Below, piece by piece: positions 1-64,000 of a stretch of 64,000 bases of DNA. Numbering within the stretch: the stretch's first letter is position 1; the number at the start of each line of letters is the position of its first letter. The notes beneath the pieces are model-generated. The model did not search any database and was not told the DNA's origin. It was given only the letters and a program-made list of their open reading frames with translations. The stretch spans positions 1 to 64,000 of the forward strand of contig JACQSY010000009.1 in assembly GCA_016211085.1 (NCBI GenBank), written 5' to 3'. Source of the DNA: Acidobacteriota bacterium (GTDB taxonomy: Bacteria; Acidobacteriota; UBA6911; RPQK01; JACQSY01). The position numbers were made by a program, and so were the translations under genes.

Positions 1-49
1 CCCCAAGACTGTACCTCTTGTGAACATCCAGTGCGATATACTCATTCAT
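1..49 (-). CDS. IS110-family transposase, N-terminus only (runs off the left edge)
   Basis: Sixteen codons are visible on the minus strand, starting at ATG 49-47 and reading MNEYIALDVHKRYSLG. This is the opening of IS110/IS1111 transposases, whose DEDD (RuvC-like) domain starts with a beta strand carrying the first catalytic Asp followed by V-H-K. A strong GGAGG ribosome-binding site (60-56 on the minus strand) lies six bases before the ATG. The rest of the gene is outside the window, so integrity cannot be judged. IS110 elements lack long terminal inverted repeats, so the element boundary upstream of the gene cannot be placed. Confidence 0.75.
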   Translation of the reverse strand, partial: MNEYIALDVHKRYSLG

Positions 50-50
50 G

Positions 51-108
51 GCGCGCCTCCTTTTAAATTAGCCCTCGCCAGTTTACAACTGGCCACTTAA
101 AGGCGCGC
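51..108. repeat. Nested inverted repeats upstream of the IS110 gene
   Basis: Outer arms GCGCGCCT (51-58) and AGGCGCGC (101-108) are perfectly complementary. Inside them GCCAGTT (77-83) and AACTGGC (87-93) form a second hairpin with a three-base loop. The outer left arm overlaps the transposase ribosome-binding site, so folding of the leader could mask it. Subterminal inverted repeats are known for the IS1111 subgroup, and these may be the equivalent. Confidence 0.5.
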
Positions 109-230
109 TTTCATACTTTCACTCCTAAACCTGGTGGCCCCATTCCCAGGGCCGCTTCGCCCTGGGCCACTCTCTCATCGGCCGCCCAAAAAACAGGGAG
201 CTCAAAATGGGGCTGTGCCGCACTGACTCC

Positions 231-454
231 GGCGGCGAGGCTTGCCTTCTCCCTTCTATATCTCGTGTGGACTGGAATGACGGCAATGCGTCTTCCCTCT
301 CGCGGCGAGGCTTGCCTCCGATTTTTGCATCGCGTGAGCATCCGTGGCGGCTCTGCTGCCGTGCCTGGTGCAAGACTTGCCTTGCGAGTTGCACATCCTG
401 GACGCAACTGGCGGCTATGCCGCCCCTCCCTCTGGCGGCGAGGCTTGCCTCGCC
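231..454. repeat. Short palindromic repeat recurring four times in noncoding DNA
   Basis: GGCGAGGCTTGCCT occurs exactly at 234-247, 304-317 and 437-450, with a degenerate version (CAAGACTTGCCT) at 371-382, so spacing is about 65-70 bases. The last copy extends to the near-perfect palindrome GGCGAGGCTTGCCTCGCC (437-454). The spacers share only weak similarity (a GGCGGCT-type segment before copies 3 and 4). The whole 109-559 interval otherwise shows no credible gene; open frames there are all antisense or repeat-driven. Confidence 0.6.
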
Positions 455-559
455 GACGCCCATCCCCATTCGCTTCCTCCAGGCTCCGCCTCGGTATTCA
501 GAAAAAGCGACGCGCAACGCTCTGGCATAAGGAACGTGTTTTCCATACAATGATACGCC

Positions 560-1363
560 ATGCGCCGGGTCCTGATGCAGTGGCTGGTTGAACACGGGCT
601 CACTCCCTGGATTATTCCGAACTTCTGGTTTTTGCTCTGTCTTTCGATCATCCTTGGGAGCCTCTGGACCCTACATCGCTGGCGTCGTGAAGGCCAGCCG
701 GTGGCCGTGGCCTCGGATCTTCTCTTCTGGGGAATTCCGTCGCTGCTGGTGGGCGCCAAGCTTCTCTACCTGGCACAGTTTGGTCTTGCCCACTGGCACG
801 GCTGGACGGCCGCGGGTCTCAGTTTGTATGGAGGACTAGTGGGCCTGCTTGGAGCCTGGATAGTTACTTATGCGTTCAGCCCATACCGGTTTTTGCTGTT
901 TCTGGATGTCGTGACCCCTTCACTGGCCTTGGGGCTTTTTCTAACTAGGATTGGCTGTTTTCTCAACGGCTGTAATGGCGGCCGTGTTTCGGGCGTATCC
1001 TGGGCGATGCGGTTCCCTCCGGACACCAACGTCTTCGAGCAGCAGGTAGCCTCCGGACAAATTTCCGAATCGGCCCTGCGCAGTCTTCCGGTCCACCCTA
1101 CACAGCTTTACGAATCACTGTTTGGTCTGCTCTGTTTGGTTTTTCTCTTGTTGCTCTCAAAGCGTCGGCAGTTTGAAGGGCAGATTTTTTTTACCGGGAT
1201 GCTTTGGTATTCGACCTATCGCTTTCTGACTGAATTCCTGCGGGCCGACAACGGGGGGCTCAGGCCGCTCGGCGTTTTGACTTTTGCTCAAGCGGTTTCG
1301 CTGGCTCTTTTCTCCGTGAGCCTTGCGCTGGTTCTTACTAAGGGAAGGCGCAGCACAATCTAA
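560..1363 (+). CDS. lgt: Prolipoprotein diacylglyceryl transferase-like membrane enzyme
   Basis: This enzyme transfers diacylglycerol from phosphatidylglycerol to the lipobox Cys of prolipoproteins at the inner membrane. The 267-residue product has about seven hydrophobic segments and the family landmarks in order: GLSLYGGLVGLLGA, the signature RIGCFLNGC, HPTQLYES and RFLTEFLR with the conserved Arg. Length matches typical Lgt. ATG 560 and ATG 575 are both possible starts; neither has a strong ribosome-binding site. It stands alone, facing a convergent secreted-protein gene. The NGC part of the signature and the short periplasmic loop are normal; distant Lgt paralogues exist, so the exact substrate is inferred. 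Confidence 0.85.
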   Translation: MRRVLMQWLVEHGLTPWIIPNFWFLLCLSIILGSLWTLHRWRREGQPVAVASDLLFWGIPSLLVGAKLLYLAQFGLAHWHGWTAAGLSLYGGLVGLLGAWIVTYAFSPYRFLLFLDVVTPSLALGLFLTRIGCFLNGCNGGRVSGVSWAMRFPPDTNVFEQQVASGQISESALRSLPVHPTQLYESLFGLLCLVFLLLLSKRRQFEGQIFFTGMLWYSTYRFLTEFLRADNGGLRPLGVLTFAQAVSLALFSVSLALVLTKGRRSTI

Positions 1364-1443
1364 TAGAGGGTCTGACGGTTATGGAACGCTCCTGACACGA
1401 TCATGGGGAACGCTTAGTGAGTAAGGCGCAGATCTCCGGGACT

Positions 1444-2205
1444 CTACGGGCCGGCAATAGTAAACCGTTCATAGGCGAAATACTGCTTGCCGTCTGAGCG
1501 TGTACCGGTCGCCCTTACCAGGAACGTCTCGCCGTCTTTCTTTGACGTCACCTGCACTAGCAGGAAAGCACTGGTTGCGTCGAACTTTTGAACGCCAACC
1601 ACGGAGGCGGCTCCTTGATTTATGCCCGTGACGGCACCGCTGAAGGCGAATTCGGAACCCTGCCGGTCGACGGCATAGACGTACACCTTGGCGGTTGTTC
1701 CACTGGGAATCAAGTCGCAGACCGATTCTGGGACTTCGTTCCTTGTCATATCAAACCGGATTTGCGCAGGAAGGAGATTAATGTTGAGATAATCCGTCAA
1801 GAGTTTGGCGTTAAGATCGCTGATATATTCAGCGGCGGTTACCTTGTAGGTCAGCGGAGTGTAAGAGACCTTCGTGGTAACGCCCGAGGTGACCCAGGTA
1901 GGAAAGGTGTCCTGGCTCGTGATGGTAATTTGGGTGGAGGCCCCGCTGCTCGGTGAAAGGCTGAGCGTAATCCAGCGAAAGAGATCTTCAATTTCCCAGC
2001 CGGCCGATTTTCCACTTTCTGTGCTGGCCTTGACATTTGCAGTCTCTTTCTCTGCGAGTTCAACGGTTCGAGGCTCAATTACAATACCGGTTTCCACGCC
2101 ACCGGTGCAGCCGCATTCCTCTTCTTCCTCGTCCCAACTGGCTACGGCACTGAATCCCAGTATCAGCATCAGCAGGGTTAATTTGTACGAGCTTAAGGTC
2201 CGCAT
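1444..2205 (-). CDS. Secreted protein of unknown function, coupled to the large upstream protein
   Basis: The 253-residue product starts with a signal peptide (hydrophobic stretch LTLLMLILGFSAVA), then a striking acidic run ending in ECGC. The mature part is rich in Thr, Val and Gly and looks like an Ig-like beta sandwich; I recognise no family. Its ATG lies only three bases after the stop of the upstream gene, with the ribosome-binding site (GGAG) inside the last codons of that gene, so the two are almost certainly translationally coupled and co-transcribed. A role on the cell surface or in secretion together with the 990-residue partner is inferred from this arrangement only. Confidence 0.75.
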   Translation of the reverse strand: MRTLSSYKLTLLMLILGFSAVASWDEEEEECGCTGGVETGIVIEPRTVELAEKETANVKASTESGKSAGWEIEDLFRWITLSLSPSSGASTQITITSQDTFPTWVTSGVTTKVSYTPLTYKVTAAEYISDLNAKLLTDYLNINLLPAQIRFDMTRNEVPESVCDLIPSGTTAKVYVYAVDRQGSEFAFSGAVTGINQGAASVVGVQKFDATSAFLLVQVTSKKDGETFLVRATGTRSDGKQYFAYERFTIAGP

Positions 2206-2208
2206 TTC

Positions 2209-5181
2209 TTACTCCGCTTTAAAAGAGCGTGTGAGCCGGCTTTGCGCTGCCGTATTCATGCCTCCGGCGCGGGTGGGCCCTGATTCCATGAGGACCGAGG
2301 CCACCACGTTTTTCCCGGCTGCGGGAAGCTTGAGAGGAATGCCGCTGAGTTCAATTTCCAACTTGCTGGCCTCCGAATAAACAGCCGGACCGGTGGGTTT
2401 GGTGACCGGAGCATAAGTCAACCGGACTCCCCCGTTTACCTTCTGCATCAGCATGGTCACCGTCGGTTTGGAAGCTCCTGACTGGTAAAAGCCGAGGGTC
2501 ATGGTGTCGGCTGCGACGGCATCCGTCTTGACGGTGAAATCTGCAGAACCCGGCCCTTCGATTTTTCCTTTCCCCACATTGGTTCCGGTTGCAAGAGACA
2601 CATAGTTTGCCGTGACGGCAAATAACGTAAGATCAAAGGAACTCAGCGCGTACTCCTCCGCCTGCTGTGTGAAGGTCAACTTAAACGTGGTGTCGCTTTC
2701 CCCTTTCTTGGAAGCGGAAGTCATCTGCATTTGCGGCGCAAACAGCACCGGGAAAGCCAGTGCGTTCCCGGGGCCCGATCCGTTGTCGACCTGGATCGTG
2801 CCGCGGGTGATCTCCGGTGGCACAAAAAATTCGACACGGTCGCTCGCAACCGATATCACATCTGCGTTGACCGTGGAGCCGCCCACAACGGGGATAATGA
2901 TTCGTGGAGTAGCTCCGAGATTTGCCCCATAGAGAATCGCCGTAGCGCGCGGCGAGAGAAATAAGGTCGATAGTCCGTGCAGGGCCGCTTTTGAGGTATC
3001 GGCAGCTACAAAAGAAGAGCTGTGGATGGTCTTCCGCGCGTAGGGAGCTTCATAGTTCTTGTTTGCCGATACAGAGGTGAAATCAGTCGATAGGGTTGAC
3101 GTGCGGGGCGAGGCAGGAGGATTGATGATTCCGGAATGAATGAAAAAGTGAAGATCTGAAGCTGCGGGGTTATACGTGGCCGCCTTGGCTTGGAGCATCG
3201 TCACCTGAATCTGAAACCCCGATGAGGTGGAACCGGAAATTTTACCTCGCGCAAAAGGAGCCCCTCCGTTGGTCAGGTCCAACACATCAAACTCGGCCGC
3301 TCCTGCTTTGGTGGCAACCAGAGAGTAAGCGCGAGTGTTGCCGTTCGCCGGCACGTAACCCAGCCCGATTTCCTGCCCAGGCTCAAAGCTGTTGGACTTA
3401 AACCCCAGGTCCGGACAACTGAGCGTAATGGTTTGTATGTCGTAGTTATCGCTTTCCTGGTGGATGATCCATTCAGTGGCCGGTGACTGAGCAACCAGGT
3501 TTTGGGAGAAGTTCATGACGGAGTAGGGAGCGAACCCATACTTTCGGGACCAGGTGGGCATGGAGGTCACCTTCTCCCCAACTTGTCGCAGGCTCATTTG
3601 GGCGACCAGGTTATCACTCTCGATCCACATCACTCCTTCGAATTCGTCAATGCCGGTGACTTTAGGGAAAAAATCGGTCAGGAACTGGGCCCTGTGCTTG
3701 AGCGGGTCGAGCGTCAGCGTGGTAGACGCGACGAACTCCCCCGTCTTCTTGTAAAGATAGACTGTTGCCGAGGCCTTTTCTTTGGAACCGTCGGCATCCG
3801 GGTTGACCAGGGCAATGCCCGTATTGGCGTTTTCTTTGCTGTCTGCGATCAGCCGGAACTTAGTTCTAAGCGGGGCAGCTTCCACGCCTGCCTCGCTCAG
3901 GATGTTTCCCTGAGGGTCGAGCATATGAAAAATGCCGGCCCCCGAGATGGGCTGGTTCATAGTGACGCGTGCCCACCCGGCTGTAAGCGAGCCCGTGCCG
4001 CTCGCCATCATCCTGGCGACGGCGCGGGGCGCCAAGTCGAAGTTAAACGAGTTGCCCGTTGAACTGCCGATTGTCACCGACATCGGCGTTCCATCTGAAC
4101 CAAAGAATTCCACCTTGCCCGTGGCAGCCGAACTTGTGTTGTTCACCAGCAGAATCGTTGTTTTGATCTGCAACCCTGCAGCGCTCCCGATGCCTACCTG
4201 AGCCAGGGCAAAGTTGGTCCGGGTGCTGCCTGCCGGAGCCGGCGAAACCATGGGAAGCGATGTCAGTTGATCTCCAATGGTCCTTAGCGTGATTCCCGCA
4301 AATGGCTGCGAGGAGGTGATCACGACCGATCCCTCGAACTCCCCAATGCCGGACACCGACTTAAAGATTTCGTCCAAAAACGCCGCCCTTTGGCCTCTGG
4401 GATCCAAACTGATATCAGTAACGGAGGCTACTGTTCCGTTCTGGCGGAGCAACTCAAAGTGCAGGTTGACGCCTTGCGATTCACTGGGGTTGACCACCGC
4501 TACCCCTGTGTTGGCGGCGCCGATGGTGTCAGCAAACAGCGTAAAGTGAGTGCCGGGAATCGACTCACTGATACCGACATCTGTGACCAGTGTGCCGTTC
4601 GATCGTCGAATGCCGAAGCTGAGCGTTGCCGTGAGCGGCTGATCGGCATCGACCCGGATCCATCCCGATTTCGGGGCGCCCGTACCCGAGGTGCTGAGCC
4701 TTTTCATTTCGCGTGACTTCAGGGCGACTTTAAAGCTGGACCCGCTAACTCCGTCCAGTGTCAGGGTCAGAGGGGAGCCATTGGTAGCAAAGAATTGGAC
4801 GTCAGCATTGACCGTGGTCGCCAAATCGTTGACGAGGAAAAGCGTGGTGGTCAGCGCAAGTCCGCCTCCCATTGAACCATCACCGAAATGGGGGAAAATC
4901 GTCGACCGTCCTGTGATACCTACCGCGGAGACACCTGAGGGTAAAGCCTGGTCAAGGGCCGGACTGGGGATCGAAGCCAGCGGCACCTTCCACCCTCCGG
5001 GAAGTGTCACCATGGTGGTTTTGGCCTGCTCGTCAGAAACCAGGTGCCTTTCAATCAACCAGTCGGCTAGAGAGCGCCGCGGCTCCCGAGAGGATCCAGT
5101 AAACAAAAAGAAGCTGGCAATGGACAGGATGACCAGCGGCAAGGACCAGCTGAGCCGGGCCAGTCGGAATGATGGACCCAT
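2209..5181 (-). CDS. Large secreted protein with tandem ~220-residue repeats and an IPT/TIG-like domain
   Basis: The likely start is ATG 5181 (GGAG upstream), giving 990 residues that begin with a signal peptide or anchor (LSWSLPLVILSIASFFLF). Two long internal repeats follow, at roughly residues 95-310 and 325-555. Each has a TTLFLVNDL/TTILLVNNT opening, an ANTGVAVVNP/ANTGIALVNP segment and an end of the type LDPRGQRAAFLDEIF..GIGEFEG. Near residue 770 a segment with GANLG and VPPEITRGTI resembles an IPT/TIG immunoglobulin-like fold. No enzyme motif is visible, so adhesion or extracellular scaffolding is the plausible guess. A TTG start at 5244 would add 21 residues without a better signal sequence. 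Operon with the 253-residue gene downstream. Confidence 0.8.
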   Translation of the reverse strand: MGPSFRLARLSWSLPLVILSIASFFLFTGSSREPRRSLADWLIERHLVSDEQAKTTMVTLPGGWKVPLASIPSPALDQALPSGVSAVGITGRSTIFPHFGDGSMGGGLALTTTLFLVNDLATTVNADVQFFATNGSPLTLTLDGVSGSSFKVALKSREMKRLSTSGTGAPKSGWIRVDADQPLTATLSFGIRRSNGTLVTDVGISESIPGTHFTLFADTIGAANTGVAVVNPSESQGVNLHFELLRQNGTVASVTDISLDPRGQRAAFLDEIFKSVSGIGEFEGSVVITSSQPFAGITLRTIGDQLTSLPMVSPAPAGSTRTNFALAQVGIGSAAGLQIKTTILLVNNTSSAATGKVEFFGSDGTPMSVTIGSSTGNSFNFDLAPRAVARMMASGTGSLTAGWARVTMNQPISGAGIFHMLDPQGNILSEAGVEAAPLRTKFRLIADSKENANTGIALVNPDADGSKEKASATVYLYKKTGEFVASTTLTLDPLKHRAQFLTDFFPKVTGIDEFEGVMWIESDNLVAQMSLRQVGEKVTSMPTWSRKYGFAPYSVMNFSQNLVAQSPATEWIIHQESDNYDIQTITLSCPDLGFKSNSFEPGQEIGLGYVPANGNTRAYSLVATKAGAAEFDVLDLTNGGAPFARGKISGSTSSGFQIQVTMLQAKAATYNPAASDLHFFIHSGIINPPASPRTSTLSTDFTSVSANKNYEAPYARKTIHSSSFVAADTSKAALHGLSTLFLSPRATAILYGANLGATPRIIIPVVGGSTVNADVISVASDRVEFFVPPEITRGTIQVDNGSGPGNALAFPVLFAPQMQMTSASKKGESDTTFKLTFTQQAEEYALSSFDLTLFAVTANYVSLATGTNVGKGKIEGPGSADFTVKTDAVAADTMTLGFYQSGASKPTVTMLMQKVNGGVRLTYAPVTKPTGPAVYSEASKLEIELSGIPLKLPAAGKNVVASVLMESGPTRAGGMNTAAQSRLTRSFKAE

Positions 5182-5752
5182 ATGACGTTTACTCCTGACA
5201 GCATGTGAGGGCTTCTCAGATTCAGGACGGCGCCCCCCAATCAAGAACTTCTCTGGTAATCAAGCCCTTTTGACGCAATTTAATAGCCATATTGACTTCT
5301 CCACCGAGGTCGGTAGGGCGAGCATGATCTCAGCGCGAGTGAAAAACGACTGCCGCTCTGCAATAAATGCGCAAAGCGGTGTTAGTTGTCGGGTTTTACC
5401 CACTATCCCAATCTTTACAACAGGAGCGCTAATTCAAACTGCAAAGATGGGGAAAGCCCGAGTCGCTTCTCAGGGCGATTTAGCGAGAGGGGGGGTGAAA
5501 AGGCGCAAGGAGGGCTGCAGCAGACTTGAACTTCAGGCAATCAAGGTCGAAGGATTCGCATTCACTTTACAGGTTCTCTGTCCTGGGAAACCAACCCATT
5601 TGGTGCTACGCTCTGTCCTATCTCAGTTCGCCGCCGAGTTTTGAAGAAGACGGATGGTTCACCTGCTGCCCACTGGGGTTGGCACGATGTCTTTTTCTTA
5701 CACCTATAATCCGAATGGGATTTACACCTTAAGCCCTAATTGGGAGGTTGCG
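5182..5752. other. Divergent intergenic region, no gene recognised
   Basis: This region separates the minus-strand secreted-protein operon from the plus-strand amidohydrolase, so promoters of both must lie here. Short open frames occur, but none has a good ribosome-binding site with recognisable protein content. The one clear signal is GGGAGG at 5742-5747, which fixes the amidohydrolase start. I could not assign a -35/-10 pair with confidence. Confidence 0.5.
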
Positions 5753-7477
5753 ATGCGATCGGCTCAACGAAAATTTTTTTTCTGGGGGTTACTGGCTTTT
5801 ACGGTTCTGCCGGTGTCAGGTCAAGGGGTCTCCATTGAAGATGTGCCTCCGGAAGTGCTGGCTTACCCCGATTTAATTCTCTTCGAGGGGAAAATACTTA
5901 CCGTAGATGCGAATTTTTCAACGGCTGAGGCCCTGGCAATTCGGGACGGAAAGATTCTGGCGATTGGAAACAATACGCGAATCTTAAAGATGGCAGGGCC
6001 GCGAACCGAAAAGATCAATTTGCGCAGTAACACAGTACTTCCCGGCTTCATTGATACCCACTTTCACCTGGGAGACTATGCTCTCCGATACATGCTCTTG
6101 ACAGAAAGGGGAGTCGAATGGGAAGGGCCGGTGGAATCCATGGGTCTGGTTTGGAAAAATACCCAAGAAGCCCTGCGCGACATCCAGCGCGCCGTCAAAT
6201 CCGCTAATCGCGGAGACCTGGTCACTTTAGTGGTCTATATGAGTTCCAAGACCCTGCACGAACTGAAACGGGAAGAGCTTGATCGGATCTCGCCAGAAAA
6301 CCCTGTGATTGTCTATGCTCACGCTCAGCTTCGCCCGCTTGCATCCAACACGAGGGCTGTAGAACAGGCTGGCATTGCCCCTGGAAGAGCTTGGAGTGCG
6401 ATAGACGGGGTACTCATTTCCGAACAGGCTGCTCCCTCCTTCCGGCTGAAGGTGTCCGTGGAAAAAATGGTCGAATGGCAAGAAAAGGCACTGCGCCTTG
6501 CCAATAGCTGGGGACTGGTTCAAGTAACCACGCGAATCACTCCTGAACAGTTCAACGCGGTTCGAGAGCTATGGCTTGGGGGTGGGCTTACCGTCCGTTG
6601 GAGGCTCTCTTTTCCCGGGCCGGTTGACATTCCGCGCACCGGGAATCTCAGCGACATTGGTGACGATTGGCTACGAATTTCCGGGGCCCCGGTGGGCGCA
6701 GTTCCCGGATCTGGGCACACCTTGGGGCATTGGACCTCCAAGCCTGCGTTGTCACCTTCGCAAGTTACTGGGGAAGAGGGAACTTCCCTCTCCCGGTGGC
6801 CCGAAATCCACGCTCAGCTGTTGGAGGCCCTGCGCTATGGCTGGAGTATTCCCAACACCCATGTCGTGGGAGACATTGCCGTAAGCCAGTTTCTGGACGC
6901 GATCGAAGAAGCCCGGCAAACACCAGTGGTGAAGAGCTCGAATCAGAGACTCACGATGGATCACATGGTGGAGCTGGACCCGGCTGATATCGAACGGATT
7001 CGAAGGCTGGGAGTCGTTCCAAGCAACGTGATGAGAGATCTTTTTGATGCTGGCCACGAGACGGGAGCCTTGGATTATCAGGCCGTTTTTGGCGCCGATT
7101 ATTTAAACCGGATGCTGCCGCTGAAGGAGTACCTCGATAAGGGTGTTCAAGCTACTTTGGAGGCCGATACGCCAGACGTGAACAAAGGAAGGCCCTTGTG
7201 GACGATTGAGAAGGCGGTATGCCGCTGCGTCGATGGTCTTCAGCGAGTGTGGGCGCCTGGGCAACGGCTCACTCGCGAGCAAGCACTGCGGATGAAAACC
7301 ATTTGGGCAGCGGCTTATACCGGCGATCAAGACCGGCAGGGCAGCCTGGAGCCCGGCAAGCTGGCGGACCTGACGGTGCTTGATGGGGACTATTTAGGCG
7401 TGCCGGAGGACAGGATTTCTGAACTCAACGTCGTCCTCACCATCGTCGGAGGAAAAGTTGTATACAGGCAAAACTGA
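5753..7477 (+). CDS. Secreted amidohydrolase (amidohydrolase_3 / YtcJ-like)
   Basis: ATG 5753 follows GGGAGG by five bases and opens a signal peptide (FFFWGLLAFTVLPVSG), giving 574 residues; the open frame continues upstream but without these signals. The family metal-binding HxH is in DTHFHLGDY, and later landmarks are THVVGD, LTMDHMVELDP and EADTPD. The C-terminus GSLEPGKLADLTVLDGDY is the beta-sandwich strand typical of urease-superfamily hydrolases. The substrate is unknown; family members act on N-acyl or formamide-type compounds. A paralogue with the same plan lies at 59579-61300. It faces the TonB-dependent receptor convergently across a hairpin, so the pair is not an operon. Confidence 0.85.
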   Translation: MRSAQRKFFFWGLLAFTVLPVSGQGVSIEDVPPEVLAYPDLILFEGKILTVDANFSTAEALAIRDGKILAIGNNTRILKMAGPRTEKINLRSNTVLPGFIDTHFHLGDYALRYMLLTERGVEWEGPVESMGLVWKNTQEALRDIQRAVKSANRGDLVTLVVYMSSKTLHELKREELDRISPENPVIVYAHAQLRPLASNTRAVEQAGIAPGRAWSAIDGVLISEQAAPSFRLKVSVEKMVEWQEKALRLANSWGLVQVTTRITPEQFNAVRELWLGGGLTVRWRLSFPGPVDIPRTGNLSDIGDDWLRISGAPVGAVPGSGHTLGHWTSKPALSPSQVTGEEGTSLSRWPEIHAQLLEALRYGWSIPNTHVVGDIAVSQFLDAIEEARQTPVVKSSNQRLTMDHMVELDPADIERIRRLGVVPSNVMRDLFDAGHETGALDYQAVFGADYLNRMLPLKEYLDKGVQATLEADTPDVNKGRPLWTIEKAVCRCVDGLQRVWAPGQRLTREQALRMKTIWAAAYTGDQDRQGSLEPGKLADLTVLDGDYLGVPEDRISELNVVLTIVGGKVVYRQN

Positions 7478-7485
7478 GATAAGCT

Positions 7486-7513
7486 ACTCGTCCACCATGA
7501 CCAGTGGACGAGT
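7486..7513. terminator. Hairpin between convergent genes
   Basis: ACTCGTCCAC (7486-7495) and GTGGACGAGT (7504-7513) are perfect ten-base arms around an eight-base loop. The hairpin lies just after the amidohydrolase stop and before the end of the receptor gene on the other strand. There is no U-tract on either side, so it may be a bidirectional or Rho-assisted terminator or a 3'-end stabiliser. Confidence 0.55.
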
Positions 7514-7592
7514 TGTACGCTAACTTCGATGAGCCGGGCTTCACAGCAAATTCAGTTTGAGCGCCGCTCGGGCAATGTACCTTGCCCGTATC

Positions 7593-10500
7593 TTAAAAGG
7601 TTAGCCGCAGGCCAAATTGAATCTGCCGTGCCGTAGTTGCAGTCCGTGAGATAAAACCGGCATCACCCAAAATGCGTCCACTGGCATCAAAAACCAGCCG
7701 CTGCGGAATGCCGAGATTGGGCCTATTGAACAGGTTAAAAGCCTCCGCCCTGAACTGAAGCTCTTTCTCCTCTGAAATCGTGAAGTTCTTGGCGAGCGAC
7801 AAGTCAAAGTTCGCCAGCCCCGGTCCGATCAACGTGTTTCGGGCAAGGTTGCCCACAGTCCGCGCTGGAGGAACCGTAAAGACCGAAGCATCAAAGTACT
7901 TGTTAGGACTTCCTATCACGGGATTGTTATCAGACCCTGGCTTTAGGTCTGGAAAGTCCTCCGCCAACCCTAGAACGCTTAAATCAGTACGTGTGGACAT
8001 GCCGATGGTCGCAGGAGGTCCCGAAGCAAGATTGAGAATTCCACTGGTCTGCCATCCGCCCGCCAACCATTGTAACCAGCGGCCCCAATTGCTTCCAAAG
8101 GCCCTGCGGGCACCGAAGGGGAGTTCCCAAACAAAGCTCGCCACGAAAGCCTGGCGGAGGTCAAATCCAGATAAGCCTTTGCGCAGTTTGCTGTCCCAAT
8201 AGTAGGCGACCCTTGCCGGTACTCCTTCCACATCGGATGACGAATCAAAATTTGACGAGGTGTCGACGGTTTTTGAGTAAGTGTAGGAAAGCTGCATCTG
8301 AAAACCCTGCTGAAATCGACGTTGCAGGCCCAGTTGCAGGCCATGATACCAGGAGTCGGCGGCCATCTCGCGGCTGCTTAGCTCAAGGCTCCAAAAGGGA
8401 TTGGGAACTCTCACGCCTGCAGGGAAAACCAGGCGGCCATTGATCGTTTCAGCTCGGGCTGTGTTCAAGTTGACGAGTTGTACCAGATTCAACCCACGGG
8501 ACCCCGCATAGCCGGCCGTCAGGGCGGTTTGCGGCAAGATTTCCCTCTGGACGTTTAGATTCCATTGGATCATGTGAGGGTTTCTCGCGTAGTCGAAGGG
8601 ATAGAGATGCATATCGCTCTGCCCGACACCCTGATTTATGACCGCTTGATAGATACCCGGGAAAGGAACTGTTCCTCTGATGTTGGTCTCTAACCCAAAC
8701 GGATAGTTGCGAGTGGCAGCCTGTCTGAAGACCTCCGGCCCGAGGTGATTGTAAAAGATCCCGAAGCCTGCTCTTATCGCTGTTTTGCCCGATCCGAACG
8801 GATCATAGGCAAGACCAATACGAGGCATGAAGCTTTTCACTGACGGGTTCTCAAACCAAGGGGAACCTAGGGCCGGTACCGTGTCGGTAAAGGGCTTTCG
8901 GACATTTGAAATCTTGTCATTGACTTCAATGGGAACTGTAAAAAACTCGTGCCGAAGCCCCAGATTCAACGTGAGCTTTGGATTGACTTTCCAATCATCC
9001 TGGATGTACTCGCCGACAATGTTCCAGCGTAAGCCGCGTACAGTGTCAGTTCCGGGCAAGATATCGCCGCGAAATTGAGAAGGCCGGCCCGCCATAAAAT
9101 TCGTAAGGGAGTTAAAGGAGAACTGCCCGGCAGGCCGGGAGGGATTATCGGTGTTGTATTGAACGCGTTGCCAGTTGAACCCGAACTTAATCGAGTGGCT
9201 GCCGATGTTGTAAACCATGTCATCGACATATTGGAATCGATTTACGGGATTAGCGGTCCATCCCCGTCCAATGCCAACGGAGGAAAGTCCCGTGACGGAA
9301 ATCTGCCCCTGGAGGGGCGGCGACCCCCCGGGTCTTCTCCACTGGCTGTCGGGAACAAAATGAAGCGCTGCCGGGGTCGCGGGTTCTTCCAAGGCAACCG
9401 CGGTATTGGATCGCCGATTGAATCCAATGCGAAACGTGTTCAGCAATCGGGATGAAAAGATCTTCTTTGTCTCGATGGTCGAGAAGGTGTTTCCGACCAA
9501 ATCCTGCAAAACCCATTGGGGAAGCTCAGTGGGTGTCGACTGCTCGGATGTGGAGCGGGTAATTCTTCCAAAGAGGGAGGTGGAGTCGGAAAACTGATGA
9601 TCAATTCGAACCTGATAAAAGTCCTCGTTCGTCGACCTGGTGATTCCAGTGGGTTGCCGCGCAATGCCGTTTCCCAAATCTTGGGCACCGGGCCCAGGCA
9701 ACGGCCACAGGTCGAAATAAGGGACTACATCGGGATTGAGGGTCACGGGGCGTAGTTGCCCTGTGCGAGCATCGGGAAGCAAACCCCGCCGGGTGTCCGC
9801 CGTTGGAAGTCTCTGAAAGGCAGTCAGGCCTAAGCGTTCTCGCAATCCCTCATAGTTGACGAAGAAAAATGTTTTGTTCTTGACGATCGGCCCCCCCACG
9901 CTGAAGCCAAATTGGTTGCGCTTGAACTCAGGTCGTGCCTTGCCAATGAATTTGCCGGACGAGTCCACTAGAGGCGCGTCACGAAAATTAGATGCATCCA
10001 AATTATCGTTGCGAATGTACTCGTAAAGAGAACCGTGCAATTCGTTGGTTCCCGATTTACTCACTACGTTGATGGCCCCCCCGGCTGCACCTCCAAACTG
10101 GGCGCTGTAAGAGTTCCGTTCGATCTTGAATTCATGAATTGATTCCAAGCCAATGAAGTTGCCGGAAACCCCCGCGGGGAGACCTCCATCGGTCCCCTTC
10201 AGTTCCATACCATCCAGCAGGACAGAGTTATCCGTCGGACGCGCCCCGGAGATGCTGACTTTGCGACTAAACCCCTGATTGGTCGAGGTTGCTGTATTTG
10301 TCATGTTGGCGGTCCCAGCTTGCAGGGTCAGCAGGCTGGTGAGGTCACGGCCGTTCAAGGGCAGGTCAGTCGCAGTTCTATGGTCGACGATGTCCCCGAG
10401 ACTGCCGGATGTGGTCTCTACCAGCGGGGCCTCGCCGCTCACCGTGATGGTCTCGCTGACCTCCCCAACGCTCATCGTGAAATTCACGACTGCTTCCCTG

Positions 10501-10811
10501 CCTATGGTCAAGGTGATGCCGCTTCTGACAGCACGCTGAAAGCCCGGCAGGCTTGCCGAAACCTCGTACTCGCCTAAAGGAAGGTTAGTGGCGTTATAGC
10601 GCCCTGTGTCGTCCGTTATGACGGTCCTCTCAATACCGGTGTCGAGGCTCCTTACAACAACAGTACAACCCGGCAAAACTGCCTGGGACGAATCTCTCAC
10701 CACGCCTGAGACGGTGGCAGTGGTGACCTGTGCCATAGCGATGTGAGTAAAGCAAGATAGCAAAAAAGAGACGGCGTAAAACAGAGACCATGTTGATACT
10801 TTTCCAAACAT
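7593..10811 (-). CDS. Oar-type TonB-dependent outer-membrane receptor
   Basis: The 1072-residue product opens with a signal peptide cleaved near AMA-Q. A carboxypeptidase-regulatory-like domain follows (about 30-115, VSGVVRDSSQAVLPG through TNLPLGEYEV). The plug domain (about 130-260) carries DLPLNGRDLTSLL and FGGAAGGAINVVSKSGTN. The barrel fills the rest and ends in QFGLRLTF with a terminal Phe as expected for BamA-dependent insertion. A GGGGAG ribosome-binding site precedes ATG 10811. No SusD, TonB or ExbBD genes are nearby, so the ligand is unknown. The divergently placed asparaginase-like gene and the convergent secreted amidohydrolase hint at peptide or amide uptake, but this is only context. 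Length and layout are normal for the family. Confidence 0.9.
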   Translation of the reverse strand: MFGKVSTWSLFYAVSFLLSCFTHIAMAQVTTATVSGVVRDSSQAVLPGCTVVVRSLDTGIERTVITDDTGRYNATNLPLGEYEVSASLPGFQRAVRSGITLTIGREAVVNFTMSVGEVSETITVSGEAPLVETTSGSLGDIVDHRTATDLPLNGRDLTSLLTLQAGTANMTNTATSTNQGFSRKVSISGARPTDNSVLLDGMELKGTDGGLPAGVSGNFIGLESIHEFKIERNSYSAQFGGAAGGAINVVSKSGTNELHGSLYEYIRNDNLDASNFRDAPLVDSSGKFIGKARPEFKRNQFGFSVGGPIVKNKTFFFVNYEGLRERLGLTAFQRLPTADTRRGLLPDARTGQLRPVTLNPDVVPYFDLWPLPGPGAQDLGNGIARQPTGITRSTNEDFYQVRIDHQFSDSTSLFGRITRSTSEQSTPTELPQWVLQDLVGNTFSTIETKKIFSSRLLNTFRIGFNRRSNTAVALEEPATPAALHFVPDSQWRRPGGSPPLQGQISVTGLSSVGIGRGWTANPVNRFQYVDDMVYNIGSHSIKFGFNWQRVQYNTDNPSRPAGQFSFNSLTNFMAGRPSQFRGDILPGTDTVRGLRWNIVGEYIQDDWKVNPKLTLNLGLRHEFFTVPIEVNDKISNVRKPFTDTVPALGSPWFENPSVKSFMPRIGLAYDPFGSGKTAIRAGFGIFYNHLGPEVFRQAATRNYPFGLETNIRGTVPFPGIYQAVINQGVGQSDMHLYPFDYARNPHMIQWNLNVQREILPQTALTAGYAGSRGLNLVQLVNLNTARAETINGRLVFPAGVRVPNPFWSLELSSREMAADSWYHGLQLGLQRRFQQGFQMQLSYTYSKTVDTSSNFDSSSDVEGVPARVAYYWDSKLRKGLSGFDLRQAFVASFVWELPFGARRAFGSNWGRWLQWLAGGWQTSGILNLASGPPATIGMSTRTDLSVLGLAEDFPDLKPGSDNNPVIGSPNKYFDASVFTVPPARTVGNLARNTLIGPGLANFDLSLAKNFTISEEKELQFRAEAFNLFNRPNLGIPQRLVFDASGRILGDAGFISRTATTARQIQFGLRLTF

Positions 10812-11094
10812 GGATTTCTCCCCTTTCTGATCTGACAGACTGCGGACGTTCTTAGTGAGTGTCGTACCGTTGTGGGTTAACGTATGATTTGCCGTATTCT
10901 ACCCCAAAAGGTGTCCAAAATTGCAGCCAAAAAGATGGTATGCTAGGCCAAATTTTTCAAGCAGGGAAAATCCCGCAGACCGGGTAAGCGCAGGGCAAGG
11001 ATTCTCTAGGCTGGAGCATGACGGTCTGGGTAGTAAATGGTTGGTGGAGTGCAAAGCGAGCGGTCTTTGTAATGATTCAAGGAGAGACAAAATC

Positions 11095-12168
11095 ATGGAC
11101 GCCAGAACTTCAAAACTCGTCAACCTTTTTGTGGCTTTGTGGGTGACATCGGGGAGCAGTCTGATATTTGCACAGGAGAAACCGCTGATTAAAGTCGTCG
11201 CCACCGGAGGAACCATCGCACATATTGCCGATGATAGCCGGCTCGGTTTTGAGCAGGTCATGGCCGACATTCGACAGAGGTTTCCCGAAACACGCCCCAT
11301 GCTTGATAAGGTGAAGATTGAAGTGGACAACACTCTCAGCGTTGGGAGCGGCAGCCTGACTAGCAACGATGTTCTGCAGATTGCGAGAAACGTCAAGAAA
11401 GCAGCCGATGACCCCAGCGTCAAAGGAGTTATTGTGACCCATGGTACCGTTACTTCTGAAGAAACGGCATATTACCTTCATCTCTTGATCCGCACCACGA
11501 AACCGATCGTGCTGACCAATTCACAGCGGCTGCACGGGATTGTGGGAAATGATGGGGATCGCAACTTCATCGATTCCATCCAAGTCGTGCTTTCGCCGGA
11601 CGCCGTTGGTAAAGGAGTGCTGCTGGTCCACAATCAAACCATCAGTTCGGCGCGCGAGGTCATCAAGACCAGCGGTCGCCCCGGCGCTTTTCTGTCTGGA
11701 GACTTTGGCATTTTGGGGGTAATAGGAACTGAACAAATCATCAGGAGCAACGGCGTCTCCTTTTATCGCGCCCCGACCCGCCGTCATACCAGCCGTTCCG
11801 AATTTGACCTTGATTCCATTACCTCTCTTCCTCAAGTGGAGGTGATCGTCGCCCACCGTAATGCCGTCCCCAAGTTGGCCCAGGTGGCTGTGGATATGGG
11901 TGCCAAGGGAATCGTGATTCTCGGAACGACGCCAAGCGGCTCGCCCAATGCAGCTCAACGACCGGTCATGGAGGCACTGGTGGAAAAGGGGATCCCGGTG
12001 GTATTGACCACTCGGGGCGGTGTCAACAATTGGCTGGAGCCGCTCAGCACAGACAAGTTCATATCCGGAGATAACCTGCCGACCCAAAAGGCGCGGATAC
12101 TACTGGAATTGGCCTTGACCAAGACCACCGATTTCAAAGAGATCCAGCGCATCTTCAATGAATATTGA
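11095..12168 (+). CDS. Exported type II asparaginase-like protein with an altered active site
   Basis: ATG 11095 follows AAGGAGAG and gives 357 residues with a signal peptide (LVNLFVALWVTSGSSLIFAQ). Motif I, ATGGTIA (36-42), with the nucleophilic Thr is intact. Motif II reads VTHGTVTSEET (114-124), so the Asp that normally follows the second catalytic Thr (Asp90 of E. coli AnsB, which holds the substrate amino group) is Val119. The Lys region survives as SAREVIKTSG, and GGVNN is present near the C-terminus. The family hydrolyses Asn or Gln, but this change argues for another amide or for lost activity. An HGIVGNDGD segment replaces the common RP-type sequence. The HyuBA genes follow 218 bases downstream on the same strand. 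Confidence 0.8.
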   Translation: MDARTSKLVNLFVALWVTSGSSLIFAQEKPLIKVVATGGTIAHIADDSRLGFEQVMADIRQRFPETRPMLDKVKIEVDNTLSVGSGSLTSNDVLQIARNVKKAADDPSVKGVIVTHGTVTSEETAYYLHLLIRTTKPIVLTNSQRLHGIVGNDGDRNFIDSIQVVLSPDAVGKGVLLVHNQTISSAREVIKTSGRPGAFLSGDFGILGVIGTEQIIRSNGVSFYRAPTRRHTSRSEFDLDSITSLPQVEVIVAHRNAVPKLAQVAVDMGAKGIVILGTTPSGSPNAAQRPVMEALVEKGIPVVLTTRGGVNNWLEPLSTDKFISGDNLPTQKARILLELALTKTTDFKEIQRIFNEY

Positions 12169-12386
12169 AAAGGTTGAGGTGTAGGTTGCGCTAGATCCCA
12201 TCTCTGAAATGCCCTCGAATGGAACCTGAAACCGCTGGGGGCGATGGTTGAATTGGGCGGACCAGTCGCCCACTGGTGAAAGCGCAGCTGGTTTACTGCC
12301 CTGGACACTGGGCAGAGTTCACATGGGACGAGTTTCCCCGGCCGAATGCCGAAAACAGGAGATCGCAGTACGAAGCGAGAGAAGAA

Positions 12387-14096
12387 ATGAATGTTTCCGT
12401 TGATCCAATTCTTCTGTCGGTTTTGTGTCGTCGATTTAAATCCATCACAGAAGAGATGGGACTGGCGCTGCTAAGAACATCCCGTTCTCCCATTCTGAGC
12501 GAAGCTCGCGATTTTGTGACCGGTTTATACGACAAGAATGGCGGAATGCTCGAGCAGACTGAATATATCCCTGTCCTGGCGTTTGCGCTGGAACCGGCGT
12601 GCAAGGCCATTGTCAGCTATTTCAAGGACGAAATTTTTCCTGGAGATGTGATTCTGCACAACGACGTTTTTACCGGCGGTAATCAGCTGGCCGACGTGGC
12701 TCTGTTCAAGCCGATATTCTTCCAAGGGGAATTGGTTGCCTGGGCTGCCGCCAAAGGTCATCAGGCCGACATTGGAGGTGCGGTTGCAGGATCCTACAAT
12801 CCCGGTGCTCGTGAAATATGGCAGGAGGGCTTGAGGATCACCCCCGTAAAAATCTACGAAAAAGGTAAGCTCCGTTCCGATGTGTGGGACTTGATCTTTG
12901 CCAACGTGCGGCTGCAGATCGTGCAAGACGACATCCAGGCCCAGATTGGAAGCTGTACCGTGGGAGAACGGCGTCTTCTTGAAGTGCTGACGAGGTACGG
13001 GAAGCAGGAGGTATTGGCCCATATTGGCGCGCTTTACGACGCCACCGAGTCTCAGATGCGCCGCGAAATTTCGGCGATCCCTGATGGGACCTATCAAGGT
13101 GAAAGCTACGCTTTCTATGATGCGATAAGAGACGAAAGCCGCATGCGAATCGTCGTGAGCGTGGAAAAAAAGGGTGACGAAATTCGTTTTGACTATACGG
13201 GAACAGATCCGCAAACACCCGGTTTCGTCAACGCGCCTCTGAGCGCCACGCTGTCCGGATTGCTGTTGACATTCCTGATGCTGGTCGATCCTGATATCCC
13301 ACACAATGCAGGCCTGACTCGCCCCATACACGTGCATGTGCCGGAAGGCTGTTTCTTAAATGCTCGCTTTCCCGCAGCAACCACTTTTGGGAACAGTCTC
13401 ACCGGACCGCATTCAGACGCCTTGTTCCGTGCTTTAAGCCAAGCCCTTCCGGAACGCGTGACCGCCGGCTGGAATCGGATGCTTTCGTTTAGCATGGTTG
13501 GCCAGGATCCGCGCTATAACCGCCGTTTCGTGGACATTCTTTTCCTTTCTCAGAAAGGCGGTTCAGGAGCAACCTACGGCGTCGACGGCTATGATCACAT
13601 CGGGCTGATTAACTGTGCCGGCGGCATTTTGGCCCAGGATTACGAAATGCTGGAATTGCAAACACCAAATTTTTTGATTCGGCACGAGTATTGGCCTGAC
13701 TCGGCAGGCTCGGGCACATGGCGCGGTGGTATGGGCGTGGTCACAGAGCTGGAGCTGGGAGGTGAAGAAAATCTGGGAATCGTCTTTGGAGATGGGACTC
13801 ATTCGGAAGCTCGCGCCTTTGGACTTTTTGGCGGAGGATCCGGGTCCTGTAACCGTCTTGAGCTCGAATATCCCGACGGTCGCCTGATTCTTCCCCGGAC
13901 TAAAGACAAACTGGAAGGGATCCCTAAGGGAACGATCCTCCGGCAGTGGGCTGGGGGTGGGGGAGGATATGGAGAGCCGCGCTTGCGTCCGATGGAAGAA
14001 ATCCTCAATGATCTGCGCGAAGGGCTTCTGTCATCGGAGAAAGCGAGGACCGATTACGCAGTAGAAATCTCTGCAGAGGAGCGCGGCCGGCGGTGA
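12387..14096 (+). CDS. Hydantoinase B / 5-oxoprolinase beta-type subunit
   Basis: ATG 12387 (after GAGAGAAG) gives 569 residues; the open frame extends 37 codons upstream without family similarity. HyuB-type landmarks are DPILLSVLCRRF at the start, FVTGLYDKNG, HNDVFTGGNQLADV, AAKGHQADIGG, RPIHVHVPEGCFLN and the glycine-rich GGGGGYGEPR at the end. It pairs with the next gene (HyuA), overlapping its start by four bases (GTGA), so the two are coupled. Such pairs drive ATP-dependent opening of hydantoin, oxoproline or lactam rings, or carboxylate ketones; sequence alone does not choose. The next gene after HyuA is a CoA-transferase, suggesting that the product enters CoA metabolism. Confidence 0.88.
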   Translation: MNVSVDPILLSVLCRRFKSITEEMGLALLRTSRSPILSEARDFVTGLYDKNGGMLEQTEYIPVLAFALEPACKAIVSYFKDEIFPGDVILHNDVFTGGNQLADVALFKPIFFQGELVAWAAAKGHQADIGGAVAGSYNPGAREIWQEGLRITPVKIYEKGKLRSDVWDLIFANVRLQIVQDDIQAQIGSCTVGERRLLEVLTRYGKQEVLAHIGALYDATESQMRREISAIPDGTYQGESYAFYDAIRDESRMRIVVSVEKKGDEIRFDYTGTDPQTPGFVNAPLSATLSGLLLTFLMLVDPDIPHNAGLTRPIHVHVPEGCFLNARFPAATTFGNSLTGPHSDALFRALSQALPERVTAGWNRMLSFSMVGQDPRYNRRFVDILFLSQKGGSGATYGVDGYDHIGLINCAGGILAQDYEMLELQTPNFLIRHEYWPDSAGSGTWRGGMGVVTELELGGEENLGIVFGDGTHSEARAFGLFGGGSGSCNRLELEYPDGRLILPRTKDKLEGIPKGTILRQWAGGGGGYGEPRLRPMEEILNDLREGLLSSEKARTDYAVEISAEERGRR

Positions 14097-16219
14097 GATG
14101 GCGTGCGGGAATTGACGTTGGCGGCACTTTTACTGATTTCCTGCTGGTGGATGAATCGGGAGAATCGCATATCCATAAGACGCTCACCACTCCTGAAGAT
14201 CCTTCGATCGGACTCCTCAACGGACTTCGCGACATCGCCGCTGAAAAAGGTTGGACGCTCCAGCAGTTTGCGGGACGGCTCGAGCTGATTGTTCATGGAA
14301 CAACCGTGGCCACCAATGCCGTCCTCACCCATCAAGGTGCCCCTACCGGGCTACTGACCACTGAGGGATTTCGAGACGCATTGCAGATGCGGCGGGGAGT
14401 GCGTGAATCGCAATACGACAACCGCTTTACCGCTCCCCAGGCACTCGTGCCGCGTCGGTTGCGCCTTACTGCGCGTGAGCGTCTGGACTACAATGGGGCC
14501 GAGCGAACTCCTCTAAACCGCGATGACGTAATCAAAGCGGCCTCTGCTTTCAGGCAGGCTGGGGTGGAGGCGGTAGCCATTTGCTTCATGCACTCCCACG
14601 CCAACAACGCGCACGAATGGAAAGCAGCGGAAATTCTGAGGAAAGAGCTGCCCGGACTTTATCTCTCCGTGTCATCAGAACTGTTCCCGCAGATCCGTTT
14701 TTACGAGCGAACCAGTACTGCCGTACTCGACGCTTATATTGGACCTTTGGTCCGAACTTATCTCGGCAGCCTTCAGGCGCAATTGCACTCGCTCGGTTTT
14801 CGCGGTGTGCTTTTGATTATGCAATCCAATGGAGGGGTCGCCAGTGCTTCCGTCGCCATGCGCGCACCGGTGACTACTTTGCTCTCGGGCCCTGCGGCGG
14901 GGCCTGCTATAGGGCTTACCTACATGGCCCCGTGCGGGCTGAAGCATTGCATCACCGTCGACATGGGCGGCACCAGTTTTGATGCTGCCCTCATGGTGGG
15001 TGCACAGCCCCAGCTGGTGACCAATGGCCGGATCGGCGGGTATCAGATTGCGCTTCCCATGCTGGACATCAGGACCATCGGCGCCGGCGGCGGCAGTGTG
15101 GGCTGGGTGGATTCGGCTGGATTCTTGCGGATGGGACCCATGAGCGCAGGGGCGCTCCCTGGACCCGCCTGCTACGGCCGCGGCGGCATTCAACCTACCT
15201 GTACTGACGCGGATCTCGTTCTTGGCTATTTGAATGCTGACTATTTCCTGGGCGGACGAATCAAACTGCAGACACAGCTGGCACGCGAGGCCATTCAGGA
15301 GCACATTGCGCGCAAACTGAAGTTGTCCGTTGAAGAGGCCGCAGCCGGCATGTTTACCGTCATCAATAACAACATGGTGGACGGTATTCGCGAAGTTTCC
15401 ATTCAGCGCGGATACGATCCGAGAGATTTTCCACTGGTGGTAGCCGGAGGCGCCGGGCCGATCCACGCCGCCGTCATTGCAAAAGAGCTGGAAATTCCGC
15501 TGGTGGTGGTCCCCAGGGCCTCATCGATTTTTTGCGCCGCAGGAATGCTTTTTTCTGATCTGAGTCACGATCTGGTTCGGAGTTTCAGCGTTCCTTTTTC
15601 TCAGTTGGATTGCGAGGAGCTGTACCGTGTGTGTCAGTCGCTGCAACAAGAAGCCGGCATGATTCTTGAACACGAGCGAGTTCCTCCTGCAGAACGGTGT
15701 TATTTTTTTTCCGCAGACGTGCGTTGCGTGGGACAGCATCACGAAGTAAGTGTACCCATGAGGTTGAAATCCTGTGAGACCGACCTGAATGAGCTGTCGC
15801 AGAGATTTCATCAGCTTCACGATCATGTCTATGGCTACTCCGTCCCCGGGGCTTCCCTCGAGCTGGTATCGATACGGCTTCGCGCCGTCGGCACGACGCA
15901 AAAACCTTCCCTGGCTGCGCCAGCGGGGCATCACAAGGATATCTCCCAGGCTTTGCGGGGAAGGCGCCGGGCCTACATCCCTGAAACCAAGTGTTTTGAG
16001 CAAGTGCCTGTTTATGCGGGAGAATTGATCGGCTGCGACGCCCGCCTTCGAGGCCCCGCGCTGATCGAGCAAGTGACTACCACTCTGTTCGTGCCTCCTG
16101 GTTTTCACATGATCTGCGACGCACTGGGGAGCTTCACATTAAGCGCTGAAGGGCGAAAAGTGGAGGATCTTATTTCACGTTTTTCAACACGGCCTGGGAG
16201 TTCACAGGAAACAGTCTGA
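14093..16219 (+). CDS. Hydantoinase A / 5-oxoprolinase alpha-type subunit
   Basis: The GTG start at 14093 overlaps the stop of the B subunit, and no better in-frame start exists. The 708-residue protein has the ASKHA-type N-terminal ATP-binding motif GIDVGGTFTDF, then VHGTTVATNAVL, the second-domain LLSGPAAGPAIG, VDMGGTSFDAAL, GAGGGSVGWVD and VVAGGAGPIHA. These match HyuA of the hydantoinase/oxoprolinase/acetophenone-carboxylase superfamily, and the length is normal. ATP hydrolysis on this subunit would activate the substrate. Acetone-carboxylase-type gamma subunits are absent, so a carboxylase is less likely but not excluded. Confidence 0.88.
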   Translation: MRWRAGIDVGGTFTDFLLVDESGESHIHKTLTTPEDPSIGLLNGLRDIAAEKGWTLQQFAGRLELIVHGTTVATNAVLTHQGAPTGLLTTEGFRDALQMRRGVRESQYDNRFTAPQALVPRRLRLTARERLDYNGAERTPLNRDDVIKAASAFRQAGVEAVAICFMHSHANNAHEWKAAEILRKELPGLYLSVSSELFPQIRFYERTSTAVLDAYIGPLVRTYLGSLQAQLHSLGFRGVLLIMQSNGGVASASVAMRAPVTTLLSGPAAGPAIGLTYMAPCGLKHCITVDMGGTSFDAALMVGAQPQLVTNGRIGGYQIALPMLDIRTIGAGGGSVGWVDSAGFLRMGPMSAGALPGPACYGRGGIQPTCTDADLVLGYLNADYFLGGRIKLQTQLAREAIQEHIARKLKLSVEEAAAGMFTVINNNMVDGIREVSIQRGYDPRDFPLVVAGGAGPIHAAVIAKELEIPLVVVPRASSIFCAAGMLFSDLSHDLVRSFSVPFSQLDCEELYRVCQSLQQEAGMILEHERVPPAERCYFFSADVRCVGQHHEVSVPMRLKSCETDLNELSQRFHQLHDHVYGYSVPGASLELVSIRLRAVGTTQKPSLAAPAGHHKDISQALRGRRRAYIPETKCFEQVPVYAGELIGCDARLRGPALIEQVTTTLFVPPGFHMICDALGSFTLSAEGRKVEDLISRFSTRPGSSQETV

Positions 16220-16239
16220 AGCAGGCGAGGACGAAAACA

Positions 16240-17388
16240 ATGTCCGGACCCTTAGAAGGATTAAGAGTACTCGATTTCACCTGGTTTCTGGCCGGGCCCT
16301 ACGCCACGATGGTCCTCGCTGATCTGGGAGCTGACGTGGTAAAGGTTGAAGCGCCCGGGACGGGTGATCCCACGCGAAAAGTGGCTCCCTTTTGCGGCGA
16401 CCTCAGCAGCTATTTCCTAAGTGTAAATCGCGGCAAGAGGAGCATCTGTCTGGACCTGCGACGTCCCGAGGACCGCAGGGCCGCGCTGAGACTGGCCGAA
16501 AAGGCTGATGTGTTGGTCGAAAACTTCACACCGGGACGTATGGCTGAATGGGGTTTCGATTATTCGTCTGTTTCAACCAAAAACCCGCGGCTAATCTACG
16601 CCTCCTGTTCCGGTTTTGGACAGGACGGACCCCGCTCGCGTGAGCCTGCCTTTGACGGAATCATACAGGCGCTTGCCGGAACCATGAGCATTACTGGTCA
16701 TCCCGGTAGCGAACCGGTGCGGGTTGGTTTTTCCGTTGCGGACGTAGGCGCGGCGCTTTACCTGACGGTAGGAATCTTGGCGGCTTTGCAAGCGCGTCAT
16801 GTCACCGGCATGGGGCAATACCTCGAGGTCAGCTTGCTGGATGCACAGGTTTCCATGCTGGAAAACGCTTTTAGCCGTTACTTCGCTACCGGAGAGATCC
16901 CCCAGCCATCAGGGTCTCGCCACCCGCAGGTGGCGCCCTTTCAAGCTTTTCCAACCCGCGACGGTTACCTGGTGGTTTCAGCCGGCACGCAAGAGCAATG
17001 GGAGTTGCTTTGCGATGCCCTTCACAGAAGTGATTTGAAAAAGGACAACCGCTTTGCCGATTTCGTTGCCCGCCAAGTCCACGTGAGCGACCTGGAGAAA
17101 GAACTTTTTCCGATTTTTCGCGCTGCTTCTACCAGCGATTGGTTGCAGTTACTCCCCAAGCTTGGAATTCCTTGTGCGCCAATCCAGAATATTGCCGAGG
17201 CAGCCGCCGACCCGCAGGTACTGGCGCGCAACATGATTGTCGAATTGGAAGATCCGTTGGCAGGTAAGGTGCGGATCGTTAACTCGCCCTTGCGTTTTTC
17301 GCAAACCGCCGTCAACGCCAGCCGCAGCGCCCCTCGCCTTGGAAGCTCTAAAAAGGAGGTTCTTGACGAGTGGCTCTCGGAAAATTGA
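16240..17388 (+). CDS. Class III (CaiB/BaiF) CoA-transferase
   Basis: The 382-residue protein opens with the family hallmark PLEGLRVLDFTWFLAGPYATM and continues with DLGADVVKVEAPGTGD, VNRGKRSICLDLRR and NPRLIYASCSGFGQDGP. The region FSVADVGAALY holds the Asp that forms the CoA-anhydride intermediate in this family. It moves CoA between carboxylic acids. It starts 20 bases after HyuA and is probably in the same transcript. A second family member lies at 53493-54716. Length is slightly under the usual 390-410 residues. Confidence 0.88.
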   Translation: MSGPLEGLRVLDFTWFLAGPYATMVLADLGADVVKVEAPGTGDPTRKVAPFCGDLSSYFLSVNRGKRSICLDLRRPEDRRAALRLAEKADVLVENFTPGRMAEWGFDYSSVSTKNPRLIYASCSGFGQDGPRSREPAFDGIIQALAGTMSITGHPGSEPVRVGFSVADVGAALYLTVGILAALQARHVTGMGQYLEVSLLDAQVSMLENAFSRYFATGEIPQPSGSRHPQVAPFQAFPTRDGYLVVSAGTQEQWELLCDALHRSDLKKDNRFADFVARQVHVSDLEKELFPIFRAASTSDWLQLLPKLGIPCAPIQNIAEAAADPQVLARNMIVELEDPLAGKVRIVNSPLRFSQTAVNASRSAPRLGSSKKEVLDEWLSEN

Positions 17389-17400
17389 TGTGGACAAAAG

Positions 17401-17553
17401 ATCGGAGGCGCGACTGGCAAGGAGCGCTCCCTGATGCGATGAAGATGAAGCGCTTACTCTGCTGGCGCTGCGTGCGCGCCTCGGATTATAAGACGGGCCG
17501 TCTCATCCAAGAGCACGAATTAATCGGAGGCGCGACTGGCAAGGAGCGCTCCC
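17401..17553. repeat. Perfect 31-base direct repeat in the catabolic operon
   Basis: The sequence beginning ATCGGAGGCGCGACTGGCAA is identical over 31 bases at 17401-17431 and 17523-17553, a period of 122. Weaker similarity continues for about 20 bases (ATGAAG...GCGC). The copies sit between the CoA-transferase and LLM oxidoreductase genes, in DNA without a credible reading frame. The duplicated unit looks like a small insertion or tandem duplication that splits the operon. Confidence 0.85.
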
Positions 17554-17598
17554 GAGCCATGAAGTGGAGCGCAACAGTACCGTGGCGTCCATAAGTGA

Positions 17599-18663
17599 AT
17601 GGGTGTTAAATGTGAGAACGGATACATGGGCTTCATAAAAGACATTGTGAATTCGAACGGTTCCTGGGGTGTGACGCTTCAGGGTCTTGAGCCTCCCCAG
17701 GTTTTTTGCGAACAGGTGAGAGGTATCGAGCATGCCGGCTATTCACATCTGTGGATTACTGATTCTTCCCTCCACGCCCGCGGTGCTTACGAATACCTGA
17801 CGCTGGCCGCTCTCAACAGCCACAGAATTCTTCTGGGAACCTGCACCACCCACCCTTTTACACGCCATCCCGCAGTCACGGCGAATTCCATCGCTACGCT
17901 GCATGAAATCTCCAATGGGCGAGCCGTACTCGGCGTCGGGTCCGGCGATCGTCCTCATCGCGAACTGGGATTTGGGCCCGCCGCTCCGGAAGTGGTTCGA
18001 GAAATGATTACAGTGTGCCGTCGCCTTCTTGCCGGTGAGCGGATAAGCTTTGAGGGGCAAAGCTTCAAGCTGAACCAGGCTGAATTACATTACTCCTATC
18101 ATCCCCAAGTTCCCATTTACATCGCTTGCAGCGGTCCGCGAATGTTGACACTGGCCGGCGAAGTGGCTGATGGCGTTATTATTCACTGTGGTCTGTTCCC
18201 AGAAGCTTTGGACTTTGCGCTTGAGAAGGTTGAAAACGGGGCGAAAAAGGCAGGAAGAAATCTAAAGGATCTCGACCTGTGGGTGATGGTCTGTGGATCG
18301 CTCTCCGCGGATCGCTCGCAAGCTTTGGAGGGATCGCGGGTCATGGCTGCCTGGTTTGCGCAAACGGCGCCCCACTGTTGTAAGATTGCAGGACTGGACC
18401 CGGGGCTGATTCAAAAAATTCAGATGGCTTACGGTGGCGCTGAGTTTCACCAGGCTCGGGAGGCTGCTTCCCTGGTTCCGGATGAAATGATCGAGCTCTT
18501 CACTTTGGGGGCGATACCTTCAGAAGCCAGGAGAAGAATTGAAAGGCTGAAAAAGCACGGGGTGCGGAATTTTAATTTCATGCCAATAGGGCCTGAGCGT
18601 ACCCGCTCGTTCCAGCTTTTTGCCGAACACGTCATGCAACCCTTATCAAGAGAAAACCCATGA
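17599..18663 (+). CDS. LLM-class (luciferase-like, probably F420-dependent) oxidoreductase
   Basis: The 354-residue product is a TIM-barrel flavin/F420 enzyme of the bacterial luciferase family: GVTLQGLEP near the N-terminus, AGYSHLWITDS, LGTCTTHPFTRHP, the diagnostic GRAVLGVGSGD, and VPIYIACSGPRMLTLAGEVADGVI. The last two segments resemble the F420-dependent methylene-tetrahydromethanopterin reductase branch. The start may be ATG 17599 or ATG 17626; the latter gives a more typical N-terminus. The next gene starts inside its stop codon (ATGA), so the two are coupled. The substrate is unknown; the cofactor is inferred from family resemblance. Confidence 0.82.
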   Translation: MGVKCENGYMGFIKDIVNSNGSWGVTLQGLEPPQVFCEQVRGIEHAGYSHLWITDSSLHARGAYEYLTLAALNSHRILLGTCTTHPFTRHPAVTANSIATLHEISNGRAVLGVGSGDRPHRELGFGPAAPEVVREMITVCRRLLAGERISFEGQSFKLNQAELHYSYHPQVPIYIACSGPRMLTLAGEVADGVIIHCGLFPEALDFALEKVENGAKKAGRNLKDLDLWVMVCGSLSADRSQALEGSRVMAAWFAQTAPHCCKIAGLDPGLIQKIQMAYGGAEFHQAREAASLVPDEMIELFTLGAIPSEARRRIERLKKHGVRNFNFMPIGPERTRSFQLFAEHVMQPLSRENP

Positions 18664-19151
18664 ATCTTTCCGGTGGTGGCATGTCTCAGAAAACGGTGTC
18701 CCATACACTCCGCGTAAATGGCTCCACCCACGTGTTGGAATTGCGCCCCGCGGAACGATTGATTGATGTTTTACGAGACCGGTTGGGGTTAATTGGAACC
18801 AAGGAGGGCTGCCGGATGGGCGAATGCGGTTCTTGCACTGTGCTGGTCGGCGGTCGGCCCATGCTCTCGTGCCTCATCCTGGCCCTGCGGGTAACGGATG
18901 CTGTAGAGACCATCGAAGGCCTGGCCGCAGAATCCCGCCCGCTGCGCGAGGCCTTTGCCGATGCCGGAGCTTTCCAGTGTGGGTTTTGCACCCCTGGTCA
19001 AATTGTCCGTGCGGTAGCGTTGCTTAGAGAAGGGTTGCCGTTGGATGAGCACGGCCTGAGACGGGAGATGTCAGGAAACATCTGCCGGTGCACCGGCTAT
19101 ATGGGGATCATTGCGGCTTTACGCCGTATCCAGGCTCTTAAAATCGGGTGA
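18660..19151 (+). CDS. Orphan CoxS-type [2Fe-2S] subunit of a molybdenum hydroxylase
   Basis: The 163-residue protein carries both clusters of the xanthine-dehydrogenase/CO-dehydrogenase small subunit. A plant-ferredoxin-type cluster is bound by EGCRMGECGSCTVLVGG plus LSC, and the all-helical domain uses FQCGFCTPGQ with CRCTGYMGI. Its ATG overlaps the stop of the LLM gene by four bases (an internal ATG 18681 is also possible), so it belongs to that operon. Such subunits pass electrons from the Mo-cofactor subunit to FAD. No CoxL or CoxM partner lies in the window, and the next gene is convergent and overlaps its 3' end by 14 bases, so it is truly orphaned here. Confidence 0.88.
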   Translation: MNLSGGGMSQKTVSHTLRVNGSTHVLELRPAERLIDVLRDRLGLIGTKEGCRMGECGSCTVLVGGRPMLSCLILALRVTDAVETIEGLAAESRPLREAFADAGAFQCGFCTPGQIVRAVALLREGLPLDEHGLRREMSGNICRCTGYMGIIAALRRIQALKIG

Positions 19152-20067
19152 TTCTTACCTGAGCCGTCAGTTTTTGTAATTGGTTCGTATCGAGCGTGCC
19201 GGGTTGCGGAGTCACAGCGTCAGCGGCGCCACAGGCACACGCACAGCGTAGTGCTTCCTCCAACCCGGCATCTGCCATTCGCTTTACTACCAATCCTGCC
19301 AGAAAGGAGTCGCCACACCCCACCGTACTGACGGCTTTTATCTTCGGAGCCGTCGCCGACAAGATTTCTTTTGCTGAAACCGCAATGGCACCCCGGTCTC
19401 CTCGCGTGATCACCAGCAGACGCCCTCCTCGGCAAATAACGTCGGCGGCAAGCCTCAACAGATCGCGTTTGCCGGGACGTGTTCTCAACACTGTAGCCAG
19501 TTCGTTTTCGTTGGCTTTGACGCACAGACCTGCCGGATTGTTAAGGCATGCTCGGAGGGTATCCCCGCTTGCGTCGACATAGACCAATCTTCCTTTCTTA
19601 GACATCTTCTGCGCACATTTCACCAGCCTCACGGCATCGGCTCCGGGAAGAAGGCTTCCCGAGAAAGTGGTTGCTGATGAACCGGCGCCACTTTGCTGGA
19701 CGTGTTGCAAGAAGGCAGTCCAGTCCCTTAATGAAACCACCGGACCCGGTTCGTTGATGACGGTGGCGTCTTTTTTCTCGTGCACTGCCAGAAGACACGT
19801 GCGTGTCTCGCCGCTTTGCAGCCAGAACCATTCCCCCTGGAGACCCTCTCTCGCAGAAGCCTCTGCGAACAAAGTTCCGGTGTGTCCGGCAAGCGGGGCC
19901 ACTGCGCGCACCCGGTAGCCCAGCTGCTGAGCAACACGTGCCACATTCATCCCTTTACCGCCCGCACTGAGCCAGGTCTCCAGCGCGCGATGCACCGAGC
20001 CGACCTTAAGGCGCGGCACGTAGACAACGCGGTCAATCGCAGGATTGGGTGTGACTGCGAGGAGCAT
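19138..20067 (-). CDS. PfkB-family sugar kinase, 1-phosphofructokinase-like
   Basis: The 309-residue protein begins with LLAVTPNPAIDRVVYV, the opening of the FruK/LacC/PfkB group, followed by LSAGGKGMNVARVAQQLG (sugar binding). Near the end STVGCGDSFLAGL holds the catalytic Asp and the anion hole. It phosphorylates a sugar phosphate such as fructose-1-phosphate or tagatose-6-phosphate; no PTS genes are nearby to support the former. Its ATG lies four bases after the stop of the polymerase IV gene, so the two form an operon on the minus strand. Confidence 0.85.
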   Translation of the reverse strand: MLLAVTPNPAIDRVVYVPRLKVGSVHRALETWLSAGGKGMNVARVAQQLGYRVRAVAPLAGHTGTLFAEASAREGLQGEWFWLQSGETRTCLLAVHEKKDATVINEPGPVVSLRDWTAFLQHVQQSGAGSSATTFSGSLLPGADAVRLVKCAQKMSKKGRLVYVDASGDTLRACLNNPAGLCVKANENELATVLRTRPGKRDLLRLAADVICRGGRLLVITRGDRGAIAVSAKEILSATAPKIKAVSTVGCGDSFLAGLVVKRMADAGLEEALRCACACGAADAVTPQPGTLDTNQLQKLTAQVRITRF

Positions 20068-20071
20068 TGTT

Positions 20072-21250
20072 TTAGTTTTTACGTCGGTTCAGCAGGCTGG
20101 CTGGACGGATACTGTTTTCTCCAAAACGCTGCACAATCTGATCGATGCTTGCGTTCAACTTTTTGCGCCGCGGCCATTGCTCAAACAAGGCAAGCTGGCA
20201 TGCGTTCTCCCGCAGACGTGAAAGCCGGATCCCGATCAGCCTGATTTTGCGTGAGAGAGGAAGCAGGGTTTCGAGCAGACTGGAGGCGGCGCGATAGATT
20301 TCCATGGCGTCATCGGTGCAAAGCTCGAGGCTCTGCTGCCTGGTAAAGGTCGTGAAATCTTCATAGCGCAGCTTAAGCGTTACCGTCTTGGCTTGGAGAC
20401 CCAGTTCACGAATCCGGCGCGCCAGGTCGTCACATAGAAGTAAAAGGGTACGCTTAGCCGAGCTGATGTCTTCTGTATCTGCAACAAAGGTGTGCTCGCG
20501 GCTTAACGAAAGCCGTTCCGATTGGACGCAAACCGGGGACTCGTCCACCCCATGAGCCAGATGCCACAAACGTTCCCCGTGCCGTCCAAACTCGCGCTTC
20601 CAGAAATCGAGAGGGAGAAAGGCGATTTCGCCAATCGTTGTGAGCTTCAGCTTTCGCAAAAGCTTTTCAGTCTGCGGACCGACGCCCCAGAGACGCCGCA
20701 CGGGCAAGCCCGTGAGAAAGCTTCGCTCCTCACCGGGAGGGACTTCAGTGAGGCCATCCGGCTTTATAAAGTCGCTGGCTACCTTGGCGACAAATTTATT
20801 GGAGGCGATTCCCACAGAACACGTCAGCTCCAGTTCACGCTGAACGGCTGATTTCAGTTGCAGGGCAGCTTCCCTGGGCGCGGTCCTGGGCTGACAACCT
20901 GTCAGGTCCAGAAAAGCCTCATCGATGCTCACGCTTTCCACTCGGTCCGTGAAATGACTCAGGATGCCCATCAGCGACCGCGATATCTGTTCGTAAAGTG
21001 AACGGTGAGGCATCAAATAAATCCCGTTCGGGCACCGCCGAAACGCCTGGCTGATGGGCATCGCCGAATGAATTCCATACTCACGGGCCTCGTACGAACA
21101 GGCTGCCACGACCCCGCGACCCAAGCCACCTTTGGGATCGGCTCCCACGATCACCGCCTTGCCGCGTAACGCCGGGTTCTCACGTTGTTCCACCGAGGCA
21201 AAAAAAGCATCCATGTCAACGTGGAAAATGGTTCTGGTTGTTTGTGGCAT
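20072..21250 (-). CDS. dinB: DNA polymerase IV (Y-family translesion polymerase)
   Basis: From ATG 21250 (one of two adjacent Met codons) the product has 392 residues. The palm motifs are FHVDMDAFFASVEQ and SIDEAFLDLTG, the three carboxylates of the active site. CSVGIASNKFVAKVASD and WGVGPQTEKLL (helix-hairpin-helix) follow, with the little-finger domain at LRENACQLALFEQW. A terminal clamp-binding motif of the form QLALF is present (within ACQLALFEQ), so interaction with the beta clamp is likely. The frame continues upstream to 21325, but the extra residues are not family-like. A LexA-type operator was not identified by eye. It is followed by the PfkB kinase gene. Confidence 0.92.
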   Translation of the reverse strand: MPQTTRTIFHVDMDAFFASVEQRENPALRGKAVIVGADPKGGLGRGVVAACSYEAREYGIHSAMPISQAFRRCPNGIYLMPHRSLYEQISRSLMGILSHFTDRVESVSIDEAFLDLTGCQPRTAPREAALQLKSAVQRELELTCSVGIASNKFVAKVASDFIKPDGLTEVPPGEERSFLTGLPVRRLWGVGPQTEKLLRKLKLTTIGEIAFLPLDFWKREFGRHGERLWHLAHGVDESPVCVQSERLSLSREHTFVADTEDISSAKRTLLLLCDDLARRIRELGLQAKTVTLKLRYEDFTTFTRQQSLELCTDDAMEIYRAASSLLETLLPLSRKIRLIGIRLSRLRENACQLALFEQWPRRKKLNASIDQIVQRFGENSIRPASLLNRRKN

Positions 21251-21457
21251 CATGGGACCAACAAAGGGAACCGGCCGTATAGCCCAGTTTGTAAATATAA
21301 TCCCGGAGGACGACGTGCGGTTCAACGTATTTCAGGGACGGGACACTAGAATTGAGCCTTCTCTTTCTTTGTCCTATTGTCATCCGACAGGGTGCCTTGG
21401 TAGAATCTTTACAATAACTCACGTGCACCTGTTTAGAGTCATCCCAGGGAACGGGTC

Positions 21458-21474
21458 ACCGCTGTGCCAGCGGT
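21458..21474 (+). promoter_or_regulatory. Hairpin abutting the ribosome-binding site of a small gene
   Basis: ACCGCTG (21458-21464) and CAGCGGT (21468-21474) are perfect seven-base arms around TGC. The Shine-Dalgarno AAGGAGG begins at the very next base (21475). The left arm lies in a 13-base word, ACGGGTCACCGCT, that recurs at 21845-21857 in the intergenic repeat downstream. A ribosome-binding-site-adjacent hairpin could tune translation; this is inference. Confidence 0.45.
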
Positions 21475-21485
21475 AAGGAGGAGAT

Positions 21486-21614
21486 ATGATTCTGGCTTCC
21501 ACGATAATTGCAATTGCTCTCCTGGTGGCACTCTTTTACTGGATGGTCAAGTCTCGACGGAAAGAGGCACACCATCTGGACGAGTTGCATATTGTCCCGC
21601 CGGGGAAGAAGTAG
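21486..21614 (+). CDS. 42-residue single-span membrane protein
   Basis: ATG 21486 follows a near-consensus AAGGAGG by four bases. The product has one hydrophobic helix (ASTIIAIALLVALFYWMV), then a positive KSRRK stop-transfer and a polar tail ending in PPGKK. It is too short for standard gene callers. The ribosome-binding site and a terminator 40 bases after the stop make it a self-contained transcription unit. Topology (N-out, C-in) follows the positive-inside rule. I do not recognise a family; small oxidase-associated subunits such as CcoQ are superficially similar, but no oxidase genes are nearby. Confidence 0.7.
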   Translation: MILASTIIAIALLVALFYWMVKSRRKEAHHLDELHIVPPGKK

Positions 21615-21647
21615 CGCCAGCACAGAAGAACTGACATCTGGGCTGCA

Positions 21648-21686
21648 CCCTTAGCCGCACGAGATGTGCGGAGGGGGGCGTTTTTT
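21648..21686 (+). terminator. Intrinsic terminator after the small membrane-protein gene
   Basis: CCGCAC (21655-21660), loop GAGAT, and GTGCGG (21666-21671) form the core. The stem can extend outward by pairing CCCTT (21648-21652) with AGGGG after a two-base bulge. A run of six T follows at 21681-21686. The downstream gene is on the other strand. Confidence 0.6.
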
Positions 21687-21800
21687 CCTGCACAAGCCGG
21701 CTAACTGGCGGAGCCACACCCGATCCGGGTGCAATCTATCTTACGGCACAAAGCGTGACTTAACTGATCCTTAGAAACCCGGCCCAACCCACCCTTTTTT

Positions 21801-22024
21801 AAGGCGGGCGACAGATGCGGACTGAGAGGTTTTGGAATGCGGTGACGGGTCACCGCTTTTAGGTGATGCGTCGCCGTCTGTCGCGCCTCCGATCCAGTGA
21901 CCGGACACAAAGAAATAGAGACTCGTCACAAGCCACCTTTCGCCGGCCAACAGTATCTACATTTTCCCTATGCGGCCGAGATTCTCAATTCAGAGCCTGC
22001 CATTTTTTGGAGGCGACCAGAGCG
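21801..22024. repeat. Intergenic repeat, copy A, with a cruciform-forming core
   Basis: The core GCGGTGACGGGTCACCGC (21839-21856) is a perfect palindrome, flanked by imperfect inverted arms at about 21801-21821 and 21871-21892 (GGCGACAG against CTGTCGCGCC). Copy B at 40161-40284 shares GTCACCGC-TTTT, CTGTCG-C-CC, TCTACATTTT, AGAGCCTGCC and GGCGA-CAGAG. The distance from TCTACATTTT to AGAGCCTGCC is 36 bases in both, and the next interval is 20 against 21 bases. No gene is visible in this 21615-22105 gap. Confidence 0.6.
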
Positions 22025-22105
22025 GGAATAAGGTGTTCTTAACATACCCCACCGCTTTTGGAGCGGGCGACCGAGATTAGCGGGGACCAGGCAATGGTCC
22101 TCCGT

Positions 22106-23911
22106 TCAGCCGGTCTTGTGGCACAGCTCACAGTTCTGAACCTGTCGCAGCCGGTCAATCCGGTGAGGCGGCCCTCCATGGGAGGACACCTCGGAGTGGC
22201 ATTGGACGCAGTTGTAATTGCGCAGGAAAACCAACCGATGGACAAGTCGAAAGTGCTCGTAACCGCGTGCTGTGCTCTTAAGGTCTTCGGCAACGGTGTG
22301 ACAGGAAACGCAGTTCTCCGAATCGACAGCGCTTTCCAGAGCTTCCGGCGCCGGAGGGGTTGGATTGGCGGAGAGCAGCCGGGGTTCTCTGTGCAGCGAT
22401 TCAACACTGCCCCGCAGGTCTTCAACTGCCTTGGCCCCCGCCACCCGTCCCATCAGCAGCGAAGGGCCCAGAAAGGTTCCCTCCAGTGCTGCCACGCCGT
22501 TGATGCCGCCGAAACCCGCCACCTCCCCTGCCGCGTACAGTCCGGGGATGACATTGTTGTTGGAGTCGACAACCCGGGAATACTGATCCGTCCGAATGCC
22601 ACCCATACTTTTCCGGGCCAGTGGAAAACCTTGAAAGGCATAAAACGGCGGTTTCGCAATGACAACCGGCGGTGTTGCACCTTGAGGAACACGATGGTTC
22701 CTGAACCTGTCAAAGTCTTCATCGGCGCCGGAGTCCACCATTTGATTGTAGCGGGCGACAGTCTGCTGAAGCGCCTGGGCGGGAAGCCCGATGCGCAATG
22801 CGAGTTCCTCAAGGGTGTCGGCCTTGACCAGAGCACGGGACTTCTCTTCCTCGCTCATCCAGTTCCAGCCAAACACAGACAGGTCGGACCGACCGGGTTC
22901 ATCAAACACGTTCCAATAAGTGGTGCCAGGCTGTTTGAGAAGAATCTTGAGCCGTTCTCCCTCAGCGGAATCCTCGTTTAAGAACCGTTGTCCCGACTGA
23001 TTGACCCAGATCCCGCGGGTGTTGAAGGTCCTCAGGCCGCGCTTCCCGGTCAGATCACGTGGGTCTTTCATTCCACTGGAGTAATTCCACATGTGATCCA
23101 TGCGGTGCAATGATCCGCCCGCCGCCTTCGCCATGACCAGGCCGGAACCCAGTGAATTGGGACCGGACCCTGCGAGGATTTCCCGAGGGACTGTTTCGCC
23201 CGCGGGCCAGTTGCTCTTCACCAGGTCCAAGTTGCTCTGGAATCCTCCCGTGGCCAGAATGACCGCGCTGGCCTTCAGTTCCGAGAGCTCTCCGTTTCGG
23301 GCGTTGCGAACCCGCACTCCTTGGATGCGTCCTTCTGAGATGAGCAATTCCACTCCCTCCGTGTTGAAAAGAAATTCCACGTTGGGATGTGCGAGGGCGG
23401 CTCGGTAAATGGGCGAAACCAAGCCAAAACCGCCTCCTTTTGCCTGGTGAAAACGGGGACGAGAATTTCCGGGGAGCCGGATAGGGTCATAGAAGGGATC
23501 GTTAAAGCTAACGCCCAGACGAAGCAGCCAATCATGAATCTCTTTTCGATTGCTCTTCACGTAGTAGCGAACCCAGTCAGGATCCGGAGACTTGCCCCAT
23601 TCAAAAAAATCCTTTGTCAAGATTTCCTCTGTATCAACCACTCCCATCCGATCCTGGTTGGGCGTACCCGTTAGAAGAACCCCACCACCTGAAACTATGG
23701 CATGGCCGCCGAAGACCGACCAAAGGTCTATGACCAGAACGCTCGCCCCATGTTGCGCTGTCTCGAGCGCAGCAGCCAGTCCGGCAATCCCCGCTCCGAC
23801 CACAATGACATCGGGATCTCGAGGCTGGCTCAACAAAACGCCCGCTCCCGGTGCAAGCGAAGATAGTAGGACCCCGATTAAAATCTTTTTTGGAAATGTG
23901 ACTCGGTACAT
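22106..23911 (-). CDS. Secreted flavocytochrome c: fumarate-reductase-type flavoprotein with a C-terminal tri-haem tail
   Basis: The 601-residue protein starts with a signal peptide (ILIGVLLSSLAPGAGVLLS). The FAD Rossmann motif VIVVGAGIAGLAAALE and the fumarate-reductase/KsdD-type FAD-binding fold follow, with GGFGLVSPIYRAA, VILATGGFQSN, MGGIRTD and the closing GLYAAGEVAGFGGINGVAALEG. The last ~70 residues hold three CxxCH haem sites: 534-538, 568-572 and 594-598. Export to the periplasm is needed for haem attachment, which agrees with the signal peptide. Shewanella-type periplasmic fumarate reductases carry haems at the N-terminus, so this order is reversed. It probably reduces or oxidises an enoate or organic acid with electrons passed through the haems. 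No partner quinol oxidase is in the window. Confidence 0.88.
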   Translation of the reverse strand: MYRVTFPKKILIGVLLSSLAPGAGVLLSQPRDPDVIVVGAGIAGLAAALETAQHGASVLVIDLWSVFGGHAIVSGGGVLLTGTPNQDRMGVVDTEEILTKDFFEWGKSPDPDWVRYYVKSNRKEIHDWLLRLGVSFNDPFYDPIRLPGNSRPRFHQAKGGGFGLVSPIYRAALAHPNVEFLFNTEGVELLISEGRIQGVRVRNARNGELSELKASAVILATGGFQSNLDLVKSNWPAGETVPREILAGSGPNSLGSGLVMAKAAGGSLHRMDHMWNYSSGMKDPRDLTGKRGLRTFNTRGIWVNQSGQRFLNEDSAEGERLKILLKQPGTTYWNVFDEPGRSDLSVFGWNWMSEEEKSRALVKADTLEELALRIGLPAQALQQTVARYNQMVDSGADEDFDRFRNHRVPQGATPPVVIAKPPFYAFQGFPLARKSMGGIRTDQYSRVVDSNNNVIPGLYAAGEVAGFGGINGVAALEGTFLGPSLLMGRVAGAKAVEDLRGSVESLHREPRLLSANPTPPAPEALESAVDSENCVSCHTVAEDLKSTARGYEHFRLVHRLVFLRNYNCVQCHSEVSSHGGPPHRIDRLRQVQNCELCHKTG

Positions 23912-24271
23912 GGTTCCCCCCGCAAAAACGGACCTGCCAGGCTCACGCCCGATCGAATGCCAAATAAGAACTTTCGAGAAGTTTTTAGCACGGTTTTGAT
24001 CCCCTCGAAAACATAATTAACGCCTGTTTTCAGCAAAGCTGAAATGATCTGGGAAGCTGCGATCCGGCTCTTGGGCGAATCATCCGCTGACTCACTTGTG
24101 TTTTATTTCAGGCAGGAATCACCAGGATTCCTGACAAACACAACGCAGCAGTTCCGATGAAAACCTTCTTAATTGCTATGAATGCCAATCTCTCGCGGTC
24201 CGGGCTTCCCTGTAAATCATCACAGCGTTTTCGGCTGCGATCTTGCATTCAGAAGCTGTGGAGAGCGGATT
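23912..24271. other. Divergent intergenic region with one hairpin
   Basis: This region separates the flavocytochrome gene (minus) from the universal stress gene (plus). CAGGAATC (24113-24120) and GATTCCTG (24126-24133) form a perfect eight-base hairpin with a five-base loop. No U-tract follows on either strand, so it may be a protein site or a leader structure. No gene was recognised; frames reading here are shadows. Confidence 0.45.
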
Positions 24272-24760
24272 ATGAAATTCACGACCATCGTTCTAGGAAC
24301 CGACTTTTCCGAGGCTTCTTTTCCAGCGGTACAAACCGGGATGTTACTGGCAGCGGAAAGCGGAGCGCACCTGTGTCTGGTTCATGTGATCGAAGAACCG
24401 GTAAACGTCGAACCTTGGACAGGCTTTCTCGGGAGTCCGGCCACTGAGCTCTATGAGAGTGCGGTTGAGCAGGTTGAAAAAGCCGCCCGGCCGGGATTGG
24501 ATCGAGGGCTACGCATGGAACGTATAATCTTGTTTGGCAACCCAGCCCGGAAAATCCTTGAACTGGCTCGCGAAAGGGATGCGGACCTGATCGTGATCGG
24601 TACGCATGGCAGGCGCGGTTTGACGCGTTTCCTGGTGGGGAGCACCGCCGAAGAAGTGCTGCGGGAGGCTCCCTGTCAGGTCCTGGTGGTCAAGAAAAAG
24701 ATCCCGGCACAGATCCCGAAAGAGGCAAGTGAGTTCGCCGCGCCGGATCTTCAATCCTGA
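24272..24760 (+). CDS. Universal stress protein (UspA family)
   Basis: ATG 24272 (GGAGAG upstream) gives 162 residues in a single Usp domain. It opens with FTTIVLGTDFSE and closes with the ATP-binding pattern GTHGRRGLTRFLVGSTAEEV followed by APCQVLVVK, that is G-x2-G-x9-G-S/T. Single-domain ATP-binding Usp proteins are cytosolic stress and redox responders. The open frame extends 30 codons upstream without family similarity. The next gene encodes an unrelated SIMPL protein. Confidence 0.9.
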   Translation: MKFTTIVLGTDFSEASFPAVQTGMLLAAESGAHLCLVHVIEEPVNVEPWTGFLGSPATELYESAVEQVEKAARPGLDRGLRMERIILFGNPARKILELARERDADLIVIGTHGRRGLTRFLVGSTAEEVLREAPCQVLVVKKKIPAQIPKEASEFAAPDLQS

Positions 24761-24893
24761 GGGTGTGACCGCGTTGTCAGGAGAGCAGCCGCTCTGCGAC
24801 CACGCCTGATGTACAGCTTGAGCCTGGGCGTCGCCGGAAGCGCGTTAGACCATTTGCCTTCCGTGAATCTTCTCGTGATACATTGGACACACT

Positions 24894-25610
24894 ATGACAA
24901 AACTGTCGTCGGTCTTCTGGGTGGCTGTATGTTCTTTGGGTGTAGCGTTCGGCCAGAAAGAGGTTGCGGAGCCTGCGGAAAACTCGGTCCTCACCGTACA
25001 TGGAACCGGAGAATTTTCCGTCTCGCCCGACCTGGCCACGGTTCGGCTCGGGGTTACCAAGCAATCTTCAAACGCTCAGAAAACTCAGCAGCAAATCAAT
25101 GAGGTGAGCCAGAAAATCTTTGATGCCATCTTGGCTCTCGGAGTGTCGAAAGAGAACATTCAGACTTCGAATTTTATGCTGTTTCCTGTCTACGACAGCC
25201 GTCCGGGAGAACCACAGATTGTCGGCTATCGCGGCTCCAACATCATTACTGTCAAAGTACAAAGGCTAGCGAGGATTGGACCGGTGGTAGACATCGCGTT
25301 GGAGGCCGGAGCCAACCAGTTTGAGGGCATCCAATTTGACGTCCAAAATGATCTGGAAGCGAGGCGTCAGGCCCTGAAGATTGCAGTGACGGAGGCCAAG
25401 GCGAAAGCTCAGGCAATTGCCGAAGGCTTGAATGTCACGTTGGGAAAGGTCATCGAAGTAACCGAGGGAGGAGTCACCTTCCTTCCCCCGCCCATGGTGA
25501 CCCAGATGGCGGCCGTTCGTCGTGAAGCAGATGTCGGAGCGTCGATATCGCCCGGACAAACCCGGGTCCAGGCTCAGGTGACGATCCGATACCGCATCGA
25601 CAGCCACTGA
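24894..25610 (+). CDS. SIMPL-domain (DUF541) exported protein
   Basis: The 238-residue product has a signal peptide (LSSVFWVAVCSLGVAFG). The SIMPL/DUF541 pattern follows: LTVHGTGEFSVSPDLATVRLGV at the start of the domain, then LGVSKENIQTSNFMLFPVYD and YRGSNIITVKVQ. The C-terminal half has KAKAQAIAEGLNVTLGKVIEVTEGG. Family members (E. coli YggE, the BP26 antigen) are periplasmic ring-forming proteins linked to oxidative stress; the molecular function is unsettled. Length is normal. A universal stress gene precedes it on the same strand. Confidence 0.88.
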   Translation: MTKLSSVFWVAVCSLGVAFGQKEVAEPAENSVLTVHGTGEFSVSPDLATVRLGVTKQSSNAQKTQQQINEVSQKIFDAILALGVSKENIQTSNFMLFPVYDSRPGEPQIVGYRGSNIITVKVQRLARIGPVVDIALEAGANQFEGIQFDVQNDLEARRQALKIAVTEAKAKAQAIAEGLNVTLGKVIEVTEGGVTFLPPPMVTQMAAVRREADVGASISPGQTRVQAQVTIRYRIDSH

Positions 25611-25731
25611 CGCTGCCTTTCCAGGCGCAGCCTCGTTCGACCGTTGCTTGATTTGCTTACAGTAATTATGGAATGGGTTACTTAGGTCAGGCAACAACCG
25701 TGAAAGGTGACTTGAGCGTTATAATCGCCGT

Positions 25732-26892
25732 ATGAACACCATGCAGGCGTGGGTGTTCCGCCCCATGCGCGAAGACGGTAGTGGCGTGTACCTGTTTCTG
25801 GAGGAAGTTCCAATTCCATCGGCTGGTCCCGAAGATCTGCTCTTGAAACTCCGAAAAGTTTCCGTATGCGGAACAGATGAGGCTTTATTCCGCGCCAAGA
25901 TCCAGCGAGTAAAAAACGGGATGATTCCCGGGCACGAGTTTTGTGGAGAAGTGGTGGAAAGAGGTTCCCAGGCCCGGGATTTTGCCCCAGGGGAAATCGT
26001 GGTGGGTGAATCACATTATCGAGTTTCGGGAAGCAGCGAAGAGGGCATCATTGGCCTGTGGGCGCCGAACTCTGATGACGGAAGAAAGTTTGAGCCCATC
26101 GCGGGTGCTTATGCTGAATACGTGCGGATCCCCAAACTTTGCGCGCGCCGTATTCCGCGCCGGTTGGTCACTGGACCTTTTTGGCCGTCCCTGCTGGAAG
26201 CGGCCGGGAATGATTTTTGCCTGGCGCAATATGTCCTGGAAAAATTAAACCCACAGCAGCTGGGGATTTTCGGATGCGGCCCTCACGGACTCTATGCTCA
26301 GATCTTCCTGCGTTTCCTGGGCGCTCGGCGGTTCTTTGCTTTCGAGACGGATCCTTTCCGATTGGAATTTGCCAGAACTTTAGGTGTGGCTGAAGAGGTT
26401 TATGATCCATCGTCGGTCGATTGGATGGAAAAACTTCAACAAAAATCGGGCGCGGGCACCCTGGACGTCACGGTGGACATGGTGGGAAGATCGGGCAAGG
26501 CTTTTGAGCAATGTTGCCGCCTGACGCGTCCTGGCGGCGCCGTCATTTTGTTTGGGATTTTTAATAGGGGATTTTCTATTAACGGCATATCGCCCAATGA
26601 TCTGATTTTCGGGCGCCGGGAGTTGGATTACGAATACCAGGGCAAGAAGTTGAAGCTGATCGGGATCACGGGAAGAGAGGGTGTATGGGATGAACTGATT
26701 GCGGCGGTGGCGGGTGATAGGGAACTGAGAAGGTTGCTTATGAAGCCGGTCACCGTGGTGGGTCCTCTGGATCTCCTCGGCGAATCGATCAGACAGCCGT
26801 CACCTCATATATTAAAGCGGGCTTTTTCTTCTTTTCAGGGACGCTTCACTCGAGAAAAAACTGATGTCGGCACGGAAGAACTTGTTTCTTGA
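25732..26892 (+). CDS. Zinc-type medium-chain dehydrogenase, threonine 3-dehydrogenase-like
   Basis: The 386-residue protein has the catalytic zinc pattern [11 protein letters not shown] and [14 protein letters not shown], and a Rossmann NAD site around [21 protein letters not shown]. The next gene is Kbl, overlapping by 29 bases, the classic Tdh-Kbl arrangement for threonine to glycine plus acetyl-CoA. The four-Cys structural zinc lobe expected after the catalytic domain start is absent: the segment [16 protein letters not shown] has no Cys where Tdh has CGHC-type residues. It therefore binds only the catalytic metal or acts on another polyol or amino alcohol. The tdh assignment rests mainly on context. 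Confidence 0.78.
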
Positions 26893-28069
26893 ATGGGCGG
26901 AGACAGAGCTGGAAAAAATCCGTCAGTCCGGTACTTTCAAGGAGGAAAAAATCATCAGCTCCCCTCAGGGAGCGCAAGTGGCGGTCACCAACGGCGTTCG
27001 CCGCACCCTGCTTAACCTTTGCGCTAACAACTATCTCGGCCTGGCAAACCACCCGGAGATCATTAAAGCAGCCTCCGAAGCCCTCCGAAATTACGGCTTC
27101 GGCCTTTCATCCGTTCGTTTTATCTGCGGGACGCAGGATCTTCACAAGCGGCTCGAATATGAAATCTCCCGGTTCCTGAACACGGAAGATACCATCCTCT
27201 ACACGTCTTGCTTTGACGCCAACGGCGGTCTTTTTGAAACGCTGCTCGGTCCGGAGGATTGTGTCATCAGCGATGCTTTAAATCACGCCAGCATCATTGA
27301 CGGGATCCGTCTGAGCAAGGCGCAAAGAAAGGTGTACCGCCACGCCGATCTCGTCGACCTCGAAAAGAACCTCCAGGAGGCGCAGACAGCGCGTTTTCGG
27401 ATGATTGCGACGGACGGTGTCTTCAGCATGCACGGCGACCCGGCGCCTCTACCGGAGATCTGCGAGCTGGCAAGAAAATATCAGGCTTTGGTGATGGTCG
27501 ACGACTCACATGCCACCGGACTCATTGGTGAGGGGGGACGCGGGACGCCAGAATACTTTGGAGTTTCCCATGAAGTGGACATCGTCACCAGCACGCTGGG
27601 TAAAGCGCTGGGCGGTGCTTCAGGAGGATTCACGACAGGCGCGCGTCCACTCATTGAACTGTTGCGACAACGCTCCCGCCCCTATTTGTTTTCAAATACC
27701 GTAGCGCCCGCCGTGGTTGCTGGATCCTTAAAAGGTTTGGAACTGTTAAGGAAACAACCGCAGCTGGTGCGGCAGCTCGCTTCCAACACCTCTTATTTCC
27801 GGAGCCGGATGGCCCAATCCGGTTTTCAGATCAAACCTGGAGTCCACCCCATCGTACCCATTTTGATTGGTGACGAAGCACGCACCCTTCAAATGGCCGG
27901 CCTGCTAGACCAGATGGGCATTTTTGTAGTCGGCTTCAGTTATCCCGTGGTACCCAAAGGAGAAGCACGGATACGGGTTCAGATTTCAGCGGCGCACTCG
28001 CGTGAGCAGCTCGAACTGGCGGTTGAAAAGTTCGTCGAGGCCGGCCGGCAGGTGGGCTTGTTGGCTTGA
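26864..28069 (+). CDS. kbl: 2-amino-3-ketobutyrate CoA ligase (glycine C-acetyltransferase)
   Basis: The 401-residue product closely matches the family length (about 398). It is a fold-type I PLP enzyme of the alpha-oxoamine synthase group: [69 protein letters not shown] and the PLP-Lys segment [14 protein letters not shown]. It cleaves 2-amino-3-oxobutyrate with CoA to glycine and acetyl-CoA. ATG 26864 lies inside the upstream dehydrogenase gene, so translation is coupled. Only seven bases separate its stop from that of the convergent VanZ-like gene. Confidence 0.92.
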
Positions 28070-28076
28070 ATCGGAC

Positions 28077-28697
28077 TTACTGGCGCATAAAGAAACTCCC
28101 ATACTGCTCTTCTCCGACCACAAATCGGATAAACAACAGCATCATCAGCCCGGCGGCGGAATTAACCAGGAGGTCCTGAACTCCAAAATGTCGTTGGGGC
28201 AAAATGGCCTGGATCGCCTCGTCTCCCAGCCCGATGAGAGCCACCAACCCAAAAGCGCAAAGATAATGATGCCTGCCTTGAAAGCGAAACCGTAAAGCGT
28301 CAAAGACCAGAAGAGTCAGCGGCCCGTACTGAAGGAAATGAAAGCGCTTTGCCGGTACCGTCAAAGATTTGAGCGCGAGGATCATTCCCAACGTAATCAG
28401 CCCAAAAGCAACGTAGCGCGAGAGCGCCCACGGAAGCCGCCGTACCACAAAAACGAGCAGCGTGAATCCTACCGGTACGTAGGCCAGGGACATCACCTGC
28501 GACATCGTCTGTAAACCCAGGCGGTCATAAAACCAAACGTAGATGTCATAGGCAACGCTCAAAGTGCTGTAGAGAAAAACAGTATAAACACCCACAGCCA
28601 ACCAGGCTTTTCCTGCGCTCGAAAAAATTCCACGATCGATCACTTTTTGTGTTAAATGGTGGAGCACGCGCCGGCCTAAGTCAACGCGCAAACGCAC
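28077..28697 (-). CDS. VanZ-like membrane protein
   Basis: The 206-residue protein has five or six hydrophobic segments. The VanZ-family signature lies near the C-terminus: GLGDEAIQAILPQRHFGVQDLLVNSAAG, with the conserved D-E-x-x-Q and the D-x-x-x-N spacing. Molecular function of the family is unclear; VanZ itself gives low-level teicoplanin resistance. It is divergent from the DUF218 gene, with only ten bases between their starts, so promoters must overlap the coding ends. Confidence 0.75.
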   Translation of the reverse strand: MRLRVDLGRRVLHHLTQKVIDRGIFSSAGKAWLAVGVYTVFLYSTLSVAYDIYVWFYDRLGLQTMSQVMSLAYVPVGFTLLVFVVRRLPWALSRYVAFGLITLGMILALKSLTVPAKRFHFLQYGPLTLLVFDALRFRFQGRHHYLCAFGLVALIGLGDEAIQAILPQRHFGVQDLLVNSAAGLMMLLFIRFVVGEEQYGSFFMRQ

Positions 28698-28707
28698 AAG
28701 AGAGTGG

Positions 28708-29367
28708 TTGAATAGAATTGTGAAGCGTAGGGCTTTTTTCTTCTTCCTGGTCTTTCTAGTCGTCCTGGTTCTTCTTTCAATCGCGGCGCTGGCTTTTTAT
28801 GAATCCCTGCTGGCGCTGGTCGGAAACCTGCTGGTTTTCAAGAAGGCTGATTTCCAGCAGGTCGACGCAGCGGTGGTTCTGGCTGGCAGATACCCCGATC
28901 GAGCGCTTCAGGCACGCGACTTGCTGCTTAAATCAAAAGCCAGGATAGCCCTTGTTTCGCGTGAAGAGCTCTTACAGCAGCTTCGCGAGTTGCAGCGGCT
29001 GGGCATCCATCCTCTTCAAAGCGGCGAGATCAATCGAAGAATCCTGCTGATGTCCGGCATTGATCCCGAGCGCGTAAAGGAGCTGCCGCGTTCCAGTGAC
29101 AGCACCTGGGGCGAAGCGCAGGCTTTTCGCGGCTACTCCGAAGCGCACTGTCTGCGCTCCGTCGTCGTGGTGACGTGTAAAGATCATTCCTTCCGTGCCT
29201 ACCTGAACTTCAAAGAGGCCCTGGAAGGGACGGGGATTGAAGTTTTTTCCCTCCCTTCAAGCTATTGTGAATTTGAACCCTCGGCATGGTGGAAAAAGCG
29301 CGATCAAATTAAAACCGCCTATGTGGAGCTTGCCTGCCTCATCGCTTTCCTATTGGGTTTCAAATGA
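28708..29367 (+). CDS. DUF218 (YdcF/SanA/ElyC-like) membrane-anchored protein
   Basis: After an N-terminal anchor (FFFFLVFLVVLVLLSIAALAF) the 219-residue product has the DUF218 pattern. VDAAVVLAGRYPDRALQARDLLLK opens the domain, SSDSTWGEAQAF carries the conserved T-x-x-E/N-type motif, and SVVVVTCKDHSFRAY follows. Related proteins act in envelope polysaccharide homeostasis. TTG 28708 or GTG 28720 could start it; both are close to an AGAGAG element. The relic zone begins directly after its stop. Confidence 0.75.
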   Translation: MNRIVKRRAFFFFLVFLVVLVLLSIAALAFYESLLALVGNLLVFKKADFQQVDAAVVLAGRYPDRALQARDLLLKSKARIALVSREELLQQLRELQRLGIHPLQSGEINRRILLMSGIDPERVKELPRSSDSTWGEAQAFRGYSEAHCLRSVVVVTCKDHSFRAYLNFKEALEGTGIEVFSLPSSYCEFEPSAWWKKRDQIKTAYVELACLIAFLLGFK

Positions 29368-29397
29368 GTGACCTCGTGAGCTTGGAGCTGCCGCGAG

Positions 29398-29835
29398 CAA
29401 ATCAGTGGCCGAGGAAGACGCCTTGATTTCGCATTGCTGGCGCCCGGCGTGACCGTAGGAGACGAGCCCGTGACCAAACTGGCTTTTGCGGGTCAGAACA
29501 TTCATTTCAATTACATTGCCGGGGACGGCGCTGACAACCTCTCCACCGCCTCGGGCGTGCAACGGCCGTCCTTTTCAGGAAGCGGTTCGTGAGTTTCGTG
29601 TCATCAACAGCAATTTCAGTCTGGAGTTTGGACGGGCTGTGGGAGGCATTGTAAACATCATTACCCGGAGTGGGACCAATCAGTTTCATGGCTCGGTGTA
29701 CGACTTCATTCGTAACGAAGCGCTGGATGCCGGCAGCATTCTTTCCCGACCCGAACTGGGACTCGATGAGTTGCGCCAGAACCAGTTTGGGGGTGGCGTT
29801 GGGAGGTCCGCTGGTAAAGGATCGCGGGGACTCCC
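29398..29835 (+). pseudogene. Relic of an Oar-type TonB-dependent receptor
   Basis: Three reading frames in succession encode conserved pieces of a receptor plug. The first has LDFALLAPGVTVGDEPVTK and FAGQNIHFN. The second has EFRVINSNFSLEFGRAVGG, NIITRSGTNQFHGSVYDFIRN and LRQNQFG. The third has GVALGGPLVKDRG. The shifts fall in a T run near 29570 and in a five-G run at 29789-29793. Only about 430 of the ~3,200 bases of a full gene remain; the signal peptide, regulatory domain and barrel are missing on both sides. It is dead and lies next to tRNA-Lys. Confidence 0.88.
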
Positions 29836-30026
29836 GGAACATTTCGGGAAGGCGCCCGCAATCCTTTCTACGGAACACCGCGAGCCATTTTCAATCCACG
29901 GCAGTCCAGGTTGCGCTGCGGTGGACCTGGTAGTAGAAACCAGCTTTTTGGGTGGTCTCGCGCGTCGTGCTAAACTAATCGGCGCCTTTGCAGCCGTCAT
30001 CCGATGCGTGATGACTCACCTCGCGT

Positions 30027-30102
<76 letters not shown>

Positions 30103-30259
30103 AAGCTCTCAACAACTTATACCCCTGGCAAACTCACGGTCGCACTTCTTGTGTAGACTTGTGAGTGAAAAACCCTTTCGAGCTTGCTTCAAGATCTCGT
30201 TAGTCGCCCGGTTCTCGTACCCTACTGAGGTGGTCTTGGGTCGGAGGAGACAATTAAGA

Positions 30260-31331
30260 CTACTCGATCACTTTTACAGAATCTTCGCCTCGAATCTTCC
30301 TACCGTCAGACGTAGAGGCCTCCAGCACAGCGATCGAATCCCCAGGTTCCAGCAGAATCTCCTCAGTCAAGACATCACACATTAAGTCTAACAACCCATC
30401 CCCGTTCACATCTTCAGCGTGAGCAAGAGACTTGCCGCTCTTGCCGACCATTTTGACGCTGGCTCCTGCCAGCCTTACCGTATCAGGATTAATGGTCGTA
30501 GCATCAAACATTCCTGAACTCAGAATCGCCACGGGAACAACGCCAGCGGATTTGAGCTGGATTGTGTTAGGAAAACTGCCGGGCTTGATGTCTATCACTA
30601 CGGAAAGGACGACTTGGGGTATGAGCTCTCTGTTCATGTCAGCCTCAATTTCGGCTTGTGTGCGGGCCACGTTCCACACCCTCAGTTCGTCAATAACTCC
30701 CTTTAGAAATTGGAAGGGGCCAGGATTGCGTCCAATCAGGATAGGTTGAGTGTTCTTATTCGGTGGGAAAACTGTCACGTTTGTGACACCATCTTCCCGA
30801 CCATCTATATATACCTTAGTTGCTTGGCTGCGGAGCTGTAAACGCCGGCGATGTGGTGGAATGCCCCCTGCGGTATCACGAACTTGCTCAGAACCGTTTG
30901 ATCGCCTGAGCCGGTGGAATCTTCGAAACCCACCGCAATCCTATTGTCATTGATGGTTTGCAGGAGGTAGTTCGAATTTACTTCGGGAGTTTCTCCATTT
31001 CCTGACTTGTCTAAGACGGTTTGGCTTCGGCCGGGACCTTCACGAGTCTCACCCAGGCTTCGATCGTGAAGTCATCCAGATCGAGTGAAGTTGCGTCAGG
31101 CACCTCGACCCACTCAATGCCATTGAGCAGTATTCCGTAGCCAAATCTTCCGACGGAAAAACCTGCGCCGTGGCCGATCGCGTTATTGCCGTAGGAGCTA
31201 CTGTCGGTGAAATCTCCCTCAAACCGCCAGTAGCCGACGAGGCGGGTGGTATCGGTAGCCTGAAGTTGCCCTATGAGTGAAGAAATACATAGAAAAGCGG
31301 TTAGAAATTCCCGACGCAATCGTTGTCTCAT
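30260..31331 (-). pseudogene. Secreted LamG-domain protein split by two frameshifts
   Basis: ATG 31331 follows GGAGGAC and opens a signal peptide (FLTAFLCISSLIGQLQA) and a LamG fold (LVGYWRFEGDFTDSS, SLDLDDFTIEAWVRL). The frame is lost at a run of three A on the minus strand (31020-31022). It continues in a second frame with VLDKSGNGETPEVNSNYLL and FHHIAGVYSS, and is lost again near 30815. It then resumes in a third frame as VYIDGREDGVTNVTVFPP, ILIGRNPGPFQ and a C-terminal domain with VVIDIKPGSFPNTI and AEDVNGDGLLDL. Restoring one base at each site gives a continuous ~355-residue protein. The shifts are homopolymer indels, so sequencing error cannot be excluded. Confidence 0.85.
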
Positions 31332-31918
31332 AAGTCCTCCTTCGATCTTGATTTCCCCCAGTCGGCGCCCCATAGTTTAAGTCTAGTCCTGGAACCTGTC
31401 CAGGAAATGAGGCAAACCGGCAAACCGGGACGTACCCGTGGTTTCCACCCTTTTTTTTAAGACATTGAGAATGCCCTTCTCGGGATAGAACGTTGAAGAA
31501 GTGTTTTCTCTCCGGACCACTTTAAAGCGCGACTCATCTGAGCCTTACCTTTCGAAATTCATGAGGACCGGCTCCTGGAACGTCCGTCCCTAACTTGAGT
31601 GGATGGAGCGAAGTGGAGAAATCTGTTCCTAAGAGAAAATGACAGAAAAGCGGTTGCGTACTCTCAAAAAACACGACGCAGCGCACTATCAGACGGGTTC
31701 TATTAGCTTTTGCTTCAAGCTTGACGAGTATATCCCCGAGTGGTACACGGTTCACTGAGCCGAAACAATTGATCGGGTGTCTTTGGGGCGAGGCTGTTGC
31801 AACTTGAAAACACAGTGAGCTTTTTGGGGGCTACATCAACGCTCAACGCCGAAGTGTGGTTTTGTAAAGGGTGCATGGGCCGGCTGGATGGTTATCTTCA
31901 ACACCAGGATCGCGCCTC
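31332..31918. other. Intergenic stretch with eroded repeat-like sequence
   Basis: No credible gene is seen. The stretch has a tandem CAAACCGG pair near 31415 and a run of eight or more T near 31450. GGAGCGAAGTGGAG at 31615-31628 resembles AGCGAAGCGGAG at 40298-40309. The open frames here lack ribosome-binding sites and family features. Promoters for the divergent LamG gene and the membrane-protein gene must lie here but were not resolved. Confidence 0.4.
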
Positions 31919-33643
31919 ATGAGACAGCTCCTGGGTACAGTCTCTCTCTCCTGCGGCTTCTTGATCATCTTTTATCACTTTGTGTTAACAGCTCCTAATC
32001 AGACGCTTTTCTCGCTGGAGGGCGACGGACTGAAGAATTACTATACTTTCCTTTATCATCTCAAATACGACAGGAGCTTTCTTCACTTCGAAGGCTTGAA
32101 CTATCCCTACGGCGAACACATTTTTTACACCGACGCGCAGCCGCTTTTGGTAAACTCCGTAAAATGGATTAGCTCGAACTTGGTTGACCTCTCGCGTTAC
32201 GGCATCGGCGTCCTGAATCTCAGCTTGCTCTTCATGCTCCTGCCCGCGAGCGCCATGCTGTTTTTGATCTTGCGAAGGTTCTCCTTGCCGGCTTGGTATG
32301 CCATGCCGGCTGCCGTAGGGATTACCTTTCTCTCACCCCAGGTGTTGCGCTTTGGTGGTCATTACAGCCTGGGATACGTGGCAGCAATTCCGCTGGCCTG
32401 GTATTTAGCGCTTCGTTTTTTTGAAAAGCCGAATTACGGGATAAGCTTCTTGATCGCCCTGAACTCATTATTGTGGGGGGCGATCCATCCTTACTACCTC
32501 TACATATTTTCCATTTTTTTTCTGGCGCTGTGGATGGCCCAACTGAACCATCTTCGAAATTCCCGCTCGATTTTTCAGATGCTTATCCAAATCCTGCTTC
32601 CCGGTTTGCTTATGGCGCTAGGGTTGCTGGCCACAGACCCTTATCTGGGTGGGCGACCCTATCCACTGGATTCGCGTTATTACCACGCAACGCCGGCAAG
32701 CGTATTTCTACCTTCCTATCCCACCTTCGGCATCCAATCGGACTTCTTGGTGCATTGGGGGGAACCTCAGTCTGAGGGGATTGCGTATGTGGGGGCAACA
32801 GGTCTCCTGGGACTGATTCTGCTCGGGATTCTGCTCATTCGTTCTGTGAAATGCAAACGTCTTAAGAAACTGGCTCGACCTACTCGATTTCGGCTGTTGA
32901 ACAATTCGCTTTTCGCAGCGCTGCTTCTCCTGGTTTTCTCATTGGGGTACCCGCTGTACCTGATGCCTGATTCTGTCCTGGAAATAATTCCTCCCCTCAA
33001 CCAATTTCGGTCGGTTGGACGATTAGCATGGGTTTTTTATTATGTCTTTTCAATTTTTGCCTTTTATTTGACTTTTATTGCTTCCCGATCCATGAGGAGA
33101 TTGGGCTGGAGAAGAGGAGCCCGTCTGTTGCTGGGTATTGCATTGACTGGAATTGTCCTCGAAGCCGGTATTCAGAATCGAACGGTCTCCAACCACATAA
33201 ATCATCGCCTGACTGATTCGGGGTTTTGTTCTGAAGATTTCCAATGGATTGAACAGTTGGACGTAAAAAGCTATCAGGCAATCGTCCCTGTTCCCTACTA
33301 CCATATTGGTTCTGAGAAAGTCTTCCGTTTTGCAGGGAGCTCAGGCGCTATTTATTACTCCATGATGGCCTCCCTGAAAACAGGATTGCCCCTGACCTCC
33401 GTGTTCATGTCTCGCACACCCATGGAGCAGGCTCGCCGTTCGGTAAGTTTTTTTGAACAAGCTGGCCAGTCACCGTCAATCCTTGATGATTTGCCCGATT
33501 CACGCCCCTTTTTGATTCTTGCCACCCATGAGGCACTCAAGCCTGAAGAGCAAGCTTTGTTGAAGAAGGCCACACTCCTTTTTGAAAACCCGGCCCTCCG
33601 ACTTTACAAGTTTTCCACGGAGGAGCATAGCGGCCGCCCTTAG
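31919..33643 (+). CDS. Polytopic membrane protein, GT-C glycosyltransferase-like
   Basis: From ATG 31919 the product has 574 residues, with about ten hydrophobic helices and a soluble C-terminal third. The first periplasmic loop has EGDGLKNYYTFLYHLKYD and LNYPYGEHIFYTDAQP, an arrangement typical of GT-C enzymes that place an acidic residue in loop 1. Other segments are GHYSLGYVAAIPLAWYLALR, PLNQFRSVGRLAWVF and a C-terminal region starting near ITLTDSGFC-type residues. I do not recognise a named family. An upstream start at 31871 adds 16 residues without a ribosome-binding site. A radical SAM gene follows 224 bases downstream on the same strand. Confidence 0.7.
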   Translation: MRQLLGTVSLSCGFLIIFYHFVLTAPNQTLFSLEGDGLKNYYTFLYHLKYDRSFLHFEGLNYPYGEHIFYTDAQPLLVNSVKWISSNLVDLSRYGIGVLNLSLLFMLLPASAMLFLILRRFSLPAWYAMPAAVGITFLSPQVLRFGGHYSLGYVAAIPLAWYLALRFFEKPNYGISFLIALNSLLWGAIHPYYLYIFSIFFLALWMAQLNHLRNSRSIFQMLIQILLPGLLMALGLLATDPYLGGRPYPLDSRYYHATPASVFLPSYPTFGIQSDFLVHWGEPQSEGIAYVGATGLLGLILLGILLIRSVKCKRLKKLARPTRFRLLNNSLFAALLLLVFSLGYPLYLMPDSVLEIIPPLNQFRSVGRLAWVFYYVFSIFAFYLTFIASRSMRRLGWRRGARLLLGIALTGIVLEAGIQNRTVSNHINHRLTDSGFCSEDFQWIEQLDVKSYQAIVPVPYYHIGSEKVFRFAGSSGAIYYSMMASLKTGLPLTSVFMSRTPMEQARRSVSFFEQAGQSPSILDDLPDSRPFLILATHEALKPEEQALLKKATLLFENPALRLYKFSTEEHSGRP

Positions 33644-33867
33644 TACCCCAATTCGGCGTCCTCAGAGGCGCGCGCGAAGCGTAGCGCAGCAAGCGCTTGT
33701 GTCGATTACTGCAGTAGCGCTCATTGGCGCCCTTTGATCGCGCCGCCGTTGGGGCCCCGGTTTCAGTTACGGTGAAGACTTGTCGTCGCGGCCAAATTGT
33801 CCCGGCGCCGACCAGAGCGGCGACGACTCATGCGTTTTTCACAATGGTATGATGGTGAGCATTAAGG

Positions 33868-34974
33868 ATGTCTTCGATAGCAGAACTGACCGAAGCAAAT
33901 CTACTGCGGAACCAACAGGAGTACAGCGAGAGAAAAATCCAGCTGGAATCGCTGCCTTACCTCATACAAATCGGCGCCGACAACCGCTGCAACCTGCGAT
34001 GCGGTTTTTGCTTGGCGGAGGCGTATCGGGAAGCGGGCTGGCTTCACCTTCAAGATCGCAAGCTCGATCGAAATCCGCTGGAGATTTTTCAAAGGCTTGT
34101 TCCCTTCATGCCTTATTGGAAGTTTCTGTCGCTGACCGGGCCCGGGGAATCGCTTCTGAATCCGAGACTCCCGGAGATACTGGCGCTGGTTCGTCAGAAT
34201 TCCGGGTGCGCTATAGCTGTTACCACTAATGGGGTCTTGATCAACTCGCGTTTAGCGCGAATCCTCATTGAGCACCATGTGGACGAGATCTCGATTTCTT
34301 TGGACAGCATTCGCAAAGATACCTATGAGCAGCTGCGGGTGAACGCCGAATTTGAGAAAGCCATAGGCGCGATCGAGGTATTGAATCAAGAGAAACAAAA
34401 AGCAGAGACTGATTTTCCACGCATCAACCTCATGCCCACTTTTATGAGGAAGAATATAGAAGAGTTGCCTGATTTTATTGATTTCGCCGTGAAATATCGC
34501 ATTCACTTGATTCATGCATCACCGGTACAAATTTATCGCCGGGATTGGGTTGAAGAATCTCTTCTGCGCTTTCCGGATTTAACTCGAAGAATAGCTCAGC
34601 AGGCTGAAAAACGGGCCATACGACTGGGCGTTCGATTCATTAATAATCTACGCATGGTTTATGTGAATCGAGGAAAAAAGCTGGGTCGTCTGCTGAGGAA
34701 AAAAGAAGTGCTGGATTTTCCGACGGACCCCTCCACCTGTTTAAAACCGTGGAACAGTATCTTTATTGAGCCCGATGGCGAAGTCCGCCCTTGCTGTTAC
34801 CCCAGCCCGGTCTACGGCAATATCTACGAGACCGGTTTCCTGTCCCTGTGGAATGGTGAGGCGGCTCAATCCTTACGGCGCTCGATGATTGCAAAGGACC
34901 TCCCCAAGGCGTGCGCCAAGTGCTACGAATTCAATCGTCACAATCCCCAAGTCATGATCCAGCTTCTCACCTGA
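33868..34974 (+). CDS. Radical SAM protein with SPASM-type C-terminal cluster
   Basis: The 368-residue protein has the radical SAM cluster CNLRCGFC (CX3CX2C) near residue 41, followed by LSLTGPGESLLNPRLPEI (GGE-like) and ISISLDSIRKDTYEQLR. The SPASM-like tail has CLKPWNSIFIEPDGEVRPCCYP, YGNIYE and KACAKCYEF, supplying Cys ligands for auxiliary cluster(s). Homologues include peptide-modifying enzymes and carbohydrate or cofactor dehydrogenases. No precursor peptide gene was found next to it, so the substrate is open. GGTGAG at 33854-33859 is the likely ribosome-binding site. Confidence 0.85.
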   Translation: MSSIAELTEANLLRNQQEYSERKIQLESLPYLIQIGADNRCNLRCGFCLAEAYREAGWLHLQDRKLDRNPLEIFQRLVPFMPYWKFLSLTGPGESLLNPRLPEILALVRQNSGCAIAVTTNGVLINSRLARILIEHHVDEISISLDSIRKDTYEQLRVNAEFEKAIGAIEVLNQEKQKAETDFPRINLMPTFMRKNIEELPDFIDFAVKYRIHLIHASPVQIYRRDWVEESLLRFPDLTRRIAQQAEKRAIRLGVRFINNLRMVYVNRGKKLGRLLRKKEVLDFPTDPSTCLKPWNSIFIEPDGEVRPCCYPSPVYGNIYETGFLSLWNGEAAQSLRRSMIAKDLPKACAKCYEFNRHNPQVMIQLLT

Positions 34975-35023
34975 GCAGGCTGGACATCGCTTGCCAGGGT
35001 TGGAATTCCACTGGCTTTGGGAA

Positions 35024-35060
35024 GCGGCGAGGTCCAACCAGCAAGACACGGCCTCGCCGC
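35024..35060. terminator. Hairpin between convergent genes
   Basis: GCGGCGAGG (35024-35032) and CCTCGCCGC (35052-35060) are perfect nine-base arms with a 19-base loop. It lies between the radical SAM stop and the end of the second receptor gene on the opposite strand. There is no U-tract. The GGCGAGG/CCTCGCC arms echo the palindromic repeat at 231-454. Confidence 0.5.
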
Positions 35061-35076
35061 CTGGTGGTGTGCGGTC

Positions 35077-38000
35077 TCAAAACAAAAGTTTCAAGCCAAA
35101 CTGAATCTGGCGCGAAGTTGTGATCGTGCTCCGGATCCGGCCCGCCGTCGGGCTGGCACGTAGGGTGCGGCGATCGAAGACCGTACTTTCGGGCAACCCA
35201 AAATTGGCACGATTGAACAAATTGAAAAACTCAGCTCGGAACTGGATGTTGAAGTGGTCCGACGCTGGAATATTCTTGGTCACGACCAAGTCAAAATTTG
35301 CGATTCCCGGAGCAATCAAGACGTTGCGTCCCAGATTCCCAAGGAATCCCGGCTGTTGAGGCAAAAACGCTGCGGGATCGTAGTACTGAATGGGGTTCCT
35401 GGAGTCCACACGGATTTCAGGTACCGCAGGATTGCGATCCGGGAAGTCACGGTTGAAGCGCAGATGGGGGGAAGCCACACCCGAGCTGACTGCCATGGGA
35501 TTACCATCGCTGAAACGTCCGATCCCGCTCAGCGACCAGCCCCCCAAGAGTTTTCCTGCTGCCCCGGGCCATTCGCGGCCTGGCAGATCATAGGTGAAAT
35601 TGAACACCATATTGTGCCGCACGTCAAAGGCCGAAAGGCCGGTGTCCCGGAAATCGAGATAGCGCATCAGGGAGGCGCCGTCGTTCACGTAGTCGCTCCC
35701 CCCGTTCAAGGAAGAGCTGTCGTCGATGGATTTAGAAAACGTGTACGACATTTGAAACTGAAGCGCCTCGGAAAATCGCCGGTTCAGCTCTACCAGCATG
35801 GCGTGGTAGTTGCTGGCAGCCCCCAGCACCATAGCGCGCAGCCGGCCTCCACGAAGATCCGGGTGCCGGAAAGGGGCTGTGGGAGGCGCAAAGAGACGCC
35901 CGTTTACCAGCTGAAACTGGGGCACGTTCCACATGGTTTGCATCGGCAGATGCAAACCGCGGCTTCCCACGTAGCCGATCTTGAAGACAGTGTCGGGCAT
36001 CAATTCGCGCTGGATGTCGAGGCTCCATTTCATGACGTAAGGCTGCGGCGGTTCCCATTCGATGACGTCTACTTCAGGAGCCCCGCTTAACAGATCAAAC
36101 TGAGTGAAGAAGGCATTGGGGAAATCAATGTTGGGAACTTGGTTGGCTGTGAGCGATCCCCGAACCACAATCAGAGGGAGCACGCCCAGATCCCCTCCGG
36201 AAGTGTAGGTGCTGTTGATCAGATCATAGAACAGCCCAAACCCTGCCCGCACTGCAGTCTTCCCATCACCCCAGGGGTCCCACGCGAAACCGATTCGCGG
36301 TGCAAAGTTCTCTGCAGACGGATCTTCAAAAAAAGGATTCCCAATGGAGGCGTCGGAGGGCTTGATGCCCACTCTGGTCTTGAAATCAAAGCGAAAGGTG
36401 GAAATGCGCTCGTATTTCTCAGTCATGTCACCGGTGGGCTCATAGCGGATACCCAGGTTGAGTGTGAAATTAGGAAACAGGCTGATGTCATCCTGGAAGA
36501 AAAAGCCCATCAGGGTTTGCCGGTAGTAGCGCTCCGCGTCACCCGTCAGAGCCGAACTGAACTGATCCACCCGGCCCCGCAGGAATTCCTCCACACCCAA
36601 AAAACTGTAAACCCCAGCTCGACGAAACGTGCCCTGGGTTCGATTGTCCTGCCGGCGTTCAATATCCACGCCCAACTTCATGGAGTGCTTGCCGCGCGTG
36701 TAAGTGACGGTGTCCTTAAACTGGAAGTAGTTGTTGATTTCATAAACGCTGACGAAATTTCGACCCCCGATGGAACTGACATTACCCACGGTGATCTGGC
36801 CGAAAAGGGGATTGCCGCCCACCTGGGTAAATCGCGTGAAGGAACGGAGATCGGTAAAACCAGGCAACGGCTCATCATTGGTGAGCAGGTTCCCTCTGTT
36901 GAAACCAAAACTGAACAGATTGATCAGGTTGGGCGAGAAAACCTTGGTTTCTCCCAAGGTCAGGTACTGGTTTCGCGTGCTCTGAGCGGCCATGACATTC
37001 AACTGGGCGGGAACCGTTCGCAAGCCCTTATCAAACGTATAACGTCCAAATAGCGTGTCGGACCGGCTCAGGTTGTGATCGATACGGACTGTAACAAAGT
37101 CTTCGTCAGTATCCTGGCTTACCGATTGGATCAGCTCGGCCCTTCCATCTCCAAAATCGCGGCCGTTGGGGACGGGAAACCACGCCAGAAAAGGTTTGAC
37201 GCTATTTGCCACACCGACCTGGCGGAGCTCGCCGGTCTTGGGGTCAGGGAGCAGCCCCTGGCGTGCGTTGTTGCTGAGCACATCAAACCGCCGGGTCAAG
37301 CCCAGTTGTTCTCGCAGACCTTCGTAGCTTCCGAAGACAAAACTTTTTTCCTTAATGATGGGGCCACCAGCGGCCGCCCCGAATTGATTCCGTTTGAATT
37401 CCGGAGGGACCTGACCGTCAAAGAAATTTCTCGCGTCCAGATTGTCATTGCGCAGGAATTCGAAAACCGACCCGTGAAATTCATTGGTCCCCGACTTGGT
37501 GACCGCGTTGAAAACTCCTCCAGTATGGCGTCCGTATTCTGCACTATAGGCATTGGTGATGATCTGGAATTCCTTAATTGTCTCCACGCCCGTCAACAGT
37601 CCCGCCGCACTTCCCGGGGCCCCTGCCCGGTCGGTGATGCTGGTGCCATCCAGTTGAAAGAGGCTGGCGTACTGGCGAGTTCCTGCGATGGAAAGCTTCT
37701 TGGAAAAACCTACAGTGACATTGCCCGAGGCCGCGCCGGTTCCGTACTCGGCAAAAACTACTCCGGCTTGAAGAGGTGCAAGTTCAATAAGGCTCCTTGC
37801 GTTAAGCGGAAGCTCGCGGACCTTGTTTTCGTCTACCAGGCCTGCAATGGTCGAGGTCGTCGTCTCCACCTGAGCGGCGTCTCCTCGAATTTCCACTACC
37901 TCGCTGATTTCACCGACCTCTAGAACAAAATCAATGACGGCTTCACGCCCTGCCGTTAACGCCACCCCGCTGCGAATCTTGGTCTGAAAGCCGGGGACTT

Positions 38001-38262
38001 CCGCTTTCACCTCATAGGTGCCCAGAGGCAAATTGGTCGAGACGTAACGTCCGGAATCATTGGTAATTGATTCACGTACTACCCCCGTTTCTACGTTCTT
38101 GACCGTGATGGTGGCACCCGGAAGCACAGCGCCGCTTTGGTCTCGCGTCGTACCCACGATGCTGCCCGTCACCTGGGCCCAAACAGGGAAGAGACTCAGC
38201 GCAAGCACGGAAAGGCTAATCAACGCGACTCGGATGATTGGCTTAAGACTGATGGAAGTCAT
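35077..38262 (-). CDS. Oar-type TonB-dependent outer-membrane receptor (second copy)
   Basis: ATG 38262 gives 1061 residues with a clean signal peptide (IIRVALISLSVLALSLFPVWAQ); an in-frame start at 38298 is less typical. Domain order matches the first receptor. The regulatory domain has VTGSIVGTTRDQSGAVLPG and STNLPLGTYEV. The plug has RELPLNARSLIELAPLQAG, TGGVFNAVTKSGTNEFHGS and LRNDNLDARNFFDG. The barrel ends in QIQFGLKLLF. Shared wording with the 7593-10811 protein in the plug and C-terminus shows common descent, but they are clearly diverged and so not recent duplicates. No SusD-like partner is present. It is divergent from the DUF5666-like gene. Confidence 0.9.
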   Translation of the reverse strand: MTSISLKPIIRVALISLSVLALSLFPVWAQVTGSIVGTTRDQSGAVLPGATITVKNVETGVVRESITNDSGRYVSTNLPLGTYEVKAEVPGFQTKIRSGVALTAGREAVIDFVLEVGEISEVVEIRGDAAQVETTTSTIAGLVDENKVRELPLNARSLIELAPLQAGVVFAEYGTGAASGNVTVGFSKKLSIAGTRQYASLFQLDGTSITDRAGAPGSAAGLLTGVETIKEFQIITNAYSAEYGRHTGGVFNAVTKSGTNEFHGSVFEFLRNDNLDARNFFDGQVPPEFKRNQFGAAAGGPIIKEKSFVFGSYEGLREQLGLTRRFDVLSNNARQGLLPDPKTGELRQVGVANSVKPFLAWFPVPNGRDFGDGRAELIQSVSQDTDEDFVTVRIDHNLSRSDTLFGRYTFDKGLRTVPAQLNVMAAQSTRNQYLTLGETKVFSPNLINLFSFGFNRGNLLTNDEPLPGFTDLRSFTRFTQVGGNPLFGQITVGNVSSIGGRNFVSVYEINNYFQFKDTVTYTRGKHSMKLGVDIERRQDNRTQGTFRRAGVYSFLGVEEFLRGRVDQFSSALTGDAERYYRQTLMGFFFQDDISLFPNFTLNLGIRYEPTGDMTEKYERISTFRFDFKTRVGIKPSDASIGNPFFEDPSAENFAPRIGFAWDPWGDGKTAVRAGFGLFYDLINSTYTSGGDLGVLPLIVVRGSLTANQVPNIDFPNAFFTQFDLLSGAPEVDVIEWEPPQPYVMKWSLDIQRELMPDTVFKIGYVGSRGLHLPMQTMWNVPQFQLVNGRLFAPPTAPFRHPDLRGGRLRAMVLGAASNYHAMLVELNRRFSEALQFQMSYTFSKSIDDSSSLNGGSDYVNDGASLMRYLDFRDTGLSAFDVRHNMVFNFTYDLPGREWPGAAGKLLGGWSLSGIGRFSDGNPMAVSSGVASPHLRFNRDFPDRNPAVPEIRVDSRNPIQYYDPAAFLPQQPGFLGNLGRNVLIAPGIANFDLVVTKNIPASDHFNIQFRAEFFNLFNRANFGLPESTVFDRRTLRASPTAGRIRSTITTSRQIQFGLKLLF

Positions 38263-38669
38263 GACTTTTCCCTCACCTTCATGGTTCGATTTCCGCAAAG
38301 ACGGACAGACGACAAACGGCGCAGAGATAAAGAGGAGCCTTAAAACTGAAAATCGGCTGACAGTCTTCTACTGCTTCAAAACTCCTGGGATGACTTATTA
38401 GCGCGAGAAAGCAGACTTAAGTTTAGGAATGTGGATTCAGAATGTCAACCCTAGGCGGGGGAATGAGGGTTGATTGATCATTACTGGACCTGTGACCGTT
38501 CTCACAGGATGAACTGACGGGATCTGCTATCTTGCGCCGCAGACTGCGCCCCTTCGATTATGAACTGCTGCGTCCTGTCGCTATAGCCGGTCCTGAGATC
38601 ATCCAAAGAGGAGGAAGATGATCTCAAGTTTTCTTAACCGCTAAATTTCACGAGTCATTGGGATTCATT
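38263..38669. other. Divergent intergenic region with an SD-in-loop hairpin
   Basis: This region separates the second receptor (minus) and the DUF5666-like gene (plus). Its clear feature is the hairpin and eight-codon frame described at 38594-38644. A GTGACCGTTCTCAC imperfect inverted repeat lies near 38492. No longer gene is seen, and promoter boxes were not resolved. Confidence 0.4.
38594..38644 (+). promoter_or_regulatory. Leader hairpin with a Shine-Dalgarno in its loop and an 8-codon upstream frame
   Basis: TGAGATCATC (38594-38603) and GATGATCTCA (38617-38626) are perfect ten-base arms, and the 13-base loop contains AAAGAGGAGGAA, a near-perfect Shine-Dalgarno. ATG 38618 sits in the right arm and opens MISSFLNR, ending at TAA 38642-38644. 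This is 25 bases before the real gene start at 38670, which has only a poor site of its own. Translation of the leader could control the downstream gene; this is inference. Confidence 0.4.
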
Positions 38670-40028
38670 ATGAAAACAAAAATCATCTTTGCCGCAGTTT
38701 TTTCGTTGATTGCTTCGAGTGCACTCTTTGGCTCCCCCGCGCAAGTGGAATTCAGTGCCACCTTGCTCTCAGTAGTCAAGGAGAGCGCTCAAGTGGGAAG
38801 GCTAAGCATGGACCTCGGAGCGACCACGTTGGAGGTGCGTGTCACCGGCCTGACCGAAATCCTGGATGAAAACAACACTCCTTTGACCCTTGCGCAACTG
38901 GAATCTGAAATCGGTACCGTTCTTGAAGTGGAGGGAATTTTCACCCGCGGCGGAATTCTTGCAGATCGAATAAAGCTGGCCGAGGAAAACGACGAATTCG
39001 TTTTCAGAGGGCGCATTGCAGAAATTAACGCGGCAGCGCGAGAAATCCGTGTCATGAATTTTGTCATCAAGGTTCCGGCGGACACCGAGATAAAGGATCA
39101 GGAGGGGAATCCTCTCTCATTTTCTGATTTACGAGTCTCACAATTCGTCCAGGTCGAAGGTCTCAGGAACGGGACCGTTTTTGAAGCTCGAGAGATCAAG
39201 ATCCGTTTTCATGAACGCAAATCGTCCCGCATCGTTTTTGAAGGGACGATCACTGCCCTTTCAGGAACCAATCTCAACATTCTGATCGAGGGAGTGGACT
39301 CCGTTCTGGTAAAAACCACACCCGACACCAGGATTCATGGGACGCTCGCGGTGGGAGCGCTGGTCCGGGTGATCGGGATTATCAATGGAGATTTGACGGT
39401 GACGGCCCATACCATCATCGTGCAGCAACCGGTTCGGCTGGCTCCTGAGAAGCTTAGAATGGGTCTTGAAATGACGCGCCGGGTGGAGGTGGTGTTGCGA
39501 ACCAAGTTCGACGTTGATGTGACGCTTCAGCTTTCCAGTACCCATCCAGCCGTAGCCGCTCCCAGTGGGGTTAGCCTGACCATCCCTGCTGGAAAAGTTG
39601 CGGGATTCTTTGAAGTCAAGTCCGCTGCAACCCCAGGCGAGACAATGATCAGGGTGCAGCTTCCTGCTTCGCTTGGCGGCTTCACGGCCGAACTCCCTGT
39701 TGTGGTTGCGGATGCACACGACAAGGCGGCTCGTCCATTGAAAATCGAATGGAGACCACAAGAATTAAGGCTGGGAACGGGCGATAGCCGAACGGTTCAA
39801 CTGCGCTTGAGTGAACCGGCCCCGGCACCCATCACGATCATCCTGACCTTGAAGGAGGGAGCTGCGGGTTCAATCAGCTTCCCAGCCACAGTCAATCTGG
39901 CCGCTGGCGAGCGAGTTGCTGAGTTGACGCTGACAGCAGGAACTGTTGCCGGAGCAGCAAAGCTCGAGGCTGCGCTGCCGGCCTCTGTGGGCGGTGATAA
40001 GGACGAACTGGAGGTGAAGATCCGCTAA
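38670..40028 (+). CDS. Exported DUF5666-like protein with C-terminal Ig-like repeats
   Basis: ATG 38670 opens a signal peptide (IIFAAVFSLIASSALFG) in a 452-residue product. Residues ~30-260 are three small beta-barrel repeats of DUF5666 type, for example VEFSATLLSVV, FVFRGRIAEINAAAREI and IVFEGTITALSGTNLNI, each followed by a T-x-I-x-D/H element and FVQVEG or LVRVIG. The C-terminal half has two Ig-like repeats, with STHPAVAAPSGVSLTIPAGK and a later SISFPATVNLAAGE. Function is unknown. Such proteins are common in environmental Acidobacteriota and Proteobacteria and are exported. Confidence 0.75.
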   Translation: MKTKIIFAAVFSLIASSALFGSPAQVEFSATLLSVVKESAQVGRLSMDLGATTLEVRVTGLTEILDENNTPLTLAQLESEIGTVLEVEGIFTRGGILADRIKLAEENDEFVFRGRIAEINAAAREIRVMNFVIKVPADTEIKDQEGNPLSFSDLRVSQFVQVEGLRNGTVFEAREIKIRFHERKSSRIVFEGTITALSGTNLNILIEGVDSVLVKTTPDTRIHGTLAVGALVRVIGIINGDLTVTAHTIIVQQPVRLAPEKLRMGLEMTRRVEVVLRTKFDVDVTLQLSSTHPAVAAPSGVSLTIPAGKVAGFFEVKSAATPGETMIRVQLPASLGGFTAELPVVVADAHDKAARPLKIEWRPQELRLGTGDSRTVQLRLSEPAPAPITIILTLKEGAAGSISFPATVNLAAGERVAELTLTAGTVAGAAKLEAALPASVGGDKDELEVKIR

Positions 40029-40160
40029 ATCGGAGGCGGAGCGCTGGCAGACAGCCAGTCTCAAAAGGCATCGCGTGCGTCGATACCGTATCCGGAGGAA
40101 GACTTTCGAACAAAAATCCCGCCACGAAAGCAGCGCACGGAGCGCTAAGCGCTCTGGAGT

Positions 40161-40284
40161 GCGGGTAACAGGTCACCGCCTTTTTTGCGGACGACCTGTC
40201 GCCCGCCTACAGCCTCTACATTTTTCCTCACGAGTAGCGATCGTCGCTGGAGAGCCTGCCCTTCTGTGGCGGGCGATCAGAGAA
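40161..40284. repeat. Intergenic repeat, copy B
   Basis: This is a diverged and about 60 bases shorter relative of copy A at 21839-22024, with the palindrome degraded to GCGGGTAACAGGTCACCGC. The conserved blocks are CCTGTCGCCCGCC, TCTACATTTT (40215), AGAGCCTGCC (40251) and GGCGATCAGAG (40272), in the same order and nearly the same spacing. It fills most of the gap between the DUF5666-like gene and the two small minus-strand genes. Confidence 0.6.
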
Positions 40285-40328
40285 TGACAAAGGGCGAAGC
40301 GAAGCGGAGCCCTGGCGGTGCGCCGCTT

Positions 40329-40463
40329 TCAGAAGATGATCCTCAGGATCAAGAGCACCAGCAGGATCAGAATGGGGACCGCTCCGAGAAAAATCATGAT
40401 CAGGGTTAATGTGAAAAAGCAGGAATCACGTCTTTTAGGCTTTTCTGCCGGGGGAACTTCCAT
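40329..40463 (-). CDS. 44-residue single-span membrane protein
   Basis: ATG 40463 opens a short charged N-terminus (MEVPPAEKPKRRDS) followed by a long hydrophobic helix (LTLIMIFLGAVPILILLVLL) and a short LRIIF end. The gene lies 25 bases after the stop of another small minus-strand gene, so they probably share a transcript. No good ribosome-binding site is visible, which lowers confidence, but the charge pattern followed by one perfect membrane span is unlikely by chance. I recognise no family. Confidence 0.5.
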   Translation of the reverse strand: MEVPPAEKPKRRDSCFFTLTLIMIFLGAVPILILLVLLILRIIF

Positions 40464-40488
40464 CGGGAATGCGCGCGAGGCTGAAGAA

Positions 40489-40662
40489 TCAGTGGATGGC
40501 GGAACGGACTTTTTTTAACTCCTCTTCAATCAGCTCTGTCATCTCCACCCAATTACGGCTGTAGAAACCCGCGTCATCCTGCAGGCTTCGATAGAGATTC
40601 ACTATACGATCAAAGGCTTCAGCTTTTTTCTTTAATTCCATCTGCTCTTGTTCGCCCTTCAT
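40489..40662 (-). CDS. Small hydrophilic protein, helical
   Basis: From ATG 40662 the product has 57 residues (a start at 40698 would give 69). It is a highly charged, helix-prone sequence with ELKKKAEAFDRIVNLYRSLQ and EMTELIEEELKKVRSAIH, looking like a short coiled-coil or helical-hairpin protein. It is divergent from the aminomutase-like gene, and the 44-residue membrane protein follows. Function is unknown. Confidence 0.5.
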   Translation of the reverse strand: MKGEQEQMELKKKAEAFDRIVNLYRSLQDDAGFYSRNWVEMTELIEEELKKVRSAIH

Positions 40663-40677
40663 TGTGGAGAATATAAT
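40648..40677 (+). promoter_or_regulatory. Candidate sigma70-type promoter of the aminomutase-like gene
   Basis: TTGTTC (40648-40653) and TATAAT (40672-40677) are 18 bases apart. A transcript would begin only a few bases before ATG 40687, implying a leaderless or nearly leaderless mRNA, consistent with the absence of a ribosome-binding site there. If the real start is TTG 40648, this reading fails. Confidence 0.35.
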
Positions 40678-40686
40678 TCGCCCTTC

Positions 40687-42072
40687 ATGAATAGGCAAGC
40701 GCTCTGGAACAAACTGATTGCTGACTGGGGAAAAAAGGCGCCGGCTTCAAAAGCACATTTTGAACGGGCCTCTCGGTCACAGGTTCGCGGCGGCAGCCAC
40801 AGTATCCGCCTCTTTGAGCCATTTCCGCTCTACGACAAATGGGCGCGCGGCTCCAAGGTTTGCGACTTGGATGACAACCAGTACGTCGACTTTTGGCAAG
40901 GTCATTACACCAACATTTTGGGGCATAATCCCCCCGAGTTGACCGCGGTTCTGGCTGATTTTCTGCGGAACGGCGGGGGTCTGCAAACCGGTTTTCCGGG
41001 ATGGCATCAGGTGGAACTGGCCGAAGAAATCTGCAGCCGCACCAATGCCGAGCGGGTGCGTTTCACCACCAGCGGCTCTCTGGCGACACTTTACGCTGTA
41101 ATGCTCAGCCGCGCTTTTACGCGGCGACCTCTTGTCCTGAAGGTGAGCGGTGGCTGGCATGGGTCCCAACCCTACCTTCTTAAGGGGATTACCGCCTATC
41201 AGGGAGGGCTGAGTCTTCGCGAATCGGACGGCCTGCACGCAAACTGTGCCGAAGAGATCGTCACCACGCGCTTCAATGATGTTGGGAATTTGGAAGAAGT
41301 GTTCCACCGCTGCGGTGAGCAAATCGCTTGTTTTGTGATGGAGCCGTTTATTGGTGAGGGTGGTTTCATGATGGTGGACCGTTCTTATCTACAGAAGGCT
41401 CGCGAGTTGACCCGTAGCTACGGCACAGTCCTGATCCTGGATGAGATTATCTCGGGTTTTCGTTTTTGCGTCGGGTCCCTGGCAAGCCTTTATGGGGTCA
41501 CTCCGGACCTCGCGACTTATGGAAAAATCATTGGCGGGGGTCTGCCTCTGACCGCCCTGGCGGGAAGGGCGGATATTCTGGAGTTGGCCAATCCCAAGCT
41601 TGGGCCGGGGCGCCGCGTTCGCGCCGAGGGAGGAACTTTCTCAGCACACCCGAGCGCCGTGTTGGCCGGACTCACCATGATTCGTTTCCTGGACCATCAT
41701 AAGGAAGAAATCTATCCCCGTATCAACCGCTTCGGAGAGATGGTCAGACGGGAAGTTCCTCAGATCTTTGCCCGTTTCGATATTCGCGTTGTCTCGACAG
41801 GGCACCCCAAAGATCATGTGCCCGGCTCCTCGATGGCAATGCTGCAGTTCCCCCTTCAGGGGCAAGAGGAGATCCGTTATCCTGAGGAGGTCTGGAACCC
41901 GGAAATCTGCGACGTAGAGATGCGGGAAAAGTTTTTGCGACTCGCCTTTGTTGCTCGAGGTTTCCATGCCGCTCATGGGTTCGGTTCGGCTTGTGCGGCC
42001 CACAGCGAACAGGAAATCCATGGGTTTTTGAACGCCGCGGAAGAGGTGGCCAGGATCATCAGCTCCTGCTGA
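40687..42072 (+). CDS. Class III PLP aminotransferase, glutamate-1-semialdehyde aminomutase-like
   Basis: The 461-residue product has the class III landmarks WARGSKVCDLDDNQYVDF, TNILGHNPPEL, VRFTTSGSLATLYAVMLSR, SGGWHGSQPYLLKG, VILDEIISGFRF and the PLP-Lys segment YGKIIGGGLPLTALAGR. The order and spacing resemble HemL, which converts glutamate-1-semialdehyde to 5-aminolevulinate. It is about 35 residues longer than usual, and no other haem biosynthesis gene is close, so a HemL-like enzyme of other function is possible. A TTG start at 40648 would add 13 residues. Confidence 0.82.
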   Translation: MNRQALWNKLIADWGKKAPASKAHFERASRSQVRGGSHSIRLFEPFPLYDKWARGSKVCDLDDNQYVDFWQGHYTNILGHNPPELTAVLADFLRNGGGLQTGFPGWHQVELAEEICSRTNAERVRFTTSGSLATLYAVMLSRAFTRRPLVLKVSGGWHGSQPYLLKGITAYQGGLSLRESDGLHANCAEEIVTTRFNDVGNLEEVFHRCGEQIACFVMEPFIGEGGFMMVDRSYLQKARELTRSYGTVLILDEIISGFRFCVGSLASLYGVTPDLATYGKIIGGGLPLTALAGRADILELANPKLGPGRRVRAEGGTFSAHPSAVLAGLTMIRFLDHHKEEIYPRINRFGEMVRREVPQIFARFDIRVVSTGHPKDHVPGSSMAMLQFPLQGQEEIRYPEEVWNPEICDVEMREKFLRLAFVARGFHAAHGFGSACAAHSEQEIHGFLNAAEEVARIISSC

Positions 42073-42169
42073 GTTCTCGTGTCTCGGAGGCGGTTGCGAT
42101 CGCGCTTGCGAGACGAGGTCAAGTAGCAAGAATCAAGACACTCTGGGCGGTTTCAGCTTAGAAAAATCC

Positions 42170-42175
42170 TATAAT
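42170..42175 (+). promoter_or_regulatory. Candidate -10 box upstream of trigger factor
   Basis: A consensus TATAAT lies 28 bases before ATG 42203, but no good -35 box was found at 16-18 bases. The AAGGAA ribosome-binding site at about 42193-42198 fits the start. Confidence 0.35.
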
Positions 42176-42202
42176 GATTAAAATCTTAGTAAGAAGGAAA
42201 CC

Positions 42203-43510
42203 ATGGAAATTCGCGCTGAGCTCGAAGACCTTTCTTCGATCAAGAAGGTACTCAGGGTCGAAATACCGGCGGAAGTCGCCCAACAGGAACTCAACCGAGT
42301 AGCGAAGGATTACTGCAAATATGCCCGGCTTCCAGGGTTCCGGCCCGGCAAAGCGCCGGTGTCGCTGGTCAAGCGTCGTTTCGAAAAGGATATTCGCCAG
42401 GACGTGCTGCAGAAGCTCATTCCAGAGTCCTACGACCAGGCGGTCAAGGAGAAAGGGCTCAAGCCATTGGGCCGGCCTGACTTGGAGAAGCTGGTTTTTG
42501 AAGAGGGCAAGCCGCTGTCTTATGAAGCGCGCTTCGAGGTAGGGCCGGTCGTGAAGCTGCCGGCCTACAAAGGACTGACTGCCAGGGCGGAGCGCTCGGC
42601 AATCACCGAGGAAGAGATTAACCTGGAGTTGCAGAAGCTTCGGGATCGGCACTCGCGGCTGGTGACTGTAGAAGGACGTCCGGTGCAGGAAGGCGACTAT
42701 GCCTTGGTGGATTTGCACGGTGTTTATGTCTCCGATCAGGCGGCAGAAACCTCGACGGAGCTGGAAGCCCCTGCCATCAGCGAAGAAAATGCCGTGCTGC
42801 AGGTGGGCGACAGCCATACCCTGAAGGAATTTAACGAAGCCCTGCCCAGGATGCAGTTAGGGGAGGAAAAAACATTTCTCGTGAGCTATCCCTCGGACTA
42901 CCCCAACAAGAAACTAGCGGGACAAAGTCTGCTTTTCACGGTCCAGCTGAACGAACTCAAGGTTAAGCAGTTGCCCGAATTGAACGACGAGTTCGCCAAG
43001 GATGCCAGCGATTTCGCCACCATGGGAGAGCTCAAAGAAAAGATAAGAGCGGATCTGGAGGCTCAACACGAGAAAAATCGCGAGAGCGCTCTGCAAAACG
43101 ACTTGTTGAAACAGTTGGTGGAAACCGCCGACTTTGAGCTGCCGGAAATCCTGGTCGAAGATCGTATTGATGAAAAACTCAGAGATGTCGCCTATAATAT
43201 AGCGGCACAGGGAGTGGATCCCTCCAAGGCTAATGTGGACTGGACGAAGGTTCGCTCAGATCTGCGGCCTGAAGCCGAACGGGATGTTCGAGTCTCAATC
43301 ATCCTGGAAGAGATTGCAAACCAGGAAAACCTCCAGGTAGAAAGCCGGGAGTTGGAAGGCGAAATTGAGCGCCTCGCCGCTTCCATGAATCAACCCATCG
43401 AGAAAGTGCGTCAATACTTTCAAAAGGAGGGTCGCATGGAAAACTTGCGACGACAGCTGCTGTCGCGCAAGGCTTTGGATCTGGTCTTCAGCGCAGCCGT
43501 GATTTCGTGA
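42203..43510 (+). CDS. tig: Trigger factor, ribosome-bound chaperone and prolyl isomerase
   Basis: The 435-residue length is normal. The N-terminal ribosome-binding domain carries the signature LPGFRPGKAP (GFRxGxxP). The middle FKBP-type PPIase domain (about 150-245) holds GDYALVDLHGVYV and GLGEEK-type residues of the form MQLGEEKTFLVSYP. The C-terminal helical chaperone arms follow with ELPEILVEDRIDEKLRD and the closing RQLLSRKALDLVF. It binds nascent chains at the exit tunnel. It is followed by clpP (51 bases) and clpX, the common tig-clpP-clpX order. Confidence 0.95.
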   Translation: MEIRAELEDLSSIKKVLRVEIPAEVAQQELNRVAKDYCKYARLPGFRPGKAPVSLVKRRFEKDIRQDVLQKLIPESYDQAVKEKGLKPLGRPDLEKLVFEEGKPLSYEARFEVGPVVKLPAYKGLTARAERSAITEEEINLELQKLRDRHSRLVTVEGRPVQEGDYALVDLHGVYVSDQAAETSTELEAPAISEENAVLQVGDSHTLKEFNEALPRMQLGEEKTFLVSYPSDYPNKKLAGQSLLFTVQLNELKVKQLPELNDEFAKDASDFATMGELKEKIRADLEAQHEKNRESALQNDLLKQLVETADFELPEILVEDRIDEKLRDVAYNIAAQGVDPSKANVDWTKVRSDLRPEAERDVRVSIILEEIANQENLQVESRELEGEIERLAASMNQPIEKVRQYFQKEGRMENLRRQLLSRKALDLVFSAAVIS

Positions 43511-43561
43511 GTGGATGCAGGGCTTGGCTGGAGGCGGTGGGAAGGAAGGTTGGCTTAGATC

Positions 43562-44149
43562 ATGACTTTGATTCCAATGGTGGTGGAGCAAACCAACCGG
43601 GGCGAGCGGGCCTATGATATTTACTCACGCTTGCTTAAGGACAGCATCATTTTTCTTGGCACCCCTATCGACGATAATGTTGCCAACCTGGTGACTGCTC
43701 AGTTGCTCTTTCTCGAGGCCGAGGATCCCGATCGCGACATTTCGCTCTACATCAACAGTCCGGGCGGTTCGATTACGGCCGGCTTGGCCATTTACGACAC
43801 CATGCAGTTTGTGAAGAACGACGTGACGACAATCTGCATCGGGCAGGCGTCTTCCATGGGAGCCCTTTTGTTGGCGGCGGGTACTCATGGCAAACGCTTT
43901 GCGCTCCCCAACAGTCGGATTTTGATTCACCAGCCCGCCATCAGCGGGCTTTCCGGGCAAGCGACCGACATCGATATACACGCACGTGAAATCCTGCGAA
44001 TGCGCGAAACCACCAATGCGATCCTATCGAAACATACGAGTCAAAAGTTGGAACGTATTCGGACGGACGTCGAGCGGGACTACATCATGACGGCCGAGCA
44101 GGCGAAGGACTATGGTATAATTGATCAGATAATTGAGAAGCACACGTGA
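43562..44149 (+). CDS. clpP: ATP-dependent Clp protease proteolytic subunit
   Basis: The 195-residue protein has the catalytic triad in standard motifs: Ser in [14 protein letters not shown], His in [10 protein letters not shown] and Asp in TDVERDYIM. It begins with [21 protein letters not shown], the processed N-terminal loop. Fourteen subunits form the chamber fed by ClpX, encoded next. GGAAGG upstream serves as ribosome-binding site. Length matches E. coli ClpP closely. Confidence 0.97.
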
Positions 44150-44257
44150 GGGCAATGATCGAATTAAAGGACAGAAAATGAAAGAATTTTCAACATCAGC
44201 CGGAGAGCTATGGTTCGTTAATTCGATTCTATCTTGGTCTTCTCCGGGGGGTGGCCA

Positions 44258-45499
44258 GTGAGAAAGGACAGCGAGGAAGTTTTGCGTTGTTCCTTCTGCA
44301 ACAAGAGCCAAAATGACGTCAAGAAACTGATCGCCGGCCCCACGGTGTTCATTTGTGACGAGTGTGTGGACGTCTGCAATGAAATCATTTCAGACGACAT
44401 CAGCGCCGAAACCGCCTCCGTCAAAGAAACCCTTCCCAAACCTGCCGAGATCCGAGCCTTTCTGGATCAATATGTCATCGGACAGGAGCTCACGAAGAAG
44501 AAGCTGGCAGTAGCAGTTTATAACCACTACAAGCGCATCAAGATTGGACGCAGACGTCAACAGGATGTCGAGTTGGCAAAGAGCAACGTGCTTTTGATTG
44601 GTCCTACCGGCACTGGAAAGACGCTCTTGGCCCAAACGCTGGCCCGCATGCTCTCGGTGCCTTTCGCTATCGTGGACGCCACCACTCTCACGGAGGCGGG
44701 ATACGTTGGAGAAGATGTCGAAAATATAATCCTTAAGCTCCTTCAGGCAGCTGGCGGCGACCGCGAGCGCTGCATGCAGGGCATTATCTATATTGATGAA
44801 ATCGATAAGATCTCCAGAAAGGACGAGAATCCCTCCATCACACGAGACGTGTCCGGTGAAGGCGTGCAGCAGGCACTTTTAAAAATTCTGGAGGGTACGG
44901 TTGCCAATGTTCCTCCTCAAGGCGGGCGAAAGCATCCGCACCAGGAGTTTGTTCAGATTGACACTCAGAACATCCTTTTTATCTGCGGAGGCGCTTTCGT
45001 AGGTCTCGAAAAAAACATTCGCAGGCGCCTGGGCAAGGGGAGTCTGGGCTTTCGCTCGGCATTGGCGGATGGGCGGTGGAAGAAGGAGAACGACTCAGAG
45101 GTTCTCGGCCAAGTGCTCCCGGAGGATCTCATCAAATACGGACTCATCCCTGAATTTGTGGGCAGGCTGCCGGTGGTGTGCACGCTGCATGAGCTGGACA
45201 AGGACGCGCTGGTGGATATTTTGACCAAACCAAATAATGCGCTTGTCAGACAGTACCAGAAGATGTTTGAATTTGAGAACGTGGCGTTGAGGTTTACCGA
45301 TGACGCCATCACGGCAGTCGCAGATCTTGCTCTGAGACGTAAGATCGGTGCCCGGGGCTTGCGCTTGATTCTGGAAGATCTTATGTTAGATATTATGTAT
45401 GAGTTGCCCTCGAGCAAGAAGGTAAAAGAGTTCATCGTTACCCGGGAGATGGTGGATAACAAAGAAGTCGTCTTCAAACTCCTGGAAAAAGCCGGCTAG
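44258..45499 (+). CDS. clpX: ClpX, ATP-dependent unfoldase of ClpXP
   Basis: GTG 44258 after GGGGGGTGG gives 413 residues; an upstream TTG at 44234 is less likely. The C4 zinc finger of the N-domain is [15 protein letters not shown]...FICDEC, the Walker A is [12 protein letters not shown] and the Walker B is [27 protein letters not shown]-type residues appear as [17 protein letters not shown], and the sensor arginine region is [11 protein letters not shown]. It recognises tagged or adaptor-delivered substrates and translocates them into ClpP. It follows clpP by about 108 bases. Confidence 0.97.
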
Positions 45500-45595
45500 A
45501 CAGCCGAACCCCAATATCTGACCCTGTTACCAAGCTATTATCCTTTAATCCAGCACTGTATTTTTTCAAGGGGGGGGGATTGGTTGAAGGCGATT

Positions 45596-45624
45596 TTGAA
45601 ACTGTCAGCCCCGAATCGTATCTG
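45596..45624 (+). promoter_or_regulatory. Possible promoter upstream of lon
   Basis: TTGAAA at 45596-45601 is followed after 17 bases by TATCTG at 45619-45624, a plausible sigma70-type pair in the 215-base gap between clpX and lon. The gap also holds a nine-G run at 45570-45578. No heat-shock (CIRCE) repeat was seen. Confidence 0.3.
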
Positions 45625-45714
45625 TTATTACAGAAACGGGTGTGCAAAATAAATAAATCCGGTTGGGAGAATGGAAGAGACTAAAGCGCTGGCTGCAACT
45701 GTCTCTTGTGAAAA

Positions 45715-48132
45715 ATGAACGATTTTGAAGAAAAGACAACCCAGATTTATCCCATGGTCCCCATTAGGGATGTGGTGGTCTTTCCCTACATGATGGTGCC
45801 CTTTGTGATCGGGCGTGCATCCTCGGTGCTGGCACTGGAACGGGCCCTCCAAGGAGATAAGAAAATTTACCTGGCGACGCAGATTGATGCGTCTCAGGAC
45901 AACCCGGCTCCGAAAGACATCTATAAAGTCGGAACCGTGGCCAGCATTGTTCAGAGCCTGAAGCTCCCGGACGGGAACATCAAGGTTTTGGTAGAAGGCA
46001 TGCGTCGCGCTCGAACGCTTCGCGTCATCGAGTCTGCAGGTTACCTTGAAGCCGAGGTGCAATTTGACCCGGTGTCCAAGCCCGCCGGCGCCAAGATCAG
46101 TTTGTTGAACAAGCGCCTGAACACGCTGTTTGAACAGTTTGCCAAGCTCAATCCCAACGTCAATTACGAAACCATACTCCAGTCGGTGCGAGGCAGCGAT
46201 CCGGAGCGGCTTTCGGACACCATTGCTGCCAATTTGCCCATTGGCGTCGAAGATAAGCAGGCCTTGCTGGAGATCAATGATGCGACGGAACGACTGGAGA
46301 AGATTTGTGAGGCCATTGAGGTCGAAATCGAAAAAATAAAAATGGATAAATCCATTCAGGGACGCGTAAGGAGGCAAATGGAAAAAGCCCAACGCGAGTA
46401 TTACCTGAATGAAAAGATGAAAGCCATTCAAAAAGAGCTAGGCCGCGGCGAAAAAGACGAAATCGACGAGCTGAAGAAAAAGGTGGAAGAAGCCCGGATG
46501 CCGAAAGACGCCTACGAGAAGGCGATGAACGAAATTCGGCGCCTGGAGCAAATGCCTCCGATGAGTGCGGAAACCACAGTCAGCCGCACCTACCTTGACT
46601 GGCTGCTCGCCATGCCCTGGCATAAGCGCAGCCGGGAGATCAAGGACATCAATCGCGCGGAGCAGGTCCTGAATGAGGATCATTACGGACTGGAAAAGGT
46701 CAAAGAGAGGATCCTGGAGTTCCTGGCTGTACGCCAGCTCTCCCGGAAAACTCAGCAAGGATCGATACTGTGCTTTGTGGGGCCTCCCGGGGTAGGCAAG
46801 ACTTCGTTGGGCCGCTCGATCGCCCGGGCAACCGGACGTAAGTTCGTCCGTTTTTCATTGGGCGGCGTCCGTGACGAAGCGGAGATCCGTGGTCACCGCC
46901 GTACCTACATCGGGGCCCTTCCCGGACAAATCATCCAGCTCATGAAAAAGGCGGGTACCCGTAATCCGGTGTACCTCCTGGACGAGGTGGACAAGATGAG
47001 CATGGATTTTCGGGGAGATCCTTCTGCCGCCCTGATGGAAGTCCTTGACCCCGAACACAACAAGACCTTTGTGGACCATTATCTGGACACTGAATTTGAT
47101 CTTTCAGAAGTCTTGTTTATCTGCACAGCCAACGTTCTGCATACCATCCCGCGGCCTCTGCAAGACCGTATGGAAATCATTCAGATTTCCGGTTATACCG
47201 AGGAAGAAAAGCTGAATATTGCCAGACAGTACCTGATTCCCAAGCAGCTGGATCAAAAGGGACTCAAACCTGAATTTATCGAGATCACGGATGAAGCGGT
47301 ACGTGAAATCATTCGCAGCTACACACGAGAATCAGGAGTCCGTAACCTGGAGCGTGAGATTGCCAATATTTGCCGCAAGGTGGCACGGCGCTACGTTTCG
47401 CGCGAACAACCTAATGGTGGATGGCCGAAGATCGTCCTTACTGATGCAGAGGTGCCGGAATTCCTGGGCGTGCGAAAATTCCGTACGCAAATGGCCAGCG
47501 AGGCCAACGAAATCGGTCTGGCAACCGGTTTGGCCTGGACCGAGGTGGGCGGAGAAGTCCTTCTCACCGAAGCCACTACCATGGAGGGCAAGGGGGACTT
47601 GACGCTCACCGGAAAACTGGGTGACGTGATGCAGGAGTCGGTCAAGGCGGCCCTCTCCTTCGTGCGCTCCCGCAGCAGTGAATTTGAGCTCACCAAGGAT
47701 TTTTACAAAATGCTGGACATGCATGTGCATGTCCCGGAAGGATCGATTCCTAAAGACGGTCCCTCGGCTGGTATCACCATGGCCACTACCATCATTTCGG
47801 CCTTGACGCGCATCCCGGTACGCCGTGATGTCGCCATGACCGGTGAGATCACGCTGCGCGGCAAAGTGTTGCCCATTGGAGGGGTTAAGGAGAAGGTATT
47901 GGCCGCCCACCGCGCCGGTATCAGGACAGTGATTCTTCCCAGGGATAACGAGAAAGATTTGAAGGATATTCCTGATTCCCTTCTGGAAGACTTGAAAATT
48001 GTGCTCGTCGAGACTATGGACGAGGTTCTGGATATTGCTTTGGAGAGACCCATCCGATCAGATCGAGGGGACTATCTTAAGCAACAGCAGCCGCCCAAGC
48101 TGGAAGGGGAAGATCGTCCCGGAATCCACTGA
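45715..48132 (+). CDS. lon: Lon ATP-dependent protease
   Basis: The 805-residue product has the LonA plan. The N-terminal substrate-binding domain starts [19 protein letters not shown], and a long coiled-coil region lies around residues 200-260. The AAA+ module has Walker [13 protein letters not shown] and Walker [11 protein letters not shown]. The C-terminal Ser-Lys protease domain has [11 protein letters not shown] (catalytic Ser) and [22 protein letters not shown] (catalytic Lys). Length is normal (E. coli 784). It removes damaged and regulatory proteins. It belongs to the tig-clpP-clpX-lon run on one strand, with its own likely promoter. Confidence 0.97.
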
Positions 48133-48242
48133 CTCGCGCTGGGCGTTTGTAGAAGCGGACCACGAATTCTACTGCAGAACTACAATTACTAAATACTGTC
48201 TCACGATTTTTCAAAGGCTGCACTGACGTTTGGAGCCTGCTT

Positions 48243-48265
48243 TCTGCTCACCTGGTCTGAGCAGA
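48243..48265 (+). promoter_or_regulatory. Leader hairpin upstream of rho
   Basis: TCTGCTCA (48243-48250) and TGAGCAGA (48258-48265) are perfect eight-base arms with a seven-base loop, 29 bases before the rho start. No U-tract follows directly, so it is not a typical intrinsic terminator. Rho genes in other bacteria are autoregulated through their leaders, so a regulatory role is conceivable. Confidence 0.35.
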
Positions 48266-48294
48266 ATCGATTTATTCTCATGAAAGGAAAAAAC

Positions 48295-49590
48295 ATGGCT
48301 GAAGCAAGCACCCCACCCATTAAGGAAAATGGGGAACCCCTGAACATTCAGGAACTGAAGGAACTGAATATTCAGGCTTTAAACCACATCGCCAAGGATC
48401 TGGATATTCCTGGTGCCACCGGAATGCGAAAACAGGAGCTGATTTTTCAGATTCTGAAGGCCCAAACCGAACGCAGCGGTCTGATTTTTTCAGAAGGAGT
48501 ACTGGAAACTCTTCCTGACGGTTTTGGATTCCTGCGGGCCCCGGAATACAACTACCTGCCCGGCCCTGATGACATTTACGTCTCCCCGTCGCAGATCCGT
48601 AAATTTGACCTGCACACGGGAGATACCGTATCGGGCCAGGTTCGACCGCCCAAGGACGGTGAACGCTATTTTGCCTTGATTAAAGTCGAGGCCATCAATT
48701 TCGAGCATCCGGACGTCGCCCGGGAGCGCACATTTTTTGAAAACCTCACTCCCATTTATCCCAATGAGCGGATCAGGCTCGAAACCACTAAGGAGAACCT
48801 TTCTGGGCGAGTGATGGATCTGCTGACTCCCATTGGCAAGGGGCAGCGCGGACTGATTGTTTCACCTCCTCGTGCCGGAAAGACCATGATTTTGCAGAGT
48901 ATTGCCAACTCAGTCACCGCCAACCATCCCGAAGTTGTCCTCATTGTCCTGTTGATTGATGAGAGGCCGGAAGAGGTCACCGACATGCAGCGTTCGGTGC
49001 ACGGGGAGGTGATCAGCTCCACCTTTGACGAACCTGCCACACGACACGTACAAGTGGCTGAGATGGTGTTGGAGAAGGCCAAACGGCTGGTGGAGCATAA
49101 GAAGGATGTAGTGATTCTTCTGGACTCGATTACTCGTCTGGCCCGCGCCTACAACACGATCGTGCCTCCATCCGGCAAAGTGCTTTCCGGAGGGGTGGAC
49201 TCGAACGCGCTCCAAAGACCCAAGAGGTTTTTTGGAGCAGCCAGGAACATTGAAGAAGGCGGGAGCATGACCATCATTGCCACTGCCTTGATTGACACCG
49301 GCAGCCGCATGGACGATGTGATCTTTGAAGAGTTCAAGGGCACGGGCAACATGGAACTTCATCTGGATCGAAAGCTGGTGGACAAGCGGATCTTTCCTGC
49401 TATTGACATCAATCGTTCAGGCACCCGTAAAGAAGAGCTGCTGCTGGCGAAGGAGGAGCTGAACCGGGTCTGGGTATTGCGCAAGGTGCTGAATCCTCTC
49501 TCTGTGACTGAATCCATGGAGTTGCTGCTCGAAAAGCTCTCCAAGACCAAGAGCAACGCTGACTTCATGAAATCCATGTCGGCGGGATAA
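48295..49590 (+). CDS. rho: Transcription termination factor Rho
   Basis: ATG 48295 after AAAGGA gives 431 residues. The N-terminal helix bundle has [26 protein letters not shown]. The cold-shock-like RNA-binding domain has [35 protein letters not shown]. The ATPase core has Walker [13 protein letters not shown], Walker [15 protein letters not shown], and the secondary RNA-binding Q and R loops around [21 protein letters not shown]. It is a hexameric RNA helicase that ends transcription. Placement directly after lon is unusual; in many genomes rho neighbours other genes. Confidence 0.97.
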
Positions 49591-49622
49591 GCGGCGGTGC
49601 AGTGTCTCGGGTGCATCGCCGT
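49591..49622 (+). terminator. Hairpin directly after rho
   Basis: CGGCGGTGCA (49592-49601) and TGCATCGCCG (49612-49621) pair over ten bases with one G-U, around a ten-base loop, starting one base after the rho stop codon. There is no U-tract, so it is a weak intrinsic or Rho-assisted terminator. Confidence 0.45.
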
Positions 49623-49723
49623 CTCGCCGGACTTTGGGCCCTGTTCTTCCAGCTCTTCCCAAGTTTTTCACGTCTGGACATAGCTGTCGCTTTTTCTTAT
49701 CATCCCTTCACCTTAATCCGGCC

Positions 49724-50428
49724 ATGTCCAGCAAAGTCATGATCTGTGCCGCAGCGCGTGAAATCAAAGACGGAGAAATGGTCTTCGTTGGAATGAGGTT
49801 GCCCCTGCTGGCCTTCATGCTGGCAAAAAAATTACACGCTCCCCGGGCCATAGGTCTGTTTGAAAACGGCGTGGTTCGCGACGCGCCGGCGCAGGAAATG
49901 CTTTACACCATGAGTGATGGTCCTAATCTGCACGGAGCCGTGTGTTGCACCACCCTTTTAGATGTCATGTCACTCATGCAGCAGGGAAGGGTCGCTCTCG
50001 GTTTTCTAGGGGCTGCCGAAGTGGATCAGTACGGAAATCTGAACTCAACCCAGGTCAGGCGGCCGGATGGGGGAGTGATCCGGCTTCCCGGCAGCGGGGG
50101 GGCTTGTGATATCGCATGTCTTTCCGGTCGCGTCGCGACCGTTATCCGTCACGAAAAACACCGCCTGGTACCCCGGGTTTCTTATATCACCTCTCCGGCG
50201 CCTCCGGGCGGTGTTTGCTTGATCACGGACAAGGCAGTGTTTCGCAGCCATGCCGCCACTGGAATTTTGAATTTGGTCAGCTGTCACCCCGGGGTAAGCT
50301 TTGAGGAGATTCAATCCGAAACCTCTTGGACCTTGAAGGATCCGCAGCGGGAAACACCCCCGCCTTCACCCCAGGAGATTAATATTCTTGAGCAAATCGA
50401 CCGTCAGGGATTTTGGGTCCAAAATTAA
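49724..50428 (+). CDS. CoA-transferase-family beta subunit (IpdB/GctB-like)
   Basis: ATG 49724 gives 234 residues of a class I CoA-transferase subunit. It has KVMICAAAREIKDGEMVFVGM, the catalytic-type motif F-E-N-G (residues 46-49), FLGAAEVDQYGNLNST and the GSGGACDIA loop. In true transferases the Glu of this motif carries the acyl or CoA group. In the actinobacterial IpdAB homologue the same fold acts as a hydrolase that opens a steroid ring. The alpha subunit follows directly. The position at the head of an aromatic/alicyclic degradation cluster favours a hydrolase role over plain CoA transfer, as inference. The frame extends upstream to 49634 without similarity. Confidence 0.85.
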   Translation: MSSKVMICAAAREIKDGEMVFVGMRLPLLAFMLAKKLHAPRAIGLFENGVVRDAPAQEMLYTMSDGPNLHGAVCCTTLLDVMSLMQQGRVALGFLGAAEVDQYGNLNSTQVRRPDGGVIRLPGSGGACDIACLSGRVATVIRHEKHRLVPRVSYITSPAPPGGVCLITDKAVFRSHAATGILNLVSCHPGVSFEEIQSETSWTLKDPQRETPPPSPQEINILEQIDRQGFWVQN

Positions 50429-50429
50429 C

Positions 50430-51335
50430 GTGAACAAGATCTGCTCGCTTGGTGACGCCGTGAGCGAGTTGGTCCATGATGGCTGCTCGCTGGCAATTTC
50501 TACCGATCTCGAGCAGCGTATCCCCTTTGCTGCAGCCCATGAAATCATCCGACAAAGAAAGAGGGAGCTCACCTTGATGGCTCCGATTTCCGACATGCTC
50601 GCCGACCAGATGATTGCGGGCGGGACCATTGCCAGAGTTCTCGCAGCCTGGGTGGGGAACGTCAGCGCAGGTTTGGGCCATAATTTTCGCCGGGCTGTTG
50701 AGAGTGGAATACCTCATCACGTGGAGATGGTGGACTACTCCAATTTCACTATGGCGCTGGCCCTGAAGGCAGGGGCTATGGGTGTTCCCTTCATCCCCAC
50801 CCGATCCACGCTGGGCAGTGATCTGTTACGCAGGAACCCGGGACTGGAGCCGCTGACGGATGCCCGCACCGGCGAAGAACTGGTGGCGGTCCGAGCCTTG
50901 CGTCCCGACGTAGCCATTGTTCATGTCCAGAGATCGGATGAGGATGGTAACTGCCATGTATGGGGTAACCTGGGTGTGACGCTGGAAGCAGTGCGTGCCA
51001 GCCGCCGGACTCTGGTGATTGCGGAGGAAGTTGTCAGCCGTCAGGTCATCGTTTCCGATCCCAACCGGACCCTCATTCCAGGCTTTCTGGTTCATGCGGT
51101 GGTGCACCAGCCGTGGGGGGCTCATCCCTCCCCGGTTCAAGGTTATTACAATCGAGACCACCGTTTCTTCTCCGACTATCACCATCAAACCCGCACCTGG
51201 GAAGGCACCAAGCAATGGCTAGGGGAATGGGTTTACCAGGTTGCGGATCGGGAAGAGTACCTGTGCCGCATTGATCGTGAGCCGCTGCTTCTGAAAAACC
51301 ACGCGCCGGCGGCTCCGGTAGACTATGGGTTCTAG
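50430..51335 (+). CDS. CoA-transferase-family alpha subunit (IpdA/GctA-like)
   Basis: GTG 50430 lies one base after the stop of the beta subunit and gives 301 residues beginning NKICSLGDAVSELVHDGCSLAIS, a typical alpha-subunit start. TTG 50388 would add 14 residues overlapping the beta gene. Later segments are ADQMIAGGTIARVLAAWVGN, MVDYSNFTMALALKAGAMG, PFIPTRSTLGSDLL and VAIVHVQRSDEDGNCHVWG, all expected for the family. It forms a heteromer with the beta subunit. Compared with acetate-type transferases it is long, like IpdA. A 220-base gap with a new promoter region follows. Confidence 0.85.
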   Translation: MNKICSLGDAVSELVHDGCSLAISTDLEQRIPFAAAHEIIRQRKRELTLMAPISDMLADQMIAGGTIARVLAAWVGNVSAGLGHNFRRAVESGIPHHVEMVDYSNFTMALALKAGAMGVPFIPTRSTLGSDLLRRNPGLEPLTDARTGEELVAVRALRPDVAIVHVQRSDEDGNCHVWGNLGVTLEAVRASRRTLVIAEEVVSRQVIVSDPNRTLIPGFLVHAVVHQPWGAHPSPVQGYYNRDHRFFSDYHHQTRTWEGTKQWLGEWVYQVADREEYLCRIDREPLLLKNHAPAAPVDYGF

Positions 51336-51446
51336 TGTCCTGTCCCAGGAATACGCTGAATGGTGCCGGTGGAGTCGCGAGCAAACTCCTTGACGCTTGT
51401 TGCCCACGTGGATTCCGATCGCCTCCTGACTGCTTGTCCTCGGCTC

Positions 51447-51503
51447 GCCAGCCCCCGCTGGCACTTGTTCATGACACGAGGCGTCAGCCAACTGATGGTT
51501 GAC
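51447..51503 (+). promoter_or_regulatory. Hairpin and operator-like palindrome upstream of the OYE gene
   Basis: GCCAGC (51447-51452) and GCTGGC (51457-51462) form a six-base hairpin after the CoA-transferase pair. GTCAGCCAACTGATGGTTGAC (51483-51503 shown in part as an imperfect palindrome with GTCA/TGAC ends) lies just before an AT-rich promoter-like stretch (51521-51550). It could bind the MarR-type regulator encoded at 61319; the evidence is only position and symmetry. Confidence 0.35.
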
Positions 51504-51558
51504 CTGGGGCGTGTGAACTGATAATTAGTTTATACATAAATAATTTTGACTTAAACCA

Positions 51559-52917
51559 ATGACGCCGGACCTCACAACACCCATTGAGCAGCTGCATCCC
51601 AAAAAATCTCTGCTTTTTACGCCCATAACTATCAATCAGTTGACGCTGCAAAATCGGGTATGGCTGCCGGCAATGGTAACGTGGCTTGCCGGGGAAGCGG
51701 GATTCGTCAATGAGGAAGTAGAAAAGCGCTACCTTCGCTACGCCCTGGGTGAAATGGGCATGATTGTCCTGGAGGCTATTGGGATCCGCGACATTTCCAG
51801 CGGTCCTCTTCTCAGAATCAGCCACAGCCGTTTTGTTCCGGGTTTAAGGGATCTGGCGCGGAAGATCCACGACACCAGCCCCAGCCGCGTAATTCCTCAA
51901 ATCATCGACTTTCTCCGAATCTCCACTCGCAATCCGCAGAAATATCTGGCGAGGCTGGAAGAGCAGGATCCGCAAAAGTACTCAGGTCTTTCCGAGAAAA
52001 GCGAAGACGAACTACAACGTATCCTGACGCCGCGGCAGTGGCACGAGTACAATTACGGCTATCGTCAACTTATCGAAGATCTTAGCCTTGAAGAGATCCG
52101 TTCTTTGCCGGGGCTTTTTGCGCAGGCGGCGGCCCGGGCACGTGAAGCGAGATTTGATGGCGTGGAGCTTCACTTTGCACACGCCTACACGGTTGCTTCG
52201 TTTCTATCACGCCGCAATTCGCGCCAGGATGATTATGGAGGCCAGAGCCTTGACAACCGGGCACGGCTGGCACTGGAGATCATCGAGGCCGTCAGGAGAG
52301 AAGTGGGCCGCGACTTCCTGGTGGGCTGCCGTTTTTTGGGTCGTGAGGACATAACGGGGGGCAGTGAGATCGAGGACGCGGCGTATTTCGCACAGGAGTT
52401 TGCCCGCGCCGGGCTGGATTATCTTTCGGTATCGCGCGGCGGAAAATTTGAAGACGCCAAACAACCCAAGATCGGCCAGGCCATCTATCCCTACACCGGT
52501 TATAGTGGCTCCATGTGTATGCCCAATTGGACATTTGCGGCAGCTTACAACCATCCTTATGCTTGTGCCATCAAGCAGGCACTGGCCTCCCATGGGTTCC
52601 GAACACCGGTAGTGACGTGCGGACGGATTCAAACTTTTCAGGTCGCTGAAAACATTTTGCGCTCTGGCGAGGCCGATCTGATCGGGATGGCCCGCCAACT
52701 GCTGGCGGACCCGGACTGGCCGAAAAAAGTTCGGGACGGGGTGGGCAGAATCGTCTACTGCGACTATCATAACGTCTGTGAAGCTCTTGACCGCAATCAT
52801 TTGCCCGTGCGTTGCAAGCTCTGGATGAACCACCCGCGAGGAACCATGCACCCGCCCCTGTACGACTACGGCAGCAGCAAGACCCAGCATCCGGTTCCTG
52901 ATTCCGGCCAAAGCTGA
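51559..52917 (+). CDS. Old Yellow Enzyme-type NADH:flavin oxidoreductase
   Basis: The 452-residue protein is an FMN TIM-barrel ene-reductase. It has LFTPITINQLTLQNRVWLPA at the start, GMIVLEAIGI, FDGVELHFAHAYTVASFLSR (catalytic His), NSRQDDYGGQSLDNRARLALEI, VTCGRIQ and DLIGMARQLLADPDW. A C-terminal segment has Cys residues (YCDYHNVCEALDRNHLPVRC), similar to the iron-sulfur-binding region of 2,4-dienoyl-CoA reductases, but the NAD-binding half of those enzymes is missing. It probably reduces an unsaturated or dearomatised acyl-CoA ring. In anaerobic-type 2-aminobenzoyl-CoA monooxygenase/reductase such a domain is fused to the oxygenase; here it is separate. Confidence 0.85.
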   Translation: MTPDLTTPIEQLHPKKSLLFTPITINQLTLQNRVWLPAMVTWLAGEAGFVNEEVEKRYLRYALGEMGMIVLEAIGIRDISSGPLLRISHSRFVPGLRDLARKIHDTSPSRVIPQIIDFLRISTRNPQKYLARLEEQDPQKYSGLSEKSEDELQRILTPRQWHEYNYGYRQLIEDLSLEEIRSLPGLFAQAAARAREARFDGVELHFAHAYTVASFLSRRNSRQDDYGGQSLDNRARLALEIIEAVRREVGRDFLVGCRFLGREDITGGSEIEDAAYFAQEFARAGLDYLSVSRGGKFEDAKQPKIGQAIYPYTGYSGSMCMPNWTFAAAYNHPYACAIKQALASHGFRTPVVTCGRIQTFQVAENILRSGEADLIGMARQLLADPDWPKKVRDGVGRIVYCDYHNVCEALDRNHLPVRCKLWMNHPRGTMHPPLYDYGSSKTQHPVPDSGQS

Positions 52918-53052
52918 GCACAGGCTCGAAAGCGGTCCTTAAGTGGCACTCTTATGCTCCGGGACACCTAGCCACTAGCGCTTTCTATCATTGGTTGCGT
53001 CAGAGTATTTAAGATCAATGAGCTCGTTTAAAGCATTTTCCAAAGGAGAGTT

Positions 53053-53466
53053 ATGGCTCAACATCCGCATTTAAAACTCGTCAACCCGGAAAGCCTCATG
53101 CCCCCTATCGGTTTTGCCCACGCCTGTGTGGCCCGGGGAAGCCGGATTGTGTTTCTGGCTGGGCAAGTTTCTTCAGATAAAGAGGGCAACATCCTGCACC
53201 GTAATGACCTGGTTAAGCAGTTCGATCTCGCCTTAGAAAACATGCGCATCTGCATCGAGGAGGCAGGCGGCACCATGGACCAGATCACCAAGCTGACTTA
53301 CTACGTGATCAATGTTGCCGACTATCTGGCCAAGAGAAAGGAACTGGGTGTGGTTTACCGCAAATACTTCGGGCGGCATTTCCCAGCCATGACGCTGGTG
53401 GGAGTCACGGGTTTGTATAATGACGGCGCCCTTATCGAAATTGACGGCTTTGCTGTCTTGGAATAA
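53053..53466 (+). CDS. RidA-family enamine/imine deaminase
   Basis: ATG 53053 after AAAGGAGAG gives a 137-residue Rid-family protein. It has ARGSRIVFLAGQVSSDKEGN, FDLALENMRICIEEAGGTMDQI, LTYYVINVADYLAKRKE, and the closing PAMTLVGVTGLYNDGALIEIDGFAVL. In canonical RidA the Arg that holds the substrate carboxylate lies in a PARxxV motif. Here the motif is PAMTLV, with Met at that position, so it belongs to another Rid subfamily. Its place in the cluster suggests hydrolysis of an enamine or imine formed from an amino-substituted ring. Confidence 0.85.
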   Translation: MAQHPHLKLVNPESLMPPIGFAHACVARGSRIVFLAGQVSSDKEGNILHRNDLVKQFDLALENMRICIEEAGGTMDQITKLTYYVINVADYLAKRKELGVVYRKYFGRHFPAMTLVGVTGLYNDGALIEIDGFAVLE

Positions 53467-53492
53467 TTTTCTTTTTTTAACGGCAGGATGCT

Positions 53493-54716
53493 ATGAACAA
53501 CAATACCGTGCGGCCTCTGCAAGGCATTCGGGTCATCGGATTCGAACAGCAAGTGGCTGGCCCTTACTGCACGATGATGCTGGCGCACCAAGGTGCCGAC
53601 GTCATCAAGATTGAAAGACCGGGAATCGGCGATTCCAGCCGGGAAATGGCCCCCATAGTCAAGAATTCCAAAGGGGAGAGCAACAGCGGCTACTTTCTTC
53701 GTTTTAACCTGAACAAACGGAGCATGACTCTGGACATTACCGTCCCCGCCGGACGGGAGATCTTCAAAGAGCTTGCAGCCATTTCCGACGTGGTTGTCGA
53801 AAATTCCCGTCCCGGCACCATGAAAAAATACGGTGTGGACTATGAAGCTTTGAAAAAAATCAATCCGCGCTTGATCTATGCCGCCATCAGCGGCTTTGGA
53901 ACGATGCCGCAATATCAGGGTGAGTACAGTGAACGGCCGGCCTACGACATCATCTCGCAGGCCATGGGCGGCTTGATGCACACTTGCGGCTTCGAAGATC
54001 GGCCTCCTTCGTGGCTGGGAATCGCACTGGGTGATATTTACTCCGGCGTCATGGCTGCCTACGGGGTGACCCTTGCTTTGATTCAGCGCGAAAAGACTGG
54101 TGAGGGTCAGTACCTGGACATCTCGATGTATGACAACATGGCCTCCTTATCGGAACGCTACCTTACAGCCTATTCTTTGACGGGAACGGTCATGCGCCGG
54201 GGCAGGGAGAAGTTTATAGCCCCATGGGGTGCCTTCCCCTGCAAGGACGGCTACGTCGCTTTGATTATTGCAACCGAACGAGATTGGGCTAAGTTCTGCG
54301 AAACCATTGGACGTCCTGATCTGATCAAGGACCCCTGCTGTGTTTCGGGTCCGGTCAGGGCCGAAAACATGGACCATTACATCGGCCCCATCATCGAAAA
54401 GTGGATGAGCGACAAAACCAAAGAGGCGATCTGTTCCGCTTTTCTTGCCAATGGTCTCCCTGCGGGTCCGGTGCAGGATGCGTCCGAGGTTTTCAACTGC
54501 AGACATTTGTCCCAAAGGGACCTTTTGGTCGAGACGGACGATCCGATATTAGGCAAAATCAAACTGGTAGGGTCCCCCTTGAAACTCTCTGGTTCGCCCG
54601 GCCAGTTGAATCGGCCCGTGCCGCTGCTGGGGCAGCACACGGACGAGGTCCTGAACTCCGTTCTGGGATACTCTTCAGATCGTATCGCCGCTCTACGGAA
54701 GGAGAAGGTTATTTGA
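53493..54716 (+). CDS. Class III (CaiB/BaiF) CoA-transferase
   Basis: The 407-residue protein opens with RPLQGIRVIGFEQQVAGPYC and continues with MLAHQGADVIKIERPGIGDSSR, NLNKRSMTLDITVP, NPRLIYAAISGFGTMPQYQG and the catalytic Asp region GIALGDIYSGVMAAYGV. The length is typical. It moves CoA onto a carboxylic acid, perhaps methyl- or benzyl-succinate-like. It is followed by the mutase gene, whose TTG start overlaps its stop codon, so a CoA-thioester made here could feed the mutase. AGGATG spacing gives a weak ribosome-binding site. Confidence 0.9.
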   Translation: MNNNTVRPLQGIRVIGFEQQVAGPYCTMMLAHQGADVIKIERPGIGDSSREMAPIVKNSKGESNSGYFLRFNLNKRSMTLDITVPAGREIFKELAAISDVVVENSRPGTMKKYGVDYEALKKINPRLIYAAISGFGTMPQYQGEYSERPAYDIISQAMGGLMHTCGFEDRPPSWLGIALGDIYSGVMAAYGVTLALIQREKTGEGQYLDISMYDNMASLSERYLTAYSLTGTVMRRGREKFIAPWGAFPCKDGYVALIIATERDWAKFCETIGRPDLIKDPCCVSGPVRAENMDHYIGPIIEKWMSDKTKEAICSAFLANGLPAGPVQDASEVFNCRHLSQRDLLVETDDPILGKIKLVGSPLKLSGSPGQLNRPVPLLGQHTDEVLNSVLGYSSDRIAALRKEKVI

Positions 54717-56428
54717 GCAGGAAAACAGAACCCGGCACCAAGAGCGCTGCTCCAGCCTCTCCGCCTGAAGCGTCCCTCGAACAGAAATGGCGGGAGTGGG
54801 AGCGGTATTTGGCGGAACTTGAGAGGGTAAAGTCTCCCAGGAAAAGCAGCTTTGCCACGCGTTCGGGCATCCCCCTGAAACCGGTCTACACACCGCTGGA
54901 TTGGAATTCTGAAAGCTATCCAGAGAGCCTGGGGCTGCCCGGTGACTTTCCGTTTACGCGTGGGGCTGAGGCGGGAATGTACCGGCATCAGCTCTGGACC
55001 ATGGGTCAATATGCGGGGTTTGGCTCGGCCGAGGACAGCAACCGCCGATTCAAGTACCTCGTTTCCAAAGGAGCCACGGGCTTCTCGGTTGCGCTGGATC
55101 TTCCCACACAGATCGGATACGACTCTGATCATCCCCGCTCTGCAGGCGAGGTGGGTAAGGTGGGTGTGGCCTTGAATTCCCTGGCGGATATGGAAGCCTT
55201 GCTCGACGGCGTGCCTCTGGAAAAGGTGCGGCAGATACGCACCACCGCCAATGCGATCGGGAACGTATTGCTGGCGTTCTTTGTGTGTGCCGCCGAGAAC
55301 AAGGGGATCTCACCGCGGAGCTTCAACGTTCTTCTTCAAAACGATCCCTTAAAGGAGTACGTGGGGCGCGGAACGTATATCTATCCACCGCGTTTTGCCG
55401 TGAGGGTGACTGCGGACGTGATGGAGTATTGTGCCCGGCACCTTCCCAACTGGACCTCAGTCAATGTTTCCGGCTATCACATCCAGGAGTCGGGGGCCAC
55501 GGCTCCGCAAGAAATCGCTTTTACCTTTGCGCACGCTCGGGAGTATTTGGATGAAGTGCTTCGCCGCGGCATTGATGTTGATGAGGTGGCTCCAACCATC
55601 TGGGTATTTTTTTCCAGTCAGATGGATTTAATGGAAGAGGTGGCCAAGTTCCGGGCTGCCCGCCGGCTGTGGGCGCGTATGATGCGCGATGAGTACGGCG
55701 CGCGCCGTAGGGAATCTATGACTCTCCGTTTTCTTACCTTCACGGCAGGCAGCGCGTTAACGGCGCAACAGCCTTTGAACAACGTGATCCGTGTGACCAT
55801 CCAGGCGCTGGCTGCCGTCTTGGCTGGGACTCAAACGCTTCACGCCTGTTCCTACGACGAGGCGCTGGCGCTTCCCACCGAGGAGGCGGTAACGCTTGCC
55901 ATCCGCACCCAACAGATTATTGCGCACGAAACCGGCCTGGCTGACGTAGTGGACCCCTTGGGAGGCTCGTATTATCTGGAGTCGCTGACGAACGAACTCG
56001 AGAAGCAGGCGCGGTGTCTCATGGATCGAGTCGCCGCCATGGGGGGCGCGGTTGCCGCCATCGAGAAAGGATACATCAAAAGGGAGATCAGCCAGTCGGC
56101 CTGGCTGCAACAAAAGCAAATAGAAAGTAAGGAACGACTCGTGATCGGGGTGAACGACCAGGTGACGGACCCCATTCAAAAAATGGCGATTTTCAGTAAC
56201 GATCCGGCAACCGAACGGCGTATATGTGAAAATCTGAAAAAACTGCGCCTCAGCCGGGACAACGAGCGGGTTTCACAAGCTTTGGGGCAGCTCACAAAAG
56301 ACGCTCGAGAGGGCGTAAACGTCGTGCCTGCCACCCTTGAGGCCGTGCGCAGTTATGCCACCGTCGGTGAAATCTGTGGGACTCTGCGCGAGGTCTGGGG
56401 CGAGCATCGAGACTCCCCCGTTTTTTAA
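54713..56428 (+). CDS. B12-dependent acyl-CoA mutase, large (catalytic) subunit, methylmalonyl-CoA mutase-like
   Basis: TTG 54713, just after AAGGAGAAGG and overlapping the preceding stop (TTGA), gives 571 residues; the longer frame from 54401 is a shadow. Substrate-channel motifs are FTRGAEAGMYRHQLWTMGQY, FSVALDLPTQIGYDSDHP and SGYHIQESGATAPQE, with LTAQQPLNNVIR and EETGLADVVDPLGGSYY-type residues. Tyr90 and Arg219 align with the carboxylate-binding Tyr and Arg of methylmalonyl-CoA mutase, whereas isobutyryl-type mutases have Gln at the Arg position. This favours a dicarboxylic substrate. The protein lacks the C-terminal B12-binding domain (DxHxxG), and no such subunit or chaperone (MeaB) is in the window. 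Confidence 0.88.
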   Translation: MSRKTEPGTKSAAPASPPEASLEQKWREWERYLAELERVKSPRKSSFATRSGIPLKPVYTPLDWNSESYPESLGLPGDFPFTRGAEAGMYRHQLWTMGQYAGFGSAEDSNRRFKYLVSKGATGFSVALDLPTQIGYDSDHPRSAGEVGKVGVALNSLADMEALLDGVPLEKVRQIRTTANAIGNVLLAFFVCAAENKGISPRSFNVLLQNDPLKEYVGRGTYIYPPRFAVRVTADVMEYCARHLPNWTSVNVSGYHIQESGATAPQEIAFTFAHAREYLDEVLRRGIDVDEVAPTIWVFFSSQMDLMEEVAKFRAARRLWARMMRDEYGARRRESMTLRFLTFTAGSALTAQQPLNNVIRVTIQALAAVLAGTQTLHACSYDEALALPTEEAVTLAIRTQQIIAHETGLADVVDPLGGSYYLESLTNELEKQARCLMDRVAAMGGAVAAIEKGYIKREISQSAWLQQKQIESKERLVIGVNDQVTDPIQKMAIFSNDPATERRICENLKKLRLSRDNERVSQALGQLTKDAREGVNVVPATLEAVRSYATVGEICGTLREVWGEHRDSPVF

Positions 56429-56449
56429 CTTCAGCAATGTGGAGCTTTG

Positions 56450-57235
56450 ATGGCGTATACCGACATTTTCTACACGGTTGAGAACGGAGTGGCGAGAATG
56501 ACCATCAATCGCCCGGAGAAACACAATGCTTTCCGGCTTCAGACGCTGGCAGAGTTGACCGACGCGTTTGAAAAAGCCGAGGTGGATGGAGGTGTAGGAG
56601 TTGCAGTGTTGACCGGCGCCGGAGAGAAAGCTTTTTGCTCAGGCGGGGACGTGGGTATGGAGCAAGCTTTTACCCCCGCAAGCGGTCGGGCGCTGGTGCG
56701 GGCGGACATGAAGCTGGCAGCAGCTATGCGTGCCTTTGGGAAGCCAATCATCGCGCGGGTGAACGGCTGGTGCATTGGAAGTGGAAATTGCCTGAATTTG
56801 CTGTGCGACCTTTCTATTGCGGCCGAAGATGCTCGCCTGGGGCAGATTGGGCCGCAGGTCGGCAGTATTCCTACGTGGATCTCCACTCAAGTACTCCCGT
56901 ACCTGGTAGGACCCAAGAAAGCACGTGAGATTGTGTTCTTGTGCCGCCAGTACACGGCCAGGGAAGCCGAAGCGATGGGTTGGATCAACAAAGCGGTTCC
57001 CAGAGACAAACTGGATGAGGAAGTCAATGCGTGGTGTCAACGTATTCTTGAGTTGAGCCCACAATCACTTCGCATCGCAAAGATGAACATGAACTATTTT
57101 GAGGACCTTACCTACCCTGCCCTGGTACATGGAATGGAGATGCTTGCGTTGACCTATGGCTCAGAGGAGGCCCTGGAGGGAATGAATGCTTTTCTTGAGA
57201 AGAGAAAAACGAATTTTGGTAGATTCAGGAAATAA
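56450..57235 (+). CDS. Crotonase of the BadI/MenB branch
   Basis: ATG 56450 after GGAG gives 261 residues (TTG 56447 is an alternative). The protein has MTINRPEKHNAFRLQTL, VAVLTGAGEKAFCSGGD (oxyanion hole), IIARVNGWCIGSGNCLNLLCDL and YLVGPKKAREIVFLCRQYTAREAEAMG. The ending is LEGMNAFLEKRKTNFGRFRK. These last blocks resemble 2-ketocyclohexanecarboxyl-CoA hydrolase (BadI), which opens an alicyclic ring, and naphthoate synthase (MenB), rather than ordinary enoyl-CoA hydratase. In this cluster ring hydrolysis is the likelier role. It is followed immediately by a thiolase gene. Confidence 0.85.
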   Translation: MAYTDIFYTVENGVARMTINRPEKHNAFRLQTLAELTDAFEKAEVDGGVGVAVLTGAGEKAFCSGGDVGMEQAFTPASGRALVRADMKLAAAMRAFGKPIIARVNGWCIGSGNCLNLLCDLSIAAEDARLGQIGPQVGSIPTWISTQVLPYLVGPKKAREIVFLCRQYTAREAEAMGWINKAVPRDKLDEEVNAWCQRILELSPQSLRIAKMNMNYFEDLTYPALVHGMEMLALTYGSEEALEGMNAFLEKRKTNFGRFRK

Positions 57236-57244
57236 GGAGGGACT

Positions 57245-58438
57245 GTGAAGAACGTCGTCATTACTGGTGCGGTAAGAACGCCTTTCGGTAATTTTGGCGG
57301 AGTGCTGAAGGATTTTACACTTCCCGAGCTGGGCGCCCGGGCCATCCGGTGCGCATTGGAGCGTGCGCAGGTGAAGCCTGAGGAGGTTGAAGAAATTGCT
57401 CTGGGAATTAATTTGCCTGGCGCCGACCGCTCCATTACCCGTCAAGCAGCGCTGCGCGCTGGAATTCCCGAAGAGAAGGTAGCTTACAGCGTCGACCGAG
57501 CGTGCTGCTCTTCCATGGTAGCCGTCAATTTGATCGCACGAGCCATCCGTGTGGGCGATATTCAGATTGGAGTAGCCGGCGGCACTGAGAACATGAGCAT
57601 GGTTCCTTACTTTTTACCTCAGGCTCGCTGGGGAAATCGCCTGGGAGACTTCACGGTGAAGGACCAGCTTGTGATCAGTTGTCCTCATACCGGCGTGCCG
57701 AGAGCGGTACAGGCCGGTGAAGAAGCGCTGGAATATTCAATTGGCCGCGAGGAGCAAGACCAATGGGCACTCTTAAGTCACCAACGCTACTTTGCAGCAC
57801 TGGAAGCGGGGAAATTTAAGGAAGAGGTCATTCCTATCAGCATTCCACAGCCCAAAGGTGATCCATTGGTGATGGCCCAGGACGAGCCTCCCCGCAAAGA
57901 CACATCGTTGGAAAAGCTGGCGAAGCTAAAAACCGTCTACGGCAGTCCCACGGTCACTCCGGGAAACGCTCCAGGTCTGAACACGGGGGCGAGTGCCATC
58001 GTGATGATGGAAGAGGAGGAATCCCGGCGGCGGAACTTAAAACCACTGGCCAAGTATGTCGCCGGTGCTCTGGTCTCGGGCCATCCTCAGAAACTGGCCT
58101 CCATCCCCGCCGTGGCAGCTAAAGCCGCTCTTAAGAAAGCAGGAGTGCCCTTGGAAAAGATAGACCTTATTGAGATCAATGAAGCTTTCGCGGCCATGCC
58201 TCTAGTTTCGACCTACATTCTCGGGGACGGAGATCCGGCCCGTGTCGAAGAAATACGGAAACGTACCAACGTTAATGGGGGAGCCATAGCCATTGGACAC
58301 CCTACGGGAGCTACGGCCGCCCGGCTGGTCATGACGCTCGCCTACGAGCTGCGCCGGCGCGGGGGTGGTTACGGCCTGGCGACTCTTTGCGGCGGAATCG
58401 GCGAAGGGGAAGCGGTCATTATTGAGGTGAGAAAGTAG
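57245..58438 (+). CDS. Thiolase (acetyl-CoA acyltransferase family)
   Basis: GTG 57245 after a perfect AAGGAGG gives 397 residues. The nucleophile Cys lies in YSVDRACCSSMVAVN, an unusual double Cys. The other active-site blocks are NEAFAAMPLVS, GGAIAIGHPTGATAARLVM (His) and ATLCGGIGEGEAVI (Cys). It cleaves a 3-oxoacyl-CoA with CoA. Placement after the BadI-like crotonase fits a ring-opening then thiolysis order. The C-x-GGG loop reads CGGIG, as in several degradative thiolases. Length is normal. Confidence 0.92.
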   Translation: MKNVVITGAVRTPFGNFGGVLKDFTLPELGARAIRCALERAQVKPEEVEEIALGINLPGADRSITRQAALRAGIPEEKVAYSVDRACCSSMVAVNLIARAIRVGDIQIGVAGGTENMSMVPYFLPQARWGNRLGDFTVKDQLVISCPHTGVPRAVQAGEEALEYSIGREEQDQWALLSHQRYFAALEAGKFKEEVIPISIPQPKGDPLVMAQDEPPRKDTSLEKLAKLKTVYGSPTVTPGNAPGLNTGASAIVMMEEEESRRRNLKPLAKYVAGALVSGHPQKLASIPAVAAKAALKKAGVPLEKIDLIEINEAFAAMPLVSTYILGDGDPARVEEIRKRTNVNGGAIAIGHPTGATAARLVMTLAYELRRRGGGYGLATLCGGIGEGEAVIIEVRK

Positions 58439-58585
58439 CTCTCTCTTCTCCCCGATGGGGGTTGGATCGTGCCCCGTTTGCTCGCGGTTCAAAAAGGGGA
58501 GTTCTCGCTCCTATGAGATCGAGTAATCCGGAATACGACTTTCGGAGCTGGGATGCAGCCTTTTGAGATGTGATTCTAAGACCAC

Positions 58586-59185
58586 ATGATCAGTGTGAAT
58601 CGTTTTCCAAAGTTGATCCTGGCCAAGGAATACCTTAGATGCGCGCGACTACCGCTGCTTTTTTTCAAGAAGGCTCTCCCGCTTCTGGTGCTGATGAACC
58701 CGGACCTGCATTTGCTTGCAGAACAAAAACCGGTTCAAGTGAATTTGGGAAGTGCCTCAGGACAGGCAGGAGAACGAATCACAGTGCCTTTGACCCTTTC
58801 CAAGGGTTCACAGGCTGACGTCCGTAAAATTTCCATGCAGGTCATTTACCCTTCTCACCTTCTAACGTTTTTCGATCTTAAAAAGGGACCCGCCATGACG
58901 CCGGCTGACACGATGGACTTCAAAGTGATGGCGGCCGATAGCGGCCAGGAGGCTATCCTTTCCATTGAGCTTCTCAGCCCCGCTTCTTTGAAGCCGGGCA
59001 CCTTTGCCTCAATGGAGTTTGAGATAAGCCGCAACGTACCCGTGGCGAGAACAATTCGGCTGAAAAACGACGACCCTCGAGTATACTCTAATGAGGGACT
59101 CGTGCTTCCTACACGAGGCCGCGACGGCTTCGTGGACGTCGCGGGGGGCGCACCCGTGGCGCCTTGTTTTTTTTACATGCATTGA
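58586..59185 (+). CDS. Exported cohesin-like protein
   Basis: The 199-residue product has a hydrophobic leader (LPLLFFKKALPLLVLM) and a cohesin-type beta-sandwich: VQVNLGSASGQAGERITVPL, MQVIYPSHLLTFFDLKKG, AILSIELLSP and FASMEFEI. Cohesin folds bind dockerins or act as surface adhesion modules. The last residues (PVAPCFFYMH) are encoded by a terminator hairpin and its T-run, which is odd. It breaks the otherwise enzymatic cluster. No dockerin was seen nearby. Confidence 0.65.
   Translation: MISVNRFPKLILAKEYLRCARLPLLFFKKALPLLVLMNPDLHLLAEQKPVQVNLGSASGQAGERITVPLTLSKGSQADVRKISMQVIYPSHLLTFFDLKKGPAMTPADTMDFKVMAADSGQEAILSIELLSPASLKPGTFASMEFEISRNVPVARTIRLKNDDPRVYSNEGLVLPTRGRDGFVDVAGGAPVAPCFFYMH
59147..59174 (+). 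terminator. Intrinsic terminator inside the 3' end of the cohesin-like gene
   Basis: GGCGC (59147-59151) and GCGCC (59159-59163) with a seven-base loop are followed by TTG and eight T (59167-59174). The stem can extend by two G-U pairs. The stop codon of the gene lies after it, at 59183-59185. Confidence 0.65.
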
Positions 59186-59578
59186 TCTTGAGTTCGAGGA
59201 GCAGGAAGGCTCGAAGAATCAGAATGCCGTATCCCGTCCTCTTTCCGGGGTGGTCTCGCGCCTGATCCAGCGCATCCCTGAAGGCAGCGCCGGAAGGATC
59301 CACCTCACTCAGAGCACGTCGCGTGAGCTTCAAATGGATTGTGCCCCATGTTTTGCGGGCTTCTTGCCTAAAGGTTGTGCCGGCCGGGGCGGCAGGCAAC
59401 CGTTGGGAGACAGTTGCCAAGGAGAAAAATTCTCCTTATCCTAAAGTAGTTTTCCGGGAGTTCCCCGCTGTTCAAGTCGTCAAAAAAGGATTACATTTAA
59501 AAAATTGAGATTTGAAGTGTTAATGATTGTGCTTTCCGTGGCGGAGTTTTGGAATAGCTTCCAGGGGAGGTTGACGTT
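59186..59578 (+). other. Intergenic stretch, no gene recognised
   Basis: Open frames here are short and have no ribosome-binding site or recognisable protein. The stretch follows a terminator and precedes the amidohydrolase, so it should hold that gene's promoter; I could not place one. GGGGAGG near 59565 is the ribosome-binding site of the next gene. Confidence 0.4.
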
Positions 59579-61300
59579 ATGAAAATCACAGAATGCTCGC
59601 TGCGCCTGGCGGGCGTGGTGCTGATGGTAGCGACTCAGCTTGGGACAGATGCCGCAGCCGAAACGGTGGAGACCGTTTTGTACAACGGGAAGATCGTGAC
59701 CGTCGACCCGGCTTTCAGCTATTTCGAGGCGGTGGCGATGGGCGGCGGAAAAATCGTAGCCGTGGGATCAAACGCCGATATCTTGGGCCGGGCCGGTCCC
59801 TCCACCCGAAAAATCAATCTGCAGGGTCGAACCGTGGTTCCTGGGTTTGCCGACAACCACCTGCACGGGGCGGGCGGAGGACCTGGAGTAGATCTCTCCA
59901 GAGTACGTACCCTGCAGGAATTGCTGGACGCGATTGCCTTGAGAGTCAAACAGTCCCGTCCCGGCGAACTGATCATTACCAACTCTGACTGGCATGAGGC
60001 GCAGTTGAAAGAACAGCGCCTGCCCTTGCGAAGGGATTTGGACAAGGTGGCTCCGTCAAACCCGGTAGTCGTGGTACGGGGAGGCCACGAATACATCCTG
60101 AACAGTGCCGCTCTGGAAAAATGGAGAATCACCCCCGAGACGCCTGTGCCTCCCGGAGGTCTTATCTCCCGTTATGAAGACGGAGAACTGAACGGCGAAC
60201 TGGTAGATGCAGCCAAGCGACTGGTGAAATTGCCTCCCCCTCCAGTCAAAAACCAGGTGGAGAAGATCCAAGAGCAGAAACAGGAATACGAGAAGCTTCA
60301 CGCTGCCGGTCTTACCACGGTCCGGCACCCGGGTGCTCCCATAGAACAATACCGCCTCCTCCAAGAAATGAAAAAGCGCGGTCTACTGACCATGCGGGTT
60401 AATTTTCTCGTCAGCTTGAGGGAGGCCAAGACGGCGCAGGACGTCGCTGGAACCGTGTCTTCCTGGGGGGTGATGCCTGATGAAGGAGATGAATGGCTCA
60501 GGATCGGTGGCATCAAATTGGGAGTGGATGGCGGCTTTGAAGGGGGCTGGATGCGCAAGCCTTATGCGGAACCGTGGGGAAAGAACGGAACTTACTTTGG
60601 ATTGCAGACGGTACCCGCCGATGTTTATACGACGGTCGTCAAGGAATTGGCTCGCCTGAACTGGCGAGTAGCGACCCATGCGGTGGGCGATGCCGCAATT
60701 GATCAGGTCTTAAAGGCCTACGAAGAAGTCCACCGGCAGTTCCCCCTGGAGGATAAAAGATGGGTCATCGAACATGCGTTTATGACCCAGAGGGATCAGT
60801 TTGATCTGATTAAGAAACTAGGCGTGTTGATCTCAGCCCAGAATCATCTTTATTTGGCCGGGCCCAGCCTTGCGAAGTACTGGGGCAGGGAAAGAACCAA
60901 CTGGATGACTCCGCTACGGGCCATGCTCGATAGCAGAATCCCGGTTTCCGGAGGCACAGATGCGGCGGTAATTCCTTACGTACCGTTGTGGGTGATCTAT
61001 CACTTTGTCACCCGTGACACCATCACCGGCGGCGTTTTTGGTCCGGAGCAAAGAATTACCCGCCAGGAGGCGTTAAGACTGGTCACTATCAACAATGCCT
61101 ACTTGAACTTTGAAGAAAAAATAAAAGGGTCCATTGAACCCGGGAAGCTGGCCGACCTGGTGGTGCTTTCGGGAGATGTGATGACCTGTCCTGAAAACGA
61201 GATCGATGATCTGTCGGTCCTGATGACCCTGGTAGGGGGAAAAATGGTTTACCAGGACCCCGAATGGACGAATGTCGAAGCAGCAGATGCCTCGAACTGA
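59579..61300 (+). CDS. Secreted amidohydrolase (amidohydrolase_3 / YtcJ-like), second copy
   Basis: GGGGAGG precedes ATG 59579, which opens a signal peptide ending near GTDAAA. The 573-residue protein has the metal-binding HxH in GFADNHLHGAGGG, then GDEWLRIGGIKLGVDGGF (the Lys/Asp-containing strand), ATHAVGDAAID, VIEHAFM, SGGTDAAV and the closing GSIEPGKLADLVVLSGD. The same plan as the 5753-7477 protein and similar ends mark the two as paralogues, but the metal-site wording differs (NHLHG against THFHL). The substrate is unknown; an N-acyl or amide-linked aromatic would suit the neighbouring CoA ligase. The MarR gene follows 18 bases later. Confidence 0.88.
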   Translation: MKITECSLRLAGVVLMVATQLGTDAAAETVETVLYNGKIVTVDPAFSYFEAVAMGGGKIVAVGSNADILGRAGPSTRKINLQGRTVVPGFADNHLHGAGGGPGVDLSRVRTLQELLDAIALRVKQSRPGELIITNSDWHEAQLKEQRLPLRRDLDKVAPSNPVVVVRGGHEYILNSAALEKWRITPETPVPPGGLISRYEDGELNGELVDAAKRLVKLPPPPVKNQVEKIQEQKQEYEKLHAAGLTTVRHPGAPIEQYRLLQEMKKRGLLTMRVNFLVSLREAKTAQDVAGTVSSWGVMPDEGDEWLRIGGIKLGVDGGFEGGWMRKPYAEPWGKNGTYFGLQTVPADVYTTVVKELARLNWRVATHAVGDAAIDQVLKAYEEVHRQFPLEDKRWVIEHAFMTQRDQFDLIKKLGVLISAQNHLYLAGPSLAKYWGRERTNWMTPLRAMLDSRIPVSGGTDAAVIPYVPLWVIYHFVTRDTITGGVFGPEQRITRQEALRLVTINNAYLNFEEKIKGSIEPGKLADLVVLSGDVMTCPENEIDDLSVLMTLVGGKMVYQDPEWTNVEAADASN

Positions 61301-61318
61301 ACGATGATGTGAGGACGA

Positions 61319-61816
61319 ATGAAACGCCCCGAAGCCAAAAGTCAGAATTTCACGACCCGATCAAAAGCACACCGTAATGCCGGGGAGACACATTTACCCT
61401 TGAGTAATTGGCTGCGCATGGCGCGCGTTTACAACCGGATGTTCGATGAGCTGCGTAAAAGGGTTTCCCTGGAATGTGGATGTACCCTTCCACAGTTTGA
61501 CGTGCTGGCTCAGTTATACCGTTCTCAAAGGCCGTTAACCTTCGTCGAGTTGAGTAAATTACTCCTGGTCACTTCAGGTAATCTGACGGGCATTGTGGAC
61601 CGGCTGGAAAAAGCGGACTATGTGAAGCGCCGTCCCGATACTCAGGACCGCCGTGTAATCCGGGTTATGCTCACCCAACGCGGTGTACGCCTGATGGAGC
61701 GGATGATCCCCAAGCATCAGGAGGATGTCAAGAAGTTGATGAGCTGCCTGACGCGGGCGGACGCGCTGCAGCTGCGCCGGATTTTGGGAGTTTTGCGCGA
61801 AGGATTGCAATGTTGA
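61319..61816 (+). CDS. MarR-family transcriptional regulator
   Basis: The 165-residue protein has a typical winged helix-turn-helix. The recognition helix lies in LTFVELSKLLLVTSGNLTGIVDRLEKADYVKRRPD, followed by the wing DTQDRRVIRVMLTQRG with the conserved D-x-R. The N-terminal ~30 residues are a basic extension. MarR proteins of aromatic clusters often sense the aryl-CoA or acid and repress the operon. It sits between amidohydrolase and PPOX genes and is likely to control this cluster. GAGGA upstream serves as ribosome-binding site. Confidence 0.9.
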   Translation: MKRPEAKSQNFTTRSKAHRNAGETHLPLSNWLRMARVYNRMFDELRKRVSLECGCTLPQFDVLAQLYRSQRPLTFVELSKLLLVTSGNLTGIVDRLEKADYVKRRPDTQDRRVIRVMLTQRGVRLMERMIPKHQEDVKKLMSCLTRADALQLRRILGVLREGLQC

Positions 61817-61862
61817 GAGCGCCCTTCAACATCAAGTCTTCCCAGACAGGAGGTGATTGAAA

Positions 61863-62303
61863 ATGGTTCAAAATCACGAAAACTCCGCTAAGATTCCCGA
61901 TGCTTTCCTGGACCTTTTTAAAAGGAAGTCGTTCGGTCATTTGGCAACCATGATGGACGACGGAACGCCCCAGGTAACTCCCGTGTGGGTGGATTATGAA
62001 GATCAATGCCTGTTGATCAATTCGGCGCGGAACCGAATTAAGGATGTAAACATGAGAAATCGTCCCCACGTGGCGCTCTCTATCCAGGATCCCGAAAACC
62101 CTTATCGTTTTCTCGCGGTCCGCGGCAAAGTGGTTGACATCATTCAAGGAGAAAAAGCTGAGAGCCACATCGATCGACTGGCACAGCGGTATTTGGGAAA
62201 GGAAAAATATCCGCAAAGCATGCGTTACCCCGGCGAGGTGCGAGTGCTTTACAAAGTGCGGCCTCATCACGTCCTCGGGTTTGACCCCTTTGCAAAAAAG
62301 TAG
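61863..62303 (+). CDS. PPOX-class (pyridoxamine-oxidase-like, probably F420-dependent) flavoprotein
   Basis: ATG 61863 follows AGGAGGTGA by six bases, a perfect anti-16S match. The 146-residue split-barrel protein has FKRKSFGHLATMMDDGTPQVTPVWVDY, NRIKDVNMRNRPHVALSIQD and RYLAVRG-type residues (YRFLAVRGKVV). This pattern marks the PPOX-class F420-dependent family, which reduces enoates, quinones or biliverdin-like compounds. Cofactor and substrate are inferred. With the LLM enzyme at 17599 it hints that the host makes F420. Confidence 0.85.
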   Translation: MVQNHENSAKIPDAFLDLFKRKSFGHLATMMDDGTPQVTPVWVDYEDQCLLINSARNRIKDVNMRNRPHVALSIQDPENPYRFLAVRGKVVDIIQGEKAESHIDRLAQRYLGKEKYPQSMRYPGEVRVLYKVRPHHVLGFDPFAKK

Positions 62304-62362
62304 ATTCAGTGTAGAAAACCGAAAAACGGTTAGAGCCGTTTAGTTTTACGGAGGTATTCACT

Positions 62363-63955
62363 ATGCTCCCCCCCAGGGAGGACTGGCCTGATTTAATTTC
62401 ACTTTCCGAGCTCAACTACCCGGAGAAGCTAAACGTGTGTTTCGAACTGCTGGACCGAAACGTTCTGGAGGGTCGCGGCAAGAATCCTGCGGTTCACTAT
62501 GGAACGCGGACCATGACGTACGCCGAATTGCTGGAGCAAGTGAAGCGTTTCAGCTGCGCGCTTGTCCGGCAGGGAATGAAGCACGGCGACCGGGTCTTGA
62601 TAAGGTCGACCAACACTCCTGAATTCGTGGTTGCCTGGCTTTCGATTTTGCGGATAGGCGCCATTGCGGTGGCCACCATGCCGTTGCTGAGAGCGCGCGA
62701 GCTCAAGGAAATGCTGCGGGATTCCGGTGCCAACCTGGCCGTTTGCGGTGCCGCCTTGCTGGAAGAGCTGGATAAAACGCTGGCCGAGTTTCCACAAGTC
62801 CAAGTAGTAGTCTGTGGAGGTACGCCGGGCAGGCATCACAGCTTTGAGGGTTGGGTGAACGGACCTGCGTTGTCTGAGCCGTGTGCCACGCGAAGCGACG
62901 ACATTGCACTTCTGGCCTACACTTCGGGCAGCACCGGCATCCCCAAAGGGACCATTCACTTTCATCGTGATGTTCTGGCCATTGCCGACACTTATTCGCG
63001 GCACATCTTGAATCCCTCTGCAAGCGACGTTTTCAGCGGCCACCCGACGCTGGCCTTTACTTTCGGTCTGGGGGGACTGCTGGTTTTTCCATTTCGAGTG
63101 GGCGCCTCCGTCGCATACGTCGACAAATTTACCCCGGAGATCATGTTGAGAGCGGTCCGTGATCACGGCGTCACCATCCTTTTCGCCGCCCCCACATCCT
63201 ACAAAATGATGATGCGGGATTTCGGCAAGGGCTTGAACCAATACCTGCCCAAGCTGAGGCTTTGCGTGAGTGCCGGAGAGACGCTGCCCGCGGCTGTTTT
63301 CACCGAATGGAAACAGCAGACGGGAATTACCATACTGGATGGAATTGGATCGACCGAAATGCTCCACATATTTATTTCCAATTCCGTGGACGATGCGCGT
63401 CCCGGGTTTACCGGCAAGCCGGTGTTCGGTTACGAAGCTCGTGTGGTGGATTCCGAACTGAGAGAAGTGCCGGCAGGACAGGAAGGAATGCTGGCAGTGC
63501 GCGGACCGACAGGCTGCAGGTACTGGAATCGTCCCGAACGCCAAAAAGAGTATGTAAAGGGTGGGTGGAACTTCCCCGGAGACATTTTCTTTAGGGATAA
63601 GGAAGGTTATTTCCACTACGGCTGCCGGAGCGACGATCTGATCATTTGTGGAGGCGTCAATATTTCCGGTCCCGAAGTAGAAAACGTGCTCATACAGCAT
63701 CCTGCCGTAAAAGAGGCGGCAGTAGTGGCGAGCCCTGACGATTTGAAAGGGTTTGTTCCCAAAGCCTTTGTGGTCCTCAACGAAAGCTATTTGCCGGAGT
63801 CCGACTTGTCTGAGGATCTCAAGGATTTTGTAAAAAAGGAAATAGCTCCTTATAAATACCCTCGACGCGTGGAATTTGTCTCCGAGCTTCCCAAGACTGC
63901 AACCGGCAAGATCCGGAGGGTGGAGCTGCGCGCGCGTGAACTTGGAAAGGCTTAA
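62363..63955 (+). CDS. Aromatic acid-CoA ligase, 2-aminobenzoate/benzoate-CoA ligase-like
   Basis: ATG 62363 after GGAGGT gives a 530-residue ANL enzyme. The AMP-binding P-loop is LLAYTSGSTGIPKGTIHFH; later blocks are GIGSTEMLHIFIS (A5), FRDKEGYFHYGCRSDDLI (A7/A8) and PKTATGKIRRVELR with the adenylation Lys (A10). The segment IRIGAIAVATMPLLRARELKE-type residues near 110 is characteristic of 2-aminobenzoate-CoA and benzoate-CoA ligases. It activates an aromatic acid to its CoA thioester at the cost of ATP. An FAD enzyme gene begins four bases after its stop. Confidence 0.9.
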   Translation: MLPPREDWPDLISLSELNYPEKLNVCFELLDRNVLEGRGKNPAVHYGTRTMTYAELLEQVKRFSCALVRQGMKHGDRVLIRSTNTPEFVVAWLSILRIGAIAVATMPLLRARELKEMLRDSGANLAVCGAALLEELDKTLAEFPQVQVVVCGGTPGRHHSFEGWVNGPALSEPCATRSDDIALLAYTSGSTGIPKGTIHFHRDVLAIADTYSRHILNPSASDVFSGHPTLAFTFGLGGLLVFPFRVGASVAYVDKFTPEIMLRAVRDHGVTILFAAPTSYKMMMRDFGKGLNQYLPKLRLCVSAGETLPAAVFTEWKQQTGITILDGIGSTEMLHIFISNSVDDARPGFTGKPVFGYEARVVDSELREVPAGQEGMLAVRGPTGCRYWNRPERQKEYVKGGWNFPGDIFFRDKEGYFHYGCRSDDLIICGGVNISGPEVENVLIQHPAVKEAAVVASPDDLKGFVPKAFVVLNESYLPESDLSEDLKDFVKKEIAPYKYPRRVEFVSELPKTATGKIRRVELRARELGKA

Positions 63956-63959
63956 GCGA

Positions 63960-64000
63960 ATGAAAGTCAATATTATCGGAGCAGGGCCCGCGGGGCTTTA
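63960..64000 (+). CDS. FAD-dependent monooxygenase-like protein, N-terminus only (runs off the right edge)
   Basis: Thirteen codons are visible: MKVNIIGAGPAGL. This is the first beta strand and dinucleotide-binding GxGxxG of an FAD Rossmann fold. Directly after an aminobenzoate-type CoA ligase, the expected protein is an aryl-CoA monooxygenase such as 2-aminobenzoyl-CoA monooxygenase/reductase or salicylyl-CoA 5-hydroxylase, whose N-termini look like this. The rest is outside the window, so only the fold is secure. Confidence 0.65.
   Translation, partial: MKVNIIGAGPAGL

Follow-up and report, generated by a model that had tools for sequence, protein, structure and literature searches.

A predicted C-terminal haem tail joined to an FAD_binding_2 enzyme marks a rare flavoprotein family related to the NF009472 clade

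The textbook example of an FAD_binding_2 enzyme joined to a haem module is the flavocytochrome Fcc3, in which four haems are N-terminal. In other systems an FAD reductase is paired with a haem protein, as described for the methacrylate reductase Mrd/Mcc (PMC4427408) and the cardiac glycoside reductase Cgr1/Cgr2 (PMC5953540). Here we describe a gene in a 64,000-nucleotide stretch of an Acidobacteriota genome (contig JACQSY010000009.1; hereafter the window) whose product carries haem-binding motifs at the opposite end of the chain. On balance, we slightly favour the view that it is an exported, cytochrome-linked dehydrogenase, a flavocytochrome related to the NF009472/PRK12834 clade.

The open reading frame at positions 22106–23911 of the reverse strand is complete, with an ATG start and 601 amino acids before the stop codon, and has full-length homologues; it encodes an FAD enzyme, predicted to be exported, with a C-terminal tri-haem tail. 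Hydropathy indicates a basic N terminus followed by a hydrophobic leader of about 28 residues (23828–23911, boundary approximate) ahead of the Rossmann motif. The FAD_binding_2 catalytic domain spans residues 34–481 (22469–23812; Pfam E 2.3e-65), an assignment with which the AlphaFold model and the fold matches agree. The model has a mean pLDDT of 80.1, with values mostly above 90 in residues 34–500 and below 50 in the tail. Three CxxCH motifs, all on the reverse strand and within the last 68 residues, mark the putative haem c sites I (CVSCH, residues 534–538, 22298–22312), II (CVQCH, residues 568–572, 22196–22210) and III (CELCH, residues 594–598, 22118–22132). Every one of the six cysteines in the protein lies inside such a motif, and three CxxCH motifs arose in none of 100,000 shuffles of either the whole protein or its last 101 residues. 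The original prediction, a flavoprotein with a signal peptide, three CxxCH sites near the C terminus and a haem order the reverse of that in the N-terminal tetrahaem fumarate reductases, is borne out in this layout.

When the tail was scanned alone, it matched Cytochrom_c3_2 with 26.3 bits (Pfam gathering score 25.0). Cytochrome_C7 was matched at E ≤0.01 by all 13 family tails, the window tail reaching 23.3 bits, under that family's cut-off of 24.8. The 13 family C termini were compared after exclusion of L014, which is cut by a contig end. Haem sites II and III and two histidines (H553 and H558 in the window protein) are invariant among them; site I is present in 10 of the 13, and a third histidine (H583) is kept in 11. 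Two members, L011 and L062, have neither haem I nor the third histidine, and L012 is without haem I only. In L012 (1489–1749), haem I has apparently been deleted, such that the first cysteine region is joined directly to the conserved WHFE motif. A count close to one extra histidine per haem suggests bis-His ligation, and the tail is most likely a bis-His, c7/c3-like module whose predicted CxxCH sites would be loaded with haem. Modelled alone with AlphaFold, the tail gave a pLDDT of 67.3, and a fold search with that model returned no significant match. A sequence profile of the tail found weak matches in the PDB, the best being 3ov0, a multihaem cytochrome c family protein (E 0.0008), with unrelated ubiquitin hydrolase chains also among them.

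Within the same phylum, 11 other genomes hold 13 more copies with this layout; contig ends truncate two of these (L014 and L061), and one (L015) is a fragment. A protein search of the phylum was positive in 8 of 297 genomes, own genome included, and a profile search in a draw of 396 genomes from the phylum returned the same eight. The whole-class search was positive in 7 of 38 genomes (own included; one with a C-terminal fragment only), and in the class of another carrier (G125) 5 of 193 genomes were positive, three of them new. The family is rare and patchy within its own phylum. The window protein is 41–46% identical over its full length to the eight other rows of the family profile A1 (window protein plus eight others, 600 positions), all of which keep the layout, which argues that the architecture is no accident. 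Profile A1 was also searched outside the phylum, against 398 genomes around G396 (L005, Hellea) and 296 around G397 (L004, Amycolatopsis). At E 1e-70, seven genomes in each set matched; among the best three or four candidates scored per genome, none carried a haem tail, and the furthest alignment reached profile position 538 of 600. A plasmid match that apparently reached residue 574 was discarded, as its alignment extends beyond the 1,413 bases of the gene. One comparison protein, L053, carries a single CxxCH motif, at its N terminus. A search of the open-licence literature found no description of a haem-tailed protein of such layout; the haem-tailed family is small and little studied, with a conserved and rare architecture.

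Where the N terminus is readable, in 12 family rows (the 10 rows of the tree set, L060 and L062), every protein has a leader of 28–46 residues with a hydrophobic stretch. By eye, two of the proteins (L008 and L060) appear lipoprotein-like, with a cysteine after the hydrophobic run. The seven NF009472-type rows start 5–19 residues before the Rossmann motif, by start codons assigned by script, and have neither a leader nor CxxCH motifs. This pattern suggests that export and the haem tail were gained together, and the leader points to a periplasmic location for the family protein.

The fold of the flavin domain is common to reductases and dehydrogenases. With VIA-align, the model is closest to urocanate reductase (Z 42.0; 437 aligned residues, 3.0 Å) and to Fcc3 types (Z of about 40), followed by Δ4-ketosteroid dehydrogenase (Δ4-KstD, Z 39.6), KstD (36.8) and cyclohexanone dehydrogenase (36.0); by Foldseek and VIA-align, the places after urocanate reductase and Fcc3 go to 4at0, 4c3x, 7p18 and 8am3. 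The top NCBIfam match is TIGR01813 flavocytochrome c (247 bits, under its cut-off of 285.45), and the KstD models NF009478 and NF005882 are also among the matches. Fold comparison, made on the predicted structure, does not separate the candidate functions. The first alternative, which we regard as unlikely, is a periplasmic respiratory reductase that acts on an enoate or another C=C acceptor through a different active site. A NapC/NrfH-like quinol dehydrogenase would feed electrons to the haems and these would feed FAD, the route used by Fcc3, whose haems sit at the opposite terminus. The closest folds, urocanate reductase and Fcc3, and the TIGR01813 match speak for this reading.

The active site speaks against it. 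We aligned 31 rows, including ten family rows, seven NF009472-type rows, L054, the Fcc3-like rows L052 and L053, and the KstD-type rows L036 and L039. In the columns of Fcc3 H365, R402, H504, H505 and R544, L052 and L053 retain H, R, H, H and R, indicating that the alignment behaves as it should. The ten family rows have Y; a variable residue (E, P, Y, A, V, S or D); R; K; and A or G. The corresponding residues are Y, T, R, K and A or S in the seven NF009472-type rows, and Y, G, R, K and A in L054. The column of Fcc3 R381 has R in five of the ten family rows and F, G or L in the rest, so no residue is kept there, and E378 is absent. What the family has instead is a signature, N149, W-x-Y277 and R433-K434, common to the ten family rows, the seven NF009472-type rows and L054, with Y in place of W in L011; by eye, L060–L062, which lie outside the 31-row alignment, have the same Arg-Lys and Tyr motifs. 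Tyr277 (23081–23083, reverse strand), in the column of Fcc3 His365, is invariant in the aligned family rows, and Arg433-Lys434 (22610–22615, reverse strand), in the columns of His504-His505, is invariant in the family and NF009472-type rows alike. These residues probably fill the roles held by others in fumarate reductases and ketosteroid dehydrogenases. By its residues, assignment of the protein as a fumarate or enoate reductase is not supported. The term 'fumarate-reductase-type' in the original prediction therefore holds for the fold, for which Fcc3 and urocanate reductase are the best Foldseek and VIA-align rows, but not for the active site; and the proposal of a periplasmic enoate reductase for anaerobic respiration, which had been tied to the catalytic residues, is countered by the loss of R402, H504 and R544 from the family. 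For a reductase with a different active site, it can be said that Arg433-Lys434 could bind an acid, and that Cgr2 (PMC5953540) is an example of a reductase without the usual residues.

The same alignment bears on a second alternative, which we consider improbable: a haem-fused desaturase of ketosteroids or cyclic ketones, with KstD or cyclohexanone dehydrogenase chemistry, in which cytochrome c would replace the quinone or dye acceptor. The KstD models among the NCBIfam matches and the fold ranking of 4at0, 4c3x, 7p18 and 8am3 favour it. PMC5348764 names Tyr318 and Tyr487 of KstD1, which we equated with Fcc3 columns 402 and 544 through the alignment with L036 and L039, both of which have Tyr in those columns. 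The family has variable residues in the first column and Ala or Gly in the second, such that neither Tyr is kept, and assignment as a KstD by residues is likewise not supported. Both known catalytic sets are lost from the family.

A tree was calculated from 519 columns with the haem tail removed, from a set that excluded L004 (which doubles L039) and L005 and L035 (both shortened at the chosen start). The family, the NF009472-type rows and L054 fall on one side of a branch with support of 100/100; within the tree, the NF009472-type rows group together (100/100), as do the haem-tailed rows (93/91) and the Fcc3 rows, with L054 and several other rows forming long branches. The KstD-like rows fall outside the 100/100 clade, a further point against the desaturase. 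Forcing the family together with Fcc3, a constraint group named after the first tree had been seen, costs 101.5 log-likelihood units and is rejected (p-AU 9e-48), which also weighs against the reductase. That the C-terminal haems mark a separate lineage, as had been proposed, is upheld by the placement of the haem-tailed rows on one side of the 93/91 branch, away from the Fcc3 type with its N-terminal haems. The lower support of this branch is a point against the reading that we favour. Against the NF009472 model itself (cut-off 476), the window protein scores 197.8 bits, under the cut-off, whereas L058 reaches 978 and L047 lies at the cut-off with 475; on these scores and the branching, the relation appears to be one of sisters and not of membership. 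To our knowledge, neither an activity nor a substrate has been reported for any member, the NF009472 name being an annotation, and the literature search, which drew on excerpts, met no reported activity for the clade.

Electron partners were sought in the carrier genomes. Cytochrom_C_asm is present in all eight carriers searched, with four matches above the cut-off in the own genome, so that the lack of cytochrome c maturation genes, raised beforehand as grounds for refutation, does not apply. COX1 was found in 9 of 11 carriers, including two strong matches in the own genome, which has genes for both cytochrome c assembly and a haem-copper oxidase; none was found in the other two of these 11 (G140 and G211). 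NapC/NirT-like matches occur in 8 of 11 carriers, the own genome's being partial (positions 5–97 of 174), which detracts from a quinol-fed reductase in that organism. The two carriers lacking a COX1 match, together with the NapC/NirT-like genes, make a reductive role possible.

The window gene stands alone, with a DinB-type polymerase gene about 0.8 kb downstream on the same strand and a Usp gene divergent upstream; no obvious partner was seen among the neighbouring genes for DinB-type polymerase, PfkB, Usp, SIMPL and zinc alcohol dehydrogenase. Relatives elsewhere are more informative. At locus L016, genes for the flavocytochrome, a dihaem cytochrome c and a PQQ alcohol dehydrogenase (TIGR03075, above cut-off) are consecutive on one strand. 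At L021, a PQQ-type dehydrogenase (367 bits to TIGR03075, under the cut-off of 480), an FMN-dependent dehydrogenase and the flavocytochrome share a strand. At the closely related loci L017 and L018, a TPR protein, the flavocytochrome and a TPP enzyme follow in order, with a cytochrome c next in L018. No oxidative partner directly adjoining the gene was seen in L019, L020, L022, L023, L024, L063, L064 or L065, where part of the open reading frames was scanned with Pfam. Oxidative neighbours are found in three or four of the 12 other contexts (L016–L024 and L063–L065) and are absent from the window. The electron partners allow both directions of flow; taken together with the neighbours, they lean to oxidation, and the informative neighbours count against the reductase.

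Several of these regions hold other features. The PQQ-type enzyme of L016 (4099–5691), which passes TIGR03075, also scores 543 bits to 'acido-empty-quinoprotein group A' (cut-off 650), and it may therefore not bind PQQ. The TPP enzyme of L018 (7497–9392), directly after the flavocytochrome, has an apparent twin-arginine leader (RRDF) and is possibly exported; its best NCBIfam models lie far below cut-off. In the window, a forward-strand run at 49634–63955 resembles a CoA-linked degradation cluster, with CoA-transferase subunits, an Oxidored_FMN enzyme, a family III CoA-transferase, a methylmalonyl-CoA-mutase-type protein, an enoyl-CoA hydratase, a thiolase, an amidohydrolase and an AMP-binding ligase (four genes named by Pfam, the rest by eye). 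Also by eye, 12276–19151 holds adjacent genes resembling hydantoinase B and A subunits, then a CoA-transferase and an LLM-type gene, and 18660–19151 a lone gene resembling a 2Fe-2S small subunit, with no large subunit adjoining.

In the cytochrome-linked dehydrogenase that we favour, a small organic substrate would give up two electrons to the FAD domain as a hydride to flavin N5, in a reaction probably catalysed by Tyr277 together with Arg433-Lys434. From there the electrons would travel singly along the tail, by way of at most three haems, to a cytochrome c in the periplasm, which would hand them on to an oxidase, giving an oxidative direction of flow. A flavin domain that serves as a general electron-transfer module with no defined small substrate, making the protein a periplasmic electron relay or buffer, would suit the lack of a conserved partner gene and the dispensable haem I, but it is very improbable given that the active-site signature is constant at 41–46% identity, which argues for a defined substrate. 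For the family at large we propose, tentatively and at somewhat less than even confidence, a group of dehydrogenases that act in the periplasm and are coupled to cytochromes, restricted wholly or almost wholly to one phylum (probably Acidobacteriota) and of single origin. A cytosolic NF009472-like flavoenzyme would have acquired both a signal for export and a tri-haem tail at its C terminus, with the catalytic set of Tyr277 and Arg433-Lys434, like neither that of the fumarate reductases nor that of the ketosteroid dehydrogenases, and would carry out periplasmic oxidations beside PQQ dehydrogenases.

Set against known systems, the window protein resembles Fcc3 and Ifc3 of Shewanella in combining an FAD_binding_2 domain and c-type haem sites, here recognized by motif, on one chain. 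Fcc3 has the same fold (Foldseek E 7e-43; 509 columns, 29% identity). In another alignment, the matched part of Fcc3 is its flavin part and begins at residue 117. Unlike Fcc3, the window protein has three haem sites at the C terminus, is without the equivalents of H365, R402, H504 and R544, and belongs to a separate clade. An FAD_binding_2 enzyme from a different branch has acquired a haem module at the other terminus, and the combination of FAD_binding_2 and haems is therefore no proof of a fumarate reductase. With KstD, the protein shares the fold but not the catalytic Tyr columns. In Mrd/Mcc and Cgr1/Cgr2, the haem protein forms a polypeptide of its own and serves reduction, whereas here it is fused at the C terminus. 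The closest likeness in signature (W-x-Y, R-K-x-(M/L)-G-G and LEGT) and in grouping (100/100) is to the NF009472/PRK12834 FAD-binding dehydrogenases, which differ in having neither leader nor CxxCH; next to them, the haem-tailed family offers single-chain, electrode- and cytochrome-friendly access to the chemistry of that clade.
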